NCBI GenBank assembly: GCA_030148545.1
Contig: JASBTF010000002.1
Coordinates: 113,218-177,217 of the forward strand
Source of the DNA: Pseudomonadota bacterium
GTDB lineage: Bacteria > Pseudomonadota > Alphaproteobacteria > UBA2136 > JASBTF01
Reading direction: 5' to 3'
DNA length: 64,000 bases
The notes beneath the pieces were generated by a model. The model was not told the origin of the DNA and ran no database searches. It saw only the letters and a program-made list of their open reading frames with translations. Numbering within the stretch: position 1 is the first letter of the stretch; each line of letters starts with the position of its first letter. Shown here piece after piece: positions 1-64,000 of this stretch. The translations under genes and the position numbers were made by a program.

Positions 1-1
1 T

Positions 2-244
2 GGTGAGTCTGGTTTAGCTGCCTTTCAGGACCTGTTTTTGGGTAATGTGGGTCTGATGGTTGGACTGGCTATTGCTGCCTTTGGTTTGTGGAAATGGCTG
101 ATGGACCAAACAAGCTGGGGTATTATCCTGATTATTGGTGGTGTGCTTATTACAGCCTTCCCAGGTCTGTTTGGTAGTGCGCAGAAGTTTGTTCGTGATG
201 TAACACCGTTTGCTGACTCAAGCCGTGTATCACCTGGTCAGTAG
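2..244 (+). CDS. TraA/VirB2-like pilin, 5' end outside window
   Basis: Partial gene: the reading frame is open to the left edge, so the start and signal peptide are missing. The visible 80 residues contain two hydrophobic segments separated by a short polar loop (KWLMDQTSWG). This is the layout of VirB2/TraA pilin subunits, which are processed and inserted in the inner membrane before assembly of the conjugative pilus. It is clearly paralogous to the next gene: the cores LFLGN.G, GLWKWLMDQ.SWGI and IIGGV.ITAFPG recur at the same spacing. An internal TTG at 38 could be mistaken for a start, but the similarity to the neighbour begins before it. Pilin identity is inferred from size, topology and the TraL/TraE/TraK genes that follow. 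Confidence 0.7.
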   Translation, partial: GESGLAAFQDLFLGNVGLMVGLAIAAFGLWKWLMDQTSWGIILIIGGVLITAFPGLFGSAQKFVRDVTPFADSSRVSPGQ

Positions 245-264
245 AGGATAGGTAAACGTAGCCT

Positions 265-585
265 ATGAAACGCTATTTGCCTTTATACGCAACAGCAGGC
301 GCCCTCGTGATGATGGCGCCTGCTGCGGCTTTGGCGCAAACAGCAGCTGGCGCTGGTGCCTCAACCCTAGAAATGGTGAATGACCTGTTTTTAGGTAATA
401 CTGGCATGATAGTAGGGCTGGGTTTAAGCGCTTATGGTTTTTGGAAGTGGCTGATTGATCAGTCAAGCTGGGGCATTATGACCATTATTGGTGGTGTTAT
501 TATTACAGCTTTCCCTGGCACATTTATGAGTGTTCAACATTTTGTGTATGACGTAATCCCAGGAATTACCTATACTGGACAGTAA
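265..585 (+). CDS. TraA/VirB2-like pilin precursor (second tandem copy)
   Basis: 106-residue precursor. Residues 1-24 form a signal peptide (MKRYLPLYATAG..., cleavage likely after AALA), followed by a short Ala/Gly-rich stretch and two hydrophobic helices with the loop KWLIDQSSWG. This matches the size and topology of TraA/VirB2 pilins, the main subunit of the type IV secretion pilus. The start is the ATG at 265, just after the stop of the upstream paralogue, with AGGATAGG as a plausible ribosome site. The stop is directly followed by the traL start (TAAATG), so the two are probably translated together. Pilins diverge fast, so the family call rests on topology and context rather than strong sequence identity. 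Confidence 0.75.
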   Translation: MKRYLPLYATAGALVMMAPAAALAQTAAGAGASTLEMVNDLFLGNTGMIVGLGLSAYGFWKWLIDQSSWGIMTIIGGVIITAFPGTFMSVQHFVYDVIPGITYTGQ

Positions 586-852
586 ATGAGCACACGCCCA
601 GTACCACGCCACATTGATATGCCAAATCGTTTGGCAGAGTTTTTAGCAACATTTTTGGTATTGTACTATGGCTGTATGTTCTTGATACATAACCCCTTGG
701 TTAGTTTTGGTTTAGGTGCTGGTGGTGTGTATTTAGTGTATCGCCTCACGCTAGATAAGCCGGAAGGGCAAATGTACCGCTTGTGGTACAAGTATTTACA
801 AATTGGCAAGATGATCCCCTCACCTGCTAAGGTAAAAAAATTCGAGATTTAA
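586..852 (+). CDS. traL: TraL-like type IV conjugation system protein
   Basis: 88 residues. In F-type systems TraL is a small inner-membrane protein of the pilus assembly core, equivalent to VirB3. Visible features are an N-terminal polar segment with a PRHIDMP pattern typical of TraL openings, two adjacent hydrophobic helices (about residues 17-35 and 40-55) and a basic C-terminal tail. It starts at the base after the pilin stop and is followed by a hairpin terminator and traE. The order pilin-L-E-K is diagnostic of F-type loci and carries much of the weight here, because the protein is short. Confidence 0.75.
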   Translation: MSTRPVPRHIDMPNRLAEFLATFLVLYYGCMFLIHNPLVSFGLGAGGVYLVYRLTLDKPEGQMYRLWYKYLQIGKMIPSPAKVKKFEI

Positions 853-853
853 T

Positions 854-880
854 ACAAACGCCCCACTGGGGTATTTTTGT
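854..880 (+). terminator. possible rho-independent terminator after traL
   Basis: CCCC-ACT-GGGG stem (861-871) flanked by ACAAA on the left and TTTTTGT on the right, so the arms extend through A-T pairs after a two-base mismatch. It sits directly after the traL stop and would end or attenuate transcription before traE. Confidence 0.5.
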
Positions 881-936
881 TTGGCGCAAAACTTGCTGTT
901 TCTTGATTTAAATAAGAATAAGGGTAAACTAACGCT

Positions 937-1551
937 ATGGATTTTATTGCACGTGCCGGCAGCATGCTGGATAAAGCGCACCGCTTGGCGGGGCTATTGC
1001 TGATTATTATTGCGGTAATGGGTTTGGTTGTATTGAACCAAATGGGCACCATTAACCGCCTTTCTGCCCGGATTGATGGGTTGTCGAGCCGTTTGCAAGT
1101 ATATGTGGTGCCAGGTGCACAGGCTGGGGTGTATAGCCCAACCTATCGTGAAATGCTGACAGAAAACTTTGCTGAACATGTGATTCAAAGTTTGAACAGC
1201 TACACCTACGAGACACTACCGAGCCAGTATGAAGAAATTAAATTCTTCTTTGCGCCAAAAATGCTGACCTTTGCTGAAGGGTATTATGAACGCTTGATTC
1301 GCAATGCGCGAGTTGATCAGCGCAGCGCACTGTTTATTCCAACCAATGGTAGCTTTACCAGTGAGCCTGCTGAAAATGCAGCTGACCGTTTGGTTGTAAC
1401 CATGCATGGTACATCGCAACAAATTATTGCTGGTAGCGTGGTAGAAGTATTGCCGATGAAAATTACGCTGGAATTGCAACAGGTGAACGTGTCGCGCAGT
1501 AATCCGTTTGGATATATGCTGGTCAGCTACAAGGAAGAAGTGTTAGGTTAA
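937..1551 (+). CDS. traE: TraE-like type IV conjugation system protein
   Basis: 204 residues. TraE is the VirB8-like bitopic inner-membrane component of F-type systems and links the pilus assembly core to the outer-membrane complex. One hydrophobic helix lies at about residues 17-35 after a short cytoplasmic N-terminus. The periplasmic part begins with the VYVVPGAQAGVYSP segment, and its size and layout match TraE (about 190-200 residues). An AAGGG ribosome site precedes the ATG at 937. Its stop is 4 bp from the traK start, so the two form one translational unit. Confidence 0.85.
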   Translation: MDFIARAGSMLDKAHRLAGLLLIIIAVMGLVVLNQMGTINRLSARIDGLSSRLQVYVVPGAQAGVYSPTYREMLTENFAEHVIQSLNSYTYETLPSQYEEIKFFFAPKMLTFAEGYYERLIRNARVDQRSALFIPTNGSFTSEPAENAADRLVVTMHGTSQQIIAGSVVEVLPMKITLELQQVNVSRSNPFGYMLVSYKEEVLG

Positions 1552-1555
1552 GCCC

Positions 1556-2269
1556 ATGAAAAAGCTATTAAGTGCATTATTTACCCTATTTGTAAGTGTT
1601 CAGGCATTGGCGTTTACCATGCCTTGGCATGGCCCAACCCACACGCTCACTTTGGGTTTAAGCCAAGATGACATTGCCCATGTTGAGTTTTTTGAGCCAA
1701 TTGTAAATATTACCCTAGAAAACCAAGACTATGTGGATGTGCTGGTGGTAGAAGGCTACCAAAACCGTGCTTTCCGTATGCGTGCGTTGCTGCCACAAAT
1801 GGCTACACGTGCTTTCTTTACTGGTGAGAGTGGCAATACCTACATTGTGGTGTTAACGACCGATGTTCCATACCGTGCCTTTGTAAAAATTGCTGATGGT
1901 GAAGCTATTACCGATGTTCAGCGTAAGGCGGCAATGGAGTTTGGTGCGACAGACCTGATTCGTGCTATGGCGCTTGACCAGGATATTCCAGGTGTATTGC
2001 GTGAGACTTATGTGATTCCTAGTTGGTTTAAGGGTGCTGGTATTACCTTTGACCTGTCCGAGGTGTGGCAGTCCCCAACTTTGACGGGTTTGGTTGTGCA
2101 TGTACGTAACGACCAGCCGCGTGCGAATGAGGTGAACTTGCCAGCGGTGACAATTCCACAAACTGATGAGTGGGGGACGCTGCGCATGGCTTCTATGGAG
2201 AATTTGCGCTTGGCACCTTCTGGTCGCCCGAATGACCGTGGTATTTTGTACCTCGTATTTGAAAGGTAG
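1556..2269 (+). CDS. traK: TraK-like type IV conjugation outer-membrane complex protein
   Basis: 237 residues with a signal peptide (MKKLLSALFTLFVSVQALA). TraK is the VirB9-like periplasmic/outer-membrane ring protein that contacts TraB and TraV. After the signal peptide the sequence is beta-rich without further membrane helices, as expected. It follows traE by 4 bp and ends just before a hairpin terminator, so pilin-L-E-K looks like one transcription unit. The canonical next gene, traB, is displaced to 14802 by five other genes. Confidence 0.8.
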   Translation: MKKLLSALFTLFVSVQALAFTMPWHGPTHTLTLGLSQDDIAHVEFFEPIVNITLENQDYVDVLVVEGYQNRAFRMRALLPQMATRAFFTGESGNTYIVVLTTDVPYRAFVKIADGEAITDVQRKAAMEFGATDLIRAMALDQDIPGVLRETYVIPSWFKGAGITFDLSEVWQSPTLTGLVVHVRNDQPRANEVNLPAVTIPQTDEWGTLRMASMENLRLAPSGRPNDRGILYLVFER

Positions 2270-2282
2270 TGAAAAAATTAAC

Positions 2283-2309
2283 AAAAGGCGCCGGTGAGGC
2301 GTCTTTTTT
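2283..2309 (+). terminator. rho-independent terminator after traK
   Basis: GGCGCC/GGCGTC stem (one G-T pair) with loop GGTGA, preceded by four A and followed by TTTTTT. It closes the pilin-traL-traE-traK unit and separates it from the helicase gene. Confidence 0.75.
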
Positions 2310-2350
2310 ATGCCATGTCTTGACGTTTTGGGGTTCAAGACGCATCTTAT

Positions 2351-4102
2351 GTGCATATGAAGCACACATTTAATGCCGAGCAGCAACAAGCACTGAATAG
2401 CACCGCACATACGTTTATTACCGGTGCGCCGGGCGTAGGGAAAACAACGTTGTTGTTAGAAAAAGCGCGTCGCCTTGTGTTGGAGCATGGTGCGGGTAAG
2501 GTGGCAGTTGCCTCTTTCTCTTACCGAGGTGCAATGCACCTGGAGCGTTTGTTGGCTGAAAAGCAGGTAAAGGTGGGTACGCTGCGTGACTTTGCGCTGA
2601 AAGCGCTGAGTTTGGCTGAGCAGGCACCAGGTGCTGTGATTGATAATACGCATGTGCGCCAAGTACTGCGGGTTGCTATGCAAGATTCTGGGTTTGAAGG
2701 TACGCTAGAGGAAGCAGAACACATTTTAAGGCGTTTTAAGGGGCGTGGTGCAGCACCAGCCGATAGGGAGCGTTATTACAGCCTTGCACGCGCATACAGA
2801 GCTTTATGCGAAGATCAGGGTTTGGTAGATCGCCACGATGTTGTGCGCCAACACCTCATTGGTATGAGTAATGGCCAGTTAGCGCCGCTAAAATACCAGT
2901 TTATTTTGGTAGATAACATTCAAGACGCTAATGAGCTGCAATACATTTGGTTGAAGAAGCACGTAGAAGCTGGTGCCACATTGGTTGTTTGTGGTTGTGC
3001 TGAACCTACGCTGTTTGGGCGTGATGGTGCTCTGGGTGGTGGTGTGTTTGAAAAGTTAAAAAATGATTTGCCACAGCATGAGCATATTCAGCTTGAGCAG
3101 AACTATCGCCTCGGTAAACAGCAGGCAGTGGCGGCAGAAAAAATTGCCAGTTTGTTGAATGATCGGCAGCCACAAAGCAAAGCGGTGAAAGCAGTAAATG
3201 ATGTGGCGGTAGATGCTATTAGTTCGCAGAGTTTTGATCACAAACAGTCTGAATTAGTTGCCCTCAAGCAATTATTAAAAGAAAAAGAAAGTTTAAATGA
3301 TTGTAAAATAGGGGTTATATGTAGGCATGATTACAACAGCAATCGTGTGGCGAGTTATTTGCAGCAGCAAGGTGTTGCGCTAACTAACCTGAGTATGAAC
3401 CTATGGCAAACGCCAGGCGCCCAAGTGTTGTTAGACTTGTTAGAGGTGTTGTTAAACATGGCCGACGATACACAGCTGCGGCGTGTTTTGCGTGGTTATG
3501 GGTTAAGTGCTGGGTTGGTAAATAGCATGATGGCAGAAGGTTTGGTGGCAAAAGATTGGCTGAAACGAGGTGGTGTTTTGCCAGAAACGGTGAAGGTGCC
3601 TTCATCCAGCTTGCAGGTATTGGGTTTGGTGCAGCGGCGTTTGGCTGGCGGTTGGCGTTTAATGACAACCAAGCAAGCGCGGCCGCGTGAGGTGTTTAAG
3701 GCGGCGGCTTATGACCTGCTCATGGAGATGGATGATGCAGACCGCAAGGATGCGTTATTGGCGTTGGATGTGTTGTTGCATCTGCGTGGTAAGTTGACAG
3801 AGGTGCTGCCAAAAATTCACCAAATGCCGGCATTTAATGCTGAGGCGCGGGTTACGGTTTTGCCAGTGCGTGAGGCACGGAATTTGGAGTTTGATGAAGT
3901 TGTGGTGATGGATTTGGAAGATAAGTCTTGGCCAAATACTCAAGGGGTAGCGTTGGGTATGGACGAAAACCACGAGCGTAGCTTGTTCTACATGGCGCTA
4001 ACGCGTGCGAAGGGGTCTGTATCGTTATGGTCTTTGGGTAAGGCGGGTTCTTTTTATGAGGCAGTATCGTTGCAGCTCAAGCGCGCCAAAAAGCATAAAT
4101 AG
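2351..4102 (+). CDS. UvrD/Rep-like SF1A helicase with degenerate motifs II and III
   Basis: 583 residues with the recognisable order of SF1A helicase motifs. A Q motif lies near the start (FNAEQQQAL), Walker A GAPGVGKTT at 25-33 and a motif IV arginine in QNYR (251-254). Motif V is around RNLEFDEVVV and motif VI is ALTRAK near the C-terminus. Motif II, normally D-E-x-Q-D, reads VDNIQD (188-193), so the catalytic Glu is Asn. Motif III, normally GDxxQ, reads CGCAEPTLFG and lacks both key residues. This suggests a protein that binds nucleotide or DNA but hydrolyses ATP poorly, or a divergent enzyme. Start: GTG at 2351 or ATG at 2357. It lies alone between traK and the sigma/ParB fusion; a role in transfer or DNA handling is inference. 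Confidence 0.8.
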   Translation: MHMKHTFNAEQQQALNSTAHTFITGAPGVGKTTLLLEKARRLVLEHGAGKVAVASFSYRGAMHLERLLAEKQVKVGTLRDFALKALSLAEQAPGAVIDNTHVRQVLRVAMQDSGFEGTLEEAEHILRRFKGRGAAPADRERYYSLARAYRALCEDQGLVDRHDVVRQHLIGMSNGQLAPLKYQFILVDNIQDANELQYIWLKKHVEAGATLVVCGCAEPTLFGRDGALGGGVFEKLKNDLPQHEHIQLEQNYRLGKQQAVAAEKIASLLNDRQPQSKAVKAVNDVAVDAISSQSFDHKQSELVALKQLLKEKESLNDCKIGVICRHDYNSNRVASYLQQQGVALTNLSMNLWQTPGAQVLLDLLEVLLNMADDTQLRRVLRGYGLSAGLVNSMMAEGLVAKDWLKRGGVLPETVKVPSSSLQVLGLVQRRLAGGWRLMTTKQARPREVFKAAAYDLLMEMDDADRKDALLALDVLLHLRGKLTEVLPKIHQMPAFNAEARVTVLPVREARNLEFDEVVVMDLEDKSWPNTQGVALGMDENHERSLFYMALTRAKGSVSLWSLGKAGSFYEAVSLQLKRAKKHK

Positions 4103-4130
4103 TATTTATAAACAATGGTTTAACAAATTA

Positions 4131-4146
4131 AATTCCACGTGGAACT
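4131..4146. promoter_or_regulatory. parS-like palindrome upstream of the ParB-domain gene
   Basis: The 12-base core TTCCACGTGGAA (4133-4144) is a perfect palindrome. Aligned to the well-known chromosomal parS form TGTTCCACGTGGAACA, the 16 bases here match at 13 positions, including the central CCACGTGG. It lies 117 bp before a gene whose product contains a ParB-like domain. It could also act as a terminator hairpin for the helicase gene, since CTTTTT follows the right arm. Binding by the neighbouring protein is inference. Confidence 0.45.
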
Positions 4147-4204
4147 TTTTCTGTGTTCCATTAGTGACAGCCCCTATGGAGATGCGTTGGAAGTGTGAAA
4201 GTAA

Positions 4205-4234
4205 TTCCTGACATGTCAGGAAGTGTGCTATGAT
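4205..4234 (+). promoter_or_regulatory. promoter with overlapping 18-bp palindromic operator
   Basis: TTCCTGACATGTCAGGAA (4205-4222) is a perfect 18-bp palindrome. A good -10 hexamer, TATGAT, is at 4229-4234. The left arm of the palindrome supplies a -35-like TTCCTG at 18-bp spacing or CTGACA at 15 bp. A factor bound to the palindrome would cover the -35 region, so repression, possibly autoregulation by the fusion protein encoded 26 bp downstream, is the natural reading. Confidence 0.55.
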
Positions 4235-4260
4235 GGTGCCAATAATAAGAGTGGTACCGA

Positions 4261-6411
4261 ATGTCTAAGGCAAAAGTTCTCGATAAGATGCCGAGCGATG
4301 CACAGCTTGAGTGCATGCGTCAGGATGATACGGGCTACAAATTAGCAAGTACAGATTTGGTGGCGTATTTGGATTGCCGTAAGCAGGCTATTTATAATAT
4401 TTCTCGCGGTTTTAGGTTGGATCCTGATGAGTTGTATCAGGAAGGGTACGAGGTTTTATTGACCTGTTTGCGAGATTATACGCCCGTTTATGAGCGTGGT
4501 GACAAGTTTGTGCGGGTGCAGTTTACGACATTTTTTGGTAACCGGCTGGAGGGTCGGGCAATGGAAATGCGTAATCGCGACCCTGAGTACCAGGCGCGCC
4601 AAGCATTTACTGATAAAATGGGTGATGAGGAAAAGCGCCGTTTTCGTGAAGACCCGCCGCTGTTGGTGCAGCACTTAGACCATGAATCCCCCATGCAGGA
4701 AATGCTGCGTGGTGAGGCTAGTGAGGCACGCGAAGAGGACGGAATGTCTGTTGAGCTTAAGGTGATGCGAGACAGCTTCTTTGAGCGCAAGTTAGATGAG
4801 CTTATTGCCGCAGAGCAGGATGATAAGCGCCGTGCTGTACTGATGCATGTAAAAGTTGGTGGTGTTTATAACTTCCAAGAAATTGCTTATCACTTTGGTG
4901 TCACAGATTCTCGTGCAAGCCAGATTATGAATGAGTTGATGGATGCGTTTTATGTGCAGCGGTTGATTCAGGGTAATGTCAAAAGTGTGGCGTACGATTT
5001 TGTGCGGCTTAAGTTTAATGAAAAGCGAAAGTATCGCTTGTTAGGAGAGGCGCTGCAAAATAGCGAAACAGGGCGCCAGCAGGAAATTTTAGAGATGTTT
5101 AAGGGTGAGTGCCCAGATCTTAAAATTCCGCAGCAACAGGCTGCGCCAGCTTTGGCTCAGCAACCAAAAACAACGCAGCAGGAGGCTGTTACAATGGTCA
5201 ACCCAATTAATTACGATGATGTGTTTGACGCTAAGGTGAATAAAGATTTTCCACCTGTGGCGCTGGAGATAAAAAAGCTGACCGAGTTGCAGCCATTGGA
5301 TATTGAGTTTCGCCAGCCGCATGCGCAGGTGAACGACCAGGTTTATGCGCAAATGGCTAAAAACCCAGCCGACTATCCGTTAATTATTAACGAGCAGGGG
5401 CAGGTTATTGATGGAGTGCGGCGTATTCAGGTAGCGGCAAGCCAGGGGGTGGCTGACTGGCCATGCATGGTGCACCATACAAAGGATGAAAAAGCAGCCA
5501 AGCAATTGCGTGTGTTGGTGGATGTACGGTTGAATAGTCCTGATAAAGTTGACCTGTATTACGCTATTGCAGCGTTGGAAGAATTAGGGTTATCGCAGCA
5601 GAAAGTTGCAGATATAGTTAAAATTAGTCGAACAAATGTAATAGTTTACAGTAAATTACGTAACCGTGGCTCGGCTAAATTACAACAATTGTTTGCAGAT
5701 GGTTTAATCCAAATTACTAATGCGAGTAGCTGTACTGATTTGTCGCACGATCTGCAAGATCAGGTAGCGGATTTTATTCGTGCTGCTGGGGTGCAGTGGA
5801 GTAAGGGTAGCCAGTTTACCGCACTGTATGAGGCAGCAGCTGAAAACCGTTTGGCTGCCTTTAGTGAAAAGCATTTACCGCAAGGTAAGGCGTTGGCAGC
5901 AGAGGCAGCAGTAGCTGCGGCAGAAGTGCCAGGACAAAAGTTGGATAATGTTTCGGCAGCGCAAAAACGCCGTTTGGAGGCTTACGAACAAGCGTTGCGT
6001 GACTCTGAAGTGTGGGCCGCACAGCGTGAGAGTGTAATTAACCGCCAAACTGATGATTTGGTACAAGCGTTTAACGAGATTGAACGGTTAAAGAAAGAAC
6101 TGCAAGCCGCAGAGCTGAGCCGTTTTGGTAGCCCCGAAGCGCTAGACGTGCTGATGAAAGAAATGCGGGCGTATTATGCTGTTTCGGAACGGGTTTCGGG
6201 CGCTGTGCATGGGTTGGAAATTGCCGCAAAAGACTTGGCCAAGCTGGAGCTGCGCCGCCAGCAACATATTGAAGTGGCAGAGCTCATTGATACGCTAGAT
6301 CAGCATGTAAATGCATTGCGTGTTGCTTTGGTTAATAAGGGTCCTGTGCCGGTGAAGGTGAAATCTCCCAGCACAAAGGCCACAGGCAGCGCGAAAAAAA
6401 GCTCAAATTAA
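4261..6411 (+). CDS. sigma-70-like / ParB-like fusion protein
   Basis: 716 residues in three parts. Residues about 45-105 resemble sigma-70 region 2 (DELYQEGYEVLLTCL, then an aromatic/basic stretch). An HTH at about 203-226 (FQEIAYHFGVTDSRASQI) resembles region 4. Residues about 338-420 resemble the ParB/Srx N-terminal domain, with VIDGVRRIQVAA in place of the usual DGxRRxxAA box. An HTH follows at 442-467 (LGLSQQKVADIVKISRTNV), as in KorB/ParB proteins. The C-terminal 190 residues are Ala/Glu/Lys-rich and predicted helical or coiled-coil, ending in a basic tail. I know no standard family with this architecture. It has its own promoter with a palindromic operator and a parS-like site upstream. 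Likely a DNA-binding regulator or segregation factor of the secretion locus; function is inference. Confidence 0.75.
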   Translation: MSKAKVLDKMPSDAQLECMRQDDTGYKLASTDLVAYLDCRKQAIYNISRGFRLDPDELYQEGYEVLLTCLRDYTPVYERGDKFVRVQFTTFFGNRLEGRAMEMRNRDPEYQARQAFTDKMGDEEKRRFREDPPLLVQHLDHESPMQEMLRGEASEAREEDGMSVELKVMRDSFFERKLDELIAAEQDDKRRAVLMHVKVGGVYNFQEIAYHFGVTDSRASQIMNELMDAFYVQRLIQGNVKSVAYDFVRLKFNEKRKYRLLGEALQNSETGRQQEILEMFKGECPDLKIPQQQAAPALAQQPKTTQQEAVTMVNPINYDDVFDAKVNKDFPPVALEIKKLTELQPLDIEFRQPHAQVNDQVYAQMAKNPADYPLIINEQGQVIDGVRRIQVAASQGVADWPCMVHHTKDEKAAKQLRVLVDVRLNSPDKVDLYYAIAALEELGLSQQKVADIVKISRTNVIVYSKLRNRGSAKLQQLFADGLIQITNASSCTDLSHDLQDQVADFIRAAGVQWSKGSQFTALYEAAAENRLAAFSEKHLPQGKALAAEAAVAAAEVPGQKLDNVSAAQKRRLEAYEQALRDSEVWAAQRESVINRQTDDLVQAFNEIERLKKELQAAELSRFGSPEALDVLMKEMRAYYAVSERVSGAVHGLEIAAKDLAKLELRRQQHIEVAELIDTLDQHVNALRVALVNKGPVPVKVKSPSTKATGSAKKSSN

Positions 6412-6506
6412 TGTGTGAAGCACTTGAAATTTAGGAGGGGTCACCCCATATTGAGGGTGTGATGTATGCAATTGTGTCCCGTGCCATAAGATTACGGAAC
6501 GTAACG

Positions 6507-8819
6507 ATGAAGAAATTTTTTGCGCCCCTGTTGGTTGTGTTGTTGTGTGTGGCTGGTAGCAGCCATGCTGATTATTGGGATGATTATGCGTATAGCGTGA
6601 ATACGCCAACATATCACCAAAGCCAGGCCAATTATTATCAAGGCTTATTGAATAATGGCAGTTTAAACCTAGAGCAACAAACAGCAGCACAGAATGCGCT
6701 GACATATCACCAAGGTATGGCAAGTGGCTCTACTGGCTATGGTGAGTATGGCGCTGGTGTTGCCATGTATGAAAGTGGAGAATGGAGCTCTGCACAGTTT
6801 AACGAATATAGCGCCTTGCATAACAGTGGTGGATATACAGGAAGTTTAAGTGGTGCTGCGCGTAATCAGGGCATTATTACAAGCAGCCAGGCTAACCAAG
6901 TAAACCAGCTCACTGGTGCAGTACAAAGTGGTGATAGCGCTGCCATTATTGGTTTTGGTGTTAGCTTGTTGGGTAGTGCTAGCTCTGGTGATCTTGGTTT
7001 ACCTCCACCGTTTTCGGGGCAGAGTGGGTCCAATTTAAACACCGGCGTATTAGATGATTTGTTGAACGGTATTATTGGTAGCTTAGGTGGTGGCTCCGGC
7101 GCTAGTGTGCCTGCTATTGGTGAGCCAGAGCAGCGACCAGCGCCAACACGTGCTGCTGGTGGGAGTGTTGCGCCAGTTTCACCGCAGTTACAGGGTGTGG
7201 GTATTGATACTACCTTTGGCGGTATGGCTGTTCCAACCATGTCTGATGCAGATGTGCAGCGAGCAAATGCGCACTATAATGCAATTTCGCAGCCTAAAAT
7301 ATCCGACCAGTTTACGGAAAATGGTGATGTAGATGTAGACCAGCTTGCACACTATTATGCTGGACCAGCGCTGGTGGGGCGTGACCAGTATTTAGAAAAC
7401 TATTTTAATAGCGACCAAGCACAAGTGTTTTTTGAAGAGCATATGCAAGGCACGCCAATGTATAACTTTTTGTTAACGCAGGCGTTGGCTAGCCCACAAA
7501 CAGCTGCTGTGTATCAAGCGATGTTATCAGACGGGCAGGAGCGCTATGGAGATTTTCAGAACCGTGCTTTGGCCTTAACAACCCCAGTACAGCGTGAGGC
7601 TTTAACGCAGGCTAGTCGTTATTGTTCTGAACAACTGGCGGCAGCTGGTGAAGGCTATGATAGCCAGGTTGCGATAGATTGCCTGGAAAGCAGCTACACT
7701 GTTGGGGATGATGGCAATTTAGTTGATAACAGCAAGTCAATAGCGGCTGGTGTTGGTGTGCAGGCGGCTTCGGCGGTTATGAACTCTAAGTTACATGGCT
7801 ACCTGACGTTGCGGAACCTATGTGGGGTTTATAACCCGTCTTATGGTGGTTATGTGAATGATAATAGCGGCGGGGCGGCTTTCCAGCGTTGCTGGTGGGT
7901 TGATTTAGTCTCAGAGCGCAACTTCTGCTTAGATGGACAGGGAGCGAGTTGTTATGTTCAGGCTACGCCTGCACCTCGTCCGTGGATGACTGTATTGGGT
8001 CGTGCTGCACAAACAGCTGGTTTTCTGGTTACTGGTGTAGCAGACCAAAGCTTACAGGTTATGCAGGAGCTGCGCCGGCCATACCGCATTACAGTGGGTG
8101 ATGATAAACTGACGGCATATCAGGTGGTGTTATTGGCTGAGCAAGCGTTGTTTGAGCTACGGCTTAACCAGGGCGGCCAGAATGCTATTGGTAATGTGCA
8201 CCCTATGGCGCAAAGCCTGGCGCAGGCTGCCAGTGCGGTAGACTTGACCAGTGGTGATGATTTTTATGATGCGCAATTGTTCCGCCAAAACACAGGCTGT
8301 AGTCTAGATAACGTAGGCGGTTTACATGGCCAGTTTATTGGTTTCCTTGAAGGTATGGCGGGTGACCAGGTGGCATTCCCGAGTGGTGTGGGCGAGTTAA
8401 GCATACCAGCACCGCAAGACCGTGCAGATAAGCTGATTGATATGGCGGTAGCCTGTGCCTATAACCGCCCAGGTGGCAGTTTAGCATATACAGAGATTTT
8501 TGCTGAAGGCTCTAACATATCTGAGCAGTTAGCACCGCATATTGAGCGTATTGCTTATGCCGCAACCTTAGATGTATTACGCCATGTGCGACAACAGTTG
8601 CGCTCTGCGCTGCGCGAGCACCAAACGGCTGGGGCAATATTTACCGGGCCAGAGTATGCTGATTTTAATTATCAGTACCAGTCAGCACAGCCGGCACCGG
8701 CAGAAGTACTACGTGCCATTGAGTTAGAGATTGAGCGTGTGGATGAATATGTTTCACAGCTTAAGATGATGGCGGAACAGGCGCGCCAAAACGCAACGAC
8801 CAGTGCTGGGGATGTGTAG
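6507..8819 (+). CDS. large exported protein of the secretion locus, function unknown
   Basis: 770 residues with a clear signal peptide (MKKFFAPLLVVLLCVAGSSHA). The start is therefore placed at the ATG at 6507 rather than the in-frame one at 6459. The N-terminal third is rich in Gly, Ser, Asn, Gln and Tyr with low complexity (residues about 20-200). The C-terminal two thirds are globular-looking and contain at least eight cysteines, in contexts such as YCSEQ, DCLESS, LCGVY, RCWW, FCLDG, SCYV and GCSL, suggesting disulfides in the periplasm. The stop is directly followed by the next start (TAGATG), so it is coupled to the TraG-like gene. It may play the part of TraN or TraH in mating-pair formation, but I recognise no family motif. 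Confidence 0.7.
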   Translation: MKKFFAPLLVVLLCVAGSSHADYWDDYAYSVNTPTYHQSQANYYQGLLNNGSLNLEQQTAAQNALTYHQGMASGSTGYGEYGAGVAMYESGEWSSAQFNEYSALHNSGGYTGSLSGAARNQGIITSSQANQVNQLTGAVQSGDSAAIIGFGVSLLGSASSGDLGLPPPFSGQSGSNLNTGVLDDLLNGIIGSLGGGSGASVPAIGEPEQRPAPTRAAGGSVAPVSPQLQGVGIDTTFGGMAVPTMSDADVQRANAHYNAISQPKISDQFTENGDVDVDQLAHYYAGPALVGRDQYLENYFNSDQAQVFFEEHMQGTPMYNFLLTQALASPQTAAVYQAMLSDGQERYGDFQNRALALTTPVQREALTQASRYCSEQLAAAGEGYDSQVAIDCLESSYTVGDDGNLVDNSKSIAAGVGVQAASAVMNSKLHGYLTLRNLCGVYNPSYGGYVNDNSGGAAFQRCWWVDLVSERNFCLDGQGASCYVQATPAPRPWMTVLGRAAQTAGFLVTGVADQSLQVMQELRRPYRITVGDDKLTAYQVVLLAEQALFELRLNQGGQNAIGNVHPMAQSLAQAASAVDLTSGDDFYDAQLFRQNTGCSLDNVGGLHGQFIGFLEGMAGDQVAFPSGVGELSIPAPQDRADKLIDMAVACAYNRPGGSLAYTEIFAEGSNISEQLAPHIERIAYAATLDVLRHVRQQLRSALREHQTAGAIFTGPEYADFNYQYQSAQPAPAEVLRAIELEIERVDEYVSQLKMMAEQARQNATTSAGDV

Positions 8820-11800
8820 ATGAGCTTTCCTGATTTTGGTTTTCTGCCTGAGCAGGTCAACACAACGTTGGCTGCTTTTGCACAGCAGGGGTATTTCTTC
8901 CAGCTATTAGCAGGCCACGGTAGTGGTGATGAAAATCTATACTTTTTGGCACTGGCTGCTGGTTTGGTTGGTGCGGTGCTTATTTTGCTCAATAAAGGCT
9001 TTCATAAGTTGAGTGTCATTGGCCCTTGGCTGCTGATTCTTGTTGTTACACTGTTAAGCCCTTATGCGAGCGGTATTTTATTCCACCAGTTTGATGATAC
9101 GTTACTGGCAAGCCCAATTAGTAACCAAACGGGTGTAATTTACTCGGCTGATTTACAGCCAATGGTAGACCAAGAAGGTACACCACCAAATGCAGCGCTA
9201 AATACGCAAGTAAGAAATGCAGAGACTGGTGAAGAGGAGGCTAGAACATTTAGAGATACGGTGGAGAGTGTTAACCAGTCAGGTTCTGGGACGGCTCAGG
9301 TTATTGGGTTTATGCCGCAAATTGTTGCTATTGACCTTATTAACCGTGTGCACCGTGCGGTCTACACAGCGCTATTTGTACCGGATAGCTCGGGTGGCCA
9401 GCCCCGGATTCGTAACTTTTTTGCGTCTCTTTCTGGGTTAGCAGATTTTGGTAATGACGGTGACTTGACCTTCCAGCGCCAGCATGATTTGGCACGACTG
9501 GTATTTACCTATCGCTCGTTATGTGATGAGCCAGTTTCATCGCTGCTAGATAACTCTGTAAGCAATCTGAACCGCTTGCACCAGAAACTATTTACGTATG
9601 ACCAAGTGGCACGTACAGGGCGTGACTATTTAGCAAAAGTAAAAAATGAGCAGCTAAAGGGGACAATTGCTAATTCAAGCAATATTCGTTACTTCCGCCC
9701 GCTTGCTGTGCCGTTAGATACTGGCATGCTAGCCGAAGCTGATTTAGGTGTTTTAGATAGACACTGGCACTGGGAAAACCCAAGCTTTGCCGCTGTTGAG
9801 ATTAGTACATCGCAGGTTGGTGATGTGGTGAGTTTGTTTAACTCAGACTATCATACCGTTTTGACCCGAACAGGTGGTGTTGGTGGCTGGGGGATTTTTG
9901 GTGGTGATAAATCAGAAGAAACTGTGTTGAGAGAGTTGCTGGAAGATGAATCTACAGAAGTTCAAGATAAACTGCAAAAACACACCGCTGTTATGCTGGG
10001 CCACCCTGGACAAATAAGCGCACCGCCGCGTGGTAATATTATTGGCAATGTATTATGGACTGCTAGTACGTTAGGTTTGGGTAATATCTTTAGGAATAGC
10101 TCTGGCGTTGTTGGCACAAGTTATAGCCACCAGGCGCAAACAGTAACGCCAGGGGTAATAGCAGATAGAGGTGTGGCGCTGATTGAGGTACCCACTGGTG
10201 ACAGTCCCTTTTGGACAAGTGTTGCGAGCAGTGCTGGGCGTGGATTTATACGTTTTGAGCCTTCCTATACTTTGCAAACATGCCGTCAGCTGCACCAGGT
10301 TACCCGTGCCAGCATAGTAGCTGTGGGCGAAACCGCGATATTGAACCATGAAGGTATGGTGGTTTTACAAAATGGTAGTATGGATGGTGATGTGGCTGCC
10401 CGTATTGAGCTGCCTGGTACCGAACATGCGCGTACAGCGCGTACGGCCATTGCTAATGCCGCACAAGACCATTACTTTAAAGCTGAGGCACATCGCCGCT
10501 ATCCAGCAGCACCGTCAGCAGAAGAAGCGGTGCGCATGCACTTTTATAACGAACTGGTACGTGTGGGATTGGTAACAATGGACCAATTGGCACTGGTGCC
10601 CGCCGACCATGGCCGTGCTGCGTTGGATGACAGCATGAATGCATCTCGTGGGGATTTGGTAGGCCAAACTTTGGGTGATATTGATGCCGTGCAGGGGCTT
10701 ATTACCTGGGTGGCGGAAATTAGCGTGGTTGTTGGACGTTGGTTTGATGGTGCTGGTTTGATGGTTTACATCACCTTTATGGATAAAATGATCCTGTTTG
10801 CGCTTGGATTTGTAATTATTCTTACCCCGTTCCTAATGCTTATGGGGCTGCTCATACCTGGTTATGCTATGGGTGTGCTGATGACGGCTGTATTGGTACC
10901 GCTTGTTATTAACACAATTCCACTTGCCTATACTTTGGTAACCGCGTTCTCCATGGTGTTTTATGAGATTATGCAGGCCACTGGCTCGGATATTGCGACG
11001 GATGCGTTCTTTGTAGCGGTTGTTTCGGCTGGTTATACGGCGTCGGCAGCTATTGCGGTGTTCCTATTGTTTGGTGTAGGTAACCCGCAGGCGATTATTC
11101 AGCGTATTGCACAAATGGATGAGGCACCAAAACGCGTTGCTGATGAGGCGGAGCGGAATGCTAAAATTGCCGCCATTAGTGGTGTTACTGTGTTAGCTAC
11201 TGGTGGTATGGGCGGTGTTGCCGGGGCGTTAGGGGCAAAAGCCGTTGGCGGCCGTATGATGGCTATTGCTGCAAAAACAGCTAAAACACAAACAGCGGAA
11301 GTATTTAGCTCCGTAGGTGGTGGGGCATTTAAACCCATAGCAGAAGTAGCCAACGCTGGTTTTGAAGGTTATAGCCAAGGTAAAGAAATTGCCGAAGAAG
11401 AGAACAAGCGCGGTGAAGAGTTTGATGCTGCTAAAGCACGGGATTGGGAAAGTGCTACGGTTGATTCTGCTGATGTGCAAAGCTACTACAAAAGAAAATT
11501 TGATGCAGAGTTTGATAGCTTAGATGCTGCTGGTACTGTGGGTGACCTTGACCTGCAGGCTGAGATAAGAGCGGAAGTTATTGCTGAGTATGATAAAAAC
11601 AACCCCGATGCAACGACTGAAGAGCGTGAGAGCGCTATTGAACAAGGGGTGCTTGAACGACGTAAGCAAGCTTTCTTTAATGGTAAATATGGTGAACTGA
11701 GTGAGCAGCAAAAATACCAAACATATGAGAGCCTGCGTAGGTTTAAGGAGCATGAACAAGGTAATTACCCAGAAGGTGAATCTAGAACAGCTGCACAAGA

Positions 11801-12551
11801 TGCGTTTGTAGGTTCTGATACAGCTATAGCTGGTTCAGAGGCCGCGGCGCGGAAAATGCACCATGATAATTATGATAAGGATCATGATAGGAAGAAGCGC
11901 ACCCGTGTTAACTGGAATGATGAGGTAGTTAAGGCTGGTAATGTTGCTAAGCGCCATGAGAAGTATGGCAACTTGATGATGCAAGGTGCTATGGGGCACA
12001 TGTATATGCAGAGCATTCAGGGTAAGCAGTCTATACAGGCATTGTTCCAAGATCGCCAAGTGAAAGAAATGGCCGATAAGATTGGTAAATCTGTGTGGAA
12101 AGACCATGGTATGGGGCACTCTGTGGGTGGTTTTTCGGTACAAGATAGTGTAACGGGTGAGCGTAAAATGTTTGATGGCGGGCATGATATGATGTTCTCT
12201 CACATTCGTAAGGGCTTGATGAAGCAGGGCATGTCACAGAGTGAGGCCTCGGTTAAAGCAGCGCAGTTGCATAGTGAGTTTGCGATTGAGCTTAAACGTT
12301 TGAAAACAGCTGGTAAGTATAATGGCCAAGGGTTTCAAAATGAGGCGAAACAAATTGGCGCTGCAGATAGTAAGGGTAATGCCAAGTTCTCATATGGTGT
12401 TAAGTATGATACCGCTATGAAAGATCTTTCCACAGCAAGTGCTAACTTCAAAGAGGCTTTGAGTATGTTTGAGGCTGGTGCTAATTTGACAGGCAGCACT
12501 GGTGTTGTGCATTTTAATGATGATCAAACTGCTAACCGTAAAGTTAGGTAA
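8820..12551 (+). CDS. TraG-like large polytopic membrane protein
   Basis: 1243 residues. Two hydrophobic helices near the N-terminus (about 40-61 and 65-88) are followed by a long periplasmic-type segment to about residue 650. A cluster of four or five helices lies at about 655-765 (FALGFVIILTPFLMLMGLLI and following), then a 470-residue charged soluble tail rich in Glu, Lys and Gln. This layout resembles TraG of F-type systems and DotA/TraY-like proteins, which sit in the inner membrane and stabilise mating pairs or form the secretion channel. The name is based on topology, size and context only. It starts at the base after the preceding stop. Confidence 0.6.
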   Translation: MSFPDFGFLPEQVNTTLAAFAQQGYFFQLLAGHGSGDENLYFLALAAGLVGAVLILLNKGFHKLSVIGPWLLILVVTLLSPYASGILFHQFDDTLLASPISNQTGVIYSADLQPMVDQEGTPPNAALNTQVRNAETGEEEARTFRDTVESVNQSGSGTAQVIGFMPQIVAIDLINRVHRAVYTALFVPDSSGGQPRIRNFFASLSGLADFGNDGDLTFQRQHDLARLVFTYRSLCDEPVSSLLDNSVSNLNRLHQKLFTYDQVARTGRDYLAKVKNEQLKGTIANSSNIRYFRPLAVPLDTGMLAEADLGVLDRHWHWENPSFAAVEISTSQVGDVVSLFNSDYHTVLTRTGGVGGWGIFGGDKSEETVLRELLEDESTEVQDKLQKHTAVMLGHPGQISAPPRGNIIGNVLWTASTLGLGNIFRNSSGVVGTSYSHQAQTVTPGVIADRGVALIEVPTGDSPFWTSVASSAGRGFIRFEPSYTLQTCRQLHQVTRASIVAVGETAILNHEGMVVLQNGSMDGDVAARIELPGTEHARTARTAIANAAQDHYFKAEAHRRYPAAPSAEEAVRMHFYNELVRVGLVTMDQLALVPADHGRAALDDSMNASRGDLVGQTLGDIDAVQGLITWVAEISVVVGRWFDGAGLMVYITFMDKMILFALGFVIILTPFLMLMGLLIPGYAMGVLMTAVLVPLVINTIPLAYTLVTAFSMVFYEIMQATGSDIATDAFFVAVVSAGYTASAAIAVFLLFGVGNPQAIIQRIAQMDEAPKRVADEAERNAKIAAISGVTVLATGGMGGVAGALGAKAVGGRMMAIAAKTAKTQTAEVFSSVGGGAFKPIAEVANAGFEGYSQGKEIAEEENKRGEEFDAAKARDWESATVDSADVQSYYKRKFDAEFDSLDAAGTVGDLDLQAEIRAEVIAEYDKNNPDATTEERESAIEQGVLERRKQAFFNGKYGELSEQQKYQTYESLRRFKEHEQGNYPEGESRTAAQDAFVGSDTAIAGSEAAARKMHHDNYDKDHDRKKRTRVNWNDEVVKAGNVAKRHEKYGNLMMQGAMGHMYMQSIQGKQSIQALFQDRQVKEMADKIGKSVWKDHGMGHSVGGFSVQDSVTGERKMFDGGHDMMFSHIRKGLMKQGMSQSEASVKAAQLHSEFAIELKRLKTAGKYNGQGFQNEAKQIGAADSKGNAKFSYGVKYDTAMKDLSTASANFKEALSMFEAGANLTGSTGVVHFNDDQTANRKVR

Positions 12552-12592
12552 GGTTATTTAGTAACCTCTGCACACTTGCTGTATGCGTTTGT

Positions 12593-12611
12593 TTGCCGTA
12601 ACCTACGGCAA
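12593..12611 (+). promoter_or_regulatory. hairpin covering the ribosome-binding region of the next gene
   Basis: TTGCCGTAACCTACGGCAA forms a perfect 8-bp stem with a 3-base loop, and its last base is the A of the downstream ATG. No Shine-Dalgarno sequence is visible outside it. A second small hairpin, GGTTA/TAACC, lies at 12552-12566. Translational control of the 701-residue protein is a reasonable inference. Confidence 0.4.
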
Positions 12612-14716
12612 TGGCGCGACGTAAACGTGATAAGTTTGTAACACCACCCCCTCCTGTATGGCCGGAGCACAGTGTGCGTGTGTTGGCTGGTCGATTTGAC
12701 CTAAGCCACGGTGAACACCCCGATGTGATGCGTGAAGATGCGCTGACAAGCTTGAACCCTCTGTTGATTGATGAGCAACAAACGGCCGAGACTGTGCCGG
12801 TGCTGCAAAAGTATGAGTTGCCAGTAGCGGCTGATACATGTGGCCACCACACCATGCGTGACGATACTTATGCTAAAGCTGCCGGTGTTGATGATGAAGT
12901 GCCAGTGGCACCCTTGTTTGTACGTGACTTAGCGGGGCGTGTCATTTGCACCGGGTTGGCGGGTGCCATGACCAAGCAGTACGATAGTTTCCCCACCGGG
13001 CCGACATTTACATTTCCAAAAGGCTGTTTTGATGTAACCGCCGATGTGCCAGGTGCTGAGCTGATTGATAATGTGTTCTTCACTAAGTGGCGCACGTTGG
13101 ACATGAGCTTTGATGCGACCATGGCGCCAACAGGTAGCCCTGATTTGCGAGTATGTGCGGCATATAACAACCCGCAGAATTACCCTTATAAACTACGCCC
13201 AGATACGTTTTACCAAGACGGGTGGCGCCTGCCACAAACCATGATGTTGTTTGCGCGGCGTGATGGCATTGATAAGTCGGAAGCAGAGGAAGCCGCGGCA
13301 GAATTAATGAGTGCGTGGGCAAGCCGTCCTACTGGGCAGACGTATGAAGAATTTTACGACGCTAACGATGGTGAGACCTGGTTTGAGGAACTGTTTTTGC
13401 AAGGCTGTACAGTGGTACCAACGCTGGAAGCGGCAAATGGGTTTAACCAAGTATCGGCCGAGTTTGAATTGGAAGATTTTTGGCCAGGCCGTGCTGTGTT
13501 GGGATTGCATGAAATTGTTGAAACACAGCCAAATGATGCCCCGCAGGGCACCATTTTGGAGGTGCGTAAACCTGGTTATGTAACGGGCGATGCAATTAAA
13601 AAAGCGCAAGTGGTGGTAAGCGATGGTAGTGGTTACCAAAGCCCGCACGCTGATGCACCTGCTGCATTGTTCCCAGATTTGCGTTTGCCACACCAGCGCA
13701 GTACCGATACATGGTTTGATACATGGTTGCCCACGCACCCTCAGCATTTTGAGGAGCCGGCAATTTGGGGCTGGCAGCTTACGACAGGTCGTTTTGTACA
13801 GCTGAGCGGCCCGCTGTGGGACCCGCTGCACTATGTGTATGACTCTACCAAGCTGATTCAACGTGCTTTTCGTGAGCCGTATATGGATAATCCATCTTTG
13901 GCACCTGTGCCGGAGGAGATGAAAACGCGTTTTTATCCAGTAGTGCCGATGAAAGCGTTTGATACATTGAACCACGCCACATTTGTGGAGCGTGAGCAAA
14001 TGAATTTAACGCCATTAAGCGCTGTGGACCGCGTGCGTACGGCAGAAGAAATTGTCGGTGTGGGGTATCACCCGTTACCAGTGCAAATGGAGTATGAGCT
14101 GGACCACATGTGGTTCCCTCAGTTGCTGCCAGGGATTAGGCTAGATGCCACGGTGGCAGAGGAAGATGAGCCGCGTTTGGCAAAAGTGGTAACACCAAAG
14201 GTTGATGTAGAGGCGTACCTGAAAAGTACCCGTACAGTGGAGCAAGCACCATGGGTGGTTGACCGTGTAATGCCGCCTGTGGAAGGAAATACAGCCGACC
14301 CTTACCCGTTTTTGCAGCGTTACTTGGACTTGGAAATGCCGGACGAGCAGGTATTTGCCGAGCACGAAGGGTTGATGTTGGCCCACGTGCCAGAAAGCCA
14401 GTTGAAGCAAACGGTGCAAGTTTTGCTAGGCGATGCCGAGGTTCAAACTGAGTTGGATGGTGTTCAAAACGGCTTGTACGATGCGTTTTACGATTTTCGT
14501 GAGCGCTCACTTACATTGCGACAAATGCGCCACAAGCTCTGGCGAAAAGCGCCGGGGCAGGTCGTGCTAGGCCATTGGTATGGGGTGAATGTTGAGGAGT
14601 TAATGAACCTGGTGGATGAGCTGGGTGATGGCTACCGTCAGCAAGGCGCTCGGGTAATTTTGCAATGTGTGGTGGGGCCTAAAAAACAGGCGCAACCGCA
14701 AGAACAAGTAGCATAG
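12611..14716 (+). CDS. unknown 701-residue protein of the secretion locus
   Basis: Not recognised. There is no signal peptide and no membrane helix: the N-terminus is basic (MARRKRDKF) and the rest is acidic, Pro- and Trp-rich, with repeated TWFDTW, GWRLPQTMM and HPLPVQMEYELDHMWFPQLLPG-type aromatic stretches. A soluble globular protein is likely, and the C-terminal region has a more helical look. It is flanked by the TraG-like gene and traB in the same orientation, so a role in secretion, as a cytoplasmic factor or possible effector, is inferred from position only. The start at 12611 is embedded in a hairpin; no alternative upstream start is evident. Confidence 0.65.
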   Translation: MARRKRDKFVTPPPPVWPEHSVRVLAGRFDLSHGEHPDVMREDALTSLNPLLIDEQQTAETVPVLQKYELPVAADTCGHHTMRDDTYAKAAGVDDEVPVAPLFVRDLAGRVICTGLAGAMTKQYDSFPTGPTFTFPKGCFDVTADVPGAELIDNVFFTKWRTLDMSFDATMAPTGSPDLRVCAAYNNPQNYPYKLRPDTFYQDGWRLPQTMMLFARRDGIDKSEAEEAAAELMSAWASRPTGQTYEEFYDANDGETWFEELFLQGCTVVPTLEAANGFNQVSAEFELEDFWPGRAVLGLHEIVETQPNDAPQGTILEVRKPGYVTGDAIKKAQVVVSDGSGYQSPHADAPAALFPDLRLPHQRSTDTWFDTWLPTHPQHFEEPAIWGWQLTTGRFVQLSGPLWDPLHYVYDSTKLIQRAFREPYMDNPSLAPVPEEMKTRFYPVVPMKAFDTLNHATFVEREQMNLTPLSAVDRVRTAEEIVGVGYHPLPVQMEYELDHMWFPQLLPGIRLDATVAEEDEPRLAKVVTPKVDVEAYLKSTRTVEQAPWVVDRVMPPVEGNTADPYPFLQRYLDLEMPDEQVFAEHEGLMLAHVPESQLKQTVQVLLGDAEVQTELDGVQNGLYDAFYDFRERSLTLRQMRHKLWRKAPGQVVLGHWYGVNVEELMNLVDELGDGYRQQGARVILQCVVGPKKQAQPQEQVA

Positions 14717-14801
14717 GGCGTTAAGTATGCTGATTGCAGCTGGCGCCGACCTTGGGTAGAGTGATGCGACAACGAAGTAAGTTTATTGAGTTAGGATAAC
14801 C

Positions 14802-16247
14802 GTGGCAGATAAAAGTAACCTTCCGCCGGATTTGGATTTAGATGCACTAGAGGCTGAGGCTTCTGGCCGTGTTTCAGTTGCTGATCAAGCAGCACAAGCC
14901 GATAAAGATGCAGGTCCTGCTACGAAGCAGAATCCGCTGGTAGAAAAATTCCAAGCTTTACCGCGTAACCAACAAATTGTGGTGGTAGCACTAGCGGTGA
15001 TTTTGGTTTTTGCTGTGTTTGGCCGTGGTGGTAACGACCAAGCAGCACCAGTACAGCCTGCAACTGTAAATGCTGATGTAAATGCTCAACCACAAGAAAA
15101 CCCATTTGCAGGGGTAGATATTGACCGCCCGGCGTTGACTCAACGTTGGTTGCAGCAACAACAGCAAGCACTGTCTGACTTGCAGGGCCAGGTAGAAACT
15201 CGCCTAGACCAAGCTGACCAGCAAATGCAAAACATGTTTACGCAAAACCAACAGCTACAGCAGGAAATTCGTGGTGTGGTAGATGAGTTCCGCAGTGAGA
15301 TTCGTAACCTGCAGGACGCAAACCGCCGCGATCGTCAAGTGATTCAGCAAATTGCTGAGGAAACACAGCGTTTGCAGCAACAAACACCATTGAGCACCAC
15401 TGGTGCGCTGAATGATGTAAATGCGTACCAGCCGCGCCGTACAAGGATTTCGCAAACCCCTTTAGGTAACGCCAGCCTACAGGTTGGCAGCGACCAATCT
15501 CTGCTAGGTGGTGTTGTTGATACCACTTCTGGCCGTTCTCGTCGTGTTGACCCTGATAATGATGGTTTGGAAGCAGGTGAGCCGGAAGAGCCAGTACTGC
15601 CGTTTATTCCACCACTTGGTTTTGTAAAAGGTACATTGCTAAATGGTTTGGATGCTTTGGTGGGTGGCCAGCCAACACCAGCGTTGGTGCGCTTGGATGG
15701 GCGTTATAAAACCGCAGCAAATTCTACGGTAATTTTGGATGGCTGTTTTATGCTGGTGGAGTTCCAGGGTGATATTTCTACCGAGCGGGCCATGGGTAAG
15801 CCAAGCCGTATGACCTGTGTGTACCCCGACCGTGGTGCGGTAACCTACAGCGTAAGCGGATATGTAGTGGATGCGGATGACGGTATTATTGGTATCCCCG
15901 GTGTGTTTTATGAGGGTGATGCAACGCGCCTAGCTGCTGCTATGTTGGCAGACTTTGCTGCGGGTGTGGCTGCCATTGTGGAGCAAAATGAATCTACCTT
16001 TACCACCAATGCCGATGGTGTGAGCCAGCAAACACTAACAGGGGATGAAACCCGTGCTGAAATTGCTGGTGGTGTGGAGCAAGCTGTAGGCAGCTTGCGT
16101 GATTACTTGTTTGACCGTGTAAACCGTGTGGTGCCATTTGTGCGCGTAGATGCGACACGCCAGCTACACTTGGTAATTTTGAGCGGTACTGAGCTGCGCA
16201 GTGAAGGCGGCGCTTGGACCTTGTTATTTAATGCGGAAAACCGTTAG
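14802..16247 (+). CDS. traB: TraB-like (VirB10-type) channel protein
   Basis: 481 residues. TraB spans from the inner membrane to the outer-membrane ring of the secretion channel. Order seen: an acidic cytoplasmic N-terminus, one membrane helix at about 58-74 (QQIVVVALAVILVFAVFG) and a Pro-poor Gln-rich coiled coil at about 120-205. The TraB/VirB10 beta-barrel domain from about 270 opens with FVKGTLLNGLDALVGGQPTPALVRL, the characteristic G-x-L-L-x-G-x-D motif. The start is GTG at 14802 with TTAGGATAACC as ribosome site. It is followed by traV 12 bp downstream, as in canonical F-type loci. Confidence 0.88.
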   Translation: MADKSNLPPDLDLDALEAEASGRVSVADQAAQADKDAGPATKQNPLVEKFQALPRNQQIVVVALAVILVFAVFGRGGNDQAAPVQPATVNADVNAQPQENPFAGVDIDRPALTQRWLQQQQQALSDLQGQVETRLDQADQQMQNMFTQNQQLQQEIRGVVDEFRSEIRNLQDANRRDRQVIQQIAEETQRLQQQTPLSTTGALNDVNAYQPRRTRISQTPLGNASLQVGSDQSLLGGVVDTTSGRSRRVDPDNDGLEAGEPEEPVLPFIPPLGFVKGTLLNGLDALVGGQPTPALVRLDGRYKTAANSTVILDGCFMLVEFQGDISTERAMGKPSRMTCVYPDRGAVTYSVSGYVVDADDGIIGIPGVFYEGDATRLAAAMLADFAAGVAAIVEQNESTFTTNADGVSQQTLTGDETRAEIAGGVEQAVGSLRDYLFDRVNRVVPFVRVDATRQLHLVILSGTELRSEGGAWTLLFNAENR

Positions 16248-16259
16248 GGAGAAAAAGCT

Positions 16260-16673
16260 ATGAAATATATTGCTTTGATGATGATTGCAGCCACCACACT
16301 TGCGGGGTGTAAGTATTATGGTAGTGCATTGCCACCGGAGTATCCGATGTCTATGGATGATTCGTTAGCTGTGGCGCGTGACCAAGCAGCCGCCGGTAGC
16401 ATGGGCACACAGCGCCCTATGGTGCGTATACAGCAGCGTCCACGTATTGAGCAGCCAGCCTATATTCCAGAAAAAGAGCTGGCCGTAGTAGCGCCACCAA
16501 AAACACTGCTGGTATGGACATACCCGCATGTAACAGCCAATAACACCCGTGTATTTGGTAACTGGAGTACTATTTTCCTCACCGAGCGTTATGAGTGGGT
16601 ACGCCCAGCAAACGAACAACCGCTGGAGAGCAGCGCCGCGCCGCGGATACCCGGCATGGCAAGCCCTCAATAA
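16260..16673 (+). CDS. traV: TraV-like outer-membrane lipoprotein
   Basis: 137 residues. The lipoprotein signal peptide ends in LAGC, with Cys17 as the lipidated residue. TraV is the VirB7-like lipoprotein that anchors the TraK/TraB ring in the outer membrane. Apart from the lipobox the sequence is short and Pro-rich, with a V-x-T-x-x-P-like middle. Assignment rests on lipobox, size and position between traB and traC. A strong terminator follows. Confidence 0.8.
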   Translation: MKYIALMMIAATTLAGCKYYGSALPPEYPMSMDDSLAVARDQAAAGSMGTQRPMVRIQQRPRIEQPAYIPEKELAVVAPPKTLLVWTYPHVTANNTRVFGNWSTIFLTERYEWVRPANEQPLESSAAPRIPGMASPQ

Positions 16674-16706
16674 CGTGAGTGGTTATAATTTATTCGTAAA
16701 AAAAGG

Positions 16707-16728
16707 AGCCCCGTTGGGGCTTTTTTTT
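16707..16728 (+). terminator. rho-independent terminator after traV
   Basis: AGCCCC-GTT-GGGGCT stem followed by TTTTTTTT. It sits 33 bp past the traV stop and 34 bp before traC, so traC is likely read from its own promoter or by read-through. Confidence 0.9.
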
Positions 16729-16761
16729 GCGTCTGGCACAAAAACTGCGTAAAGTATTGGT

Positions 16762-19341
16762 ATGGTAAATAAAAAGAAAAACCTGCCTATTCGTCCTAAT
16801 CGTATTGGGGAGCAATTACCGTACTTTGAGTTTGAGGAAACGGCGGATAGCAAATTCCACCGCGTACACTTGCTGCAAGACGGCAGCTTGGGTGTGGCGT
16901 GGAAGTGCTCGGTACCTGCGAGTTACGGGTTTGATAATGGTGTGGCGCATACCATTAATGAATTACGCACCTTTTTAGAGAATTTACCTGCTGACTATGA
17001 AGCGCAGCTGATTATTACCACGCACAATAATTTAAAAGATCGTTTGCAAGAGTATTTAAGCCTGCCAACAGGAGATGAGCGTGCACAACAGTTGCGGGAG
17101 TCCCGTGCTGAAAAGCTGTGGCATGCCGGTGCTGCGGGTTACATGGTAGGCGATGGTTTGTACAGCCGCCTGCGCGACACACAGTTGATTATTACGCTGC
17201 GCTCACCAACATTTGGCGACAAGCTAGGCGCGCTAAATGGCTTGTTTAGTGGTTTGTTCCAAGTGGGGGCAAGTGTATTGCGGGCGTTGAAAATTCCTAT
17301 GGAAGGCTCAGTCGGTAAATTATTGGATGACCTGAGTAAGGGGACACTGGCAGAGTTTCATGAAATTATTTTATCTACCGAGAGTACGCTGAGCGATATG
17401 TTCCGTATGGAGCGTATGACGCTAGAAGAGCTGAAAAAGCACTACTGGCAAGCTTATGCCCCAAGTTATGCTGATCCACAGCAAAAAGAAGTTATTAGTG
17501 CTGAAGAACCGCTGAATGACCAAATGTTCCCGCTGCCAATTGATAATGAGCATTATTTGGTAAAAGTGGGAGATGACTACCACGGTGTGCTGATGCTGGC
17601 GATGATGCCTGATGTGGTGGGGCCTGATTATTTGTTCTCGCTGCGGCGTAGTTTGCTGGGGCAGCATACATTATTTTGCAACTTTGTTGCCGCCAACCAA
17701 AGCTTGGAACGCGCTAAGCTGACGCTGGCAAGTGAGCTACGTAAGCGTGTTTCTAATGTATTTAACCGTGAAGATGCGGCCGAGTTTGCGGCACAAGCAT
17801 CGGAAGTGAAGCAGCATTTGTTCCACGGGCGTAAAATTATGTACGTCATGATGGGGTTGATTGTGCATGGTAAAACCAAGGAAGAAGTGGAAGATACCTT
17901 GCTACGCCTTAACGCAGTGCTGAAAAAGGCGAGTGTGGTACCGGATATTGAGAAGTCTATGGCATTGCAGGCGATGAGCTATAGTTGGCCGCTTGTGTTC
18001 CGTAATGATTTTACTCGCCCATTTGCGCGTACACGCCGTGTTTTGAGCCATGATATTGCCGACCTGTTGCCTGTGCATGGTCACATTATTGGCGACTGGA
18101 ACGGTAAACATCAGCCGCAGGCGATGTACCTCAACCGTGATGATGAAATTGTGTTTTTTGACCATACTTCGCCGGAGTTTGTGAATTGGCACTACGCTAT
18201 TACAGGGACATCGGGCTCGGGTAAGTCTTTTGCAGTGGTGGACCTAACCTTGCAGCTGTATAGCGCTGGGGTGAAAAAACAGTACTTAATGACCATTAAA
18301 GACGACTACGACCGCTTTGCAGAAACAATGGGTCGGTTGATTATTATTGATCTAGATCGTCAAGAAAGTTGCATCAACCCGTTTGCTGGTGAAATTAACA
18401 AAACACGCTTGCAGCAATGGGCACAAGCAGTGGAGCTAATGGTGCAGCGGGGTGATGACCGGGCCATTAGCAGTAAAGAGAAGTTCCTGATTGAAGAAGT
18501 GGTGGCCTACGCGTACGACATTGTGCCGGAGGGTGATATTCTGCGCCCAACATGGATTCGTGAAGCGTTCCTTAAGTTCCCGTTTAAGGATGAAGAGCAA
18601 CGGGTGCTGGCACACTCTATGTCGGAGTCTATGGGGTCCTATTGTGAGGCTGGGGTGTACGGCAAGTTATTTGATGGCCAACCCGCCATTAGCGAGCAAG
18701 ATAAGTTGGTGGTATTCAACCTGCAAAATGTACTGAATGAGAGCATTTCTGATGTGATTATTTTCAGCATTTTCACCATGCTGGATAACGTGATGTACCA
18801 AGGTGACCGTGGTGAGAAGAAGCACCTGCTGGTGGACGAGATGATTAGTATGATAAGCGCTAAAGGTGGTGCCGCGGTGGCTAACCAAATTAAGCGTGCG
18901 TTCCGTACTTACCGTTCATTGAATTGCATGTGTGGTATTGCGAGCCAAAATGAGGAAGATTTAACCACCGATGTTGGTCAAGCCGTTATTGGTAACATCA
19001 CCAAGCGCCTTATTCTTAAACCACGGCGTGAGATGATTCCAACGCTGATGAAGGTATTGGGGCTGAAGAGTGAACGCCATGAAGCAAATGTGGCGAGCTT
19101 AGAAACTAAGCCTGGGTATTACTCGGAGTTTTACTTAATGAGCCCACATGGCGAGACGGTATGTCGCCTACTGACAGACAAGCTTACCTATGCCCTTGCT
19201 ACAACAACACCAGATGATGTCTCAGAGTTGAATAAGTTCCGCGCCAAGCATGATGGGGATTGGTGGCAGGCGACATTAGCGTTTGCTGAGGCGTATCCAA
19301 ACGGTGTGCGTGCTGCAAAACAAGCCCAGTCACAGCAGTAA
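16762..19341 (+). CDS. traC: TraC-like (VirB4-type) type IV secretion ATPase
   Basis: 859 residues, the usual TraC length. TraC/VirB4 ATPases energise pilus assembly at the inner membrane face. The N-terminal TraC domain opens with QLPYFEFEETADSKFHRVHL. The ATPase domain has Walker A GTSGSGKS at residues 482-489 and Walker B LLVDE with D692/E693. An arginine/glutamine-rich segment follows (AFRTYRSLNCMCGIASQNEED), as in the VirB4 family. All key residues are present, so the enzyme should be active. It is flanked by traV upstream and a PilP-like protein downstream. Confidence 0.93.
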   Translation: MVNKKKNLPIRPNRIGEQLPYFEFEETADSKFHRVHLLQDGSLGVAWKCSVPASYGFDNGVAHTINELRTFLENLPADYEAQLIITTHNNLKDRLQEYLSLPTGDERAQQLRESRAEKLWHAGAAGYMVGDGLYSRLRDTQLIITLRSPTFGDKLGALNGLFSGLFQVGASVLRALKIPMEGSVGKLLDDLSKGTLAEFHEIILSTESTLSDMFRMERMTLEELKKHYWQAYAPSYADPQQKEVISAEEPLNDQMFPLPIDNEHYLVKVGDDYHGVLMLAMMPDVVGPDYLFSLRRSLLGQHTLFCNFVAANQSLERAKLTLASELRKRVSNVFNREDAAEFAAQASEVKQHLFHGRKIMYVMMGLIVHGKTKEEVEDTLLRLNAVLKKASVVPDIEKSMALQAMSYSWPLVFRNDFTRPFARTRRVLSHDIADLLPVHGHIIGDWNGKHQPQAMYLNRDDEIVFFDHTSPEFVNWHYAITGTSGSGKSFAVVDLTLQLYSAGVKKQYLMTIKDDYDRFAETMGRLIIIDLDRQESCINPFAGEINKTRLQQWAQAVELMVQRGDDRAISSKEKFLIEEVVAYAYDIVPEGDILRPTWIREAFLKFPFKDEEQRVLAHSMSESMGSYCEAGVYGKLFDGQPAISEQDKLVVFNLQNVLNESISDVIIFSIFTMLDNVMYQGDRGEKKHLLVDEMISMISAKGGAAVANQIKRAFRTYRSLNCMCGIASQNEEDLTTDVGQAVIGNITKRLILKPRREMIPTLMKVLGLKSERHEANVASLETKPGYYSEFYLMSPHGETVCRLLTDKLTYALATTTPDDVSELNKFRAKHDGDWWQATLAFAEAYPNGVRAAKQAQSQQ

Positions 19342-19443
19342 TCTGTGACATATATGATATATTCTTAGCACGCGCGTGCATTTTGTGTCGTTAATCGTGC
19401 TTAGTCATTGCCTTAATTGGTTGTTTTTGAGTAGTATGCGTGC

Positions 19444-21693
19444 ATGGTTTTAAAACGCCAGCTGCCGTCTCGCCTCACCAAAACAAAGCCGACTTCATCG
19501 GCTCGTAAAACGCGTAAGCCTAAGCAAGAAGTAGAGGCGTCAGCAACAATTGCAGAAGAGGCGCCGGTTGAAGCTGCAGCACCTGCTGAGCCAACAACGC
19601 CTGCAGCCGATACAGCAAGTGCCTATGGCGCAGATGATGAAGATGATTTAAGCGCGTGGTTGCCAGAAAATGGTAGTAGCGAAGCTAAGGAACAGGCTGC
19701 CGCGGCAAAAGAAGATAGCCCAGCTGAGCCAGCACCACAGCCTGAACCTGTGGAAGAAGTTAAAGCTGAAGAACCAGCTGCGGACTCTGTGACCACAGAC
19801 GCTCCAGAAACTGAAGAAGAAGGTTTTACCCCACCACAGGCGGAAGGTTTAACAGCGGCTGATTTCCCAGAGCCTGTGCCTATGGACTCTGCAGCGAGTG
19901 AAGATTCAGCACCGCTCATGGGTGATGATGATGGCACCATGCCATACTTCCCTGGCGATGATATTACCGATGAGCCAAAGCAGGTAGATGTACCACCAAG
20001 TTGGGAAAACGAATCTGCCGCAGCAGCGCCAGAGGCTGAGGCTCAAGCGCCTACTGAGCCTGAGCCAGTTGCCGCAGCGGCTGAAGCTCCAGCAGTAGAG
20101 CCGGTAGCAGAAGAAAGCGCGGAAGATGATTGGGATGTTGATGAGTTGGTACAAGATGATTTGCCAACACCAGCAGCGGAAGAAGCGTCTGCAGAGCCTG
20201 CAGCACCAGAAGGTTTAGCAGCAGCAAAAGCGCCAAGTGGACAGTCTGCACCGCCACCAGATTTTTATGCCGATCCGGTACCAGAAGCGAGCATGAAAGC
20301 ACCAATGGCACCAGCTCCAGAAGCTGAGGCGCCAATGGCGAGCGAAGAGAAGCCACGTGCTGGGTTCAAAATGCCGAAGATGGAAGGTATTCCAGGGTTG
20401 CCACCGCAATTGGGTGGCAGAAAAGGTGATACACCACCAGAACTACCTGAAATGCAGCCCTATGGTGGCGATAAAGACGGCAGCCCCGCAGCGCGTAATG
20501 CTTTGTTGCTAGGGGTGTTGGTATTGTTGCTCGGTGGTGGTTATTACACCGTACAGAATTTAACTTCAGTACAGGAAGGTTTGGCGCGTGCAACAGGCAC
20601 GCTGAGCGAGTTCTCTGAGCAGATTCCAGCCGAAGCAGGTGGTGTGGCCGTAAGTGATGTTATGGCGCCGGTAGAGGTTGTTATTGTGGGTGCTGATAAG
20701 CCAGCTGCACCAGTGGCTGAGCCCGCACCAAAAGTGCAAGTTGTGAAAGTGGAAAACAAAGCTGCGGAGCCAGCTGAGTTGCCACAACCACCAGCGCAAC
20801 CTGCGGATACGACCAATGAATTTGATGCTATGGCAGCCGCTGAAAAGCAAGAGCAAAGCGCGCCACAAGTTGTGGAAATTGTTGAGGCCGAGCCTGCCAC
20901 AAAAGTTGAGTTTGTAGATGTTGAGCCAAAACAGACAGATGAGCCAGTAGTGGCTGAGGCTGAAGCTGAACTGCCAGAAGATGTCAGCATGTTTGCGAAT
21001 TTGCAGAAAGCTATTTTGGAAGCTCGTGAAGAAAAGCGTAAGCGTGAGGCAGCGTTGACAGATGGTGAGCGTGAGGCTGAGGTAGAGATTGATCCGGCGC
21101 AGATGACACGTGCTGAACGTAATGAGCGCACAGCGGTGCTTAAAGCTGAGCTAGATGACAGAATGACCCAGTACCGCATGGTATTGGCGCAAATTGAAAA
21201 CCCTGGCGAGCGCCCAAGTCCAAAAGAATTTTTTGATAACCCAGAGCCTTATTTGGCGCTAGCACAGGCGGGTCAGGCTGCACGTGTGCAGCGTGCGCAA
21301 GCAGAGCAACAACAACAGGTTGGCCCTAATGCGCTACCACGTGCTGAGCTAAGCCCAGACAACCCATATAACCTGCCATACTTGCCAGAGCCACAAGCTG
21401 AGGCGACGCCGCAAGTGCGCCAGTTTAACGACTTTGATGTAGAAGCTTTTGTGCCGCAAACACCACGTGTGCGTATCCCTCAGGGTGTGCAGCCACGTTT
21501 GCGTGCTTCTGATTTCCCTAAGCTAGAGGTGCTGTCACTGGTGCCGGATAAGGGAATTATTGCCTACCACAAGGGTGGTGAAGGTGTGCTGCTGATTGGC
21601 GAAACCATTGAAGGGTGGGAGCTGGTTGCGGTGTATGATACTTACGCTGAGTTTGCCAATGGGCAGCGTAAGCATCTTGTTTCTATGAATTAA
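19444..21693 (+). CDS. acidic Ala/Pro/Glu-rich single-pass protein with PilP/GspC-like C-terminus
   Basis: 749 residues. A short basic N-terminus (about 1-25) precedes some 300 residues of Ala/Pro/Glu-rich low-complexity sequence on the cytoplasmic side. One membrane helix lies at about 352-371 (NALLLGVLVLLLGGGYYTVQ), then another 320 residues of acidic linker with a charged coiled-coil part (KAILEAREEKRKREA). A compact domain of about 55 residues at the C-terminus reads VLSLVPDKGIIAYHKGGEGV and then GETIEGWELVAVYDT. That end resembles the small beta domain of PilP/GspC proteins, which dock on secretin lipoproteins. A structural link between inner membrane and outer ring is inferred. The low complexity makes any family claim weak. 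Confidence 0.6.
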   Translation: MVLKRQLPSRLTKTKPTSSARKTRKPKQEVEASATIAEEAPVEAAAPAEPTTPAADTASAYGADDEDDLSAWLPENGSSEAKEQAAAAKEDSPAEPAPQPEPVEEVKAEEPAADSVTTDAPETEEEGFTPPQAEGLTAADFPEPVPMDSAASEDSAPLMGDDDGTMPYFPGDDITDEPKQVDVPPSWENESAAAAPEAEAQAPTEPEPVAAAAEAPAVEPVAEESAEDDWDVDELVQDDLPTPAAEEASAEPAAPEGLAAAKAPSGQSAPPPDFYADPVPEASMKAPMAPAPEAEAPMASEEKPRAGFKMPKMEGIPGLPPQLGGRKGDTPPELPEMQPYGGDKDGSPAARNALLLGVLVLLLGGGYYTVQNLTSVQEGLARATGTLSEFSEQIPAEAGGVAVSDVMAPVEVVIVGADKPAAPVAEPAPKVQVVKVENKAAEPAELPQPPAQPADTTNEFDAMAAAEKQEQSAPQVVEIVEAEPATKVEFVDVEPKQTDEPVVAEAEAELPEDVSMFANLQKAILEAREEKRKREAALTDGEREAEVEIDPAQMTRAERNERTAVLKAELDDRMTQYRMVLAQIENPGERPSPKEFFDNPEPYLALAQAGQAARVQRAQAEQQQQVGPNALPRAELSPDNPYNLPYLPEPQAEATPQVRQFNDFDVEAFVPQTPRVRIPQGVQPRLRASDFPKLEVLSLVPDKGIIAYHKGGEGVLLIGETIEGWELVAVYDTYAEFANGQRKHLVSMN

Positions 21694-21714
21694 CCTTACC
21701 GATATATGTAGCCA

Positions 21715-21740
21715 TAAAAAGGATTACTATATCCTTTTTA
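21715..21740. terminator. bidirectional terminator between convergent genes
   Basis: TAAAAAGGAT...ATCCTTTTTA: a 10-bp perfect stem with a 6-base loop. T-runs on both strands serve the secretion locus ending at 21693 and the transporter gene ending at 21780 from the other side. Confidence 0.85.
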
Positions 21741-21779
21741 GGCGTAGGAAGAACGCTCAAAGCTTTGGTTAAAGCTCTT

Positions 21780-23558
21780 TTAAAACGGCCAGAACTTAGG
21801 AATTAAGATGGTTGTCATCGCCAGGAAAATAAGGTTGAGCGGTAAGCCTACGCGTAAAAAGTCGGTATATTTATACCCCCCTGGGCCATACACCATAGTG
21901 TTGGTTTGGTAACCTACAGGCGTGGTGAAGCAGGTGCTGGCAGCAAAGGTTACGGCTACCAAAAATGGCTCGGCAGCCACATTCATTTGCCCGGCTAGTA
22001 CCAGTGCTAATGGTGCCATCAGCGCAGCTGTGGCAGCGTTACTCATAACTGCTGTTAGCAGCATGGTTACTGCATAAATAACCACCAGAGCGGCTTGTGG
22101 GGAGTTAATCCATGGTTGATCCAACCCTAGTTGTACAAACTGTGCTGCAAGCCCTGTTTTTTGCATAGCAATACCCAGTGGAATTAAACAAGCCAGTAGC
22201 ATGATGACCTTAATATCTACCGATTGATAAGCTTGATGCAGGTTAATGCAGCGGAAGAAAACCATGGCAGCGGCAGCGCCAAAAGCAGCGGCCAGCACAG
22301 GAATATGTGGGCTAGCAGCAGCCAGCACAAAGCCAGCCATGACCAGCAGGGCAATAAACGCGCGTTTGGTGTTAAGCTTAAGACTGCTGAGGTTTTGCAG
22401 AAGTTGAAAATCGTGTGTGTCGGCAAGTTGCTCTAAATCGGCGTGGTGGCCTTGTAGTAGCAGCTGGTCACCACTGTGGAAGGTGAGCTCGGAAATACGC
22501 TCTTCTAACACTTCACCGTGGCGTTTAAGGCCAAGTACGGCCGCGTGATAACGCCAAAAGAAGTCTACTTGGCGTAAAGATTTGCCAATAAGGCTGCTGG
22601 TGCGGGGGATTTGTACTTCTACCAGTTGAATTTTATCAGCCTTGAGCTGTGGTAGCTTACCTGCGCCCCAGTCTTGTAATTTTAGGCGTTCTGCTTGGTC
22701 TAAAATGGCATTAGCTTCACCGCGCAGGAGCAGTTTATCGCCCTCACGGATAAGGCCGGCATTACCCGCCCAAATGAACTGGCCATGGCGGATAATTTCT
22801 AGCACGGTAATGTTTTTACCAAGTGCTTCAATATGTCCTTCTGGGGCACTTTCGCCAATCAGTGGTGAGCTCTCTAGCACAGCCATTTCTAGTAAATAGT
22901 CAGAGAGTTTGTAGCTGCTTTCAATATCCTCGGGTGAAACGCGTGGCTTGAGCAGAAAACGGCTGGCAATAAGCATGTAGGCAGTACCAACAACAAAGCA
23001 AATAATACCCAGTTTGCTGAACTCAAACAGGCTGAAACCAGCCAACCCAGCTGATGTGGCATAGCCATTAACCAGCAAGTTAATAGAAGACCCAATAAGG
23101 GTGCAAACGCCACCAAACTGTGCTGCGAAAGAAAGGGTCATTAGCAGTTGTGTGGGGCTAACCTTGGTTTTGCGGGAGAGCTTGAGCGCTACGGGCAGCA
23201 TAATGGCCACGGTTGCGGTGCTGTTAATAAAGGCGGAGAAAGCACCAGTGGTGAGTGAAAGCACAAACGCTAGTAATGTTTGCCCTTCCTTAACCAGTTT
23301 ACCTAGGCGTTGCGCAATAAAGCGTACCACACCCGTACGCTCCAGCCCGGCGGATACAACAAACAGGGCGGCAACAGTCATGGTGGCAGGGTTACTAAAG
23401 CCGTCTAGGATATATTCCGCTGGCACCAGGTTGGTGAGCATCAGCGCGAGGAGCACCATAAAAGCAATGGAGTCTATCGGGAAGCGGTCGCTAATAAAGA
23501 GAATAAGCGCGGCAACGGTAATGGCAATAAGGGTCCAGCTAGCGGGGTCGAGGATCAT
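21780..23558 (-). CDS. SLC13/DASS-family anion transporter with TrkA-C domains
   Basis: 592 residues. Two blocks of membrane helices (about 1-205 and 385-592) flank a soluble middle with two TrkA-C (RCK_C) modules, seen as the repeated pattern GESAPEGHIEALGKNITVLEIIRHG and GKSLRQVDFFWRYHAAVLGLKRHG. The pattern SNAATAALMAPLAL and the N-terminal SxNSTATVAIMLPVAL-type helix are the paired SNT/STAT signatures of DASS carriers, which move dicarboxylates, sulfate or similar anions with sodium. TrkA-C domains inserted in this family are common in uncharacterised bacterial members, so the substrate cannot be named. Convergent with the secretion locus. Confidence 0.88.
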   Translation of the reverse strand: MILDPASWTLIAITVAALILFISDRFPIDSIAFMVLLALMLTNLVPAEYILDGFSNPATMTVAALFVVSAGLERTGVVRFIAQRLGKLVKEGQTLLAFVLSLTTGAFSAFINSTATVAIMLPVALKLSRKTKVSPTQLLMTLSFAAQFGGVCTLIGSSINLLVNGYATSAGLAGFSLFEFSKLGIICFVVGTAYMLIASRFLLKPRVSPEDIESSYKLSDYLLEMAVLESSPLIGESAPEGHIEALGKNITVLEIIRHGQFIWAGNAGLIREGDKLLLRGEANAILDQAERLKLQDWGAGKLPQLKADKIQLVEVQIPRTSSLIGKSLRQVDFFWRYHAAVLGLKRHGEVLEERISELTFHSGDQLLLQGHHADLEQLADTHDFQLLQNLSSLKLNTKRAFIALLVMAGFVLAAASPHIPVLAAAFGAAAAMVFFRCINLHQAYQSVDIKVIMLLACLIPLGIAMQKTGLAAQFVQLGLDQPWINSPQAALVVIYAVTMLLTAVMSNAATAALMAPLALVLAGQMNVAAEPFLVAVTFAASTCFTTPVGYQTNTMVYGPGGYKYTDFLRVGLPLNLIFLAMTTILIPKFWPF

Positions 23559-23618
23559 GATGAGTAATGATGTATCTTTAGTTTTGCAGTTTTTGTTGCC
23601 TAAGTTTACCCTAACCGT

Positions 23619-23765
23619 ATGAAGAGTTACACAAGTTACAGCGGACTAACATTGAGCGGCGCACAAAAAAAGCGCCTATGGCGGCTTTTGACGTTATTAT
23701 TATTACTTTTACTTACTGGTTTGGCACTTACATTTGGCGAAGTATCTATTCCAGCAGTAGAGTAA
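23619..23765 (+). pseudogene. N-terminal remnant of a FecCD/BtuC-type ABC permease
   Basis: A 48-codon frame: basic start (QKKRLWRLL), one long leucine helix, then LTFGEVSIPAVE and a stop. The helix followed by L-x-x-G-E-V-x-I-P is the hallmark opening of FecCD permeases for siderophores and cobalamin, which are normally about 330 residues. No continuation is visible in any frame of the following 60 bases, and the next gene is on the other strand. Best read as a truncated relic; a free-standing small membrane protein cannot be excluded. Confidence 0.5.
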
Positions 23766-23831
23766 CAAGTGTCGCATTTGTACCTGAGCCTTAAATGTTC
23801 CTAAAACATAAATATTTGTAAATATTTCTAT

Positions 23832-24554
23832 TTACATGTTGCCCATTAGCATTTCGCGCTTAAAAGCAAAGCCTTTACACTTTTGCATGTGAAAACCATT
23901 TTCCTGTAAGCCGCGGCGCACAGCGCTGGCAGCAGTAAAAGTAGCGCAGGTGCCATTAAGGTGTGGCGTGGTGCTACGCATGGTTTTTTGGGCAATGTAT
24001 TGTAGTACCTCAGGTGTCCACATGGCGGGGTTTTTGGCAGGGGTAAAGCCGTCGAGAAACCAAGCGTTAATATTGCTAGGATAGTCAGGCAGAATATCTG
24101 CCACATCACCCAACCCGAGCTTGAGGGTAATGTTATCTTGTTCATGTGTCAGCCAAGTGGGTTGATTTGCTGAACTGTGCTGCTGGTAAGTTTCTGCCAA
24201 GGGGGTAAGCAGTGCTAAAACAGCTGGCCAGGGGGTGAGCGCTGCCACCATGTCCGACCATTCGAGTGGAAACTTCTCTACGCTAACAAACACCAATTTG
24301 GCGTTGTTTTGTTGATTTGCTGGCTGTTGGTGCTGTGCCTGTTGCCATAATTGTACCGTAGCGGCATAGGAGAGGCCGGTGCCAAAGCCGAGCTCGCCAA
24401 TGGTAAACGTATCGCCCTGCTGCTGGCATGCGGCAAAACGTGCGGCCAAATTATTCCCGGTGTGGAACACATGCTGTACCTCTGCCAAACCACCATGGGC
24501 GGAGAAATACACATCATCAAACTGTTGGCTCACGGGTGGGTGTTGTTGCTGCAT
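23832..24554 (-). CDS. mnmD: MnmD-like tRNA (mnm5s2U) methyltransferase
   Basis: 240 residues from the ATG at 24554 (MQQQHPPVSQQFDD). The in-frame GTG at 24596 lies inside a terminator hairpin and is rejected. MnmD uses SAM to complete the 5-methylaminomethyl group on the wobble uridine of tRNAs. Diagnostic segments are FDDVYFSAHGGLAE, the SAM motif GELGFGTGLSY, NAWFLDGFTPAKNPAMW and TFTAASAVRRGLQENGF. It is the methyltransferase half only: the FAD oxidase domain (MnmC1) found fused in E. coli is absent, as in many bacteria with a stand-alone MnmD. Confidence 0.9.
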   Translation of the reverse strand: MQQQHPPVSQQFDDVYFSAHGGLAEVQHVFHTGNNLAARFAACQQQGDTFTIGELGFGTGLSYAATVQLWQQAQHQQPANQQNNAKLVFVSVEKFPLEWSDMVAALTPWPAVLALLTPLAETYQQHSSANQPTWLTHEQDNITLKLGLGDVADILPDYPSNINAWFLDGFTPAKNPAMWTPEVLQYIAQKTMRSTTPHLNGTCATFTAASAVRRGLQENGFHMQKCKGFAFKREMLMGNM

Positions 24555-24575
24555 AAGGCACCACCATAAAACAAC

Positions 24576-24606
24576 AAACCCCCCAGTGCTAGACACTGAG
24601 GGGTTT
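24576..24606 (-). terminator. strong rho-independent terminator, minus strand
   Basis: Read on the minus strand, AAACCCCTCAGTG-TCTAG-CACTGGGGGGTTT, followed by GTTGTTTT. It lies just upstream of mnmD and ends a transcript coming from the 24.6-25.1 kb stretch, which has no long gene but does have small ORFs. Confidence 0.75.
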
Positions 24607-24703
24607 GCCCGCGTATATGCGGCATCTATTTTGAGGGCTGCTCACGCCCTACGGGCTGCGCGTATAGCGCATGCCCAGTTTTAAAGAGCCCGGATTAACC
24701 TAG

Positions 24704-24733
24704 CTAATCCGGTTGCAGCAGTTTGGTGGACAT
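24704..24733 (-). CDS. possible 9-residue leader-like peptide
   Basis: MSTKLLQPD followed by TAG, preceded by a strong Shine-Dalgarno sequence (CGGAGG, 7 bases before ATG). Its 3' end overlaps the CCGGATTA/TAATCCGG hairpin, an arrangement like an attenuator leader, and the terminator at 24576-24606 lies about 100 bp further on. An in-frame ATG at 24778 would extend it to 24 residues but has no ribosome site. No biosynthetic gene follows directly; mnmD is the next gene on this strand. Confidence 0.3.
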   Translation of the reverse strand: MSTKLLQPD

Positions 24734-24841
24734 GTCGTGTCCTCCGTTCGAGCGGCCATGGCCGCGGTTTACAATCATGAAGGTTAACAACAGCAGCAGA
24801 CGAGGTTACGTCATGCGACTTCCTTCATGATCGGAAGAATG

Positions 24842-24967
24842 TCAGTCCGCGTTGGCGCCAGCACCAGGCATCGGTGCGGCGGAACGGCCGGCCAGGATCG
24901 AGATCATGTCAATAACTCCAGTCGCAGTAGCGGCCGGGGAGCCACGAGGGGCCGAGGATTTGATCAT
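24842..24967 (-). CDS. possible 41-residue peptide, unknown
   Basis: MIKSSAPRGSPAATATG..., rich in Ala, Gly, Ser and Pro, with a possible ribosome site (AAAGGGA, about 5 bases before ATG). Codons end mainly in G or C, unlike the neighbouring genes. No family recognised. It would share a transcript with the 9-residue ORF and end at the terminator at 24576-24606. Confidence 0.3.
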   Translation of the reverse strand: MIKSSAPRGSPAATATGVIDMISILAGRSAAPMPGAGANAD

Positions 24968-25178
24968 ATCGTTCCCTTTCTGGGAAGGTTGCGGATGGGG
25001 AATTCCATCCTACCGGAATGGTTCAAGTTTCAGCTTAGCGAAATGGCGCTAGCTATTATCGGGCTGGTTAAATCTCCAGCGGCGAGAAACGTGAATTTTC
25101 GGTAACCATCAATATAGCGCAGGCAGATATGTATGCAACCCTTTGGGGGTAAAAAAGTTGATACTTTTTATAACTTTT

Positions 25179-25682
25179 TTATAAAAGCTGCTCTGGGTAA
25201 GAGATTTTCTCTTCAAAATCAGGGGTTTGGTCGTGTGTGGCAAAGGCGAGAATTTTTACATCATCAGGCAGGTTTAGGCCTTGTACCGCACTTTCTACCG
25301 GCTTAAAGCCAAACTCAGCGTAGTCCTCCGGGCGGGCGTGCATCAGCAAATAATCTAAGTGTTGTTCCTTAGCGTAGTTTGCAAGCGTGGGAATAACCTG
25401 TTGGAGTAGTTCTTGGTTCTTGTCTACATCCAGTGCTAGGGGAGCCAGTAACACAGCCTGTGGGCTGCCAGCGCGTACCGGCATCATGTTAGCATAGCCA
25501 ATGGTTTCGTTATCTTCGGTTTGTACCAAAACATCTAGCTTGGCGTCATAGTCGGCATGGCTGCGTAGGTCGGCCATGGTTTTAATAATTTGTACGGCAT
25601 CGGCACCGTAGCTTTTGGCAACCAAAGTAGCGGCATTAGCGCGGTTGGTGGCATTGATAGGTGTAATTTGCAATTTGCTCAT
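25179..25682 (-). CDS. GNAT-like (YhbS-type) acetyltransferase
   Basis: 167 residues from the ATG at 25682 (MSKLQITPINATNRANAATL); an upstream in-frame start at 25727 is unlikely. The second half, VLLAPLALDVDKNQELLQQV and then LLMHARPEDYAEFGFKPVES, follows the YhbS-like GNAT pattern in which a beta strand ending in PLAV leads into the acetyl-CoA loop, and YxxFGF closes the fold. The acetyl-CoA loop lacks the usual Q/R-x-x-G-x-G, so activity is uncertain. Divergent from the nuclease gene starting 66 bp away. Confidence 0.65.
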   Translation of the reverse strand: MSKLQITPINATNRANAATLVAKSYGADAVQIIKTMADLRSHADYDAKLDVLVQTEDNETIGYANMMPVRAGSPQAVLLAPLALDVDKNQELLQQVIPTLANYAKEQHLDYLLMHARPEDYAEFGFKPVESAVQGLNLPDDVKILAFATHDQTPDFEEKISYPEQLL

Positions 25683-25748
25683 AGCGCATTTATGGCATGG
25701 TCGCGCAATGCTGGCAACAACACACATGGCTTGTTACACTCAGTGCCA

Positions 25749-26504
25749 ATGATGATGTTGCGTATTTTCCTCCTTACTGTGTTGTTTAATCCATTGGTAA
25801 TATGGGCGCTGGAAGCCACGGTGCGCCATGTTATTGATGGTGATACCTTTGTGACCGAAAGTGGCGAACATGTACGGCTGCTGGACATTAATACACCAGA
25901 GGTAGCGCATGGCCGCCATGCGGCAGAGGTAGAATCAGCCACAGCAAAGCAACGTTTAAAGGCGTTGGTGCAAGGGCAAGCAGTGCGTTTAGAAACGGCA
26001 ACAAAACCACGTGATCGGTATGGTCGTTTATTGGCGCACGTGTATAGAACATCGGACAATTTATGGGTTAACGGCACTTTGGTAGAAGAAGGTTTGGCGC
26101 ATGTTTATACATTCCCTGATAATGCGGCCAAGGCGGTAGAGCTGCAGCAGCTGGAAGCGCAAGCTATTAATAACCAACAGGGTGTTTGGCGGCATGCGCG
26201 TTTTGCACCAAAGCGGGCAACACAAAATTGGTCTAAGCAGTGGTTGGGGAAATACCAAGTGGTGGATGGCCGTGTGCTAAGTGCGCAAAAGGTAGGTAAA
26301 AACATTTACTTAAACTTTGGTGCAGACTGGCGCACAGATTTTACCGTAGCGATTGAGAAAGATGATTGGGATACCTTTAAGCAAGCAGGGCTTGACCCCG
26401 TGCCTACCTATCGTGGTAAAACAGTACGGGTAAGGGGGGTTGCTATGCCCGTAAATGGTGTGTTGATACGTGCCACACACCCAGCACAGTTAGAGATAAG
26501 GTAA
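25749..26504 (+). CDS. secreted thermonuclease (SNase-like)
   Basis: 251 residues. The start is placed at the first of three consecutive ATGs (25749), which gives a signal peptide MMMLRIFLLTVLFNPLVIWA; upstream in-frame codons overlap the divergent GNAT gene. The SNase domain shows HVIDGDTF (calcium Asp), RLLDINTPE (catalytic Arg and Glu region) and PRDRYGRLLAHVY (second Arg). A second, OB-like segment near the end (YQVVDGRVLSAQKVGKNIYLNFG) is seen in many proteobacterial homologues. Expected role: cleavage of extracellular or periplasmic DNA and RNA. Followed 4 bp later by a small gene. Confidence 0.9.
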   Translation: MMMLRIFLLTVLFNPLVIWALEATVRHVIDGDTFVTESGEHVRLLDINTPEVAHGRHAAEVESATAKQRLKALVQGQAVRLETATKPRDRYGRLLAHVYRTSDNLWVNGTLVEEGLAHVYTFPDNAAKAVELQQLEAQAINNQQGVWRHARFAPKRATQNWSKQWLGKYQVVDGRVLSAQKVGKNIYLNFGADWRTDFTVAIEKDDWDTFKQAGLDPVPTYRGKTVRVRGVAMPVNGVLIRATHPAQLEIR

Positions 26505-26508
26505 GGTT

Positions 26509-26793
26509 ATGAGTCGGTTTTTAGTATTTTTGAAGAACACCAGCACAGCAGAAGAATTTGTAAGCCCGCAAGAGGCACCAAGCCATGCCACAGCAATGAT
26601 GCAAGCAGCGCAAACGTATCCATCACCACAGTTTAAGGTGCACACGGCCTATGCGCAGCAAGAGCTGGAGAACATTATGGAAAATCTCAATCGCTGGGCT
26701 GGTGCAGAGGCTGATGAGGTTAAAAAGCCAGTTGGTTTCCCAGGTAAGGGTAAGCAGCCTACCAAGCCTTTCTTTTCTCGCTACAAGGGGTGA
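26509..26793 (+). CDS. small hypothetical protein, 94 residues
   Basis: Not recognised. It begins MSRFLVFLKNTSTAEEFVSPQEA, has no signal peptide or membrane helix, is acidic in the middle with a possible helix (QQELENIMENLNRWAG) and has a basic Lys/Pro/Gly-rich end. It starts 4 bp after the nuclease stop behind TAAGG, so it is probably co-transcribed. A weak A/T-flanked hairpin starting at the stop codon is similar to the one after uppP. Confidence 0.6.
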   Translation: MSRFLVFLKNTSTAEEFVSPQEAPSHATAMMQAAQTYPSPQFKVHTAYAQQELENIMENLNRWAGAEADEVKKPVGFPGKGKQPTKPFFSRYKG

Positions 26794-26917
26794 AAATCTC
26801 CCAGCAGGCGATCTTTTTATTTTACTCGTCCTTTCGCGGGACTCATGTAGCTTACTACACTCGAGTTTCCACGAACCTCGTAAAACAAAAATCTCATCCC
26901 GCTGGAAAATTTTCTGA

Positions 26918-26941
26918 GTGCCTAACGGCGGCTTTGCCGAC
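26918..26941 (+). repeat. partial copy of the GCGGCTTTGCCGA dispersed repeat
   Basis: The 22 bases from 26920 agree at all but one position with part of the repeat at 46227-46319 (GCCTAACGGCGGCTTTGCCG against GCCTAAAGGCGGCTTTGCCG). Only the right end of the element is present. Confidence 0.55.
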
Positions 26942-26947
26942 TAAATA

Positions 26948-27838
26948 TCAGTAAATTTGCTGTTCGCGCTCTGGGGCGATTTTCTTGAGCATGGAGGTAA
27001 ACGTACGTAGCTTACGTGGATCACGTTGGTCTACAGGCGTTACAATCTCAATGAGTTCAGGTTCCATTTGGCGAATGCGGCAGTCACGCCAGGCGTTATT
27101 AATAAAGTGTTTTAGCTCGCTATCACGGTTTTCTTGGTCATCATCGGTAATGCCTTCGGGCAGTAGGGTAATGCGACGTAGGCCAAGTACGTCCTGCAGG
27201 TGTTTAATGTTCACACCATCATTTTCCAACCAAGCGGACATATCTTCCGCACTCATGCGAATCACCGCCCAGGAGTTACTCGCACCCATCCAAATGCCGC
27301 TAATGCAGCCTGGGTAGTAACATTCGGTAAGGGAGGCGACAAATTCGCGCCCACGGCGGGTGGCAATGCGCATGCCGCTTTCGCGGTCTTTGCTGGCACA
27401 TAGCGCCAAAACTTGTGTTTTACCTAGCTCTGGGCGGTTGTGGTAATCCATCACAGAAAGCAGGTTTTCTGGGACCAACAGCAAGTTTTCTTGCACGCGG
27501 TAAATAACGCCGCCATCGCGGTAGCCAGCAACAACACCTTCTAGAATACGGCCAGGGGCACCATCACCGTATTGTAGTAGTTCCATTACTTCAATAAGTT
27601 GCTTAACGGTGGGCAGCATGGGTTTTTCAATATCTACCCAGTGACCACGTTCGCCATGGCCAGTACGGCGGCGCGCGGTAATAGAGCCCAGCTCAAGGTT
27701 TACATCAGCTTCTACCAGCTGGTCGCGTTCTACATAATTAAGGCGGATTGAGGTTGCAAGAGCGGATTCTAGCTGATCTTCGGGCCAGCCGTACTCGGTA
27801 CCAATTTGTTTGACGGTGTCGAGATTTACAATTTCCAT
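26948..27838 (-). CDS. NusA-like N-terminal/S1-type RNA-binding protein (tentative)
   Basis: 296 residues. Residues about 5-60 (VKQIGTEYGWPEDQLESALATSI, then ADVNLELGSITARRR) resemble the NusA N-terminal domain that binds RNA polymerase. Residues about 95-130 (GRILEGVVAGYRDGGVIYRV, then LLVPENLL) have the outline of an S1 fold. A KH-like segment may follow (LQDVLGLRRITLLPEGI). True NusA is about 500 residues and usually lies in the rimP-nusA-infB operon, so this would be a shorter paralogue. The assignment is by eye and weak. Ribosome site GTAGGAGC before the ATG at 27838. Confidence 0.4.
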   Translation of the reverse strand: MEIVNLDTVKQIGTEYGWPEDQLESALATSIRLNYVERDQLVEADVNLELGSITARRRTGHGERGHWVDIEKPMLPTVKQLIEVMELLQYGDGAPGRILEGVVAGYRDGGVIYRVQENLLLVPENLLSVMDYHNRPELGKTQVLALCASKDRESGMRIATRRGREFVASLTECYYPGCISGIWMGASNSWAVIRMSAEDMSAWLENDGVNIKHLQDVLGLRRITLLPEGITDDDQENRDSELKHFINNAWRDCRIRQMEPELIEIVTPVDQRDPRKLRTFTSMLKKIAPEREQQIY

Positions 27839-27868
27839 GTTTTTGCTCCTACAACGGTAATAATGGTA

Positions 27869-28036
27869 TTATAGCTGTGCACTGGCAAAGCCAATGCCCG
27901 CTACTGGGGACACCCCAGTCCCCGCGGCAACCAGTTGAATAATCAATTGGGATGCCGGGTCCACAAAATTTCTTTGCGGTTTTACCTTGGTCAGGCCTGC
28001 TACTGCGGCGGCACAAACCAAGAGTATTCTACTCAT
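27869..28036 (-). CDS. possible 55-residue peptide overlapping a repeat
   Basis: MSRILLVCAAAVAGLTKVKP... and then a small-residue-rich stretch ending in FASAQL. No ribosome site is visible, and about half of the frame lies within a dispersed hairpin repeat, so it may be fortuitous. Together with the repeat it accounts for most of the 321-bp gap between the NusA-like gene and the LysM gene. Confidence 0.2.
   Translation of the reverse strand: MSRILLVCAAAVAGLTKVKPQRNFVDPASQLIIQLVAAGTGVSPVAGIGFASAQL
27873..27965 (-). repeat. divergent copy of the dispersed hairpin repeat (reverse orientation)
   Basis: On the minus strand it reads GGCATCCCAA...ACTGGTTGC...GACTGGGGTGTCCCCAGT...GCATTGGCTTTGCCAG. 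This is the same order of two hairpins and a final GGCTTTGCC hairpin as the copies at 46227 and 62728. Confidence 0.5.
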
Positions 28037-28116
28037 CGCTTTTTAAACGATAGCTAGAATAGTTGTCTTACAAATAAGTTTAGGGCTGTGGATAACGCTG
28101 TCAAGCCCCCCAACAA

Positions 28117-28144
28117 AAAAAGCCCCAATCAAGGGGCTTTTTTA
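28117..28144. terminator. terminator after the LysM gene
   Basis: AAAAGCCCC-AATCAA-GGGGCTTTTT with A- and T-runs on the two sides, 15 bp past the stop of the minus-strand LysM gene. Active in that direction, symmetrical in form. Confidence 0.9.
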
Positions 28145-28159
28145 AAAGGTTTGTTGTGT

Positions 28160-29278
28160 TTAGTACCCGTCGGTGTAGCGGTAAGGCGCTTGTTTGGCAG
28201 CAGCGCGGCCACGAGCGTTAGCACGGTCTTGTGCAGTGTGTTCGCGCGGAATATCAAGCTCTTGGCGTGGGTGGATCAGGTCTGGGTCTTCAATTTGAGT
28301 GCGATTTGCATCGTAAATTAGCGGCCACAATTCCATCTCGTTATAAATTTGCGGCTGTTGCGCAATCCCAGACAGTGAATCGCCAGGTTGCACGCTATAA
28401 ATGCGTACTGGCTCGCTGAGTGGTGCGGTCATGCCATCGTTTTGTACAGGGGCAATGGCCGGCTGTGCTATGGAAGGCTGCAAACGTACCGGAAAATCAG
28501 GTGCGCGCATAATTTCCACACCTTCTGGTACCAGGCGCGGTGCTGGCACAGGCTCTACAGCGCGTGGTTGGGCGGGTACATAGTCATAGTCGCCAGGGCG
28601 AGCGGAAAAAGCGGAAACTGGTTCTTCATTCCATTGGCGTACAGGCTTGCTGATATTGGTTTTTTTATTCACCTCGGCCGCTGGCTGAGGCGCTGGGCGG
28701 GTGGTGTTTGGCTCGCCAATGTAGGTTGGCGCCGCCTGCTGCACATGTTGTTGTACTTGGTTGTGCTGGTGGCGTTGCTGAATGGCTTGATAACCTTGTG
28801 GCATTTGGCCTTGTGGTTGAGTTGGTACGACATATACCCAGCCGTGGTTTACATAAACTTGTTGCGCAGCTTGTGGGTTAGCACCTTGCTGTGTGTGCCA
28901 ATTAATTTGCTCTTGCTCGTTGCGTTGCATATCGCGTTGAACATCGCGTGCCATTTCTTCAAACACACGTTCTTCCGCTACTGATTGCACTGGGCGCAGA
29001 ACATAACTTGCGCCGCTATCTAGGCCCGGCACAGCTTCTAGATCGTCACGGGTGTAGTAGTTGCTCCATTCGCGCTGAGCTTGTTCATCAAAATTTGGGG
29101 TTACCACATATTTAGGAGGTAGGTTGCGCTGTGGGCGTACACGTTCGCGTTGATCTTCGCGGAAAGTGAAGGTGTCGTTAATCCAGCTGGCAAAACCGGC
29201 GTGTGCTGGCTGAGCTGTCAGTGCAGTAAATGCCGCTGCTGCAGCCATGATCATTGAATGTTTACGCACGCTAGTCAC
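28160..29278 (-). CDS. exported LysM-domain protein
   Basis: 372 residues. The GTG at 29278 has AAGGGGG seven bases upstream. The N-terminus is a signal peptide (MTSVRKHSMIMAAAAAFTALTAQPAHAG). The middle is Gln/Pro-rich and probably unstructured. A LysM domain lies at about 290-345 (YSVQPGDSLSGIAQQP, then NRTQIEDPDLIHPRQELDIP), which binds peptidoglycan. The C-terminus is Arg/Ala-rich. Expected to be a periplasmic wall-binding protein; no catalytic domain is seen. Divergent from the peptide-binding protein gene. Confidence 0.85.
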   Translation of the reverse strand: MTSVRKHSMIMAAAAAFTALTAQPAHAGFASWINDTFTFREDQRERVRPQRNLPPKYVVTPNFDEQAQREWSNYYTRDDLEAVPGLDSGASYVLRPVQSVAEERVFEEMARDVQRDMQRNEQEQINWHTQQGANPQAAQQVYVNHGWVYVVPTQPQGQMPQGYQAIQQRHQHNQVQQHVQQAAPTYIGEPNTTRPAPQPAAEVNKKTNISKPVRQWNEEPVSAFSARPGDYDYVPAQPRAVEPVPAPRLVPEGVEIMRAPDFPVRLQPSIAQPAIAPVQNDGMTAPLSEPVRIYSVQPGDSLSGIAQQPQIYNEMELWPLIYDANRTQIEDPDLIHPRQELDIPREHTAQDRANARGRAAAKQAPYRYTDGY

Positions 29279-29310
29279 ACGAGGCCCCCTTCTGTTATGG
29301 TGCGTTCAGT

Positions 29311-30774
29311 ATGACCGATAACATTGTAATGGCGAGTATAGCGCGCATAGCCCCCCTGTTTTGGCGCATCTTTGCTGGGGTGGCTGTGGCATTTTTACTG
29401 CTCCAAGCTGGAGTGGCGCAGCAGCAGTCTGCTGAACTACGTATTGGCGTGGCAAGCTTGCCGCAACAGCTGGACCCGCGCCGTGCGGCAGATGCAACCA
29501 CAATGCGCCTGATGCAGCTGGTAGCACCTGGCCTAGCAAAGCTAGATGATAATTTTACGCCAATCCCCGTTATTGCTGAGTCGGTAGCACAGCTAAGCCC
29601 GGTAAAGTGGCGTGTGCAGCTAGCAGTCGGGCAGGTTTTTCATGATGGTACGCCATTAACAGCAGCGCTGGTAAAGCAGTTTTACGAGAGCGTACAGCAT
29701 ATGCCCAGCCCGGCGCAGAGTTATCTCACCGAATTAGACACTATATATATAGTTGATGAATTGACGCTGGAATTTCAGCTAAAGCGGGCAGATGTGCGTT
29801 TTGTGCAAGCATTGGCATTACCGTTGGTGAATCCGCAAGCGGTAACACAGCCGGTTGGGCTGGGTGAATTTAAGGTGGAGCGTTTTACGCCGCGTAGCGA
29901 GTTGGTGTTAGGCAATGGTGTGCAGCTGTTAAGTTTTCAAACAGTTTCTGACCCATTGGTGCGTACGTTAAAGCTGCAACGCCAAGAGCTTGATGTGGTG
30001 CATGGTGATTTGCCACCAGAGCTGGTGCAGTATTTGGAGCGCCGTGGTTACCAAACGCAGTCGGTACCTAGTGAGAGTTATACGTATTTAGGGCTTAACT
30101 GTCGTGAGGGTCGTCCAACGTCTGATGTGCAGGTGCGTCGTGCCTTGCATTTGGCGCTAGACCGCACAGCACTACGTGAAGCGTTATTGGGTAAATCTGC
30201 ACAACCTGCGCAAAGTTTGTTGCAGCCAAACCATCCGATGTTTGAGTCATTCCCAAAAGATAGGTATGATATTGCGCAGGCTAAGGCTTTGCTGGCGCGT
30301 GCTGGCTATAATGATGTGGCGCCATTGCACTTAACAGTATCGAGTAGTACCGACCCACTTGCGTTGCGTATGGCACAGGCTATTCAGCAGCAGTGGCAGC
30401 AAGCTGGGATTGCTGTGAAATTACAGCCGCAAGAGTGGGCGAGCTATTTTGCTAAAGTGCGCCAAGGGGATTTTGATGTGAACATCATGACCTGGGTAGG
30501 GCGGTTTGATACAGATATTTATGAGTTGTTGTTTGCAACAAATAATGTGCCACCACAAGGGCTCAACCGAGGCGGGTGTGGCGATGCTAAAATGGACGCA
30601 CTGTTAGCTCAACGTAAATTCCAAAATGTGCAGCAGCGGCAATACGAGCAGGTGTGGGACATTCCATTATGGCGCCGACCGTACACGCTAGTGATGGATA
30701 AAAAACTCAACAAATGCAGCCTGTTAAGCGATGGCGGGTACGAGGGGTTGTTGCAATGTCGCAATGGTAAGTAA
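29311..30774 (+). CDS. ABC transporter peptide-binding protein (SBP family 5)
   Basis: 487 residues with a membrane/signal segment at about 17-37 (FAGVAVAFLLLQAGVAQQQ). The mature part opens with LRIGVASLPQQLDPRRAADATT, the family 5 (OppA/DppA-type) opening, and contains WRVQLAVGQVFHDGTPLTAA, RRALHLALDRTALREALLG and WASYFAKVRQGDFDVNIMTW, all conserved patterns of this family. No permease or ATPase gene is next to it, so it is an orphan binding protein here. A second ATG at 29329 is an alternative start. Confidence 0.88.
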   Translation: MTDNIVMASIARIAPLFWRIFAGVAVAFLLLQAGVAQQQSAELRIGVASLPQQLDPRRAADATTMRLMQLVAPGLAKLDDNFTPIPVIAESVAQLSPVKWRVQLAVGQVFHDGTPLTAALVKQFYESVQHMPSPAQSYLTELDTIYIVDELTLEFQLKRADVRFVQALALPLVNPQAVTQPVGLGEFKVERFTPRSELVLGNGVQLLSFQTVSDPLVRTLKLQRQELDVVHGDLPPELVQYLERRGYQTQSVPSESYTYLGLNCREGRPTSDVQVRRALHLALDRTALREALLGKSAQPAQSLLQPNHPMFESFPKDRYDIAQAKALLARAGYNDVAPLHLTVSSSTDPLALRMAQAIQQQWQQAGIAVKLQPQEWASYFAKVRQGDFDVNIMTWVGRFDTDIYELLFATNNVPPQGLNRGGCGDAKMDALLAQRKFQNVQQRQYEQVWDIPLWRRPYTLVMDKKLNKCSLLSDGGYEGLLQCRNGK

Positions 30775-30809
30775 ATTGTTACTTACATTTCGCTATCTTG
30801 TTGTATAGA

Positions 30810-31352
30810 CTACTTTTTAGGGCCAACGGTCATGGAGAGGAAGCGACCTTCTAGCTTAGGACGGTGCTCCACTTTACCAAGCTCGGCAAGTGATTCTTCA
30901 ACCTTAGTAAGCAGGCCAAGTGCGAGTTCTTGGTTCATTACCTCACGGCCACGGAAACGCAGGTTAAATTTAACCTTGTTACCAGCTTCTAGGAACTCAC
31001 GTGCTTTGCGTAGTTTGATCTGTAGATCATGGTCTTCGGTACGTGGGCGTAGGGGAATCTCCTTAACCACAATGGTGGTTTGCTTTTTGCGTGCTTCAGC
31101 AGCGCGCTTTTGCTCTTGGTACTTAAACTTACCGTAATCAAGGATTTTACAAACAGGAGGCTTAGCTGTTTCAGCTACTTCAACCAAATCTAGACCAGCG
31201 CTTTCAGCGCGGCGCAATGCTTCAGCGCGGGATACCACACCAACTTGTTCGCCTTTTTCATCAATCAAACGAATAGGGTCAGCGCGCACGGCGTCGTTTA
31301 CTCGGTGGGTTTCTACGCGGTTTCTTTCAACCTTGCCACGAAAGCGTGAAAT
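30810..31352 (-). CDS. infC: translation initiation factor IF-3, ATT start
   Basis: 180 residues. IF-3 binds the 30S subunit and checks start-codon pairing. The N-domain includes VRADPIRLIDEKGEQVGVV, the linker LPPK-like region reads KPPVCKILDYGKFKYQEQK, and the C-domain ends with RPKLEGRFLSMTVGPKK. The first ATG in frame (31289) would remove the conserved N-terminus. Extending upstream gives TISRFRGKVERNRVETHRVN, with an ATT codon at 31352 seven bases after AGGAGTT. An AUU start is the known autoregulatory feature of infC in other proteobacteria. It lies 79 bp after thrS, as in the classical thrS-infC arrangement, but rpmI-rplT do not follow. Confidence 0.95.
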   Translation of the reverse strand: MSRFRGKVERNRVETHRVNDAVRADPIRLIDEKGEQVGVVSRAEALRRAESAGLDLVEVAETAKPPVCKILDYGKFKYQEQKRAAEARKKQTTIVVKEIPLRPRTEDHDLQIKLRKAREFLEAGNKVKFNLRFRGREVMNQELALGLLTKVEESLAELGKVEHRPKLEGRFLSMTVGPKK

Positions 31353-31431
31353 GGTCGTAACTCCTGTTAATTAATCTATATGCAGCTGATGTAGCACGCT
31401 AAGCCCAAGTAAACAAGGCTTTACCAAAGCT

Positions 31432-33414
31432 TTACTGGCTATCGGTAAAGTTTGGTGGTAGCGCGCGAGAATCAATTTCTTGGCGAATGGCTGCTTTAAA
31501 CGCTTCCAGTGGCACAGTTTCCTGCGCTTGGGAGCCTAAGCGGCGCACGGTAATGGTGCTGTTTTCTAGCTCTTTATCACCAATAACGGCAATAATCGGC
31601 ACCTTCTGTACAGAAAGGTCGCGAATTTTGTAATTGATCTTATCGTCGCGGTTATCAGCAATAGCGCGAATGCCAGATTCTTGCAGTTCCTGCACTAATG
31701 CATTTACACCATCATGCTGTTTTTCGGACACGCCGGTAATAGCAACCTGAGTTGGCGCAATCCATAACGGGAAATTACCGCCAAAGTGCTCAACCACAAC
31801 ACCCAAAAAGCGCTCTAGTGAACCAACAATAGCCCGGTGCACCATGTGTGGGCGGTGTTTTTGGCCATCTTCACCCATGTAGGTGATGTCTAGGCGGGTT
31901 GGTAGGTTCATATCTACCTGAATGGTACCGCACTGCCAGCTACGGCCAATGGCATCGTGTAGTACAAAGTCTAGCTTAGGTGCGTAGAAAGCACCGTCAC
32001 CTGGGTTGAGCTCCCACTTCATGTCTAAGCGGTCGCAAACCTTCTGTAGAGCAGATTCAGCACGTTCCCAGTCCTCTAGAGTACCAATGTATTCTTCAGG
32101 GCGGGTGGAGAACATAACGGTGATGTCGCTAAAGCCAAAGTCTTTATACACTTCAGCAATGAGGTCGCACATTTTAATCACTTCTTCTTCCAGCTGTTCT
32201 GGGGTGCAGAAAATGTGGGCATCGTCTTGGGTGAAGCTTTGTACGCGCATGAGGCCGTGGCGGGCGCCATGAGCTTCTTGGCGGAATACTTTACCAAACT
32301 CAGCCATACGCACTGGTAGTTCGCGGTAGGAGTTAATTTTTTGTTTAAACACCTGTACGTTACCGGGGCAGTTCATGGGCTTGAGTGCAAATGGGGTTTC
32401 TTCTTCCTCACCTACGACAAACATGTTTTCGCGGTATTTGTCCCAGTGGCCGGATGCTTTCCAGAAATTAACGTCCAGCAGTTGTGGAGTATTTACCTCT
32501 ACATAGCCGTGTTTACGTACTTTTTCACGCATGTAGTTCATCAGTTCTAGGAACATGGTCCAGCCATTGCTGTGCCAAAAAACCATGCCTGGCGCTTCAT
32601 CCTGGAAGTGGAACAAGTCCATTTGTTTACCAAGTTTGCGGTGGTCACGCTTGGCGGCTTCTTCCAGCATGGTGAGGTGGGCGTTAAGCTCTTTTTTGTT
32701 AGCAAAAGCAACACCGTAAATACGGGTGAGCTGCTTATTATTGCTGTCACCGCGCCAGTAAGCACCGGCTAGGTTGGTGAGCTTAAAGCCATCGGTAGGG
32801 ATTAGGCCAAGGTGTGGTAGGTGTGGCCCAAAACACAGGTCTACAAACGCTTCGTAGCTATCTCCTTGACGATAAACAGAAACTTCTGTTGCATTTGCGT
32901 CGCGGATGATTTCTGCCTTGTAGCTTTCGCCTTTGCCTTCAAAGTAGCTAATAGCTTTATCGCTTGGCCACATTTCACGCTGAATAGGCGCGCCAGTTGC
33001 CATGATTTCGCGCATTTTATCCTCAATTTCGGGCAGTTCGTTGGCGCTTGGTGGCTGCGGGAAGTCGATATCGTAGTAAAAGCCGTGCTCAATAGTTGGC
33101 CCAATAGCGAGTTTAGCATCGGGATAGAGTTCTTTAATGGCTTTAGCTAAACACTGTGCAGTGATGGTGTGGCGCAGAATATCCATGCCGTCAGCATCCT
33201 TAGCGGTGAGGATTTTAATGTTATGGTCGGCCAAAATTGGCTCGCTCAAGTCTTGCTGGGTACCGTCCAACTCTACGGCTATAGCGGCTTTGGCTAGTCC
33301 CGTACCAATCGTTTGAGCCACTTCCAGTCCGGTTGGTTGGTGGTCAAAGTTCAATTGGTCCCCATTGGGGAGAGTAAGTGTAATAGACATTTTTTCAGCA
33401 ATATTGGTTGACAT
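31432..33414 (-). CDS. thrS: threonyl-tRNA synthetase
   Basis: 660 residues, normal length. It charges tRNA-Thr with threonine in the cytoplasm. Order: TGS domain (residues about 10-70, LPNGDQLNFDHQPTGLEVAQ), the SAD editing domain and the class II catalytic core with HSNGWTMFLELMNYMREKV (motif 1), RMAEFGKVFRQEAHG (motif 2) and ALKPMNCPGNVQ with the zinc Cys. The anticodon-binding domain is at the end. The start could be 33414 or the ATG at 33390; neither has a strong ribosome site. Precedes infC. Confidence 0.96.
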   Translation of the reverse strand: MSTNIAEKMSITLTLPNGDQLNFDHQPTGLEVAQTIGTGLAKAAIAVELDGTQQDLSEPILADHNIKILTAKDADGMDILRHTITAQCLAKAIKELYPDAKLAIGPTIEHGFYYDIDFPQPPSANELPEIEDKMREIMATGAPIQREMWPSDKAISYFEGKGESYKAEIIRDANATEVSVYRQGDSYEAFVDLCFGPHLPHLGLIPTDGFKLTNLAGAYWRGDSNNKQLTRIYGVAFANKKELNAHLTMLEEAAKRDHRKLGKQMDLFHFQDEAPGMVFWHSNGWTMFLELMNYMREKVRKHGYVEVNTPQLLDVNFWKASGHWDKYRENMFVVGEEEETPFALKPMNCPGNVQVFKQKINSYRELPVRMAEFGKVFRQEAHGARHGLMRVQSFTQDDAHIFCTPEQLEEEVIKMCDLIAEVYKDFGFSDITVMFSTRPEEYIGTLEDWERAESALQKVCDRLDMKWELNPGDGAFYAPKLDFVLHDAIGRSWQCGTIQVDMNLPTRLDITYMGEDGQKHRPHMVHRAIVGSLERFLGVVVEHFGGNFPLWIAPTQVAITGVSEKQHDGVNALVQELQESGIRAIADNRDDKINYKIRDLSVQKVPIIAVIGDKELENSTITVRRLGSQAQETVPLEAFKAAIRQEIDSRALPPNFTDSQ

Positions 33415-33479
33415 TTAGCCACTGTAACCAGAGTTTGCCGCTTCAGGCAAGCGTTTACTGAGTATTGATGAAAAAAGTT

Positions 33480-33625
33480 TTTATATAGTCATTCAATTTT
33501 GCTTTGCACGATTGAATGGCTATGGCCGCAAGGGATATTGCGGCCAACGCACGAGTCTAACAGCGGCTTTGCCGCTATTTAAGCGAGTGTAGTGCCCGAG
33601 TAATATTGCGTAGCAGTATTACTTT
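33480..33625. repeat. cluster of small hairpins between thrS and the next gene
   Basis: Four inverted repeats in the 217-bp gap: ATTCAAT/ATTGAAT (33491-33518), GGCCGC...GCGGCC, AGCGGCTTTGCCGCT and TAATA/TATTA near 33600. The third contains the same GCGGCTTTGCCG core as the dispersed repeat family. The last may serve as terminator for the minus-strand gene ending at 33632; the stretch also has to hold the thrS promoter. Confidence 0.45.
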
Positions 33626-33631
33626 GAAATA

Positions 33632-34093
33632 CTATAGGTCGAAAGCGGTTTCGTGCACGGGGCCGATAGATTGCTCCCAAATACGCACGGTCACGGTGTG
33701 ATTAAACCATTCATTACCGTAGTTTAGCGGCGGAATAAGTACAGGTTTAATGCCTACATCAAACAGGGCAAAGCCAGCAGCAAGTACTTTAGAGTCGGTC
33801 ATACCGCCGCTTACCACAACTTCTTCAGGGTTACGGTTTTTAAGCCACATAACCAACGAGCGTGGCAGTGTGTAGCCATGGCGTTCAAACACTTGGGCGT
33901 TATCAATCAAGCAGCTGTCTTTTGCGGGGCCGCTTTCACCAATCATGGCATTTGTTGGAATTAAATCTTCACGGTGAATGAATAGCGTGGCCGCGGTTGG
34001 ATATTTGCGGCTGAACTTATTAATGTCTTGCACCAGCATGGGGCTGGGGTTGTAGTGTTCCTGCACATCAATCGCCAGGTGACATCTATTCAT
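33632..34093 (-). CDS. isochorismatase-like protein lacking the catalytic cysteine
   Basis: 153 residues with the fold pattern of cysteine hydrolases of the isochorismatase family: LAIDVQ with Asp9 near the start and VVVSGGMTDSKVLAAGFALFDVG late in the chain. In active amidases the T-D-x-C-V motif carries the nucleophile; here the position is Lys102 (TDSKV). It is also shorter than the usual 180-200 residues. It is probably a binding or regulatory protein, or an enzyme with a different mechanism. It overlaps the end of the upstream glycosyltransferase gene by 8 bp and is translated with it. Confidence 0.65.
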   Translation of the reverse strand: MNRCHLAIDVQEHYNPSPMLVQDINKFSRKYPTAATLFIHREDLIPTNAMIGESGPAKDSCLIDNAQVFERHGYTLPRSLVMWLKNRNPEEVVVSGGMTDSKVLAAGFALFDVGIKPVLIPPLNYGNEWFNHTVTVRIWEQSIGPVHETAFDL

Positions 34094-35213
34094 TTAAAAT
34101 CTCCTCATATACCGCCCATTCTGCTGCACAGGTTTGTGCGGTGGTAAACTGGGCTAAGGCGTGTGTGCGTGCTTTAGCGCCAATACTCGGCCAATTGTTA
34201 CGCTGTTGCAAAGCGTTGTCTAGTGTCTTGGTCATTTCCCCGCTGTCATTAGGCTTTACAAGCCATCCGGTGTGGCCATGTTGCACTGTCTCTAAGCTAC
34301 CGCCATGAGCGGTGGCAATTACGGGCTTTGCCATCATTTGCCCCTCCACGGCGACACGGCCAAAGGCTTCTGGGCGGTTAGAGGCGCTAATGACCACGTC
34401 ACAAGCTGCATAGAGCTGGCCAATAGGTGTGTTGCCCCCTAATAGCTTTACCCGATCCTGTAGCTTATGGGCTTCAATAAAAGTTTTGAGTTCTTCTACA
34501 TAACGCCCGTGGCCACTCCCTGCGAGCCATAGTGTCCACGGCTGGTCAATGAGTGGGAGTAGAGCGTGTAGAAAATCTAGCTGCCCTTTCCAGCGGGTGA
34601 GGCGGCCAGGCAGTAGCAAGATAGGTTCGTCACTATTGCTGTGGCGGGTGCGTAAAATATGTGTGTCGGTTGCGGGGTACGCTTCTGGGTTGAATTTTTC
34701 GCTATCGGCGCCACGTAGGGCGATTTTAAGGTTGTCGCGATCAAAGTTGGGATATGTGCTCAGAATATGATTAAAAACAAATTCAGAAATGGCCACAACG
34801 CGCCGCCCCTTGAGCATGATGCTGTTGTACCATTTTTTGAGTGCAGTACGCCCGCTATAGGTACCGTGGTATGTGGTAACCAATGGTACTTTGGTCCACA
34901 AACTTGCCCAGTAGCAGGACCAAGCTGGCCCGCGCGAACGTGCATGAATCAGCTGAATATCGTGTTGTTTTACATAGCGCGCTAGCTTGAGTGCATTAAT
35001 AAGGAGTGTAATAGGATCGCGCTTGTGGAGTGGTAGCGGTAGGTGGGTAACATAGTCGTGCAGCTCGGCTACTTTTTTACCACCGTTTGAGGCAATAAAC
35101 ATATGTGCACCACGTGCTGTGCCGTAGTTGGCCAGTTCTATGGTGCCTTGTTCTACCCCACCTTCTTGCAGGGCAGGCAGCACTTGTAGAATACGTATTT
35201 TTGCAGCTGACAT
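34086..35213 (-). CDS. GT4-family glycosyltransferase
   Basis: 375 residues from the ATG at 35213 (MSAAKIRILQVLPALQEGGVE). The in-frame start at 35267 would overlap the start of the divergent gene at 35290 more closely and adds an unlikely leader. GT-B fold: the N-terminal domain opens with ILQVLPALQEGGVEQGTIEL. The C-terminal donor domain has LLLPGRLTRWKGQLDFL, DVVISASNRPEAFGRVAVEG (E-x7-E type) and PVIATAHGGSLETV. It is likely to transfer a sugar from a nucleotide donor for surface polysaccharide or LPS; the specific sugar is unknown. Confidence 0.88.
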   Translation of the reverse strand: MSAAKIRILQVLPALQEGGVEQGTIELANYGTARGAHMFIASNGGKKVAELHDYVTHLPLPLHKRDPITLLINALKLARYVKQHDIQLIHARSRGPAWSCYWASLWTKVPLVTTYHGTYSGRTALKKWYNSIMLKGRRVVAISEFVFNHILSTYPNFDRDNLKIALRGADSEKFNPEAYPATDTHILRTRHSNSDEPILLLPGRLTRWKGQLDFLHALLPLIDQPWTLWLAGSGHGRYVEELKTFIEAHKLQDRVKLLGGNTPIGQLYAACDVVISASNRPEAFGRVAVEGQMMAKPVIATAHGGSLETVQHGHTGWLVKPNDSGEMTKTLDNALQQRNNWPSIGAKARTHALAQFTTAQTCAAEWAVYEEILNE

Positions 35214-35289
35214 GCCGCAGAGTGTAGCTGTGTCATCGGCAAACAACAACACCCTTGCAGTATCCAATATACTTAGGTATGTAAGACAT

Positions 35290-36108
35290 ATGGGTGTTCA
35301 ATTTTACCCGACCTCCGCAAACAAGGGAGCAGTTGTCTCCCCCTATTGGTATCATCGCACTGTGACGCGTTGGCGTGAGTTCGCGCACCGTTTAGGTTTG
35401 GTAGAAGTGCCGCCTCAGCTACTACAGCAGCCAGTTTTAACCACAGTGTTACCTGAACAGTTGGCGCAAGTAGGTGGTTTGGTATTGCCACAAAATATGG
35501 AGCTTGCTTTAGATCACCAATATCGCCAAGCGGCTGATGGCGCGGGCATGTTTGCTGTGTATCAGGCGTATTACCAGCAACCAAATGGTGACGTAGTGAG
35601 TGAGCCTGTGTTCTCTATGGTGTGGCGCTATAATAATTTTGAAGCCACGGCAGCGCTGGAACAAATTGCGCAAGTGGTGGACTTGGATACGCTCCAAACC
35701 AATAAAAAAGTTTTGGTGCAGCAAGGTAAAACAGTTAACCAGCACATGCACTGGGCCGCTCAGCCCCAGCAGGTAAGCAGCACAAATGTGCAGTATCAAG
35801 ATAGCTTGTGCCTGAGCGTACGTAGTTTAGGTAGCCAACCCAATACACTACGAGAGCAGTTTTATCAGTTTGATGATGGTGCGTATGCGCTAGAGTTGTT
35901 TGATAAACTCCCCAAAGGTGCGGTAGAGCCTGTTTTGGAAGAATATTTAAGCATGCCATATCTGCCACGCTTAGGGATAACCGCGCGGCTTATGCCATTG
36001 ACGCGCGCGCTGCAAAGTACGGGGCGCCCACAGCAAGATGAAGAGCAAAACACAGCAGCTGAAGCTAAAAAAGCGACTGTGGTTGAGCGTGTCGTGACCA
36101 TTAAGTAA
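35290..36108 (+). CDS. hypothetical protein, 272 residues
   Basis: Not recognised. The start is placed at 35290 (MGVQFYPTSANKGAVV), because upstream codons in frame run through the promoter region of the divergent glycosyltransferase gene. No signal peptide or membrane helix. The protein is Gln/Val/Leu-rich with aromatic positions (SPYWYHRTVTRWREFAHRLG) and a charged C-terminal tail (PQQDEEQNTAAEAKKATVVE), which looks disordered. Single gene with no operon partner. Confidence 0.65.
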   Translation: MGVQFYPTSANKGAVVSPYWYHRTVTRWREFAHRLGLVEVPPQLLQQPVLTTVLPEQLAQVGGLVLPQNMELALDHQYRQAADGAGMFAVYQAYYQQPNGDVVSEPVFSMVWRYNNFEATAALEQIAQVVDLDTLQTNKKVLVQQGKTVNQHMHWAAQPQQVSSTNVQYQDSLCLSVRSLGSQPNTLREQFYQFDDGAYALELFDKLPKGAVEPVLEEYLSMPYLPRLGITARLMPLTRALQSTGRPQQDEEQNTAAEAKKATVVERVVTIK

Positions 36109-36591
36109 CACTCCTAGGGTATTCACATAAATATTTTTTGTAATTTGGTTGAACCAGCAGGTTTGGTGCAGCTAGGATGCAGATATTACTTAATACCTTT
36201 TTACTAAAAACATAATCTGAACCAAAACCGTTTAAAAATTGGCCGTAACGGCTCCTATTCTTGTGTAACAAGAAAACCATTTAGTGGCTTGCGGTATGTA
36301 CATACCCCGAGACATGACCGTTTTATAGATTTAGGAATATTAAAAATAACAAAATATTCCACCTTCTTGCTCCTTAGCAGGAATTATTGTTTTTGTGTGC
36401 TTTGCGATTGCGCTATGGCACGGCGTGACCAACTGAGTCATGGCGCGACGCAGTTTACCGTGGTTGGTAAATTACAAAGTTCAAAAACAGGTCGTGGTCA
36501 CATTGCCGAAATTTTAAAGCAACCGCGTTAGGCGGCCTTTTGTCGTGCCGTAAAATTAAAATTTTACGTAAAGCCGGAAAAATTCGGCGTA
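36109..36591. other. 483-bp intergenic stretch without a convincing gene
   Basis: AT-rich up to about 36400. It contains CGTAAAAT-TAAA-ATTTTACG (36549-36568), GCCG/CGGC (36573-36588) and the direct repeat GCGGCCTTTTG at 36532 and 36596. A frame ending at 36531 could encode up to 80 residues, or 38 from the ATG at 36415, but has no ribosome site or recognisable motif. I would not call it a gene without further evidence. Confidence 0.4.
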
Positions 36592-37599
36592 TTATGCGGC
36601 CTTTTGAAAGCTTTCTAAGGTGCCATTTACTGTATCACTAGGCAGGCGTGCGCCAATTTGCATAATCGCCTTAGCGGCAACCGCGTGGCCTAGCTTGAGT
36701 GCAGCATCTAAATTTTCACTATTTTGTAAGTAGAGGTGAAGAAACCCTGCGGCAAAAGCATCGCCGGCGCCGGTGGTATCTACAACATTGTCCAATTTAG
36801 TTGTGCCGGCAAAGGCAACTTCTTGCCCTTGGTGATAGACACTAGCGCCATCGGCATCACGGGTAATAACTTGTAGTGTATTGTCTAGGGCACGTAGCAG
36901 GCTGTCGCCATGGTCGGTGGCGTGTGTTGTAGCAGCTTCAATCAGGGCATTGCGTTCATCAATATTGGCAAACACCATATCTACCCCGCTTTCCAACACT
37001 TGACTCAAAGCTTCCCAAGCAAACTGAATCACAGCGGTATTGGCCAGTGTAAGCGCTACTTTAGTGCCGTTTTGGCGGGCAAGGTCTAGAGCTGCTTGCA
37101 CGGCGCCAATTTGGTCAAACAACATGTAGCCTTCAATAAGCAGCCAGTCAGCTTGCGTTACCCAGCTGCTGTTTGTGGTTACTGTATTGGCATTTAGCAG
37201 GCCAGTTGCACCAACTGAGGCAAAGGTACGTTGGCCATCGGGCGTAATGAGGCATAGTAGCTCAGAGCTTGTTACATCATTTTGTGGGTCTGGCATGGTA
37301 ATGCTTTGTGCAGTGGCATCGGTATGGAAAAACATGCCTGGTTCATCGGTACCTACGCAGCAAAGCAAGTTCATATTAGTGGTACCAAGTTTAGAAAGCG
37401 TGTCGAGCGTATTGGCTACAGAGCCGCCAGAAGCATATTGGCCCGGGCCATGTGTTGCTTTGAGTTGAGCCATTTCTTCAGCAGGGCGAGCGTAGTCTCC
37501 AGCGCCTTTTTCAATATTTAGTTCAGCGGGTAATGTATCGGGAACATTCATTAGGCAGTCAGTAAAGGCATTGCCCAGGCCAGTAATTGTGTAGCTCAT
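36592..37599 (-). CDS. PfkB-family carbohydrate/adenosine kinase
   Basis: 335 residues. PfkB kinases phosphorylate sugars or nucleosides with ATP. Signature 1 region: GPGQYASGGSVANTLDTLSKLG, with the GG substrate loop. Signature 2: DTTGAGDAFAAGFL, with the catalytic Asp. Its length and the N-terminal ITGLGNAFTDCL fit the adenosine-kinase-like branch common in alphaproteobacteria, but adenosine specificity is inference. The start ATG at 37599 faces the divergent rsmE 53 bp away. Confidence 0.88.
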   Translation of the reverse strand: MSYTITGLGNAFTDCLMNVPDTLPAELNIEKGAGDYARPAEEMAQLKATHGPGQYASGGSVANTLDTLSKLGTTNMNLLCCVGTDEPGMFFHTDATAQSITMPDPQNDVTSSELLCLITPDGQRTFASVGATGLLNANTVTTNSSWVTQADWLLIEGYMLFDQIGAVQAALDLARQNGTKVALTLANTAVIQFAWEALSQVLESGVDMVFANIDERNALIEAATTHATDHGDSLLRALDNTLQVITRDADGASVYHQGQEVAFAGTTKLDNVVDTTGAGDAFAAGFLHLYLQNSENLDAALKLGHAVAAKAIMQIGARLPSDTVNGTLESFQKAA

Positions 37600-37652
37600 G
37601 TCATGCAGAATGCCGCTTGTCGGCGCGTATGTCTAGTGGCATTGTATGAGTT

Positions 37653-38342
37653 ATGCGTAGCAAACTTCGTCAATTTTATGTGGATCAACCTTTACAGCCA
37701 AACACAACGGTGGCGTTGCCACGTGCGTTAAGCCAGCGCTTGAGCAAGGTCTTGCGCCTTAAGCAGGGGGATATGATTGGTCTATTTAATGGGCAAGATG
37801 GCCTGTGGCGTGCCACATTGACCGATGCAAAAGCAAGTGAGGTAACATTAGACAAACAGCTGATTTATCAGCCAGAAGCGGGTGGTGCTACGCTGTTAAT
37901 TGGCCTCCCCAAAAAAGAGGCCATGCACCTTGTGTTACGCCAAGCAACAGAGCTGGGGATTGCACGTGTGGTACCGCTCATTTTAGAATTTAGCGTGCCA
38001 ACGCGGTTTAATTTAGAGCGTGCGCAAGCCATTGTGGTGGAGGCGTCGGAGCAGTGTGAGCGCTTAACATTGCCAGAAATTACCCCGCCAGAAACACTCA
38101 CCGAGGCGGTTACAGCTTACGACACAATTTATTGGGCGCGAGAAGATGCGCCAAGCAATGCCAGCTTACCCAATAAGCCAAACAAAAATGCGGCGTTACT
38201 CATTGGGCCAGAAGGTGGTTTTAGCCCGGCTGAAAAGTCATTACTGAGCGGCCAAAAGCATGTGCATGCCTTTACGCTTGGGGAGAATATCTTACGGACT
38301 GATACGGCAGTAGTGGCAGCTTTAGCTAAAGTTGTTTGCTAA
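37653..38342 (+). CDS. rsmE: 16S rRNA (uracil1498-N3)-methyltransferase
   Basis: 229 residues, typical for RsmE. SPOUT-class SAM methyltransferase that modifies U1498 in the 30S decoding region. The N-terminal PUA-like part includes RALSQRLSKVLRLKQGD. The C-terminal SPOUT knot shows ATELGIARVVPLI, LLIGPEGGFSPAEKSLL and LGENILRTDTAVVAALA, which are diagnostic. After the stop a CCACA/TGTGG hairpin (38345-38357) leads to a T-rich tail. Confidence 0.95.
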   Translation: MRSKLRQFYVDQPLQPNTTVALPRALSQRLSKVLRLKQGDMIGLFNGQDGLWRATLTDAKASEVTLDKQLIYQPEAGGATLLIGLPKKEAMHLVLRQATELGIARVVPLILEFSVPTRFNLERAQAIVVEASEQCERLTLPEITPPETLTEAVTAYDTIYWAREDAPSNASLPNKPNKNAALLIGPEGGFSPAEKSLLSGQKHVHAFTLGENILRTDTAVVAALAKVVC

Positions 38343-38371
38343 AACCACATTTTGTGGGCGACCTTTTTATT

Positions 38372-39181
38372 TTATTCGGCAGCTGCCCACAGCGCGGTGA
38401 TTTCGCTGGTTGGCATTGGGTTTAGGCCATTAGCACGGCGTTGTGCAGCCACCCAGTCAATAAAGTCAGCTTGGGATTTCACCTCAACCTCGTAGAACAT
38501 TTCACCGTGAGCAGAGCCACACAATTCAGCACATTGGCCAATGTAAACACCCGGTGTGTCGGGGGTGAACCATTGGTAGTTAATACGGCCTGGCATGGCG
38601 TCAATCTTTACGCCCATTTCTGGTGTGTAGTAGGCGTGGATTACATCGCGTGAGGTAACGTGCACTTTGGTCGGTACGCCCACAGGCACCACCATACGCG
38701 GTACATAACGGTCTTGCCCTGGGATGCTGAGTGTTTGGTGAGGTTCGGTTGGTAGTGGGGCATCAAAGCCGTAGTCGGGGTAGCTAAAGTCCCAACCAAA
38801 TTGGTAGCCAATTACTTCTACAGTTACACCGCCATCTGGCATGGTGCGAATGTATTTCATGCCCACAAAGCTCTGCCATGCAAGTGCAATACAAATAATG
38901 GCAGGGATAACAGTCCAAATAACTTCTAGTGTATTGTTATGGCTGAAGGTTGCTGGTTTTTTGTTGCGGCTGGCACGGAATTTCCAGATACAAACCCCAA
39001 TCAGCACGGTTACTAGCAGCATAATCACGCTAACAATGATGAAGATGAAGCTATACAGGTCGTCAATTTTTTGGCCAATGTTGGCAACTTGCTCAGGGAA
39101 GCCCAGTGGGTGAATGGTACCTGCCAAGGCTGGTAGGCTGGCAAACAGGGCAATGGCAAATACGGCAAGAATCTTTTTCAT
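38372..39181 (-). CDS. ctaC: cytochrome c oxidase subunit II
   Basis: 269 residues from the ATG at 39181 (MKKILAVFAIALFASLPALAG, signal peptide); ATG at 39196 is an alternative. Subunit II takes electrons from cytochrome c through the CuA centre on the periplasmic side. Two membrane helices lie at about 38-62 and 80-100. The cupredoxin domain has VIGYQFGWDFSYP and the CuA ligand motif CAELCGSAHGEM with its upstream His. No C-terminal heme c motif (CxxCH). The gene is monocistronic here, while subunits I and III are 20 kb away. Confidence 0.94.
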   Translation of the reverse strand: MKKILAVFAIALFASLPALAGTIHPLGFPEQVANIGQKIDDLYSFIFIIVSVIMLLVTVLIGVCIWKFRASRNKKPATFSHNNTLEVIWTVIPAIICIALAWQSFVGMKYIRTMPDGGVTVEVIGYQFGWDFSYPDYGFDAPLPTEPHQTLSIPGQDRYVPRMVVPVGVPTKVHVTSRDVIHAYYTPEMGVKIDAMPGRINYQWFTPDTPGVYIGQCAELCGSAHGEMFYEVEVKSQADFIDWVAAQRRANGLNPMPTSEITALWAAAE

Positions 39182-39257
39182 AGCTACTCTTTTCATTATT
39201 GGGCGCATCTTACCCAAAGCTGCCGCAGCGGGCAACCATTGGCTACATAATGTAGGG

Positions 39258-39902
39258 TTAGAATTTTAAGAAAAGTTTCCCTAACAGCACACCAAGTAGG
39301 CCACTGAGGAATACTGGTAGTGTGTGCCACACTAGGACGTGTAGTGGGTCGTCCACTGGGCAGGTGAGGCGGCAGGCAATGGCAGAGAGTGATGTAATAG
39401 CAACCACAGCTAACAGACCGGTTAGCCCAGGGTGCAGTGGTGCAGCACGTTTAAGCATCACAAAAATAAGTAAGCCAGGTAGTAGGCCGTAGGCGAGCAA
39501 TTTCCAAGCTTCAAAGTGGTGTGTAAATTCATGCAGGATCTTGGTGGGTAGCATATCGGGCAGGTAGAAGCTAAAAATAGCCATTAAGCCTAACCAGATG
39601 AGAAAAGGTGCAACAGCGAGTGCGACAAGCCAGCGTCGTGGTCGGCTATCGGGCACGCTGAGGTAAAACACAGCAAGTGCTGCCGTAGCCCCTGCCAGTA
39701 AGGTAAATAAAATCTCTGCTAAGAATGGAATGGTGACCATGCGGGCCATCCAGTCGCCACGCCAACCTTCTACCAAGCTAGAAACAACTAAAAACGTAAC
39801 GGCAATAGCAATCCACCGTGCCGCACGGCAAGCAGGCCCCGCCAGTTTAGGGCTTGGCTGGAGGTCGCTGGTTAAGGCATCAATAGTTTTTTTCGTAGTC
39901 AT
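39258..39902 (-). CDS. nrsF: NrsF-type anti-sigma factor
   Basis: 214 residues from the ATG at 39902 (MTTKKTIDALTSDLQPSPKL). NrsF (formerly DUF1109) proteins hold a partner ECF sigma factor at the inner membrane until a redox or metal stress signal releases it. Six membrane helices can be read, with an N-terminal cytoplasmic helix that would bind sigma. Late cysteines (ACRLTCPVDDPLHVLVWH) match the conserved redox-sensing pair of the family. It follows the ECF gene by 10 bp. Confidence 0.88.
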   Translation of the reverse strand: MTTKKTIDALTSDLQPSPKLAGPACRAARWIAIAVTFLVVSSLVEGWRGDWMARMVTIPFLAEILFTLLAGATAALAVFYLSVPDSRPRRWLVALAVAPFLIWLGLMAIFSFYLPDMLPTKILHEFTHHFEAWKLLAYGLLPGLLIFVMLKRAAPLHPGLTGLLAVVAITSLSAIACRLTCPVDDPLHVLVWHTLPVFLSGLLGVLLGKLFLKF

Positions 39903-39912
39903 GGTATTTGCT

Positions 39913-40461
39913 CTATAATTTGCCAAATTGCTTTTGCAGTGTTTTTAGGGCGCGGTGAGCCGTAACTTTTACCGCACTGGCCGACATACCTAAGCTTTCT
40001 GCTGTTTCTTGTACCGAGTGTCCTTCAATTTTCATTAGTTTCAACACATGTTGCTGTTTGTCGGGCAGCTGATTAAGCGCATAGGCTAAATCATGCTTAA
40101 TTGTAGCGCCCCACTCTGGTGAATTCGCACCATCGGTCAAAAAGGTTTCAAATTCTGTGAGATCTGCCTCTTTTGCTGTGCTGCGCTGGTGTTTACGCAG
40201 GTGGTCAATAAGCTTATAGCGCGCAATAGCAAACAGCCATGCGCTAAAAGGTTGGCTGGAGCGGTAGGTGGCGCGGGCATTGTGCAGACCAATTAAAACT
40301 TCTTGTGTCACATCTTCCACCTGGTTTTGGTCGTACAGGCGGCGGCCAATAAAGGCTTTAATAATAGGTGTAATCTCGGTGAGTAGTGTGCGGTATGCCT
40401 TATTATCGCCCGCTTGGGCGGCAACCATCAACTCTGGCCAGTGGGCATATTTATCACTCAC
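39913..40461 (-). CDS. ECF-type sigma factor
   Basis: 182 residues. Region 2 (about 28-90) includes QVEDVTQEVLIGLHNARATY and FSAWLFAIARYKLIDHLRKH. Region 4 (about 125-178) includes LPDKQQHVLKLMKIEGHSVQ and AESLGMSASAVKVTAHRALK. With the NrsF gene next to it, the pair resembles SigF/NrsF of Caulobacter-like bacteria, which controls genes for oxidative or heavy-metal stress. Which genes it activates here cannot be seen. Confidence 0.93.
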   Translation of the reverse strand: MSDKYAHWPELMVAAQAGDNKAYRTLLTEITPIIKAFIGRRLYDQNQVEDVTQEVLIGLHNARATYRSSQPFSAWLFAIARYKLIDHLRKHQRSTAKEADLTEFETFLTDGANSPEWGATIKHDLAYALNQLPDKQQHVLKLMKIEGHSVQETAESLGMSASAVKVTAHRALKTLQKQFGKL

Positions 40462-40498
40462 GGCGCCTACTGTGCCGTATTTTTACTGAAAAAGCCAG

Positions 40499-41815
40499 TT
40501 ATGCAGCTTTTACCTTTTTACCTGTTACATCGGCAATAAACTGACCAAAGCCTTTGGCAGCACCGGCAATATTTGGCATATGCTTGTTTACAAAAGCATC
40601 GGGCTTGCTTTTTGGTTCAGCTTCGCGGGCGGTGAGCACAGCGGCGCCATCGTAGTCGCAAGGGGCTAGGCGTAGGGTAAGTACTTCTGGCGAGGCACCA
40701 AAGCAGAACCCAGGCAGCGCCATAATATTGTAGTGCTGAGCCAAGTAGCGAGAAAGGTCGCTAGAGCCTTTAATACCTTTTGCAGCGAGCTGCTCGCGGT
40801 AGTTCTCAAAATTTGGATATAGGTAAAAAGCGCCTTGTGCCGTGGGGCAGGTTACCCCCAGTTTTTCTAGCTGTTGTGCAAGGTAACCCGTAGCCAGTTG
40901 GTGTACGGCAGCACATTGCTGTGTATAGGCTTCTAGCTCGCTAATATCTTCATACGCTTGGATAGCAGCATATTGAATAGGGGAAGAAGCGGCGGACCAG
41001 CTCTCGCTCGCATAGTTATTCATGGCCATAAACAGGCCGCTTATGTCCTTAGGAATAAGGCTCATGCCCAGGCGCCAACCACCTAAAGATAAATGCTTGG
41101 AGAGGCCACCGGTAATAACTGTGCGTTCTGGCGCATAGCGGGCAATGCTCACATGGTTTTGGTCGTATTGGGTTTGGGCGTAAATCTCATCGGAAATGAT
41201 CAGAATATCTTCTTCACGACATACGTTGGCAATGGCTTTCATGTCATCGGCCGGGAGTACTAAACCTGTTGGGTTGTTTGGTGTATTGAGCAGTAGTTTA
41301 GTAGGGTTTTGGTTGGCACGCCGAGCCACAGAGATTGTGCGCTTGAGCTCATCAGCGTCAATGCGGAAGCCGGTTTCATCCAAGGTGGTTGGAATCCAGC
41401 TCACGTTTTGCTGTAGCATACGCGCCTGTGGTGCATAGCTTACCCAGCTTGGGTTTGGTAGTAAAATATCGCCTTCCACACTTGCTTGTATAGCCAGCAG
41501 CAGGAGCTTGCTACCTGGTGCAATCATACATTCGTAACGGTCGGGGTCTAGGTTAAATTTTGTGGTGTGGTAGTGGCGGGCTTTGTTACGCAGGTTGGGT
41601 AAGCCGGAGGTGTTGATATAGCCAGTTTGGTGCGCGTTATCGCACAACGCTTTTTCTAAAATAGGGTGCGCTGGAAAAGGTGATTCACCAAAACCAAGGT
41701 GGAATACTTCTTCCCCGGCGCGGCGCTTTTCGTGCGCGAGTTGGTTAATGCCCAGGGTTGGGGATACGCTAAATTCACTATCTTGCGGGAGGATGTGGCT
41801 GGCAATTTTTATCAT
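40499..41815 (-). CDS. PLP-dependent aminotransferase class I/II
   Basis: 438 residues, fold type I. PLP-binding lysine in GGLSKHLSLGGWRLG; other marks are LLNTPNNPTGLV (aspartate aminotransferase motif), IISDEIYAQTQYD with the PLP-contact Asp/Tyr, and LRLAPCDYDG near the end with the carboxylate-binding Arg. The protein carries an extra C-terminal tail of about 30 residues. The amino-acid substrate is not evident. Stands alone, 37 bp from the sigma factor gene on the same strand. Confidence 0.87.
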   Translation of the reverse strand: MIKIASHILPQDSEFSVSPTLGINQLAHEKRRAGEEVFHLGFGESPFPAHPILEKALCDNAHQTGYINTSGLPNLRNKARHYHTTKFNLDPDRYECMIAPGSKLLLLAIQASVEGDILLPNPSWVSYAPQARMLQQNVSWIPTTLDETGFRIDADELKRTISVARRANQNPTKLLLNTPNNPTGLVLPADDMKAIANVCREEDILIISDEIYAQTQYDQNHVSIARYAPERTVITGGLSKHLSLGGWRLGMSLIPKDISGLFMAMNNYASESWSAASSPIQYAAIQAYEDISELEAYTQQCAAVHQLATGYLAQQLEKLGVTCPTAQGAFYLYPNFENYREQLAAKGIKGSSDLSRYLAQHYNIMALPGFCFGASPEVLTLRLAPCDYDGAAVLTAREAEPKSKPDAFVNKHMPNIAGAAKGFGQFIADVTGKKVKAA

Positions 41816-41896
41816 GCTTAAAGCGTAAAAGTTCTGTAACTTTACGCCAAGTGGAAACGAACTCTAAAAGTGCAAATAAATAACTGATGTGACCAA

Positions 41897-42376
41897 ATGA
41901 AAACACTAACAGCACTATTAACCTTAAGCGCAGCAGTAGTAGGTGTGGCGCAGGAGAGCAGTATGAACGCTAAAAAATTAACCTCAATACAGGAATATGT
42001 AACCAAGCACGGAGGCACTGAGCCGGCGTTTAACAATAAGTACTGGAACAATAAAGAGCCTGGCATTTATGTGGATGTGGTAAGCGGTGAGCCGCTGTTT
42101 AGCTCTACCGATAAGTTTGATTCGGGTAGTGGGTGGCCAAGTTTTACGCGCCCAATTAACGAGAGCATGGTAACCGAGCACCGTGATACCAGCCATGGGA
42201 TGATTCGTACCGAGGTAAAATCCACCAGTGGTAGCCACTTGGGGCACGTGTTCCCCGATGGCCCAGCCGACCGTGGTGGGGAACGCTATTGCATTAACTC
42301 TGCCGCGTTAAAGTTTATTCATAAAAACGACCTGGTGAAGGAAGGCTACGGCCAGTACCTGAGCTTGTTTGAATAA
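41897..42376 (+). CDS. msrB: peptide-methionine (R)-S-oxide reductase
   Basis: 159 residues. MsrB repairs methionine-R-sulfoxide. Catalytic Cys in [14 protein letters not shown]; also [19 protein letters not shown] and DRGGERY. The two CxxC pairs that bind zinc in many MsrBs are absent. The long start at 41897 gives a signal-like N-terminus ([20 protein letters not shown]) for periplasmic location. The internal ATG at 41963 is preceded by a good GGAG ribosome site and would give a cytoplasmic form of 137 residues. Both may be used. Confidence 0.93.
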
Positions 42377-42391
42377 AGTTTTGGTAGGCGG

Positions 42392-42493
42392 TTGACTTTG
42401 AGTATACATCTTACTATATAGGAGATGAGAATAAGCCCCAATATCCATCGGGGCTATAAATGACGATGGAGAAACATTTTTGGCAAAAGGAGA
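42392..42493 (+). promoter_or_regulatory. promoter, leader hairpin and strong RBS of the 42500 gene
   Basis: TTGACT (42392-42397), 17-bp spacer, TATATA (42415-42420). The transcript would start near 42427 and immediately hold the hairpin AGCCCC...GGGGCT (42434-42455), then AAAGGAGA as ribosome site seven bases before the ATG at 42500. The stem near the 5' end may stabilise the message. The -10 context CTATATAGGA recurs upstream of the gene at 63222. Confidence 0.6.
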
Positions 42494-42499
42494 TTTGCC

Positions 42500-43117
42500 A
42501 TGACTCAAGTTTTTTTGAATACCAGTGCTGCTGCGCTGGTTGCAATTACTGCTGATGATCGTCCGTTGGTAGTTGTTGGCGGCACGCTGAACAAGCCGAA
42601 TGCGGCTGACTACCCGGCCGTGATGGCCGATATGCAGCGGCAAAGTGAATCTGGTGTGGAGCGCCTGCGCGAGCTCGGTGTGAATGTCAGCAATGTGCTG
42701 GTCGTGGTTTTGGCCAACAATGATGCGTCGCTGCAGGCGTGTCGCGCTGAGCAGGTTCGTTTGAACGAGATCGTTATGGACTCTGTATCGGAAGACAGGC
42801 TGGTTCAGATCCACAAGCTGGAAGAGGAACGCTTTCAGCTCATCGCCGACCATGTTGATGACACCTATGAAACGGTGGTTGTTGGTTTTGATGAGCCGGA
42901 TACCGCAGCGTTCTTCCGCGCGCTGGATGCCTGTGATGTTGAGCATGTCGCCCGTGTCAAGGCTGGCTATGGTTCTGATCGTGATTCTGGGCTGCCTATT
43001 TGCCCGGGTATGGCGATGGTTGCAGCGCTGTGGGGTGCAGAGTACTGCGTCTCCCGTGAAACGGTCGACGGCCAGGCGCCAGCGACAGCAGAAACGCACG
43101 GTTCTGGCAACCGCTAA
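42500..43117 (+). CDS. hypothetical protein, GC-richer orphan gene
   Basis: 205 residues, not recognised. A soluble alpha/beta pattern: hydrophobic strands (AALVAITADDRPLVVVGG, VSNVLVVVLANND, YETVVVGFDEPD) alternate with charged helices (SGVERLRELG, RLVQIHKLEEERFQLIADHV). No signal peptide or membrane helix. Codons end in G or C far more than in the flanking msrB and GST genes, which points to acquisition from elsewhere. It has its own strong promoter, a leader hairpin, a strong ribosome site and its own terminator, so it is probably well expressed. Confidence 0.7.
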   Translation: MTQVFLNTSAAALVAITADDRPLVVVGGTLNKPNAADYPAVMADMQRQSESGVERLRELGVNVSNVLVVVLANNDASLQACRAEQVRLNEIVMDSVSEDRLVQIHKLEEERFQLIADHVDDTYETVVVGFDEPDTAAFFRALDACDVEHVARVKAGYGSDRDSGLPICPGMAMVAALWGAEYCVSRETVDGQAPATAETHGSGNR

Positions 43118-43141
43118 TCTGCTGCTTTATACCAATCTGAG

Positions 43142-43172
43142 AAAGCCGGTCCCTTTGGGGGCCGGCTTTTTT
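43142..43172 (+). terminator. rho-independent terminator
   Basis: AAAGCCGGTCCC...GGGGGCCGGCTTTTTT, with a stem of about 11 bp and a T-run, 25 bp past the stop of the GC-richer gene. Confidence 0.92.
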
Positions 43173-43242
43173 GTATAAATTTCATGTAACCATTTTTATG
43201 GGTTGTGCGAATATAGCGCTGAACTCTAAACAGAAAGGATAA

Positions 43243-43980
43243 ATGAAAATGATGAAGCTCCACACCTTTGGCGCTGCTTTTGGTCTGCCAGACCCTAGCC
43301 CATTTGTAACCAAGGCGGATTTATTGCTAAAAATGGCGGGTGTTAAGTATGAGGGCGTGGTTTCTAGCCCTATGCAGGCACCAAAAGGCAAGTTACCTTA
43401 TGTGGAAGATTGCGAAACAACCATTGCTGACTCAACTTTTATTCGTTTTTACTTAGAGCAAAGCTACAAAGCTGATTTCACCAAAGGGTTGAGTGAAGAG
43501 CGCGCTGCGGCACTATGGGCTGCTGAACGCTATTGCGAGGGTGAGTTGTACTTTATTTTGCTAGCTAGTCGTTGGCTCAATGAGGAAAACTTTAAGCGCG
43601 GCCCGGCTATGTTCTTCGATGCTATTCCGTTCCCACTGCGCGGCTTTATTAAAAAGAAAGTGGTGAAAGAAATTAAAGATGGTGTGCACCTGCAAGGTTT
43701 GGGTCGTCATAGCGAGGCAGAGCAAGTGGCGCTGGTAAAACGTGGCCTAGCATCGCTTTCTGCCCTGTTAGGTGCGCAAGATTACTTTGGCGGTAAGGAG
43801 CCTGTAGGGGCAGATGCCACCTTGTTTGGTTTTATTTTGGGTGCACAGTGCGACTACTTTGATGGCCCGTGGCCAGAGTTGGTGAACGCACATAGCAATT
43901 TGGTGGCTTATACCAAGCGTATGTTACAGCGCTTTTATCCCGAAATGACCACCCACCAAGAGCAGCAACAAGCAGCTTAA
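43243..43980 (+). CDS. glutathione S-transferase family protein (metaxin/FAX-like)
   Basis: 245 residues. Thioredoxin-like N-terminal half (KLHTFGAAFGLPDPSPFVTKA, then GKLPYVEDCETTIADSTFI, with the cis-Pro and the ADS motif that follows it in GSTs). A helical C-terminal half ends in KEPVGADATLFGFILGAQCD. The pattern, with IADSTFIRFYLE and a DATLFG helix, fits the failed-axon-connection/metaxin branch found in many proteobacteria. Substrate unknown. Ribosome site AGAAAGGA before ATG 43243. Ends at a shared terminator. Confidence 0.85.
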   Translation: MKMMKLHTFGAAFGLPDPSPFVTKADLLLKMAGVKYEGVVSSPMQAPKGKLPYVEDCETTIADSTFIRFYLEQSYKADFTKGLSEERAAALWAAERYCEGELYFILLASRWLNEENFKRGPAMFFDAIPFPLRGFIKKKVVKEIKDGVHLQGLGRHSEAEQVALVKRGLASLSALLGAQDYFGGKEPVGADATLFGFILGAQCDYFDGPWPELVNAHSNLVAYTKRMLQRFYPEMTTHQEQQQAA

Positions 43981-43998
43981 GCAGGTGTGTAAATACAA

Positions 43999-44025
43999 AA
44001 AGAGCCCTCATGAAGAGGGCTCTTT
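43999..44025. terminator. bidirectional terminator
   Basis: AGAGCCCTC-ATGAA-GAGGGCTCT stem with A-run on the left and TTT on the right, between the convergent GST gene and the 44037 gene. Confidence 0.88.
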
Positions 44026-44036
44026 AAGTTAGTGGT

Positions 44037-45071
44037 TTAGCTTGCTTTAGCAAGCTCGACCGGCATTGGCGAGGATTCAGTATCACATTGAATAGCTATT
44101 CTCATGCGCTTGCTGATGGCATCATCACTGATATTGAGTCGTGTGGTTTTTGCCACCTCACGCCACATTTGGCGCAGAGGGAAGATCCAGCTGCAGAACC
44201 AGCGTTCGTCGCTGGTGTAGTACAAGCGTGTCTCACCCTGGTACAGATTGCCCAAGGATATGACTACCTCTGCCTGATCTTTTGGAGCAAGGTTCGGGTA
44301 GTCACCCGTTGCCAGCAAATCAAACGGATCAGTATCAGGTTTTTCATTGGTGCCAATTGCTTTTTTGAATTTGACGTATTCCACAAACAGTGGGCTATCT
44401 TTCAGCTTCATTAAGCAGTCGACCAGATCAGAGAAATTAGCTGTTACAGCCTTGCAGTCAAACTCGTTCGTTTCGGGTTTAAGCAGCTTGAATGGGATGC
44501 GTGCTACACCTTCGTTTGTGTTAATGATCCCGTAATAATCACTTGGATAGAAGTTACCCTGATTATTGCGATAACTATAGCAAAAACGAATCTTCACATC
44601 TTTATCAACATGAAGGTCGAGGTAGTAATCACCATCGTTCACAGAGGTTTCAATCCGTGAGATGAGTTTGGCGGATTTATCTGGCATTGTGGTTTGCAGA
44701 TAGCGCCATGGGTTGTGCTCGTGTAGGCTGTCCTTGTGGTAGCGGCTTTCGGCCTTTTGTTGTGTTCGTAGAACTTGAGCATGGAAATAGATATTGCTTC
44801 GCAGCTGATCCATATCGCATTTCATGCTCAAGCAGCACAGCATGCTGACCTTGTGGCCGAGGAAGGTTTCCTCCCGCATGCGTGACAGTGTAAAGCTGAC
44901 TTCATTTGTGTCTTCATGGTAGCAAAGGTCGAGATGAACGTCGTCTTTCAGGTCTACCTCAAATTTATTACGAGTATGTGTTTGTGTGGGTTCTTGTGCA
45001 AGATCCAGCAACGCTTTGACGCGAGCAGGGAACTGATCCAGCTTTGATTTTTTGTTAAGCATACTAAACAT
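44037..45071 (-). CDS. hypothetical protein, 344 residues
   Basis: Not recognised. Soluble, no signal peptide. Rich in charged and aromatic residues with alternating strand pattern (FEVDLKDDVHLDLCYHEDTN, EVSFTLSRMREETFLGHKV, YYLDLHVDKDVKIRFCYSYR), suggesting a beta-rich domain. The C-terminal part is helical (DDAISKRMRIAIQC). Its own promoter with a perfect -35 lies at 45139-45167. ATG at 45071 or 45062 could start it. Codon usage is balanced and not obviously foreign. Confidence 0.65.
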   Translation of the reverse strand: MFSMLNKKSKLDQFPARVKALLDLAQEPTQTHTRNKFEVDLKDDVHLDLCYHEDTNEVSFTLSRMREETFLGHKVSMLCCLSMKCDMDQLRSNIYFHAQVLRTQQKAESRYHKDSLHEHNPWRYLQTTMPDKSAKLISRIETSVNDGDYYLDLHVDKDVKIRFCYSYRNNQGNFYPSDYYGIINTNEGVARIPFKLLKPETNEFDCKAVTANFSDLVDCLMKLKDSPLFVEYVKFKKAIGTNEKPDTDPFDLLATGDYPNLAPKDQAEVVISLGNLYQGETRLYYTSDERWFCSWIFPLRQMWREVAKTTRLNISDDAISKRMRIAIQCDTESSPMPVELAKAS

Positions 45072-45138
45072 AGTGCATAAAGGGCTCTGTTTATTAGACT
45101 AGCAAGCCGTCTCTAGAAAAGTTTCAAAAATCCTTACC

Positions 45139-45167
45139 TACTTATCGTATACATATGTAGATGTCAA
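45139..45167 (-). promoter_or_regulatory. promoter of the 344-residue protein gene
   Basis: On the minus strand, TTGACA (45167-45162), 17-bp spacer and TAAGTA (45144-45139). The -35 is perfect and the -10 moderate. The transcript would have a leader of about 60 bases before the ATG at 45071. Confidence 0.5.
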
Positions 45168-45173
45168 GATGTG

Positions 45174-45890
45174 TTATGTGCGATATACATCCGCAGTGAG
45201 GGCGCGGTGGTCGCTGACGCCGGTGTGGAACTCTACATTTTCCACCTTATAACCTGTAGTGGTGAAGATATAGTCTACCATAAAGGGCAGTTGGCCAGCA
45301 CGGTGCAGGCTGCCATCAATACTTGTGGTGTAGTGATCGGGGATATGGTTGGTGAGCATTTTGCACAGTTTATCCGCCGTTTCTTTGCCGCGTGGTGCGT
45401 TGAAATCTCCAGCTAGTAGCAATGGTTGTTGTGGGTCAATAAAGCTGAGCAGGGTATCTGTATCGGTTAATTGTAGTGGTGTGCTGGCACCTTCTGCTGT
45501 CCAGGTAAAGTGAGTGGTTGCTACAGGGTAGGTAGTGCCATCAATGGTTACTTCTGCGCGGAGCATCATGCGCCGTATAGTGGACATAACGGGGTGTTTA
45601 TTTTCATCCCAGCCAAGTTCTTGTAGAGCATCTTCAGCTGCACCCGCGTAGTAATGTACGCTACAGTTTTCTAGCGGATATTTACTGAGTATGGCCGGGC
45701 CAAGTGGTTTGCCATGTTCCATCACCATGTTTTGCATATATACATGCTCGCCGCACACAGCTTGCAAACGTGGGAGGTCGTGCGCCATAACTTCCTGCAG
45801 TAGCACTACATCTGGCTGTTGTGCTGTTACAAACTTTTCAACACGTTCAAGGTGGTTACTTTTCTCAATATTGATACAAACAAGTTTCAT
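45174..45890 (-). CDS. endonuclease/exonuclease/phosphatase family protein
   Basis: 238 residues with all motifs of the metal-dependent EEP fold: CINIE near the start, VVLLQEVMA (metal Glu), TTHFTWT, LLAGDFNAPRG (Asp and Asn), VDYIFTT and GVSDHRAL (catalytic Asp-His). Substrate range in the family runs from DNA to inositol phosphates and sphingomyelin. No signal peptide, so cytoplasmic. Followed directly by the promoter of the next minus-strand gene and preceded by tRNA-Ser. Confidence 0.87.
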   Translation of the reverse strand: MKLVCINIEKSNHLERVEKFVTAQQPDVVLLQEVMAHDLPRLQAVCGEHVYMQNMVMEHGKPLGPAILSKYPLENCSVHYYAGAAEDALQELGWDENKHPVMSTIRRMMLRAEVTIDGTTYPVATTHFTWTAEGASTPLQLTDTDTLLSFIDPQQPLLLAGDFNAPRGKETADKLCKMLTNHIPDHYTTSIDGSLHRAGQLPFMVDYIFTTTGYKVENVEFHTGVSDHRALTADVYRT

Positions 45891-45934
45891 GGCGCCAAGG
45901 TAGCATATTGTACTATGAGAGCAATCTAAGATAA

Positions 45935-46022
45935 TGGCGGAGAGGACAGGATTCGAACCTGCGAGAGCTTGCGCTCAACTCGCGTTCCAGGCGAGCGCCT
46001 TAAACCACTCGGCCACCTCTCC
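45935..46022 (-). tRNA. tRNA-Ser (anticodon GGA)
   Basis: The minus strand begins GGAGAGGTGGCCGAGTGG and ends in CCTCTCCG with an encoded CCA. Acceptor, D arm, anticodon stem CTCGC/GCGAG around CT-GGA-AC, a long class II variable arm (GAGCGCAAGCTC) and the T arm with GTTCGAATC are all present. 88 bases including CCA. Reads UCC and UCU serine codons. Confidence 0.97.
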
Positions 46023-46081
46023 GTGGTTGTGGTAGGCACTGCTTAACTGAAAATAAAGAAGGGTACAAGGATTTTCGTAGT

Positions 46082-46142
46082 TTAAGGCGGCTCGCAGGCG
46101 AGCGCCCCAAATAGATGAAATTGGCCACTCGGCCACCTCTCC
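46082..46142 (-). pseudogene. decayed tandem copy of tRNA-Ser
   Basis: On the minus strand its first 18 bases are identical to those of the intact tRNA-Ser upstream end. A foreign stretch of about 20 bases follows, then a CGCTCGCC/CGAG remnant of the anticodon stem, with no variable or T arm. The 60 bases upstream of the remnant (46142-46200) are nearly the same as those upstream of the intact gene (46022-46080). The duplicated unit is thus about 120 bp and includes the 5' flank. Confidence 0.75.
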
Positions 46143-46226
46143 GTGGTGTGGTAGGCATCGCTTAACTGAAAACAAAGAAGGGCACAAGGGCTTTTGTGGT
46201 TAAGCCAACAGCTTAGCGTTAGTAGC

Positions 46227-46319
46227 AATGTCGCCATCCCCAGCTCGCAGAGCGAGTGGGTTGGCGGAGGTCCAGGATACTTCCTGGTGCCTAAAGGCGG
46301 CTTTGCCGACCGTTAGAGC
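46227..46319 (+). repeat. dispersed hairpin repeat, copy between tRNA-Ser and fadE
   Basis: About 93 bp, nearly the same as 62728-62822. Left hairpin CCCAGCTCGC...GCGAGTGGG, middle hairpin CCAGGATAC...TCCTGG, and right hairpin GGCGGCTTTGCCGACC. It fills the gap after the tRNA remnant, up to the fadE stop. Confidence 0.8.
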
Positions 46320-46323
46320 ATAC

Positions 46324-48708
46324 TTAACTTCCCACACCATCGTGTGGAAAGGCATCTACCTGTACCACGTTATCAATAGCTTTGTAGGCAGCATCCAACA
46401 GTTTCCATTCATCTTTGTTGATGATGTTTTTAGCTGCGGCTGCTTTGTGTAACGCAAGCGGGTCGTTTGCAGGTTCTAGCTCACCAGCGCGTAGTGCTTT
46501 CTTCAGCTTCGCTTGTGCTGGTGCTGCGTCGTACACTTTGCCCAATGTGTCTTCCATGGCGCCCAAGCCAAGCTTGGTATTTGTTGGAATAGCAACATCG
46601 GTAGTGAGCGCATCACGCACAGGGCCTTTGGCATCGAGTAGAACTTTCATCACCGCCTCGTGCTGAACATCGGTTGGTGGTTGGCAGCGTCGACCCGTTG
46701 GTAGTACCAATAGGTGGAACAGCGTTTTAATGCCTGGTAGTGGCATGTTGCGCAATAGCTCGTTGAGTGCTGTTTCCAGTTGGTTGTAAGCATGGGTCAT
46801 GCTCCATTCTACTAATGGACGCATTTGCGGCATTTTTTCCTCTTCCGCACGCTTAAGTGTTGCGCTGGCAAGGAATAGCCACGCTAAGGCATCAGCATAA
46901 CGTCCGCTGAGGTATTCCATACGTTTCAGTTTACCACCAAGGAAGATAAAGCCGACATCTGCCACAGTAGCTAGGGCAGCGCTAAAACGGCTCAAGCGTT
47001 GGTAGTGGCGTTTATAAATGCTTGGCGGCGTGCCTACCAAGCGGCCGTCGGTTAGCCCAAGCACTAAACTGCGCACGCTATTACGTGCAAAGTGGTTAAT
47101 GTGGCCAAACATGGCGCGGTCAAATGCTTTTACATCGCCAGCGGCAATGGCATCTACCTCAGCCTGTAGGAATGGGTGACAGCGAATAGCACCTTGCCCA
47201 AACACAATGAGTGAGCGGGTGAGAATGTTAGCACCTTCTACTGTAATGGCAATGGGTACCGACATGTACGGTCGTGCCATCACGTTACGTGGGCCGCGGC
47301 AAATACCAGCACCACCAAGAATGTCCATTGCATCAGCCGCAGCTGTACGTAAATCTGCGGTGAGGTATGCCTTGGCAATGGCACTCACAACCGATGGTTT
47401 GGCGCCGTCATCAATAGCACCACAGGTTAGGTTGCGGGTAGCTGTAAGGTAGTAACTACTTGCCGCCATGCGTGCCATACGCTCGCGGATACCTTCAAAG
47501 CGGTTAATAGGTAGGCCAAACTGTTGGCGTACTGTGGTGTAAGCTGTGCTCACACGGGTGCAGAACTGAGTACCACCCACAGCAAGTGACGGTAGCGAGA
47601 TACCGCGACCAGCAGAGAGCGCTTCCATCAGCATGCGCCAGCCGTGGCCAATGTATTCCTTACCACCAATCAGGTGGTCCAGCGGAATAAACACATCCTT
47701 ACCTTTAATGGTACCGTTCATAAACGCGATACCTATCGGGTCGTGGCGTTCACCAAGTTGCATGCCCGCAGTTTCGCGTGGAATAAGCGCAAGGGTAATG
47801 CCTTCTTTCACATCGTCGCCTAACAATCCATCAGGGTCTTTTAGGTGGAAGGCAAGGCCAACAACGGTAGCAACTGGAGCTAGGGTAATGTAACGTTTTT
47901 CAAAGGTGAGTTTTACACCTAGCGTTTTTTTACCATTCCATTCTTCTTTACAGACCACACCCAAGCTACGGCCATTTGCAGCATCAGAGCCGGCATGTGG
48001 TTCGGTAAGACCAAAACAAGGAATTTCGCGTCCATCGGCCAAGCGCGGTAGGTAATGTTCTTTCTGCTTTTTAGTACCGTAATGCAGTAGCAGTTCACCT
48101 GGGCCAAGTGAGTTAGGCACCATAACGGTTACGGCACCAGCAATACTGCGGCCGGTGAGGCGGGTCACCACCTCGGAGTGCATGCGCGCACTAAAGCCAA
48201 GTCCGCCAAATTTTTTAGGAATCACCATGCCGAAGAACTTTTGCTCTTTCATGAATTTCCATACTTTAGGTGGCAGGTCGTGGCGCTGGCTAATATCCCA
48301 GTCATCAATCATGTTGCATAGCTCAGCTGTAGGGCCGTCTAAAAAGTCTTGCTCTTCTTTAGTCAGTGGCTGAATTTTAAAATCACGTAGCTTTTTCCAG
48401 TTGGGTTTACCGCTAAATAGGTCTCCCTCCCACCACACGGTACCGGCCTCTAGCGCAATGCGCTCGGTTTCGCCAATGGTTGGCAATACCCCTTTAGCAA
48501 TGCGCATTGCCACACCGCTAATTAGCAAGCGGCGTACCGGTGGTACACCAAAAATAACGCCAAGTACGCCCAGCACTACCCATGCTTCTACAGGGGCGTG
48601 CGTACCATATAGCAGTGCTGCTAAGCCAAGTAACCAGGCAAGCAACCCTTTACCATGATAGAGGAGTACCAGTGCAATTGCGGCAGAAATAAGTAGTACA
48701 GTTAACAT
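46324..48708 (-). CDS. fadE: FadE-type acyl-CoA dehydrogenase
   Basis: 794 residues from the ATG at 48708 (MLTVLLISAAIALVLLYHG), which has AAGGAG before it; E. coli FadE is 814. It catalyses the first step of beta-oxidation with FAD, membrane-associated. An N-terminal hydrophobic stretch (about 1-65) is followed by the acyl-CoA dehydrogenase core (FGMVIPKKFGGLGFSARMHS, CFGLTEPHAGSDAANGRS, FAD loop AYLTADLRTAAADAMDILGG) and the FadE-specific C-terminal extension. Last gene of the five-gene operon. Confidence 0.93.
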   Translation of the reverse strand: MLTVLLISAAIALVLLYHGKGLLAWLLGLAALLYGTHAPVEAWVVLGVLGVIFGVPPVRRLLISGVAMRIAKGVLPTIGETERIALEAGTVWWEGDLFSGKPNWKKLRDFKIQPLTKEEQDFLDGPTAELCNMIDDWDISQRHDLPPKVWKFMKEQKFFGMVIPKKFGGLGFSARMHSEVVTRLTGRSIAGAVTVMVPNSLGPGELLLHYGTKKQKEHYLPRLADGREIPCFGLTEPHAGSDAANGRSLGVVCKEEWNGKKTLGVKLTFEKRYITLAPVATVVGLAFHLKDPDGLLGDDVKEGITLALIPRETAGMQLGERHDPIGIAFMNGTIKGKDVFIPLDHLIGGKEYIGHGWRMLMEALSAGRGISLPSLAVGGTQFCTRVSTAYTTVRQQFGLPINRFEGIRERMARMAASSYYLTATRNLTCGAIDDGAKPSVVSAIAKAYLTADLRTAAADAMDILGGAGICRGPRNVMARPYMSVPIAITVEGANILTRSLIVFGQGAIRCHPFLQAEVDAIAAGDVKAFDRAMFGHINHFARNSVRSLVLGLTDGRLVGTPPSIYKRHYQRLSRFSAALATVADVGFIFLGGKLKRMEYLSGRYADALAWLFLASATLKRAEEEKMPQMRPLVEWSMTHAYNQLETALNELLRNMPLPGIKTLFHLLVLPTGRRCQPPTDVQHEAVMKVLLDAKGPVRDALTTDVAIPTNTKLGLGAMEDTLGKVYDAAPAQAKLKKALRAGELEPANDPLALHKAAAAKNIINKDEWKLLDAAYKAIDNVVQVDAFPHDGVGS

Positions 48709-48721
48709 AACATTCTCCTTT

Positions 48722-51064
48722 TTAGTTCCGTAATGGTTTACCCGTTTTGAGGATGTGTGCCACACGGTCCAGCGTGGCTTTGGTTTTGGTTAATTTAATA
48801 AATTCACGGCGCTCTAAGCGTAGCACATCGTCTTCGCTGAGTTCTTCGGTAACATCGGTTTTACCGCCGGTGAGGGTTGTAGCCAGTGCCGTACCCACTA
48901 CCACATCGTGTGGGGTGGCAAGGCCTTTGGCGCGGAAGTCGTTAAGCCCTAGCATGAGTGCAGCATGGCCACTTGGCCCAGGTAGGCGGAAGGTAAATGG
49001 CTCGGGTGGGCTATAGTCTACCGCCATATCCAACACTTTGTTTTTGGCGGCATGCAGCACGCGATTGCGGTTCATCACCACTTCTGTATCGGCATGGAAA
49101 TAATGTGCAGCTTTGGTTTCGTCAGCACTGGTGGCAACGTGAGCAGTCGCAATAGTTTGGAACGCATGCATCACCGCAGGCATAGGCCCTTGGTGCGCTT
49201 TTGGTGCGGCAGCGGCACGGCCCAGCAGCTCTTTACAGCCACCCCAGCCGGGGATGATACCCACACCAACTTCTACTAAACCGACATAACTTTCGGCATG
49301 TGGGGTAATGGCATCGCAGTGGAGCAGTACCTCGCAACCACCACCCAGTGCCATACCAGCTGGGGCACCCACAACGGGGAAAGGCGCATACTTAAGCCCT
49401 TGCATGGTGCGTTGACCATCCTTCAAAATCCAATCAATAAGTGGTGAAAGCTTGAGCTTACCAGCCACCAGCAACATCATAATATTAGCGCCAACGCTAA
49501 AGTTGCTGCCTTCGTTATAAATTACCAAGCCTTTGTAGCCACGTTTAGGAATTTCCCGCACACACCAGCGCATAGCGGCCAGAATAAACGGGTCGAGCGA
49601 GTTCATTTTGCTGGTGAATTCTAAAATCGCCACGCCATCACGGCCATCCCACACTTGAGCACTTAGGTTTTTATACAGCGGCTTACGGCCACGTTTAATA
49701 TCGGCGAGCAGCTCCACACCATCTGGCAGGGCTACAGGCACGTAACCATTTTTCTCGGCGCTAAATACTTCTCGTACGCCTTTGCCGGAGCGGTAGAAAG
49801 GTTGGTAGCCTACAGCTTTAATAATGGCCGGTACTTTTTGCCCATCTTTGGCTAAAGCTTCGGCAAACCAGGCGGCGCCAAGGCGGTCAATGAGTTCAAA
49901 TGGGCCAAGTTTCCAGTTGTAGCCCAGGCGCATGGCAGCATCAATACTTGGGATATCGTCCGCCACTTCGCCTAACAAGCTTGCCGCATAGGTTAAGGTT
50001 TTGCTGAGCACGGTCCATGCATAGTGCCCGGCAGGGCTATTATGGGTAACAAGGGCACGCAAGCCACCTGCCTCACCTTTGGCGGCTTTTACCGCAGCTA
50101 TTTTTGGGCGTTGTGCTAAGTAATGCTCGCCTGTTTTAAGATCTAATGCTTCTTTTTTGCGTTGGTCGTTTAGGCGGTAAAAACCACCTTTACCTTTGCG
50201 GCCGGTGTAGCCTTTTTTAATAAGCTGGTCGAGCAGCTGTGGTGGTGGCCCAAGCTTAATAAAGGGGTCACCCGCTGGTAGGGCATCACGCAGGCTGCTT
50301 AACACATGAGGCATGAGGTCTAGGCCTACTAAATCTAGCAGCCCAAACACTCCTGTTTTAGGAATACCTACGGGGCGGCCAAATACCGCATCGGCGGTTT
50401 CTACATCAATGCCTTGTTCTAATGCTGTTACCACTGCGCAATGTAGCCAAAACGTACCAATACGGTTGGCGATAAAACCGGGTTTATCATGGCAATCAAT
50501 AACAGTTTTACCCAGCTTATGGTCACCCACATGGCGCACGCGGCTGGCAACATCGGCTTTGGTTTTTGGTCCAGTAACTACCTCCAACAGGCGCAAATAA
50601 CGTGGCGGGTTGAAAAAATGAGTAATTAAAAAGTGTTCTTGCAGCGCTACCGGCATGCCTTTCATGAGTGTATTAAGCGGTAGTGTAGAGGTGTTGGAAG
50701 AAACAATAGTGTGTTTACCGCGGTGTTTAGCAATTTTACGGTATAGGTCGCGCTTAATGTCTAAGCGTTCAATAACCACCTCAATTACCCAATCTACATC
50801 GGCAATTTTTTCTAAATCATCGTCAATGTTTCCAGCAGTAATGCACTTGGCATTGCGCGGGTGCATGAGTGGTGCTGGTTTGGTTTTTTTGAGTTTAGCA
50901 ATCGCGCCAGCAGCAAGTGTGTTACGGTCTGTTGCGCCTTCTGGCACAATGTCTAGCAGCAGTACATCTAGCCCGGCATTGGCGCATTGGGCTGCAATAC
51001 CAGCCCCCATGACGCCTGAGCCAATAACAGCAACCTTGCGGATGTGTGGCTGTGCGCTAGTCAT
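48722..51064 (-). CDS. 3-hydroxyacyl-CoA dehydrogenase/enoyl-CoA hydratase (HAD-ECH order)
   Basis: 780 residues from the ATG at 51064, which overlaps the thiolase stop by 8 bp. It catalyses the middle two steps of beta-oxidation. The NAD-binding dehydrogenase domain comes first (KVAVIGSGVMGAGIAAQCAN), the HAD C-domains follow (KLGKTVIDCHDKPGFIANRI) and the crotonase domain is last (LALGG oxyanion region MALGGGCEVLLHCD, GVGIIPGWGGCKELLGR). E. coli FadB/FadJ have the opposite order; this layout is that of FadN of Bacillus and many proteobacterial homologues. Pairs with the thiolase. Confidence 0.92.
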   Translation of the reverse strand: MTSAQPHIRKVAVIGSGVMGAGIAAQCANAGLDVLLLDIVPEGATDRNTLAAGAIAKLKKTKPAPLMHPRNAKCITAGNIDDDLEKIADVDWVIEVVIERLDIKRDLYRKIAKHRGKHTIVSSNTSTLPLNTLMKGMPVALQEHFLITHFFNPPRYLRLLEVVTGPKTKADVASRVRHVGDHKLGKTVIDCHDKPGFIANRIGTFWLHCAVVTALEQGIDVETADAVFGRPVGIPKTGVFGLLDLVGLDLMPHVLSSLRDALPAGDPFIKLGPPPQLLDQLIKKGYTGRKGKGGFYRLNDQRKKEALDLKTGEHYLAQRPKIAAVKAAKGEAGGLRALVTHNSPAGHYAWTVLSKTLTYAASLLGEVADDIPSIDAAMRLGYNWKLGPFELIDRLGAAWFAEALAKDGQKVPAIIKAVGYQPFYRSGKGVREVFSAEKNGYVPVALPDGVELLADIKRGRKPLYKNLSAQVWDGRDGVAILEFTSKMNSLDPFILAAMRWCVREIPKRGYKGLVIYNEGSNFSVGANIMMLLVAGKLKLSPLIDWILKDGQRTMQGLKYAPFPVVGAPAGMALGGGCEVLLHCDAITPHAESYVGLVEVGVGIIPGWGGCKELLGRAAAAPKAHQGPMPAVMHAFQTIATAHVATSADETKAAHYFHADTEVVMNRNRVLHAAKNKVLDMAVDYSPPEPFTFRLPGPSGHAALMLGLNDFRAKGLATPHDVVVGTALATTLTGGKTDVTEELSEDDVLRLERREFIKLTKTKATLDRVAHILKTGKPLRN

Positions 51065-52175
51065 CCTTACGCTCCAATACTGTGGCAATACCTTGGCCGC
51101 CACCAATACACATGGTAGCTAGCGCATAGCGCCCGCCGGTGCGGCGTAGCAGCTTGGCGGCTTGGCCTAAAATACGCGCACCGCTGGCCCCTAGTGGGTG
51201 GCCTAGGGCAATTGCGCCGCCATCAATATTTAGTTTTTTCTCATCAATGCCTAGCTCATCAATCACGGCGAGCGCTTGGGCAGCAAAAGCCTCGTTTAGC
51301 TCAATCACATCCATGTCTTCTAGTTTGAGGCGGGCGCGTTGTAGCGCCTTGCGAGATGCTTCAACCGGGCCGATTCCCATAATTTCTGGATCACAGCCAC
51401 TTACGGCGGTGCTTTTTACATGCGCCATAATGTTGAGATCGTGCTTTTTGGCAAACTCTTCCGAGGTAACAAGCAAAGCTACCGCACCATCGGTGAGTGG
51501 GGAGCTTGTTCCTGCAGTAACAGATCCGTCGGCTGAAAATGCTGGCTTTAGGCCTGCCAAACCTTCTAGCGAGGTTTCGGCACGTGGAGTAGCATCTTCA
51601 GTAATGCCATTAATAGGTACAATTTCAGGCCATTCGGTTGCCGCCAAGCATTTTTCTTGGCTGGCTAGGGCAAATTTTTCCTGCTTTTCACGGGATATTT
51701 TATACTTCTTGGCTAGGTTCTCCGCTGTTTCTCCCATGCCGATGTAGGCTTGTGGGTAGCTAGCATAAAGGTTGGGGTTGGGGAGTGGGTTAAAGCCGGT
51801 CATAGGCACGCGGGTCATGCTTTCTACACCTGCGCAAATAAAGGCCTCGCCCGCACCAAGTTGAATATGCCCTGCTGCCATGTGTAATGCTTGCATGGAG
51901 GAGCCACAAAAACGGTTCACCGTAACACCTGCAACACTGCGTGGTAAGTCGGCAAGAAAAGTAATGAGTCGTGCTAGGTTAAAACCTTGCTCCCCTTCAG
52001 GAAAAGCACATCCTAAAATTAAATCTTCTATATAGTTAGCATCAACACCTGTTTGTTGTATGAGTGATTTTACAACAGTTGCTGCCATTTCGTCGGCGCG
52101 AACTTTAGCAAGTGCGCCTTTGTGGGCGAGGGTGAAGGGGCTGCGGGCAAACCCGCAAATGACAACGTTCTTCAT
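51057..52175 (-). CDS. fadA: acetyl-CoA acyltransferase (thiolase)
   Basis: 372 residues. It cleaves 3-ketoacyl-CoA in the last step of beta-oxidation. Catalytic Cys in VNRFCGSSMQALHMAAG, active-site His in GGAIALGHPLGASGARI, and second Cys in TMCIGGGQG. It is slightly shorter than most thiolases (about 390) because a loop after MTRVPMTGFNPLPNP is compact. Starts 3 bp after the FadD-type ligase gene and overlaps the next one. Confidence 0.93.
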   Translation of the reverse strand: MKNVVICGFARSPFTLAHKGALAKVRADEMAATVVKSLIQQTGVDANYIEDLILGCAFPEGEQGFNLARLITFLADLPRSVAGVTVNRFCGSSMQALHMAAGHIQLGAGEAFICAGVESMTRVPMTGFNPLPNPNLYASYPQAYIGMGETAENLAKKYKISREKQEKFALASQEKCLAATEWPEIVPINGITEDATPRAETSLEGLAGLKPAFSADGSVTAGTSSPLTDGAVALLVTSEEFAKKHDLNIMAHVKSTAVSGCDPEIMGIGPVEASRKALQRARLKLEDMDVIELNEAFAAQALAVIDELGIDEKKLNIDGGAIALGHPLGASGARILGQAAKLLRRTGGRYALATMCIGGGQGIATVLERKDD

Positions 52176-52178
52176 GCG

Positions 52179-53852
52179 CTATTCCTTGTTTTTATCATTT
52201 TCAGCTTTTAATGGCTTTTTGTCCAGCTTGCCTACCATTGTCTTTGGTAGTTCATCACGAATTTCAATAACAGCCGGTCGCTCTAGTGGGTTGAGTTCGC
52301 CAAGTGCGTAGGTCATTAAGTCCTCTTTTGTTGTTGTGGCACCCGGGCGTAGCGAAATATATAACTTGGGTACCTCTCCCTTATGGGGGTCGGCAATAGC
52401 AATGGCAGCAGCATCCTGAACATCGGGGTGACGGTAGAATGCTTTTTCAATAACACTGGGGTAAACGTTGTAACCGTTTACGATAATAAGGTCCTTGGCA
52501 CGGTCGGTGAGGAAGGTAAATCCATCGGCGTCCATGTAGCCTAAATCGCCAGTACGTAACCAGCCGTTATAGAGCGTTTCGGCTGTTGCTTCGGGTTTTT
52601 TCCAGTAGCCAACCATAACTTGCGGACCGCGAATAAACACCTCGCCAACCTCGCCAATAGGCATTTTTTTATCCGGATTCTCCTGGTCGCGGATTTCAAG
52701 TTCTCCCCCAGGCATAGGTACACCAACCGAGCCTGCTTTACCGCCCGTGTGTCGTGGGCTGCAAGCGGCAACGGGGCTGCACTCTGTCATGCCGTAGCCT
52801 TCTAGTAGTTTTTGTTCAGTGATTTTTTCAAAACGACGTTTAATAGCGCCAGGTAGTGGTGCGCCACCACTGATACAAAATGTGGTTTGCTCAAAATCTT
52901 GCGGGCAAATTTTGGGGTGGTCTAGCAGTGCATTAAACAGTGTTGGTACACCAGCAAGGAACGTTGGCTTATATTTTTTGAGTGTATCTACAGCTTGGTT
53001 GAGCTCAAACTTTGGCAGCATGATCAGCTCTGCGCCAATACTAAGGCCAAGGTTCATCAAGCCGGTCATGGCAAATACGTGGAAGAAGGGAAGAATGGCC
53101 AGAAAACGCTCCCCATCGGGTGAGGGCTCGCCCAGCCATTGGCGTACTTGTACGGTGTTACTATATAGGTTGCGGTGGGTCAGCATGGCGCCTTTGGGCA
53201 CACCTGTGGTGCCGCCGGTGTATTGCAGTACGGCTAAATCGGTCGCGGGGTCAATGTCTACTGGCGTGGGGCGGGTTTTGGTACGCACCATAGTAGCAAA
53301 GCGGCGGTGGTGCTTATCGTTTGGAATTTTGCAAATTTCTTTGTGTTTTAAAATAGGGAATAGTGCGGCTTTTACTGCCGGTAATGCCTCGCTCAGTGTG
53401 GTTACAGCAATGGTGCGTAGCGGTGTGTTGCGTAGCGCTTTTTTCACCTTGGGGTAAATGGTGCTGAGATTCAGTGTGAACATCAGCTTTATTTCGCTAT
53501 CAGTAATTTGGTAGGCCAGTTCATCAGCGGTGTAGAGTGGGTTGAAGTTCACCACCGTGGCGCCTGCTTTTAGAATGGCATAGTAGGCAATAACAAACTG
53601 TGGGCAGTTAGGTAGGCAAATACCCACGCGGTCGCCGGGGCCAATGCCTTCTGCTTGGAGTGCAGCGGTCATGTTGCGTACGGCAATGCTTAACTGTTGG
53701 TAACTGGTGCGTTTGCCAAAAAAGTTAAGCGCAGGCTTTTCGCCATGGGCAGCAACCGAGCTATCAAAAAGGGCTGTTAATGGTGCGTTTACACCATTAA
53801 ACTCAGGGTTAACATCACTGGGGTAGTGTGCATGCCAGGGGTGGGTTGTCAT
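52179..53852 (-). CDS. fadD: long-chain fatty-acid-CoA ligase
   Basis: 557 residues, ANL superfamily. It activates fatty acids with ATP and CoA. P-loop-like motif YTGGTTGVPKGAML, then EGYGMTECSPVAACSP, YNGWLRTGDLGYMDADG and KDLIIVNGYNVYPSVIE, ending with the catalytic Lys region MVGKLDKKPL. Its start ATG overlaps the stop of the upstream fusion gene by 4 bp (ATGA). Confidence 0.94.
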   Translation of the reverse strand: MTTHPWHAHYPSDVNPEFNGVNAPLTALFDSSVAAHGEKPALNFFGKRTSYQQLSIAVRNMTAALQAEGIGPGDRVGICLPNCPQFVIAYYAILKAGATVVNFNPLYTADELAYQITDSEIKLMFTLNLSTIYPKVKKALRNTPLRTIAVTTLSEALPAVKAALFPILKHKEICKIPNDKHHRRFATMVRTKTRPTPVDIDPATDLAVLQYTGGTTGVPKGAMLTHRNLYSNTVQVRQWLGEPSPDGERFLAILPFFHVFAMTGLMNLGLSIGAELIMLPKFELNQAVDTLKKYKPTFLAGVPTLFNALLDHPKICPQDFEQTTFCISGGAPLPGAIKRRFEKITEQKLLEGYGMTECSPVAACSPRHTGGKAGSVGVPMPGGELEIRDQENPDKKMPIGEVGEVFIRGPQVMVGYWKKPEATAETLYNGWLRTGDLGYMDADGFTFLTDRAKDLIIVNGYNVYPSVIEKAFYRHPDVQDAAAIAIADPHKGEVPKLYISLRPGATTTKEDLMTYALGELNPLERPAVIEIRDELPKTMVGKLDKKPLKAENDKNKE

Positions 53853-56149
53853 GATGAACTCTCCTCAGTATCTGTTGTTTGCTGCTTAATAAATTCGGCG
53901 ATATCGCGCCATGTACTACCAATGTTTTTATAAATCAGGGCGTGTTGGTCGCTTTCAATCCACTTAACCTGTGCGTTGGGCATCATGTCTTGTAGTTTTT
54001 CGGCGCTGCGTGGCAGTACAACAGGGTCTTTAGTGGCTTGTAGTAAAAGAGTTGGCGCAGCAACCGAGCTTGCGTGTTTTTTAAGTTGGCGTGTTATTTT
54101 AAGCACTTCGTGTAAGGCGGGCATAGGAATATGCTGATATTCCAGCTCGGGGTGTTTAGAAATAGTGGCATAAAATGGGTACACGCCACCGCGTTGACGG
54201 CCCTTACCAGGCAAGCGTGCGGAAAGTTTGTTGAGGCGATTCATCCACGGTACTAGGCTAATGCCGCGGCCTTGAATAACAAGTGGAATACCAGCACCAG
54301 CAACACCAGCTAGCTTGGGTGGTTTGCTTTCTGCGTGGAGGAGGGCAAGTGCGCCACCAGTAGAAAAACCAACCATAACTACTTTTTCGCAGCAGTTGGT
54401 CAAAATACTATAATTGCGTTTTACGGCATCTAGCCATTGTTGCCAGTTGCGGCCATGTAAATCCCACGGTGAGGTGCCATGCCCGGGCAAGCGCATGGAA
54501 AGAGTGCTGTACCCTTGGTGGTGTAAAAATGTAGCTAAATCATCCATTTGTGCTGGGCGCGCCATAAACCCGTGCACAAGCAACACACCTACCTTGGCTT
54601 TGCGGTTGTGGTGCCAGCGTGGCTCCCCGCCAATGGAGGTGGTTTGTTTTTTATTAATATCGTCGTATTGCGGCTTATCAAACTCTTTACGGTAGAACTG
54701 ATACGCAGCTTCTTCTGCTTCAAATGTTAACTTTGCTGCTTCGTGCGGGCTTACTTTTGGTGCCAATTTAATAGCCTGCTTAACCGCTTGGCCAATTGCT
54801 TCTATGGGGGCAACCTCGTTCGCATAAACAGCAACTGGGTTTTCAACCCGAATGTTGTGGAAGCTATGTTGGTTGCATAGAGCCTTGCGGTTGAGGATGA
54901 TGCTAGAGGCGCTGGTTTCAACCAGGTTGTTTTCTTCGCAGCGGCGTAAGAAGGCATCTAGCTTTGGTGAGTCGTATTGTTCTAGCCCATACCAAGTGCG
55001 CGGATGTTGCAAATCTCTATGTAAATGTATGGTGCAATTCTTATTAAGCTCTTGAATTATAATATTTAATATGGTGCAAAATTGCTTTTTATCAATCAGC
55101 TTAGTATTCTTTTTAGCCAACTCCGTTAACACGGTGGATGCAAGGTGGTCGAGGTGTACGGTGGTAAGTTTATAAATAGCATCGGCATAGGCGTTGCGGA
55201 TTTTACCGCTGGCATTGCGCATAAAGCGCGCCAGCATTTTCTCTACCGTACCGGTAGCGTTATCGCGCAGGGCGAACAAATCGTCCAAGCTACGTACTTG
55301 TTCAAAGAACTTGTGTAGTAAAAACTCTTGGGTGTTGCTCAGGTGGTGGCTAACATCCTGTGGCTCTGTGGTGCGGATGTCCATATCTGTGTCTTTAAGC
55401 AGAATATTACCTTCAACAATCAGCTCTTCTAATGCACCTGCAGGCAGGCCGCCGGCAAGTTTATCAACAATATTGCTAATGGCGTTGTCGTTAGTGCGTA
55501 GTGGGTAGAAGGTGATTGAGCCAGGCACAATCAGCGTGGGCTGTTGTGCGGCAGCGTGCAGTTTGTCTTCTGTCATTTCCAGCGCGCGGCACCAGTGGTC
55601 AATACGGTCACGTTCGTTATTAGCAAATACGTGGCGAATACGGTGTTTAAGCAAATCTAATGTAAAGGCAAGGGCGGCAGCACCACGGTGTACTTCCTTT
55701 AGTTGCTCACGTTCGGGTGAAAAAATGCGATAGCGGCCTTTGTCATCCAGTACGCGGCGGTCTTTCACCATGCCGCCTTCAGGGAAGATCAGCACTTTTT
55801 GTCCGCGCAAAATTTCTGCTGCGAGGAAGGGGAGTAGCCCGCTCATGCGGTTTGGTACGGCACCATGCTCGCGTAGAAATTTATCCAGCGCCGGGTGGGC
55901 TTTAAACAATGTGTGGTGAGCAATGGCACGGCAGTGCTTGCCTGTGTACTTGTGTATCAAATAGGGCGGTATGACAGTCTCGAACCGGGCGAAGTGGTTG
56001 AAAAGAAAGATTTGGCCATGTTCAAAATGTGCAGGATCGGTATGAACTTTAATATTGAGGCCAAGGCGTTGCTCTAAAAAAGACAATAGTTTCATGTGTC
56101 GTGCGTAGGAGGCACGGTTAATTGTGAAATCCTTGTCTTTCTTTGTCAT
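53849..56149 (-). CDS. PlsC-like acyltransferase fused to alpha/beta hydrolase
   Basis: 766 residues from the ATG at 56149, preceded by AAAAGGAGCC. The N-terminal part (about 40-270) is a glycerolipid acyltransferase: FNHFARFE at 50-57 (H-x4-E instead of the usual H-x4-D) and IFPEGGMV at about 121-128. A helical linker of about 240 residues follows. The C-terminal part (about 510-760) is an alpha/beta hydrolase with LLVHGFMARPAQM, nucleophile elbow VGFSTGGALALL and DQHALIY with the catalytic His. Both catalytic units look intact. First gene of the beta-oxidation operon, so it probably releases or remodels acyl chains; this is inference. Confidence 0.85.
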   Translation of the reverse strand: MTKKDKDFTINRASYARHMKLLSFLEQRLGLNIKVHTDPAHFEHGQIFLFNHFARFETVIPPYLIHKYTGKHCRAIAHHTLFKAHPALDKFLREHGAVPNRMSGLLPFLAAEILRGQKVLIFPEGGMVKDRRVLDDKGRYRIFSPEREQLKEVHRGAAALAFTLDLLKHRIRHVFANNERDRIDHWCRALEMTEDKLHAAAQQPTLIVPGSITFYPLRTNDNAISNIVDKLAGGLPAGALEELIVEGNILLKDTDMDIRTTEPQDVSHHLSNTQEFLLHKFFEQVRSLDDLFALRDNATGTVEKMLARFMRNASGKIRNAYADAIYKLTTVHLDHLASTVLTELAKKNTKLIDKKQFCTILNIIIQELNKNCTIHLHRDLQHPRTWYGLEQYDSPKLDAFLRRCEENNLVETSASSIILNRKALCNQHSFHNIRVENPVAVYANEVAPIEAIGQAVKQAIKLAPKVSPHEAAKLTFEAEEAAYQFYRKEFDKPQYDDINKKQTTSIGGEPRWHHNRKAKVGVLLVHGFMARPAQMDDLATFLHHQGYSTLSMRLPGHGTSPWDLHGRNWQQWLDAVKRNYSILTNCCEKVVMVGFSTGGALALLHAESKPPKLAGVAGAGIPLVIQGRGISLVPWMNRLNKLSARLPGKGRQRGGVYPFYATISKHPELEYQHIPMPALHEVLKITRQLKKHASSVAAPTLLLQATKDPVVLPRSAEKLQDMMPNAQVKWIESDQHALIYKNIGSTWRDIAEFIKQQTTDTEESSS

Positions 56150-56315
56150 AGGCTCCTTTTTGTGCAGCGCAACATTATTGTATTCTATATTCTTATGGGT
56201 GTTGCCTGTGGATAAGTCTAACAAAAAACTGACAATTAACAAATAAAATCAACATATTATTGTGCATTGCACAAAAAGTAGGCAGTATGTGATATCGTTC
56301 CGGATTCGCTTGGCA

Positions 56316-57257
56316 ATGCTGAAAAACATCGCTAATCTGCCGCTTATGCTATCTAAAAAGCTTCCGTTAATTTTGTGGCTCTTAATTGGGTTGACCTATG
56401 TACTCATTGTGTTTGGTAGCGCTGTGCGCGTAACCGACAGCGGTATGGCCTGCCCAGATTGGCCATTGTGCTATGGCCAATGGTTACCATTCCCAGAGCC
56501 TGCTAGTGGCTACATTGTAGATGGTCAGCATTATACGTGGTGGCAGGTATCGTTAGAGTGGGGGCACCGGTTATTGGCAGCAGTGGTGAGCTTTTTGTTG
56601 TTGGGTGTGGCAGTGGCTGCAGTGGTGTGGCGTAAGCAGTACCCACAGCTGGTGAAATGGGTGTGGCTACCGTTGGTGATTTTAGCCGTACAAATTAAGC
56701 TGGGCGGGCTTACTGTTTTCCTTTCCAACATTCATTGGAGTGTGGCGCTGCACCTTGGCGGTGCAGTGTTGGTACTTTCTAGCTTGTTGTGGTTGGTGCG
56801 GCCACAGGCTGCACCAGCGTTGCCTAAGCTGGCCTGGTGGGGCTTGGCTGCATTTGCTGTGGCTGTGTTTATTACAATGTTGATGGGCGCCATGGTATCC
56901 GCCGGCCATTTTGGCGGTGTTTGTGGTGGCTTATGGGTGTGTCTTGGTAGCATTTGGCCCGATGATTTTGGGCAACAATTTCACATGAAACATCGTTTTA
57001 TGGCTGTTATATCTTTGATTTTATGTGTAATTTGGGTGGTGCTGATAAAACGCACCGCGCCGGGCTGGCGTTTTCCGATGCTGTTGGTGAAGTCTATTCT
57101 CGCTGTACAGGTTTTGCTAGGTATTATTACTTTGTATAGTTTTACGCATTACCCGCAGTTTTACCCCTTGTTGAGCGTGAGCCACCTGGCTGTGGCGGTG
57201 CTATTGTTTAGTGCTAGTTGGGCAGCGCTCATTGGTGTGTTGGGCCCACGTAAATGA
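56316..57257 (+). CDS. ctaA: heme A synthase (COX15/CtaA)
   Basis: 313 residues from ATG 56316; ATG 56346 is an alternative and neither has a clear ribosome site. It oxidises heme O to heme A for cytochrome oxidase. Eight membrane helices with the conserved cysteines in SGMACPDWPLCYGQWLP, and heme ligands in LEWGHRLLA, SVALHLGGA, HMKHRFMA and SVSHLAVA. Overlaps ctaB by 4 bp (ATGA). Confidence 0.92.
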   Translation: MLKNIANLPLMLSKKLPLILWLLIGLTYVLIVFGSAVRVTDSGMACPDWPLCYGQWLPFPEPASGYIVDGQHYTWWQVSLEWGHRLLAAVVSFLLLGVAVAAVVWRKQYPQLVKWVWLPLVILAVQIKLGGLTVFLSNIHWSVALHLGGAVLVLSSLLWLVRPQAAPALPKLAWWGLAAFAVAVFITMLMGAMVSAGHFGGVCGGLWVCLGSIWPDDFGQQFHMKHRFMAVISLILCVIWVVLIKRTAPGWRFPMLLVKSILAVQVLLGIITLYSFTHYPQFYPLLSVSHLAVAVLLFSASWAALIGVLGPRK

Positions 57258-58159
57258 GTACTGCTACTTTGCCCCAAAACCTGACCATGGCACAGCGTGT
57301 GCGCGATGTGGTGATGCTCACTAAGCCAAAAATTATTGTGTTATTGGCCATTACCTGCTTGGCCGGCGCATTGGTGGCGGCTAAAGGTAATGGCGATTTG
57401 CTGCAACTGCACACCGTGTTGCTGGCCGTGTTGGGGTTATGTTTGTCCTCTGGTGGGGCCAACGCGGTAAACATGTGGTACGACCGCGATATTGATGCCG
57501 TGATGGATCGCACCGCCAAGCGCCCTGTACCAAGTGGTCGCATGCAGGCAACCACAGCCTTGTTGTGGGGCGTTGGCTTGGGTGTGGCAGGTGTGGGATT
57601 GCTGGCGCTGTGGGTTAACCTATGGGCCGCGGCCATGGCAGCGGCGGGGTATTTGTTTTACGTGTTTGTTTACACCATGGGCCTGAAGCGCCGTACGGTA
57701 CAAAATATTGTTATTGGTGGTGCTGCTGGGTCATTCCCGCCGCTGGTTGGTTGGGCCGCTGTGCAGGGAGATGTAAGCGCGTGGCTACCATGGGGCATGT
57801 TTGCAGTGATATTTTTATGGACGCCACCACATTTTTGGGCGCTAGCACTTATGGTGAATGCCGATTACACCCGTGCCGGCGTACCCATGTTGCCTGTTGT
57901 AGCGGGGGTAGAGGTGACCAAAGTACAAATTGTGCAATACACCGTGGTGTTGTTGGTGGCGACGGTAGCTATGGGACTGTTGCCGCCGTTGAGTTGGGGT
58001 TATACCCTTGCGGCACTGGTGTTGGGTTTATGGTGGCTTAAAAGTGCGGTGGATCTATTGTTTAATGCCGGCACCAAGGGGGCGCAGCGCGTGTTTGTGC
58101 GCTCACTCTATTATTTAGCGTATGTGTTTACAGCTATGGTGGTGTTTAGTTTTGTCTAA
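57254..58159 (+). CDS. ctaB: protoheme IX farnesyltransferase (heme O synthase)
   Basis: 301 residues, UbiA superfamily. It adds farnesyl to heme b. First Asp-rich motif NMWYDRDIDAVMDRTAKRPV with PSGR after it, second motif region around PPHFWALALMVNADYTRAGV; about eight membrane helices. Lies between ctaA and ctaG with overlaps on both sides, so expression is tightly coupled. Confidence 0.95.
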   Translation: MSTATLPQNLTMAQRVRDVVMLTKPKIIVLLAITCLAGALVAAKGNGDLLQLHTVLLAVLGLCLSSGGANAVNMWYDRDIDAVMDRTAKRPVPSGRMQATTALLWGVGLGVAGVGLLALWVNLWAAAMAAAGYLFYVFVYTMGLKRRTVQNIVIGGAAGSFPPLVGWAAVQGDVSAWLPWGMFAVIFLWTPPHFWALALMVNADYTRAGVPMLPVVAGVEVTKVQIVQYTVVLLVATVAMGLLPPLSWGYTLAALVLGLWWLKSAVDLLFNAGTKGAQRVFVRSLYYLAYVFTAMVVFSFV

Positions 58160-58700
58160 AAATAATCGCCTTTTGTTGATACTTGCCGGGTTGGCGTTGG
58201 GTATGCTGTTTTTGGCATATGCCTTTGTGCCGCTGTACAAAATGTTTTGCGATGCATTGGGTATTCCGGTGCCCAGTATTTTGGTGGGAGAGGCTGGTGC
58301 CCCAAAACCAGCTATTTACGATGAAAGCAAAAAATCCGACCGAGTTATTACTGTGCGTTTTATGGCCAACACGGCGGTAGGTGTGCCGGTGAGTTTCAGC
58401 GCCAAGGACCGACGCTTGCAGGCCCGTGTGGGGGAGCCAGTGCTTACGGCCTATTATGCTAAAAATTATAGCCCGCGACCGCTAGATGGTTTGGCGGTGC
58501 ACACCATGGTACCGGCAGGTGGCAGCCGTAGTGTGAATATGGATGATTACATTGAGCTACAACAATGTTTTTGCTTTGAAGAGCAGCACTACCCAGCGGG
58601 CGAGGATTTAATTTTGCCACTCAGCTTTACCATTAGCCCCGACCTGCCTGAGCAAATCCACACCATTACTTTTGGTTACACACTGTTTGAAAGCCAGTAA
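58152..58700 (+). CDS. ctaG: cytochrome c oxidase assembly protein CtaG (COX11)
   Basis: 182 residues. It delivers copper to CuB of subunit I. One membrane helix at about 8-28 (LLLILAGLALGMLFLAYAFVPLY), then YKMFCDALGIP and the copper motif QQCFCFEEQ, both invariant in COX11. The start is uncertain: TTG at 58152, overlapping the ctaB stop with GGTGGTG upstream, fits the family length; an in-frame ATG at 58122 would overlap ctaB by 38 bp. Confidence 0.9.
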   Translation: MSKNNRLLLILAGLALGMLFLAYAFVPLYKMFCDALGIPVPSILVGEAGAPKPAIYDESKKSDRVITVRFMANTAVGVPVSFSAKDRRLQARVGEPVLTAYYAKNYSPRPLDGLAVHTMVPAGGSRSVNMDDYIELQQCFCFEEQHYPAGEDLILPLSFTISPDLPEQIHTITFGYTLFESQ

Positions 58701-58784
58701 CAAACAACTATCCCACGCTTTGCCCCGTGCGTGAAATCTGTTATAAGTGACGCAACTCATTTAATAAAAACGAAGGGTAGCACC

Positions 58785-60359
58785 ATGGCCACCGCCGCCG
58801 CACCAGTTAAAAAGAATTTCATGTATTACTTCACCACCGTAAACCATAAGGATATTGGGGTGATGTACCTATGGGCTGCGCTGTTGGCGTTCTTTATGGG
58901 TGGCCTAATGGCATTGGGCATTCGCCTTGAACTTGCCGAGCCTGGCCAACAATTTGTGGATCCGGGCTTTTTTAATCAGCTCACCGCCATGCATGCGTCG
59001 TTCATGATTTTCTTTGCAATTATTCCGGCGTTTATTGGCCTTGCGAACTACTTTTTGCCGATCATGATTGGCTCGCCAGACATGGCGTTTCCGCGGTTGA
59101 ACAACTGGACGTTCTGGATTGTTCCGCCAGCCATGTTGTTAATGACTTTCTCCTTCATGGTGCCGGGTGGTGCTAACGCTGCGGGGTGGACCGCATACCC
59201 ACCGCTAACCAACAGTTTCTATTCCCCAGGTGCTGGTATGGATATGTGGATTTTGGGCGTGCACTTGGTGGGTGCTAGTTCCATTTTGGGGGCGATTAAC
59301 CTGATTGTAACCACGCTTAACATGCGTGCGCCAGGTATGGGTTTATTTAAAATGCCGCTGTTTGTGTGGGCTATTTTGATCACCGCATGGCTGCAGCTAA
59401 TGGCTACACCAGTACTAGCTGGTGCCATTACCATGCTGCTGACCGATCGTAATTTCGATACTGCGTTTTTCAACCCAGCTGGTGGTGGTGACCCTGTGTT
59501 GTTCCAGCACATTTTCTGGTTCTATTCTCACCCAGCGGTGTACATCATGATTCTACCAGCGTTTGGTATTATCTCCGAGATTGTTTCTACCTTTAGCCGC
59601 AAGCCATTGTTTGGTTACATCAGCATGGTTGGTGCTGTGGTGGCTATTGCGGTATTGGGTCAGGTTGTGTGGGCGCACCACATGTTCAGCGTGGGGATGA
59701 GCTTAACCGCACAAACAATCTTCATGGGGATGACCATGGTTATTGCCGTACCAACAGGTATTAAAATCTTCAACTGGTTGGCCACTATGTGGGGCGGTAG
59801 TATTGAGTTTAAAACACCAATGTTGTGGGCTGTTGGCTTTATCTTCCTGTTTACTGTGGGTGGCTTGAGCGGTGTTATGCTTGCCAGCGCACCGGTAGAC
59901 TACATGGTGCACGATACATACTTTGTGGTGGCGCATATTCACTACGTATTCGTGAGTGGTTCATACTTCGGTATCATGGCTGGGTTGCACTACTGGCTAC
60001 CAAAAATGACCGGTCGTATGTTTAGCGAGCGTTTGGGCCAAATCCACTTCTGGCTAACGTTTATCTTCATGAACATTACCTTCTTCCCGATGCACTTCTT
60101 GGGGCTTATGGGCATGCCACGCCGTATTGCGGATTACAACCCAGTATATGCAGATATCAATATGATCAGCACCATTGGTTCCATGGGCTTTGGTTTGGTG
60201 CAAATTCTGCTCATCATCAACGTGGTGTACTGCATTTACAAAGGTAAAAAAGCGGGCGACAACCCATGGGGTGGTAAGTCTTTGGAGTGGACCGTAAGTT
60301 CCCCACCGCCAGAGCACAACTTTGAGAAAATCCCAGTGGTGAAAGCGGAGAAGCACTAA
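58785..60359 (+). CDS. ctaD: cytochrome c oxidase subunit I, A2-type
   Basis: 524 residues from the ATG at 58785 (MATAAAPVKKNF), with GAAGGG before it. The heme a, heme a3 and CuB ligands are present: TAMHASFMIFF, WFYSHPAVYIMILPAFG with the His-Tyr cross-link, VWAHHMFSVGM and VHDTYFVVAHIHYV. The Glu of the common A1 motif GHPEVY is replaced: YSHPAVY is the A2-type signature. Proton-pumping oxidase of the inner membrane. Followed by two small membrane proteins and subunit III. Confidence 0.96.
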   Translation: MATAAAPVKKNFMYYFTTVNHKDIGVMYLWAALLAFFMGGLMALGIRLELAEPGQQFVDPGFFNQLTAMHASFMIFFAIIPAFIGLANYFLPIMIGSPDMAFPRLNNWTFWIVPPAMLLMTFSFMVPGGANAAGWTAYPPLTNSFYSPGAGMDMWILGVHLVGASSILGAINLIVTTLNMRAPGMGLFKMPLFVWAILITAWLQLMATPVLAGAITMLLTDRNFDTAFFNPAGGGDPVLFQHIFWFYSHPAVYIMILPAFGIISEIVSTFSRKPLFGYISMVGAVVAIAVLGQVVWAHHMFSVGMSLTAQTIFMGMTMVIAVPTGIKIFNWLATMWGGSIEFKTPMLWAVGFIFLFTVGGLSGVMLASAPVDYMVHDTYFVVAHIHYVFVSGSYFGIMAGLHYWLPKMTGRMFSERLGQIHFWLTFIFMNITFFPMHFLGLMGMPRRIADYNPVYADINMISTIGSMGFGLVQILLIINVVYCIYKGKKAGDNPWGGKSLEWTVSSPPPEHNFEKIPVVKAEKH

Positions 60360-60493
60360 TGGCTGCTAAACAGCTAACGCCTGAGCAACATTACAAGCAG
60401 CGTGGTCGTGGTAACACAACCATTGCTGCTGTTTTAGCTGGGGTGGTTGTACTGCTACTCGTAGTGTCGTACTTTTTTGCCAAGGTTAATTAA
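60359..60493 (+). CDS. small membrane protein of the oxidase operon, 44 residues
   Basis: MAAKQLTPEQHYKQRGRGNT followed by one membrane helix (TIAAVLAGVVVLLLVVSYFFAKVN). Its start overlaps the subunit I stop (TAATG), so it is translationally coupled. The position is that of the small accessory subunits (subunit IV/CcoQ-like) found between subunits I and III in many proteobacteria. No sequence family recognised. Confidence 0.75.
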   Translation: MAAKQLTPEQHYKQRGRGNTTIAAVLAGVVVLLLVVSYFFAKVN

Positions 60494-60511
60494 TAATAAA
60501 GGGTAAAACCC

Positions 60512-60763
60512 ATGGCCGCTAAACGCCACTATGACCAACAAGCGCTAGAGCAAGATTACAAGCAGGTATTTGGCCTGTCGATGAAGGTTTTAATGTACAG
60601 CACCATTGCTATTTTAGCCTTCTTTATGTTGATGATTGTAGGTCTAGGTACCCTGTGGCATGAGTCACCAGAAGACTTTAACCGCGACTTTAGCGACCGT
60701 ATTGACATTATGTATGACGGGTTGAAGCTAACCGACCCTAAACCAGTGAAGGAGCATCATTAA
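60512..60763 (+). CDS. small membrane protein of the oxidase operon, 83 residues
   Basis: One membrane helix (about 27-48, MYSTIAILAFFMLMIVGLG) and an acidic C-terminus. Its first residues (MAAKRHYDQQALEQDYKQ) echo those of the preceding 44-residue protein, so the two may be related. Starts 18 bp after it and ends 1 bp before subunit III. Likely an accessory oxidase subunit or assembly factor; not recognised as a known family. Confidence 0.75.
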   Translation: MAAKRHYDQQALEQDYKQVFGLSMKVLMYSTIAILAFFMLMIVGLGTLWHESPEDFNRDFSDRIDIMYDGLKLTDPKPVKEHH

Positions 60764-60764
60764 A

Positions 60765-61562
60765 ATGGCCCACGCACAAGATCACGATTTTTTTATTCCC
60801 GCTAATTCCATTTGGCCACCGCTGAGCTGTGTTGGCATTGGCCTGTTGGTGTTTGGCTTTGTTTTCTCACTACATCCTGGTGATTTTGACCTACACACAA
60901 TTGTACCTAAGCTGATGATGGGTGCGGGTGCGCTGTTGGCCGCTTTTGGTGTGTTCCAGTGGTTTGCTAAAGTTATTGGCGAGGTACGCAAAGCGGGCTT
61001 TAAAAAAGTACCTGTGGTACTGGATTTGGCAAACCGCTACGGCATGCTGTTTTTCATCCTGTCGGAAGTGATGTTCTTCGCCGCATTTTTTGCCGCGTAT
61101 TTTTACCTCAGCGGACAAAACGCTGCGTGGCCGCCACTCAATATTGAGGCTATTGATATTCACCTACCGTTAATTAATACGCTGTTGCTGCTATCCTCCG
61201 GTGCTACGCTAACCTACGCCCACCACGCCATGGTGGAAGGTCTCCGTAAGGAAGCTGGCTTTGGTCTGCTGCTTACATGGCACTTGGGTATTTTGTTCCT
61301 CATTGCACAGGCATATGAATATAGCCACGCTGGTTTTGGTATGGGTAGTGGTGTGTATGGCTCTGTTTTCTACATGCTTACTGGTTTCCATGGCTTCCAC
61401 GTGTTGCTGGGTACCTGCATGCTTATTGTGGCGCATATTCGTCTCTCTCAAGGGGACTGGACACCTAAAAACCACTTCTACTTCGAGGCCGCCGCTTGGT
61501 ACTGGCACTTTGTTGATGTGGTGTGGATCGGGCTGTTTTTATTCGTGTATGTGTTGGCATAA
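60765..61562 (+). CDS. ctaE: cytochrome c oxidase subunit III
   Basis: 265 residues. Seven-helix type III subunit: DFFIPANSIWPPLSCVGIGL, FILSEVMFFAAFFAAYFYLS (the conserved SEVMFF), SGATLTYAHHAMVEG, FYMLTGFHGFHVLLGT and AAWYWHFVDVVWIGLF are family hallmarks. It stabilises subunit I and its proton uptake. Last gene of the oxidase operon, 1 bp after the small gene. Confidence 0.95.
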   Translation: MAHAQDHDFFIPANSIWPPLSCVGIGLLVFGFVFSLHPGDFDLHTIVPKLMMGAGALLAAFGVFQWFAKVIGEVRKAGFKKVPVVLDLANRYGMLFFILSEVMFFAAFFAAYFYLSGQNAAWPPLNIEAIDIHLPLINTLLLLSSGATLTYAHHAMVEGLRKEAGFGLLLTWHLGILFLIAQAYEYSHAGFGMGSGVYGSVFYMLTGFHGFHVLLGTCMLIVAHIRLSQGDWTPKNHFYFEAAAWYWHFVDVVWIGLFLFVYVLA

Positions 61563-61568
61563 AGCCAA

Positions 61569-61672
61569 CACGACTAGCGACGCAGTCGGCAAAGCCGCTG
61601 CTTGCTCCCAAGGGCACCTTGGAACCGCGCTGACCAACTCGCGCTGCGAGCTTGGGACCGCGAAGGTTGTCA
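61569..61672 (-). repeat. dispersed hairpin repeat, reverse copy after ctaE
   Basis: Read on the minus strand: CCCAAGCTCGCAGCGCGAGTTGG, GGTTCCAAGGTGCC and AGCAGCGGCTTTGCCGACTGCG, matching the order of hairpins in the copy at 62728. The second hairpin is altered. Fills most of the 186-bp gap before uppP. Confidence 0.65.
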
Positions 61673-61748
61673 CCGCTCAAACTCACTTATATTGCAAAGC
61701 GACACTCAGTATTGCCCCTAGCGTAACTTTCGGCCATAGTCAGCACTA

Positions 61749-62681
61749 ATGGATACCGTACAACTTATTGTGCTGGCACTGGTACAGGGCATTACCGAGT
61801 TTTTGCCTATCTCTTCCAGCGCGCACCTTATTCTCACCCCGTGGTTATTTGGCTGGGCCGACCAAGGCGTGGTGATGGATATTGCATTACACTTTGGTAC
61901 GTTGTTAGCTGTGTTGGTGTATTTTTGGCGCGATACATTTACCCTGCTGCGTGGCAGTTTGGACCTGTGCACCCGCCGCTGGGATACCGAGCCGTTTCGT
62001 CGCCTATGGCACGTTATTATCGCGACATTACCATTATTGCCGTTTGGCTTATTGCTCATGAACTGGGCGACAGATAGTGGCCGCAGCCTGATTGTTATTG
62101 GCTGTAGTACTATTTTCTTCGGGTTGGTGTTGTGGGTGGCAGATGCACGTAGCGGCCTGTGGGAGTCCAAGCAAATGGTGGGCTGGTTAGCTAAAGTGTG
62201 GCCTGAAAAACTACTACCTAAAGTGTATCGCCGTATCGCAGAGTGGTTGTTCATCCGCGCACGGGAAGAGCAGGGTGGTGAAAAAGATGACATCAGCAGT
62301 ATTCATTGGCCGCATGCGCTGGTGTTTGGTGTGTTTCAGGGGTTAGCCCTTATTCCCGGTACATCGCGCAGCGGGTCGTGTATTTCGGCCGGGCGTTTGC
62401 TGGGTTTTAGCCGTGGCGTATCCGCTCGTTTTGCTAGCCTTATGGCCATTCCTACAATTACGTTAGCGCTATTGGTAAGCCTATTGCGTAACGAGGCGCT
62501 TGCCACGCTTAATTGGTCGGCTGCTGCAGGCACATTGCTAAGCGGTATGGCGTTGGCTTTTGTAGCAGCGTGGGTTGGTTTGTGGCTGCTAATGACTTTC
62601 TTCAAAAAAATTGGCTACCTACCGTTCGTTTACTACCGCCTCATGCTAGGTACGGCACTGCTTGTGTGGGGTTTAGCGTGA
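61749..62681 (+). CDS. uppP: undecaprenyl-diphosphatase
   Basis: 310 residues. It recycles the C55 lipid carrier by hydrolysing undecaprenyl pyrophosphate in the inner membrane. Conserved motif 1 ALVQGITEFLPISSSAHL with the catalytic Glu/His, motif 2 GLALIPGTSRSGSCISAGRL. It is about 40 residues longer than E. coli BacA because of a charged insertion in the middle (REEQGGEKDDISSIH region). Separate from the oxidase operon by a repeat. Confidence 0.95.
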   Translation: MDTVQLIVLALVQGITEFLPISSSAHLILTPWLFGWADQGVVMDIALHFGTLLAVLVYFWRDTFTLLRGSLDLCTRRWDTEPFRRLWHVIIATLPLLPFGLLLMNWATDSGRSLIVIGCSTIFFGLVLWVADARSGLWESKQMVGWLAKVWPEKLLPKVYRRIAEWLFIRAREEQGGEKDDISSIHWPHALVFGVFQGLALIPGTSRSGSCISAGRLLGFSRGVSARFASLMAIPTITLALLVSLLRNEALATLNWSAAAGTLLSGMALAFVAAWVGLWLLMTFFKKIGYLPFVYYRLMLGTALLVWGLA

Positions 62682-62705
62682 AAATTCCCCAGCGGGTGAT
62701 TTTTT
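62681..62705 (+). terminator. terminator overlapping the uppP stop
   Basis: AAAATTCCCC-AGC-GGGTGATTTTTT, a ten-position stem with one mismatch, beginning at the last base of the stop codon. A related but weaker sequence begins at the same position after the gene ending at 26793. Confidence 0.65.
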
Positions 62706-62727
62706 CAATTTAAACAAGGGGGGTGCG

Positions 62728-62822
62728 GGTCGCCATCCCAAGGTCGCAGCGCGACTTGGTTGGCGGAGGTCCAGGATACATCCTGGTGCCAAGCGGCGGC
62801 TTTGCCGACCGCGAGAGCAATC
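62728..62822 (+). repeat. dispersed hairpin repeat, copy between uppP and tRNA-Leu
   Basis: CCCAAGGTCGCAGCGCGACTTGG, then CCAGGATACATCCTGG, then GGCGGCTTTGCCGACC. Long blocks are identical to 46227-46319, such as GGTTGGCGGAGGTCCAGGAT, and 16 bases beginning GGCGGCTTTGCCGACC. This gap of 313 bp also holds a tRNA-Leu fragment and a terminator. Confidence 0.8.
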
Positions 62823-62825
62823 TAA

Positions 62826-62844
62826 TGGTGCCCAGAAGAGGACT
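62826..62844 (-). repeat. 19-bp copy of the tRNA-Leu 3' end
   Basis: TGGTGCCCAGAAGAGGACT is identical to 62995-63013, the 3' end of tRNA-Leu(CAG) including CCA. The two copies lie 169 bp apart in direct orientation, the usual geometry of an attachment-site duplication, although only 150 bp lie between them. Confidence 0.7.
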
Positions 62845-62960
62845 GATGGGGTGTGTGCTGCACCCCACCCTACGGGCGTGCCTGTGGCACGTCGCGCTCC
62901 GGCATGCTGCCTCGCGCCGAACCTCCATCGGTTCGATGGTTAAATCATAAACATCAGGTT

Positions 62961-62985
62961 ACAAAAAAATCCCCTAAAGGGGACA
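62961..62985 (-). terminator. terminator of tRNA-Leu
   Basis: Minus strand: GTCCCC-TTTA-GGGGA followed by TTTTTTTG, starting 10 bases past the tRNA 3' end. Confidence 0.88.
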
Positions 62986-62994
62986 TTTTGTAAA

Positions 62995-63081
62995 TGGTGC
63001 CCAGAAGAGGACTCGAACCTCCACTCCCTTGCGAGAACTAGCACCTGAAGCTAGCGCGTCTACCAATTCCGCCACCTGGGC
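62995..63081 (-). tRNA. tRNA-Leu (anticodon CAG)
   Basis: The minus strand begins GCCCAGGTGGCGGAATTGG and ends in CTGGGCA with an encoded CCA. Anticodon stem CTAGC/GCTAG around TT-CAG-GT, long variable arm (TTCTCGCAAGGGAG), and T arm with GTTCGAGTC. 87 bases with CCA. Reads CUG. Confidence 0.97.
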
Positions 63082-63221
63082 AAGTGCGAACCTAGCGCTT
63101 GTAATGCGCGGGCCGGTTCTTGTCAAGCTCACAATGTGCTTGATTGTATGCGAGAGTTGTTTTACTCCTATATAGGAATCGAATCGCCTTTTATTATTTC
63201 ACACAGCCCTAGGAGGCAGTT

Positions 63222-63860
63222 ATGAGTGAAAAACCTTCTTCAACAACGGCAAGTAGTGTCGGCCTTTCTAAAGAAGAGCAGGAAGAAGCTTTTGAAGCAA
63301 TGCTACTGCCCGAAGATTTTCGTAGTTTACTTATTCCTTATACGCGAGCTTTTCATAATGCATCGCTTATGAATGGTATTATGAGTAGCGATGATGTTAC
63401 AGAGTGCACAACGGCAGCTAATATTAATGTTTTTATTGGTTGTTTGCTTGAAAAAACTGATAGTTGTTCTGAGTATATAGCATATTCCTCTTCCGGAAAC
63501 CTAGTTGATGGTGTGTTTATGTTTAGCTCATATCAATTGGCTTTTCACTACGGTGATGTGGTCGTAAAACATACTTTGGGCGCTAATGGATATTCTCTTG
63601 TAATTCTAGTTGAACAGCCGGATAGAGATGGTTCTGATGACCTAGATATCTTTAATGCCCACATTTTTATGCAGGGGCATAGCTCGGTTGATGAAGATTT
63701 AGAGGTTATTGAAAAAATTCTTGAACAATATCCAGTTCTTCTCCAGGTGTTTCGTGCCCATTTGGAGGTTGCTTTGGCTCAGCCTATTGCTACAAAGACA
63801 TCTCGTGACAAAGTTAATGCTGTTTATCAGGCGTTGTTTGTTACTCCAACTTATAATTAA
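63222..63860 (+). CDS. hypothetical protein, 212 residues
   Basis: Not recognised. Soluble; a disordered Ser/Thr-rich start (MSEKPSSTTASSVGLSKEEQ) is followed by an acidic mixed alpha/beta body with hydrophobic strands (VFMFSSYQLAFHYGDVVVKH, YSLVILVEQPD). No catalytic motif seen. Ribosome site AGGAGG before ATG 63222. A -10-like TATATA at 63169-63174, in the context CTATATAGGA shared with the 42500 gene, suggests its own promoter. Ends at a GC-rich hairpin. Confidence 0.68.
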   Translation: MSEKPSSTTASSVGLSKEEQEEAFEAMLLPEDFRSLLIPYTRAFHNASLMNGIMSSDDVTECTTAANINVFIGCLLEKTDSCSEYIAYSSSGNLVDGVFMFSSYQLAFHYGDVVVKHTLGANGYSLVILVEQPDRDGSDDLDIFNAHIFMQGHSSVDEDLEVIEKILEQYPVLLQVFRAHLEVALAQPIATKTSRDKVNAVYQALFVTPTYN

Positions 63861-63865
63861 CCTTC

Positions 63866-63888
63866 CCCCGGCGCCACTGGCGCCGGGG
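63866..63888 (+). terminator. GC-rich hairpin after the 63222 gene
   Basis: CCCCGGCGCC-ACT-GGCGCCGGGG, a perfect 10-bp stem five bases past the stop. No T-run follows directly, so it may end transcription weakly or protect the 3' end. Confidence 0.6.
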
Positions 63889-63919
63889 TCCCGCTTTACT
63901 TTTAACAATGGAGGCGCCA

Positions 63920-64000
63920 ATGCCGTCTGGAAAGAGCTCGGCTGAAGATTCTTCAGATTTAGGCCCAAATGTTTTTGTGTTAAGGCCGTGGCAGCGTTTT
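63920..64000 (+). CDS. unknown gene, 3' end outside window
   Basis: Begins MPSGKSSAEDSSDLG at an ATG seven bases after GGAGG and stays open to the right edge (27 codons). An ATG at 63908 in the same frame would overlap the ribosome site. Too short to identify. Confidence 0.5.
   Translation, partial: MPSGKSSAEDSSDLGPNVFVLRPWQRF

Follow-up and report, generated by a model that had tools for sequence, protein, structure and literature searches.

A conserved sigma-like and ParB-type fusion protein associated with a chromosomal F-type type IV secretion system in uncultured Alphaproteobacteria

An uncultured alphaproteobacterium with a small genome encodes, within a chromosomal F-type type IV secretion system (T4SS) locus, a 716-aa protein that joins a sigma-70-like N-terminal half to a ParB-type C-terminal half. 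The fusion is conserved as one chain among relatives, is co-inherited with one T4SS subtype, and has a conserved putative operator at its own promoter. With moderate confidence we propose that it is a KorB-like, self-regulating, RNA-polymerase-binding regulator of this secretion system. Since the same protein accompanies the same secretion machine across the bacterial group, it probably serves as the transcription regulator dedicated to that system.

In the proposed mechanism, the divergent sigma-70-type module would use a region 2.2-like surface to contact the RNA polymerase core and a region 4-like helix-turn-helix (HTH) to contact DNA. The ParB/KorB-type module would bind an operator built of TGTCAG half-sites, presumably reading it with its own HTH, and may sense nucleotide in a DGERR pocket. 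The protein would dimerise, probably via its coiled-coil tail. By occupying its own operator, which would cover the −35 region, it would restrict its own synthesis, and with polymerase attached it would set the expression of the T4SS, whose genes may be direct targets.

The fusion gene and its conservation

The window analysed is a stretch of 64,000 nucleotides, with the fusion gene at 4261-6411 on the forward strand, as are all the parts of it given below. The gene is a single uninterrupted ORF, and the continuous frame read in the initial annotation thus holds. The overall extents in the protein are residues about 33-235 for the sigma-70-like half, about 320-500 for the ParB-like half and 561-693 for the tail. 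The region 2-like segment (residues 33-106; 4357-4578) was delimited by the NCBIfam model TIGR02937 and by AF2, and is collinear with RpoH region 2 in hhalign at low probability. A linker at 4579-4788, which in the alignment of homologues contains a near-invariant PPLLVQHLD block, joins it to the region 4-like HTH (residues 177-235, EIAYHFGVTDSRASQ; 4789-4965) recognised by Pfam Sigma70_r4 and TIGR02937. The ParB N-terminal (NTP-binding) fold (residues 320-425; 5218-5535) and the ParB-type central HTH domain (residues 430-500; 5548-5760) were each located by profile search, alignment and Foldseek. The former contains DGVRR at 5410-5424 (VIDGVRR at about 5404-5424), the equivalent of P-motif 2 (consensus DGERR). 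Finally, a long helical/coiled-coil tail (residues 561-693; 5941-6339), already noticed from the sequence and now seen as a helical segment by AF2 and in the alignment, replaces the ParB C-terminal domain.

A search of relatives found the fusion gene in 18/18 genomes of the order. Contig ends truncate two of these copies; in all complete copies the two halves share a single frame, which answers the initial question of whether the halves co-occur. At the start of the ParB half there is an internal AGGAGG (5180) followed by an in-frame ATG (5194; together 5180-5196). A Shine-Dalgarno sequence and an ATG at the junction of the halves might speak for two genes joined by a sequencing error. It is extremely unlikely that such an error explains the frame, and the one-frame relatives rule it out, because the same fusion recurs in independent genomes at 39-53% identity. 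Judged from the sequence, the internal start could, in this species, let the ParB half be translated on its own. It was looked for in the relatives and was present in none, and separate translation from this ATG was rejected because the start has no conservation.

Altogether 22 fusion loci were collected on GTDB contigs, all labelled as uncultured Proteobacteria, mostly Alphaproteobacteria; a full-length fusion was also found in three genomes that belong to other orders of this class. The sampled families grouped sensibly in a tree of the fusion gene, and such a tree fits vertical descent without proving it. A profile of the sigma half run over 399 genomes of the phylum returned the fusion's own genome only, in a draw likely to contain few fusion-bearers. 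Homologues on plasmids, in phages and in viruses were searched for and none was found; an origin from any of these was rejected on that ground.

The N-terminal half is remotely but consistently sigma-like

TIGR02937 (sigma70-ECF) matches residues 43-227 of the window copy with E=8.2e-9 and 35 bits, below the curated cut-off of 42.9 bits, in agreement with the sigma-like residues 45-226 first proposed. All members with a sigma half, 17/17, are matched by it (best E 4.6e-9), and the match covers regions 2 to 4 in the correct order. With region 2 alone, TIGR02937 was matched in 6/10 members (E 2e-4 to 1e-2) and was usually the sole family matched among 18,950, while Pfam Sigma70_r2 was matched in 2/10. 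Pfam Sigma70_r4 was matched in 13/18 members, the window copy being sub-threshold. The AF2 model of the sigma half is moderate (pLDDT 73, pTM 0.40). Most of its 44 Foldseek matches in the PDB are sigma factors, each with E over 0.1 and none individually significant, and no PDB entry was matched by a profile of the sigma half. When hhalign was run against the clade's own sigma factors, RpoH region 2 and region 4 aligned collinearly and better than shuffled decoys, with low probabilities.

The motif DELYQEG aligns with the core-binding region 2.2 of RpoH, which has the signature DxLxQE, and L58, Q60 and E61 are near-invariant in the alignment of fusion homologues. The region 2.3 tryptophan pair is absent: FFGNRLE occupies the position of YATWWIR. 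This pair is used in promoter melting by primary-type sigmas. Its replacement suggests that the fusion protein may not open promoters. From the TIGR02937 matches, the Foldseek trend, the alignment of DELYQEG with region 2.2 and the missing tryptophan pair, the N-terminal half is called sigma-like and probably polymerase-binding, which does not imply that it is an initiation factor. Its sigma identity, as judged from sequence and models, is remote but consistent. Like members of the sigma-70 family (ECF/FliA-like), it is matched over regions 2 to 4 in order, and its GVTxSRxSQ HTH resembles the FliA-type region 4. Unlike them, it scores sub-threshold on the family model, has the long PPLLVQHLD linker and no tryptophan pair, and carries an attached ParB.

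The C-terminal half belongs to the ParB family

Single-sequence ParB models gave weak matches at residues 336-460. When a profile of the ParB half was searched against the PDB (hmmsearch), Spo0J (1vz0) was matched with E=4e-8 and 6sdk with 5e-8. Foldseek of the full AF2 model returned Noc, ParB and KorB at probability 1.00, and the alignment with the genome's own ParB runs through the ParB central domain. The predicted ParB-like domain and ParB-type HTH were thereby confirmed, and the ParB identity of this half is firm at the level of sequence and model. Pfam ParB_N was matched in only 3/18 members, with a best E of 0.02, below threshold.

The half keeps GxRR (as DGxRR, with the last Arg invariant). 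P-motif 3, ENxQR, is degenerate in the fusion family: the Glu is lost and the Asn is mostly kept. In Caulobacter ParB the motif Glu is required for hydrolysis and dispensable for CTP binding, which requires the motif Asn and Arg (PMC8367383). By this guide, nucleotide hydrolysis by the fusion is unlikely and binding is possible. In the window copy, two positions of the nucleotide pocket are occupied by Val and Asp, and this copy may bind no nucleotide. Together with the degenerate P-motif 3, these residues make nucleotide switching doubtful in this species. A more elaborate reading would be a sigma factor with its own nucleotide-gated DNA clamp, in which TGTCAG operators serve as loading sites for the ParB half, and nucleotide makes it slide or latch. 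If this were true, the attached sigma module, and polymerase with it, would be delivered to or held at secretion-system promoters; we consider it improbable.

The ParB fold and one parS-like palindrome upstream of the gene, AATTCCACGTGGAACT (4131-4146), could be taken to mean that the protein is a plasmid-type partition or copy-control ParB stranded in the chromosome. A role in partition or copy control had indeed been suggested, and no evidence for it was found. There is no parA beside the fusion gene, and a canonical parAB operon lies elsewhere in this genome. The palindrome is not conserved and is at chance level; the upstream parS-like site TTCCACGTGGAA was likewise rejected, since it is not conserved and its genome-wide matches fall below the reversed control. 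In the alignment with the genome's own ParB, the coiled coil stands where the C-terminal dimerisation domain would be. The fusion thus has none of the ParABS features (an adjacent parA, parS sites and the C-terminal dimerisation domain of ParB), and a stranded partition protein, for which plasmid, phage or viral homologues were also lacking, is very unlikely.

KorB of plasmid RK2 is a ParB-family regulator of replication and conjugative transfer genes (PMC11790492). The fusion resembles it in family and in structure, with the match at probability 1.00 given above, and differs in its sigma-like half, which KorB does not have, in its chromosomal location, in its P-motif 3, which is not intact, and in its tail. 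ParB of plasmid NAH7 is a transcription activator of conjugation genes (PMC12421886), and VirB of Shigella is a ParB-type transcription activator of virulence genes (PMC10770331). Together with KorB they are precedents for ParB-type control of transfer or virulence genes. To our knowledge, neither NAH7 ParB nor Shigella VirB carries a sigma-like module.

The view that no described protein combines sigma and ParB domains is out of date. A survey by Kaljevic et al. (2025) lists Sigma70 among the many domains fused to the ParB-CTPase fold, and the Sigma70 fusion, a bacterial protein, binds ATP in vitro (PMC12704722). Both that protein and ours have the ParB NTP-binding fold and a Sigma70 domain in one chain, with the sigma likeness remote in ours. 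The main text of the survey gives its Sigma70 fusion without organism, context or sigma regions. Since our family falls below the Pfam ParB_N threshold, a survey based on PF02195 may not have included it. Relative to the main text of that survey, the T4SS link and the putative operator are new; the new elements overall are a conserved fusion family, its joint inheritance with a single chromosomal T4SS subtype, and the putative operator. The ParB-fold/Sigma70 fusions reported in 2025 thereby acquire a conserved genomic setting as well as a candidate regulatory site, and a clade-wide sigma-type/ParB-type fusion offers a concrete system in which to ask whether ParB-type switches can directly control RNA polymerase.

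Co-inheritance with an F-type T4SS

The conserved order of the locus is pilin-like gene, TraL, TraE-like, TraK-like, helicase, fusion, and a downstream block with TraB and TraC. In the window all of these are on the forward strand. A small pilin-like ORF, TraL, a VirB8/TraE-like and a TraK-like gene occupy 265-2269, supported by synteny, with TraL and VirB8 model matches sub-threshold and the pilin and TraK labels positional. A UvrD/PcrA-like helicase follows at 2351-4102 (family matches, synteny). Downstream of the fusion, 6459-14716 encodes three large proteins of 786 aa, 1243 aa (TraG-like, judging from its position) and 701 aa, assigned by synteny and without meaningful Pfam or NCBIfam match, and 14802-19341 encodes TraB/TrbI-like and TraC (F-type ATPase) proteins (TraB 1.4e-18, TraC-F 6.5e-59, TrbI above cut-off). 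The F-type TraL, TraB and TraC neighbours bear out the T4SS setting, and the proposal of a regulator fixed in the chromosome is supported.

With the T4SS subtype defined by a TraC of at least 60% identity, close TraC (60-62% identity) was found among 289 Alphaproteobacteria in exactly the six genomes with a full fusion (G000, G001, G002, G075, G196 and G290); the remaining TraC matches had 27% identity or less. As these six genomes represent few families, co-inheritance is shown and not independent gains. The fusion was expected always to lie beside tra genes, and two divergent members, L053 and L054, depart from this: their fusion genes adjoin chemotaxis-receptor or AsmA genes, outside a T4SS and without the helicase. 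The L054 genome has the same T4SS on another contig, with a TraC 57% identical. A T4SS of the same kind was sought in the L053 genome (1.0 Mb) and was not found.

The helicase adjoins the fusion in the T4SS-linked loci long enough to tell, and partition-related proteins of plasmids are able to bind oriT and to assist transfer (PMC12421886). It could therefore be argued that the fusion works with the UvrD-like helicase as a relaxosome-like DNA-processing accessory of the secretion or transfer machine, its sigma likeness being a remote fold echo. The sigma-type match in order from region 2 to region 4, and the L053 and L054 copies outside a T4SS and without a helicase, L053 even retaining an operator half-site (see below), argue against this role, which we regard as improbable.

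The helicase also matches HelD (1.5e-10), more weakly than PcrA/UvrD. HelD is an RNA polymerase recycling motor. A transcription-linked role of the helicase is possible from this match.

Three other observations concern the surroundings. Directly before the T4SS genes (G000:C1:98000-113200, L021) lies a type IV pilus/type II secretion-like cluster, in which secretin-like, prepilin-like, PilB-type ATPase, PilC-like and prepilin-peptidase-like ORFs were identified by eye. Downstream of the fusion, CTTGAAA recurs about 17 bp before a TATAAT-like hexamer in L022, L023, L025, L035 and others (also by eye), which suggests a housekeeping-type promoter of the downstream T4SS block. At 39258-40461 on the reverse strand of the window, an ECF sigma factor gene is followed by a gene for a multi-pass membrane protein that could be its anti-sigma partner.

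A conserved putative operator upstream of the fusion gene

An everted 18-bp perfect palindrome, TTCCTGACATGTCAGGAA, is found at 4205-4222, upstream of TATGAT at 4229-4234. TGTCAG or CTGACA occurs within 200 bp upstream in 21/21 fusion loci tested. Windows drawn at random from these loci predict 1.5/21, the highest count in 300 draws being 5. An exact dyad TGTCAG-N-CTGACA is present in ten loci, with N = 6, 16-18 or 28-29. The spacings keep in phase with the DNA helix (R=0.92 at 11 bp); with a null of only five independent events, this value is reached in 0.7% of draws. The dyad is single genome-wide in 5/12 relatives searched (G001, G009, G010, G012 and G017). Several relatives have a weak −10-like hexamer (matching at 2-4 of 6 positions) 17-18 bp downstream of CTGACA, an arrangement consistent with a putative operator overlapping the −35 region. 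L053 has two TGTCAG in direct repeat upstream. Since this locus keeps the half-site without a T4SS, the site travels with the fusion gene and not with the T4SS, which is what autoregulation predicts. The conserved upstream site thus points to autoregulation of the fusion gene.

No inverted repeat was found at the T4SS promoters, and a T4SS-wide TGTCAG regulon was rejected because the exact inverted repeat does not recur in the loci examined (about 0.4 Mb). The T4SS might consequently be controlled indirectly or by way of a different site. A repeat essentially confined to the fusion's own promoter, the ParB half with its conserved putative operator, and the loss of the region 2.3 tryptophan pair would also suit a plainer KorB-like operator-binding repressor, in which the sigma-like half has lost polymerase binding and serves only as a second DNA-binding or scaffold domain, and only the own gene or a few genes are controlled. 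However, no part of the protein is as conserved as the sigma half (mean column identity 70-75% against 46-53% for the ParB half), the core-binding Q and E included. Such a repressor is a credible though rather unlikely alternative, and we retain the polymerase-binding regulator as the preferred reading.

A NarL/LuxR-type response-regulator gene is preceded, at a distance of about 45 bp, by a further dyad, TGTCAG-N21-CTGACA (G000:C1:468604-468636; L152 1005-1037). This dyad is a possible second target; such dyads are expected by chance per genome, and its spacing is out of phase.
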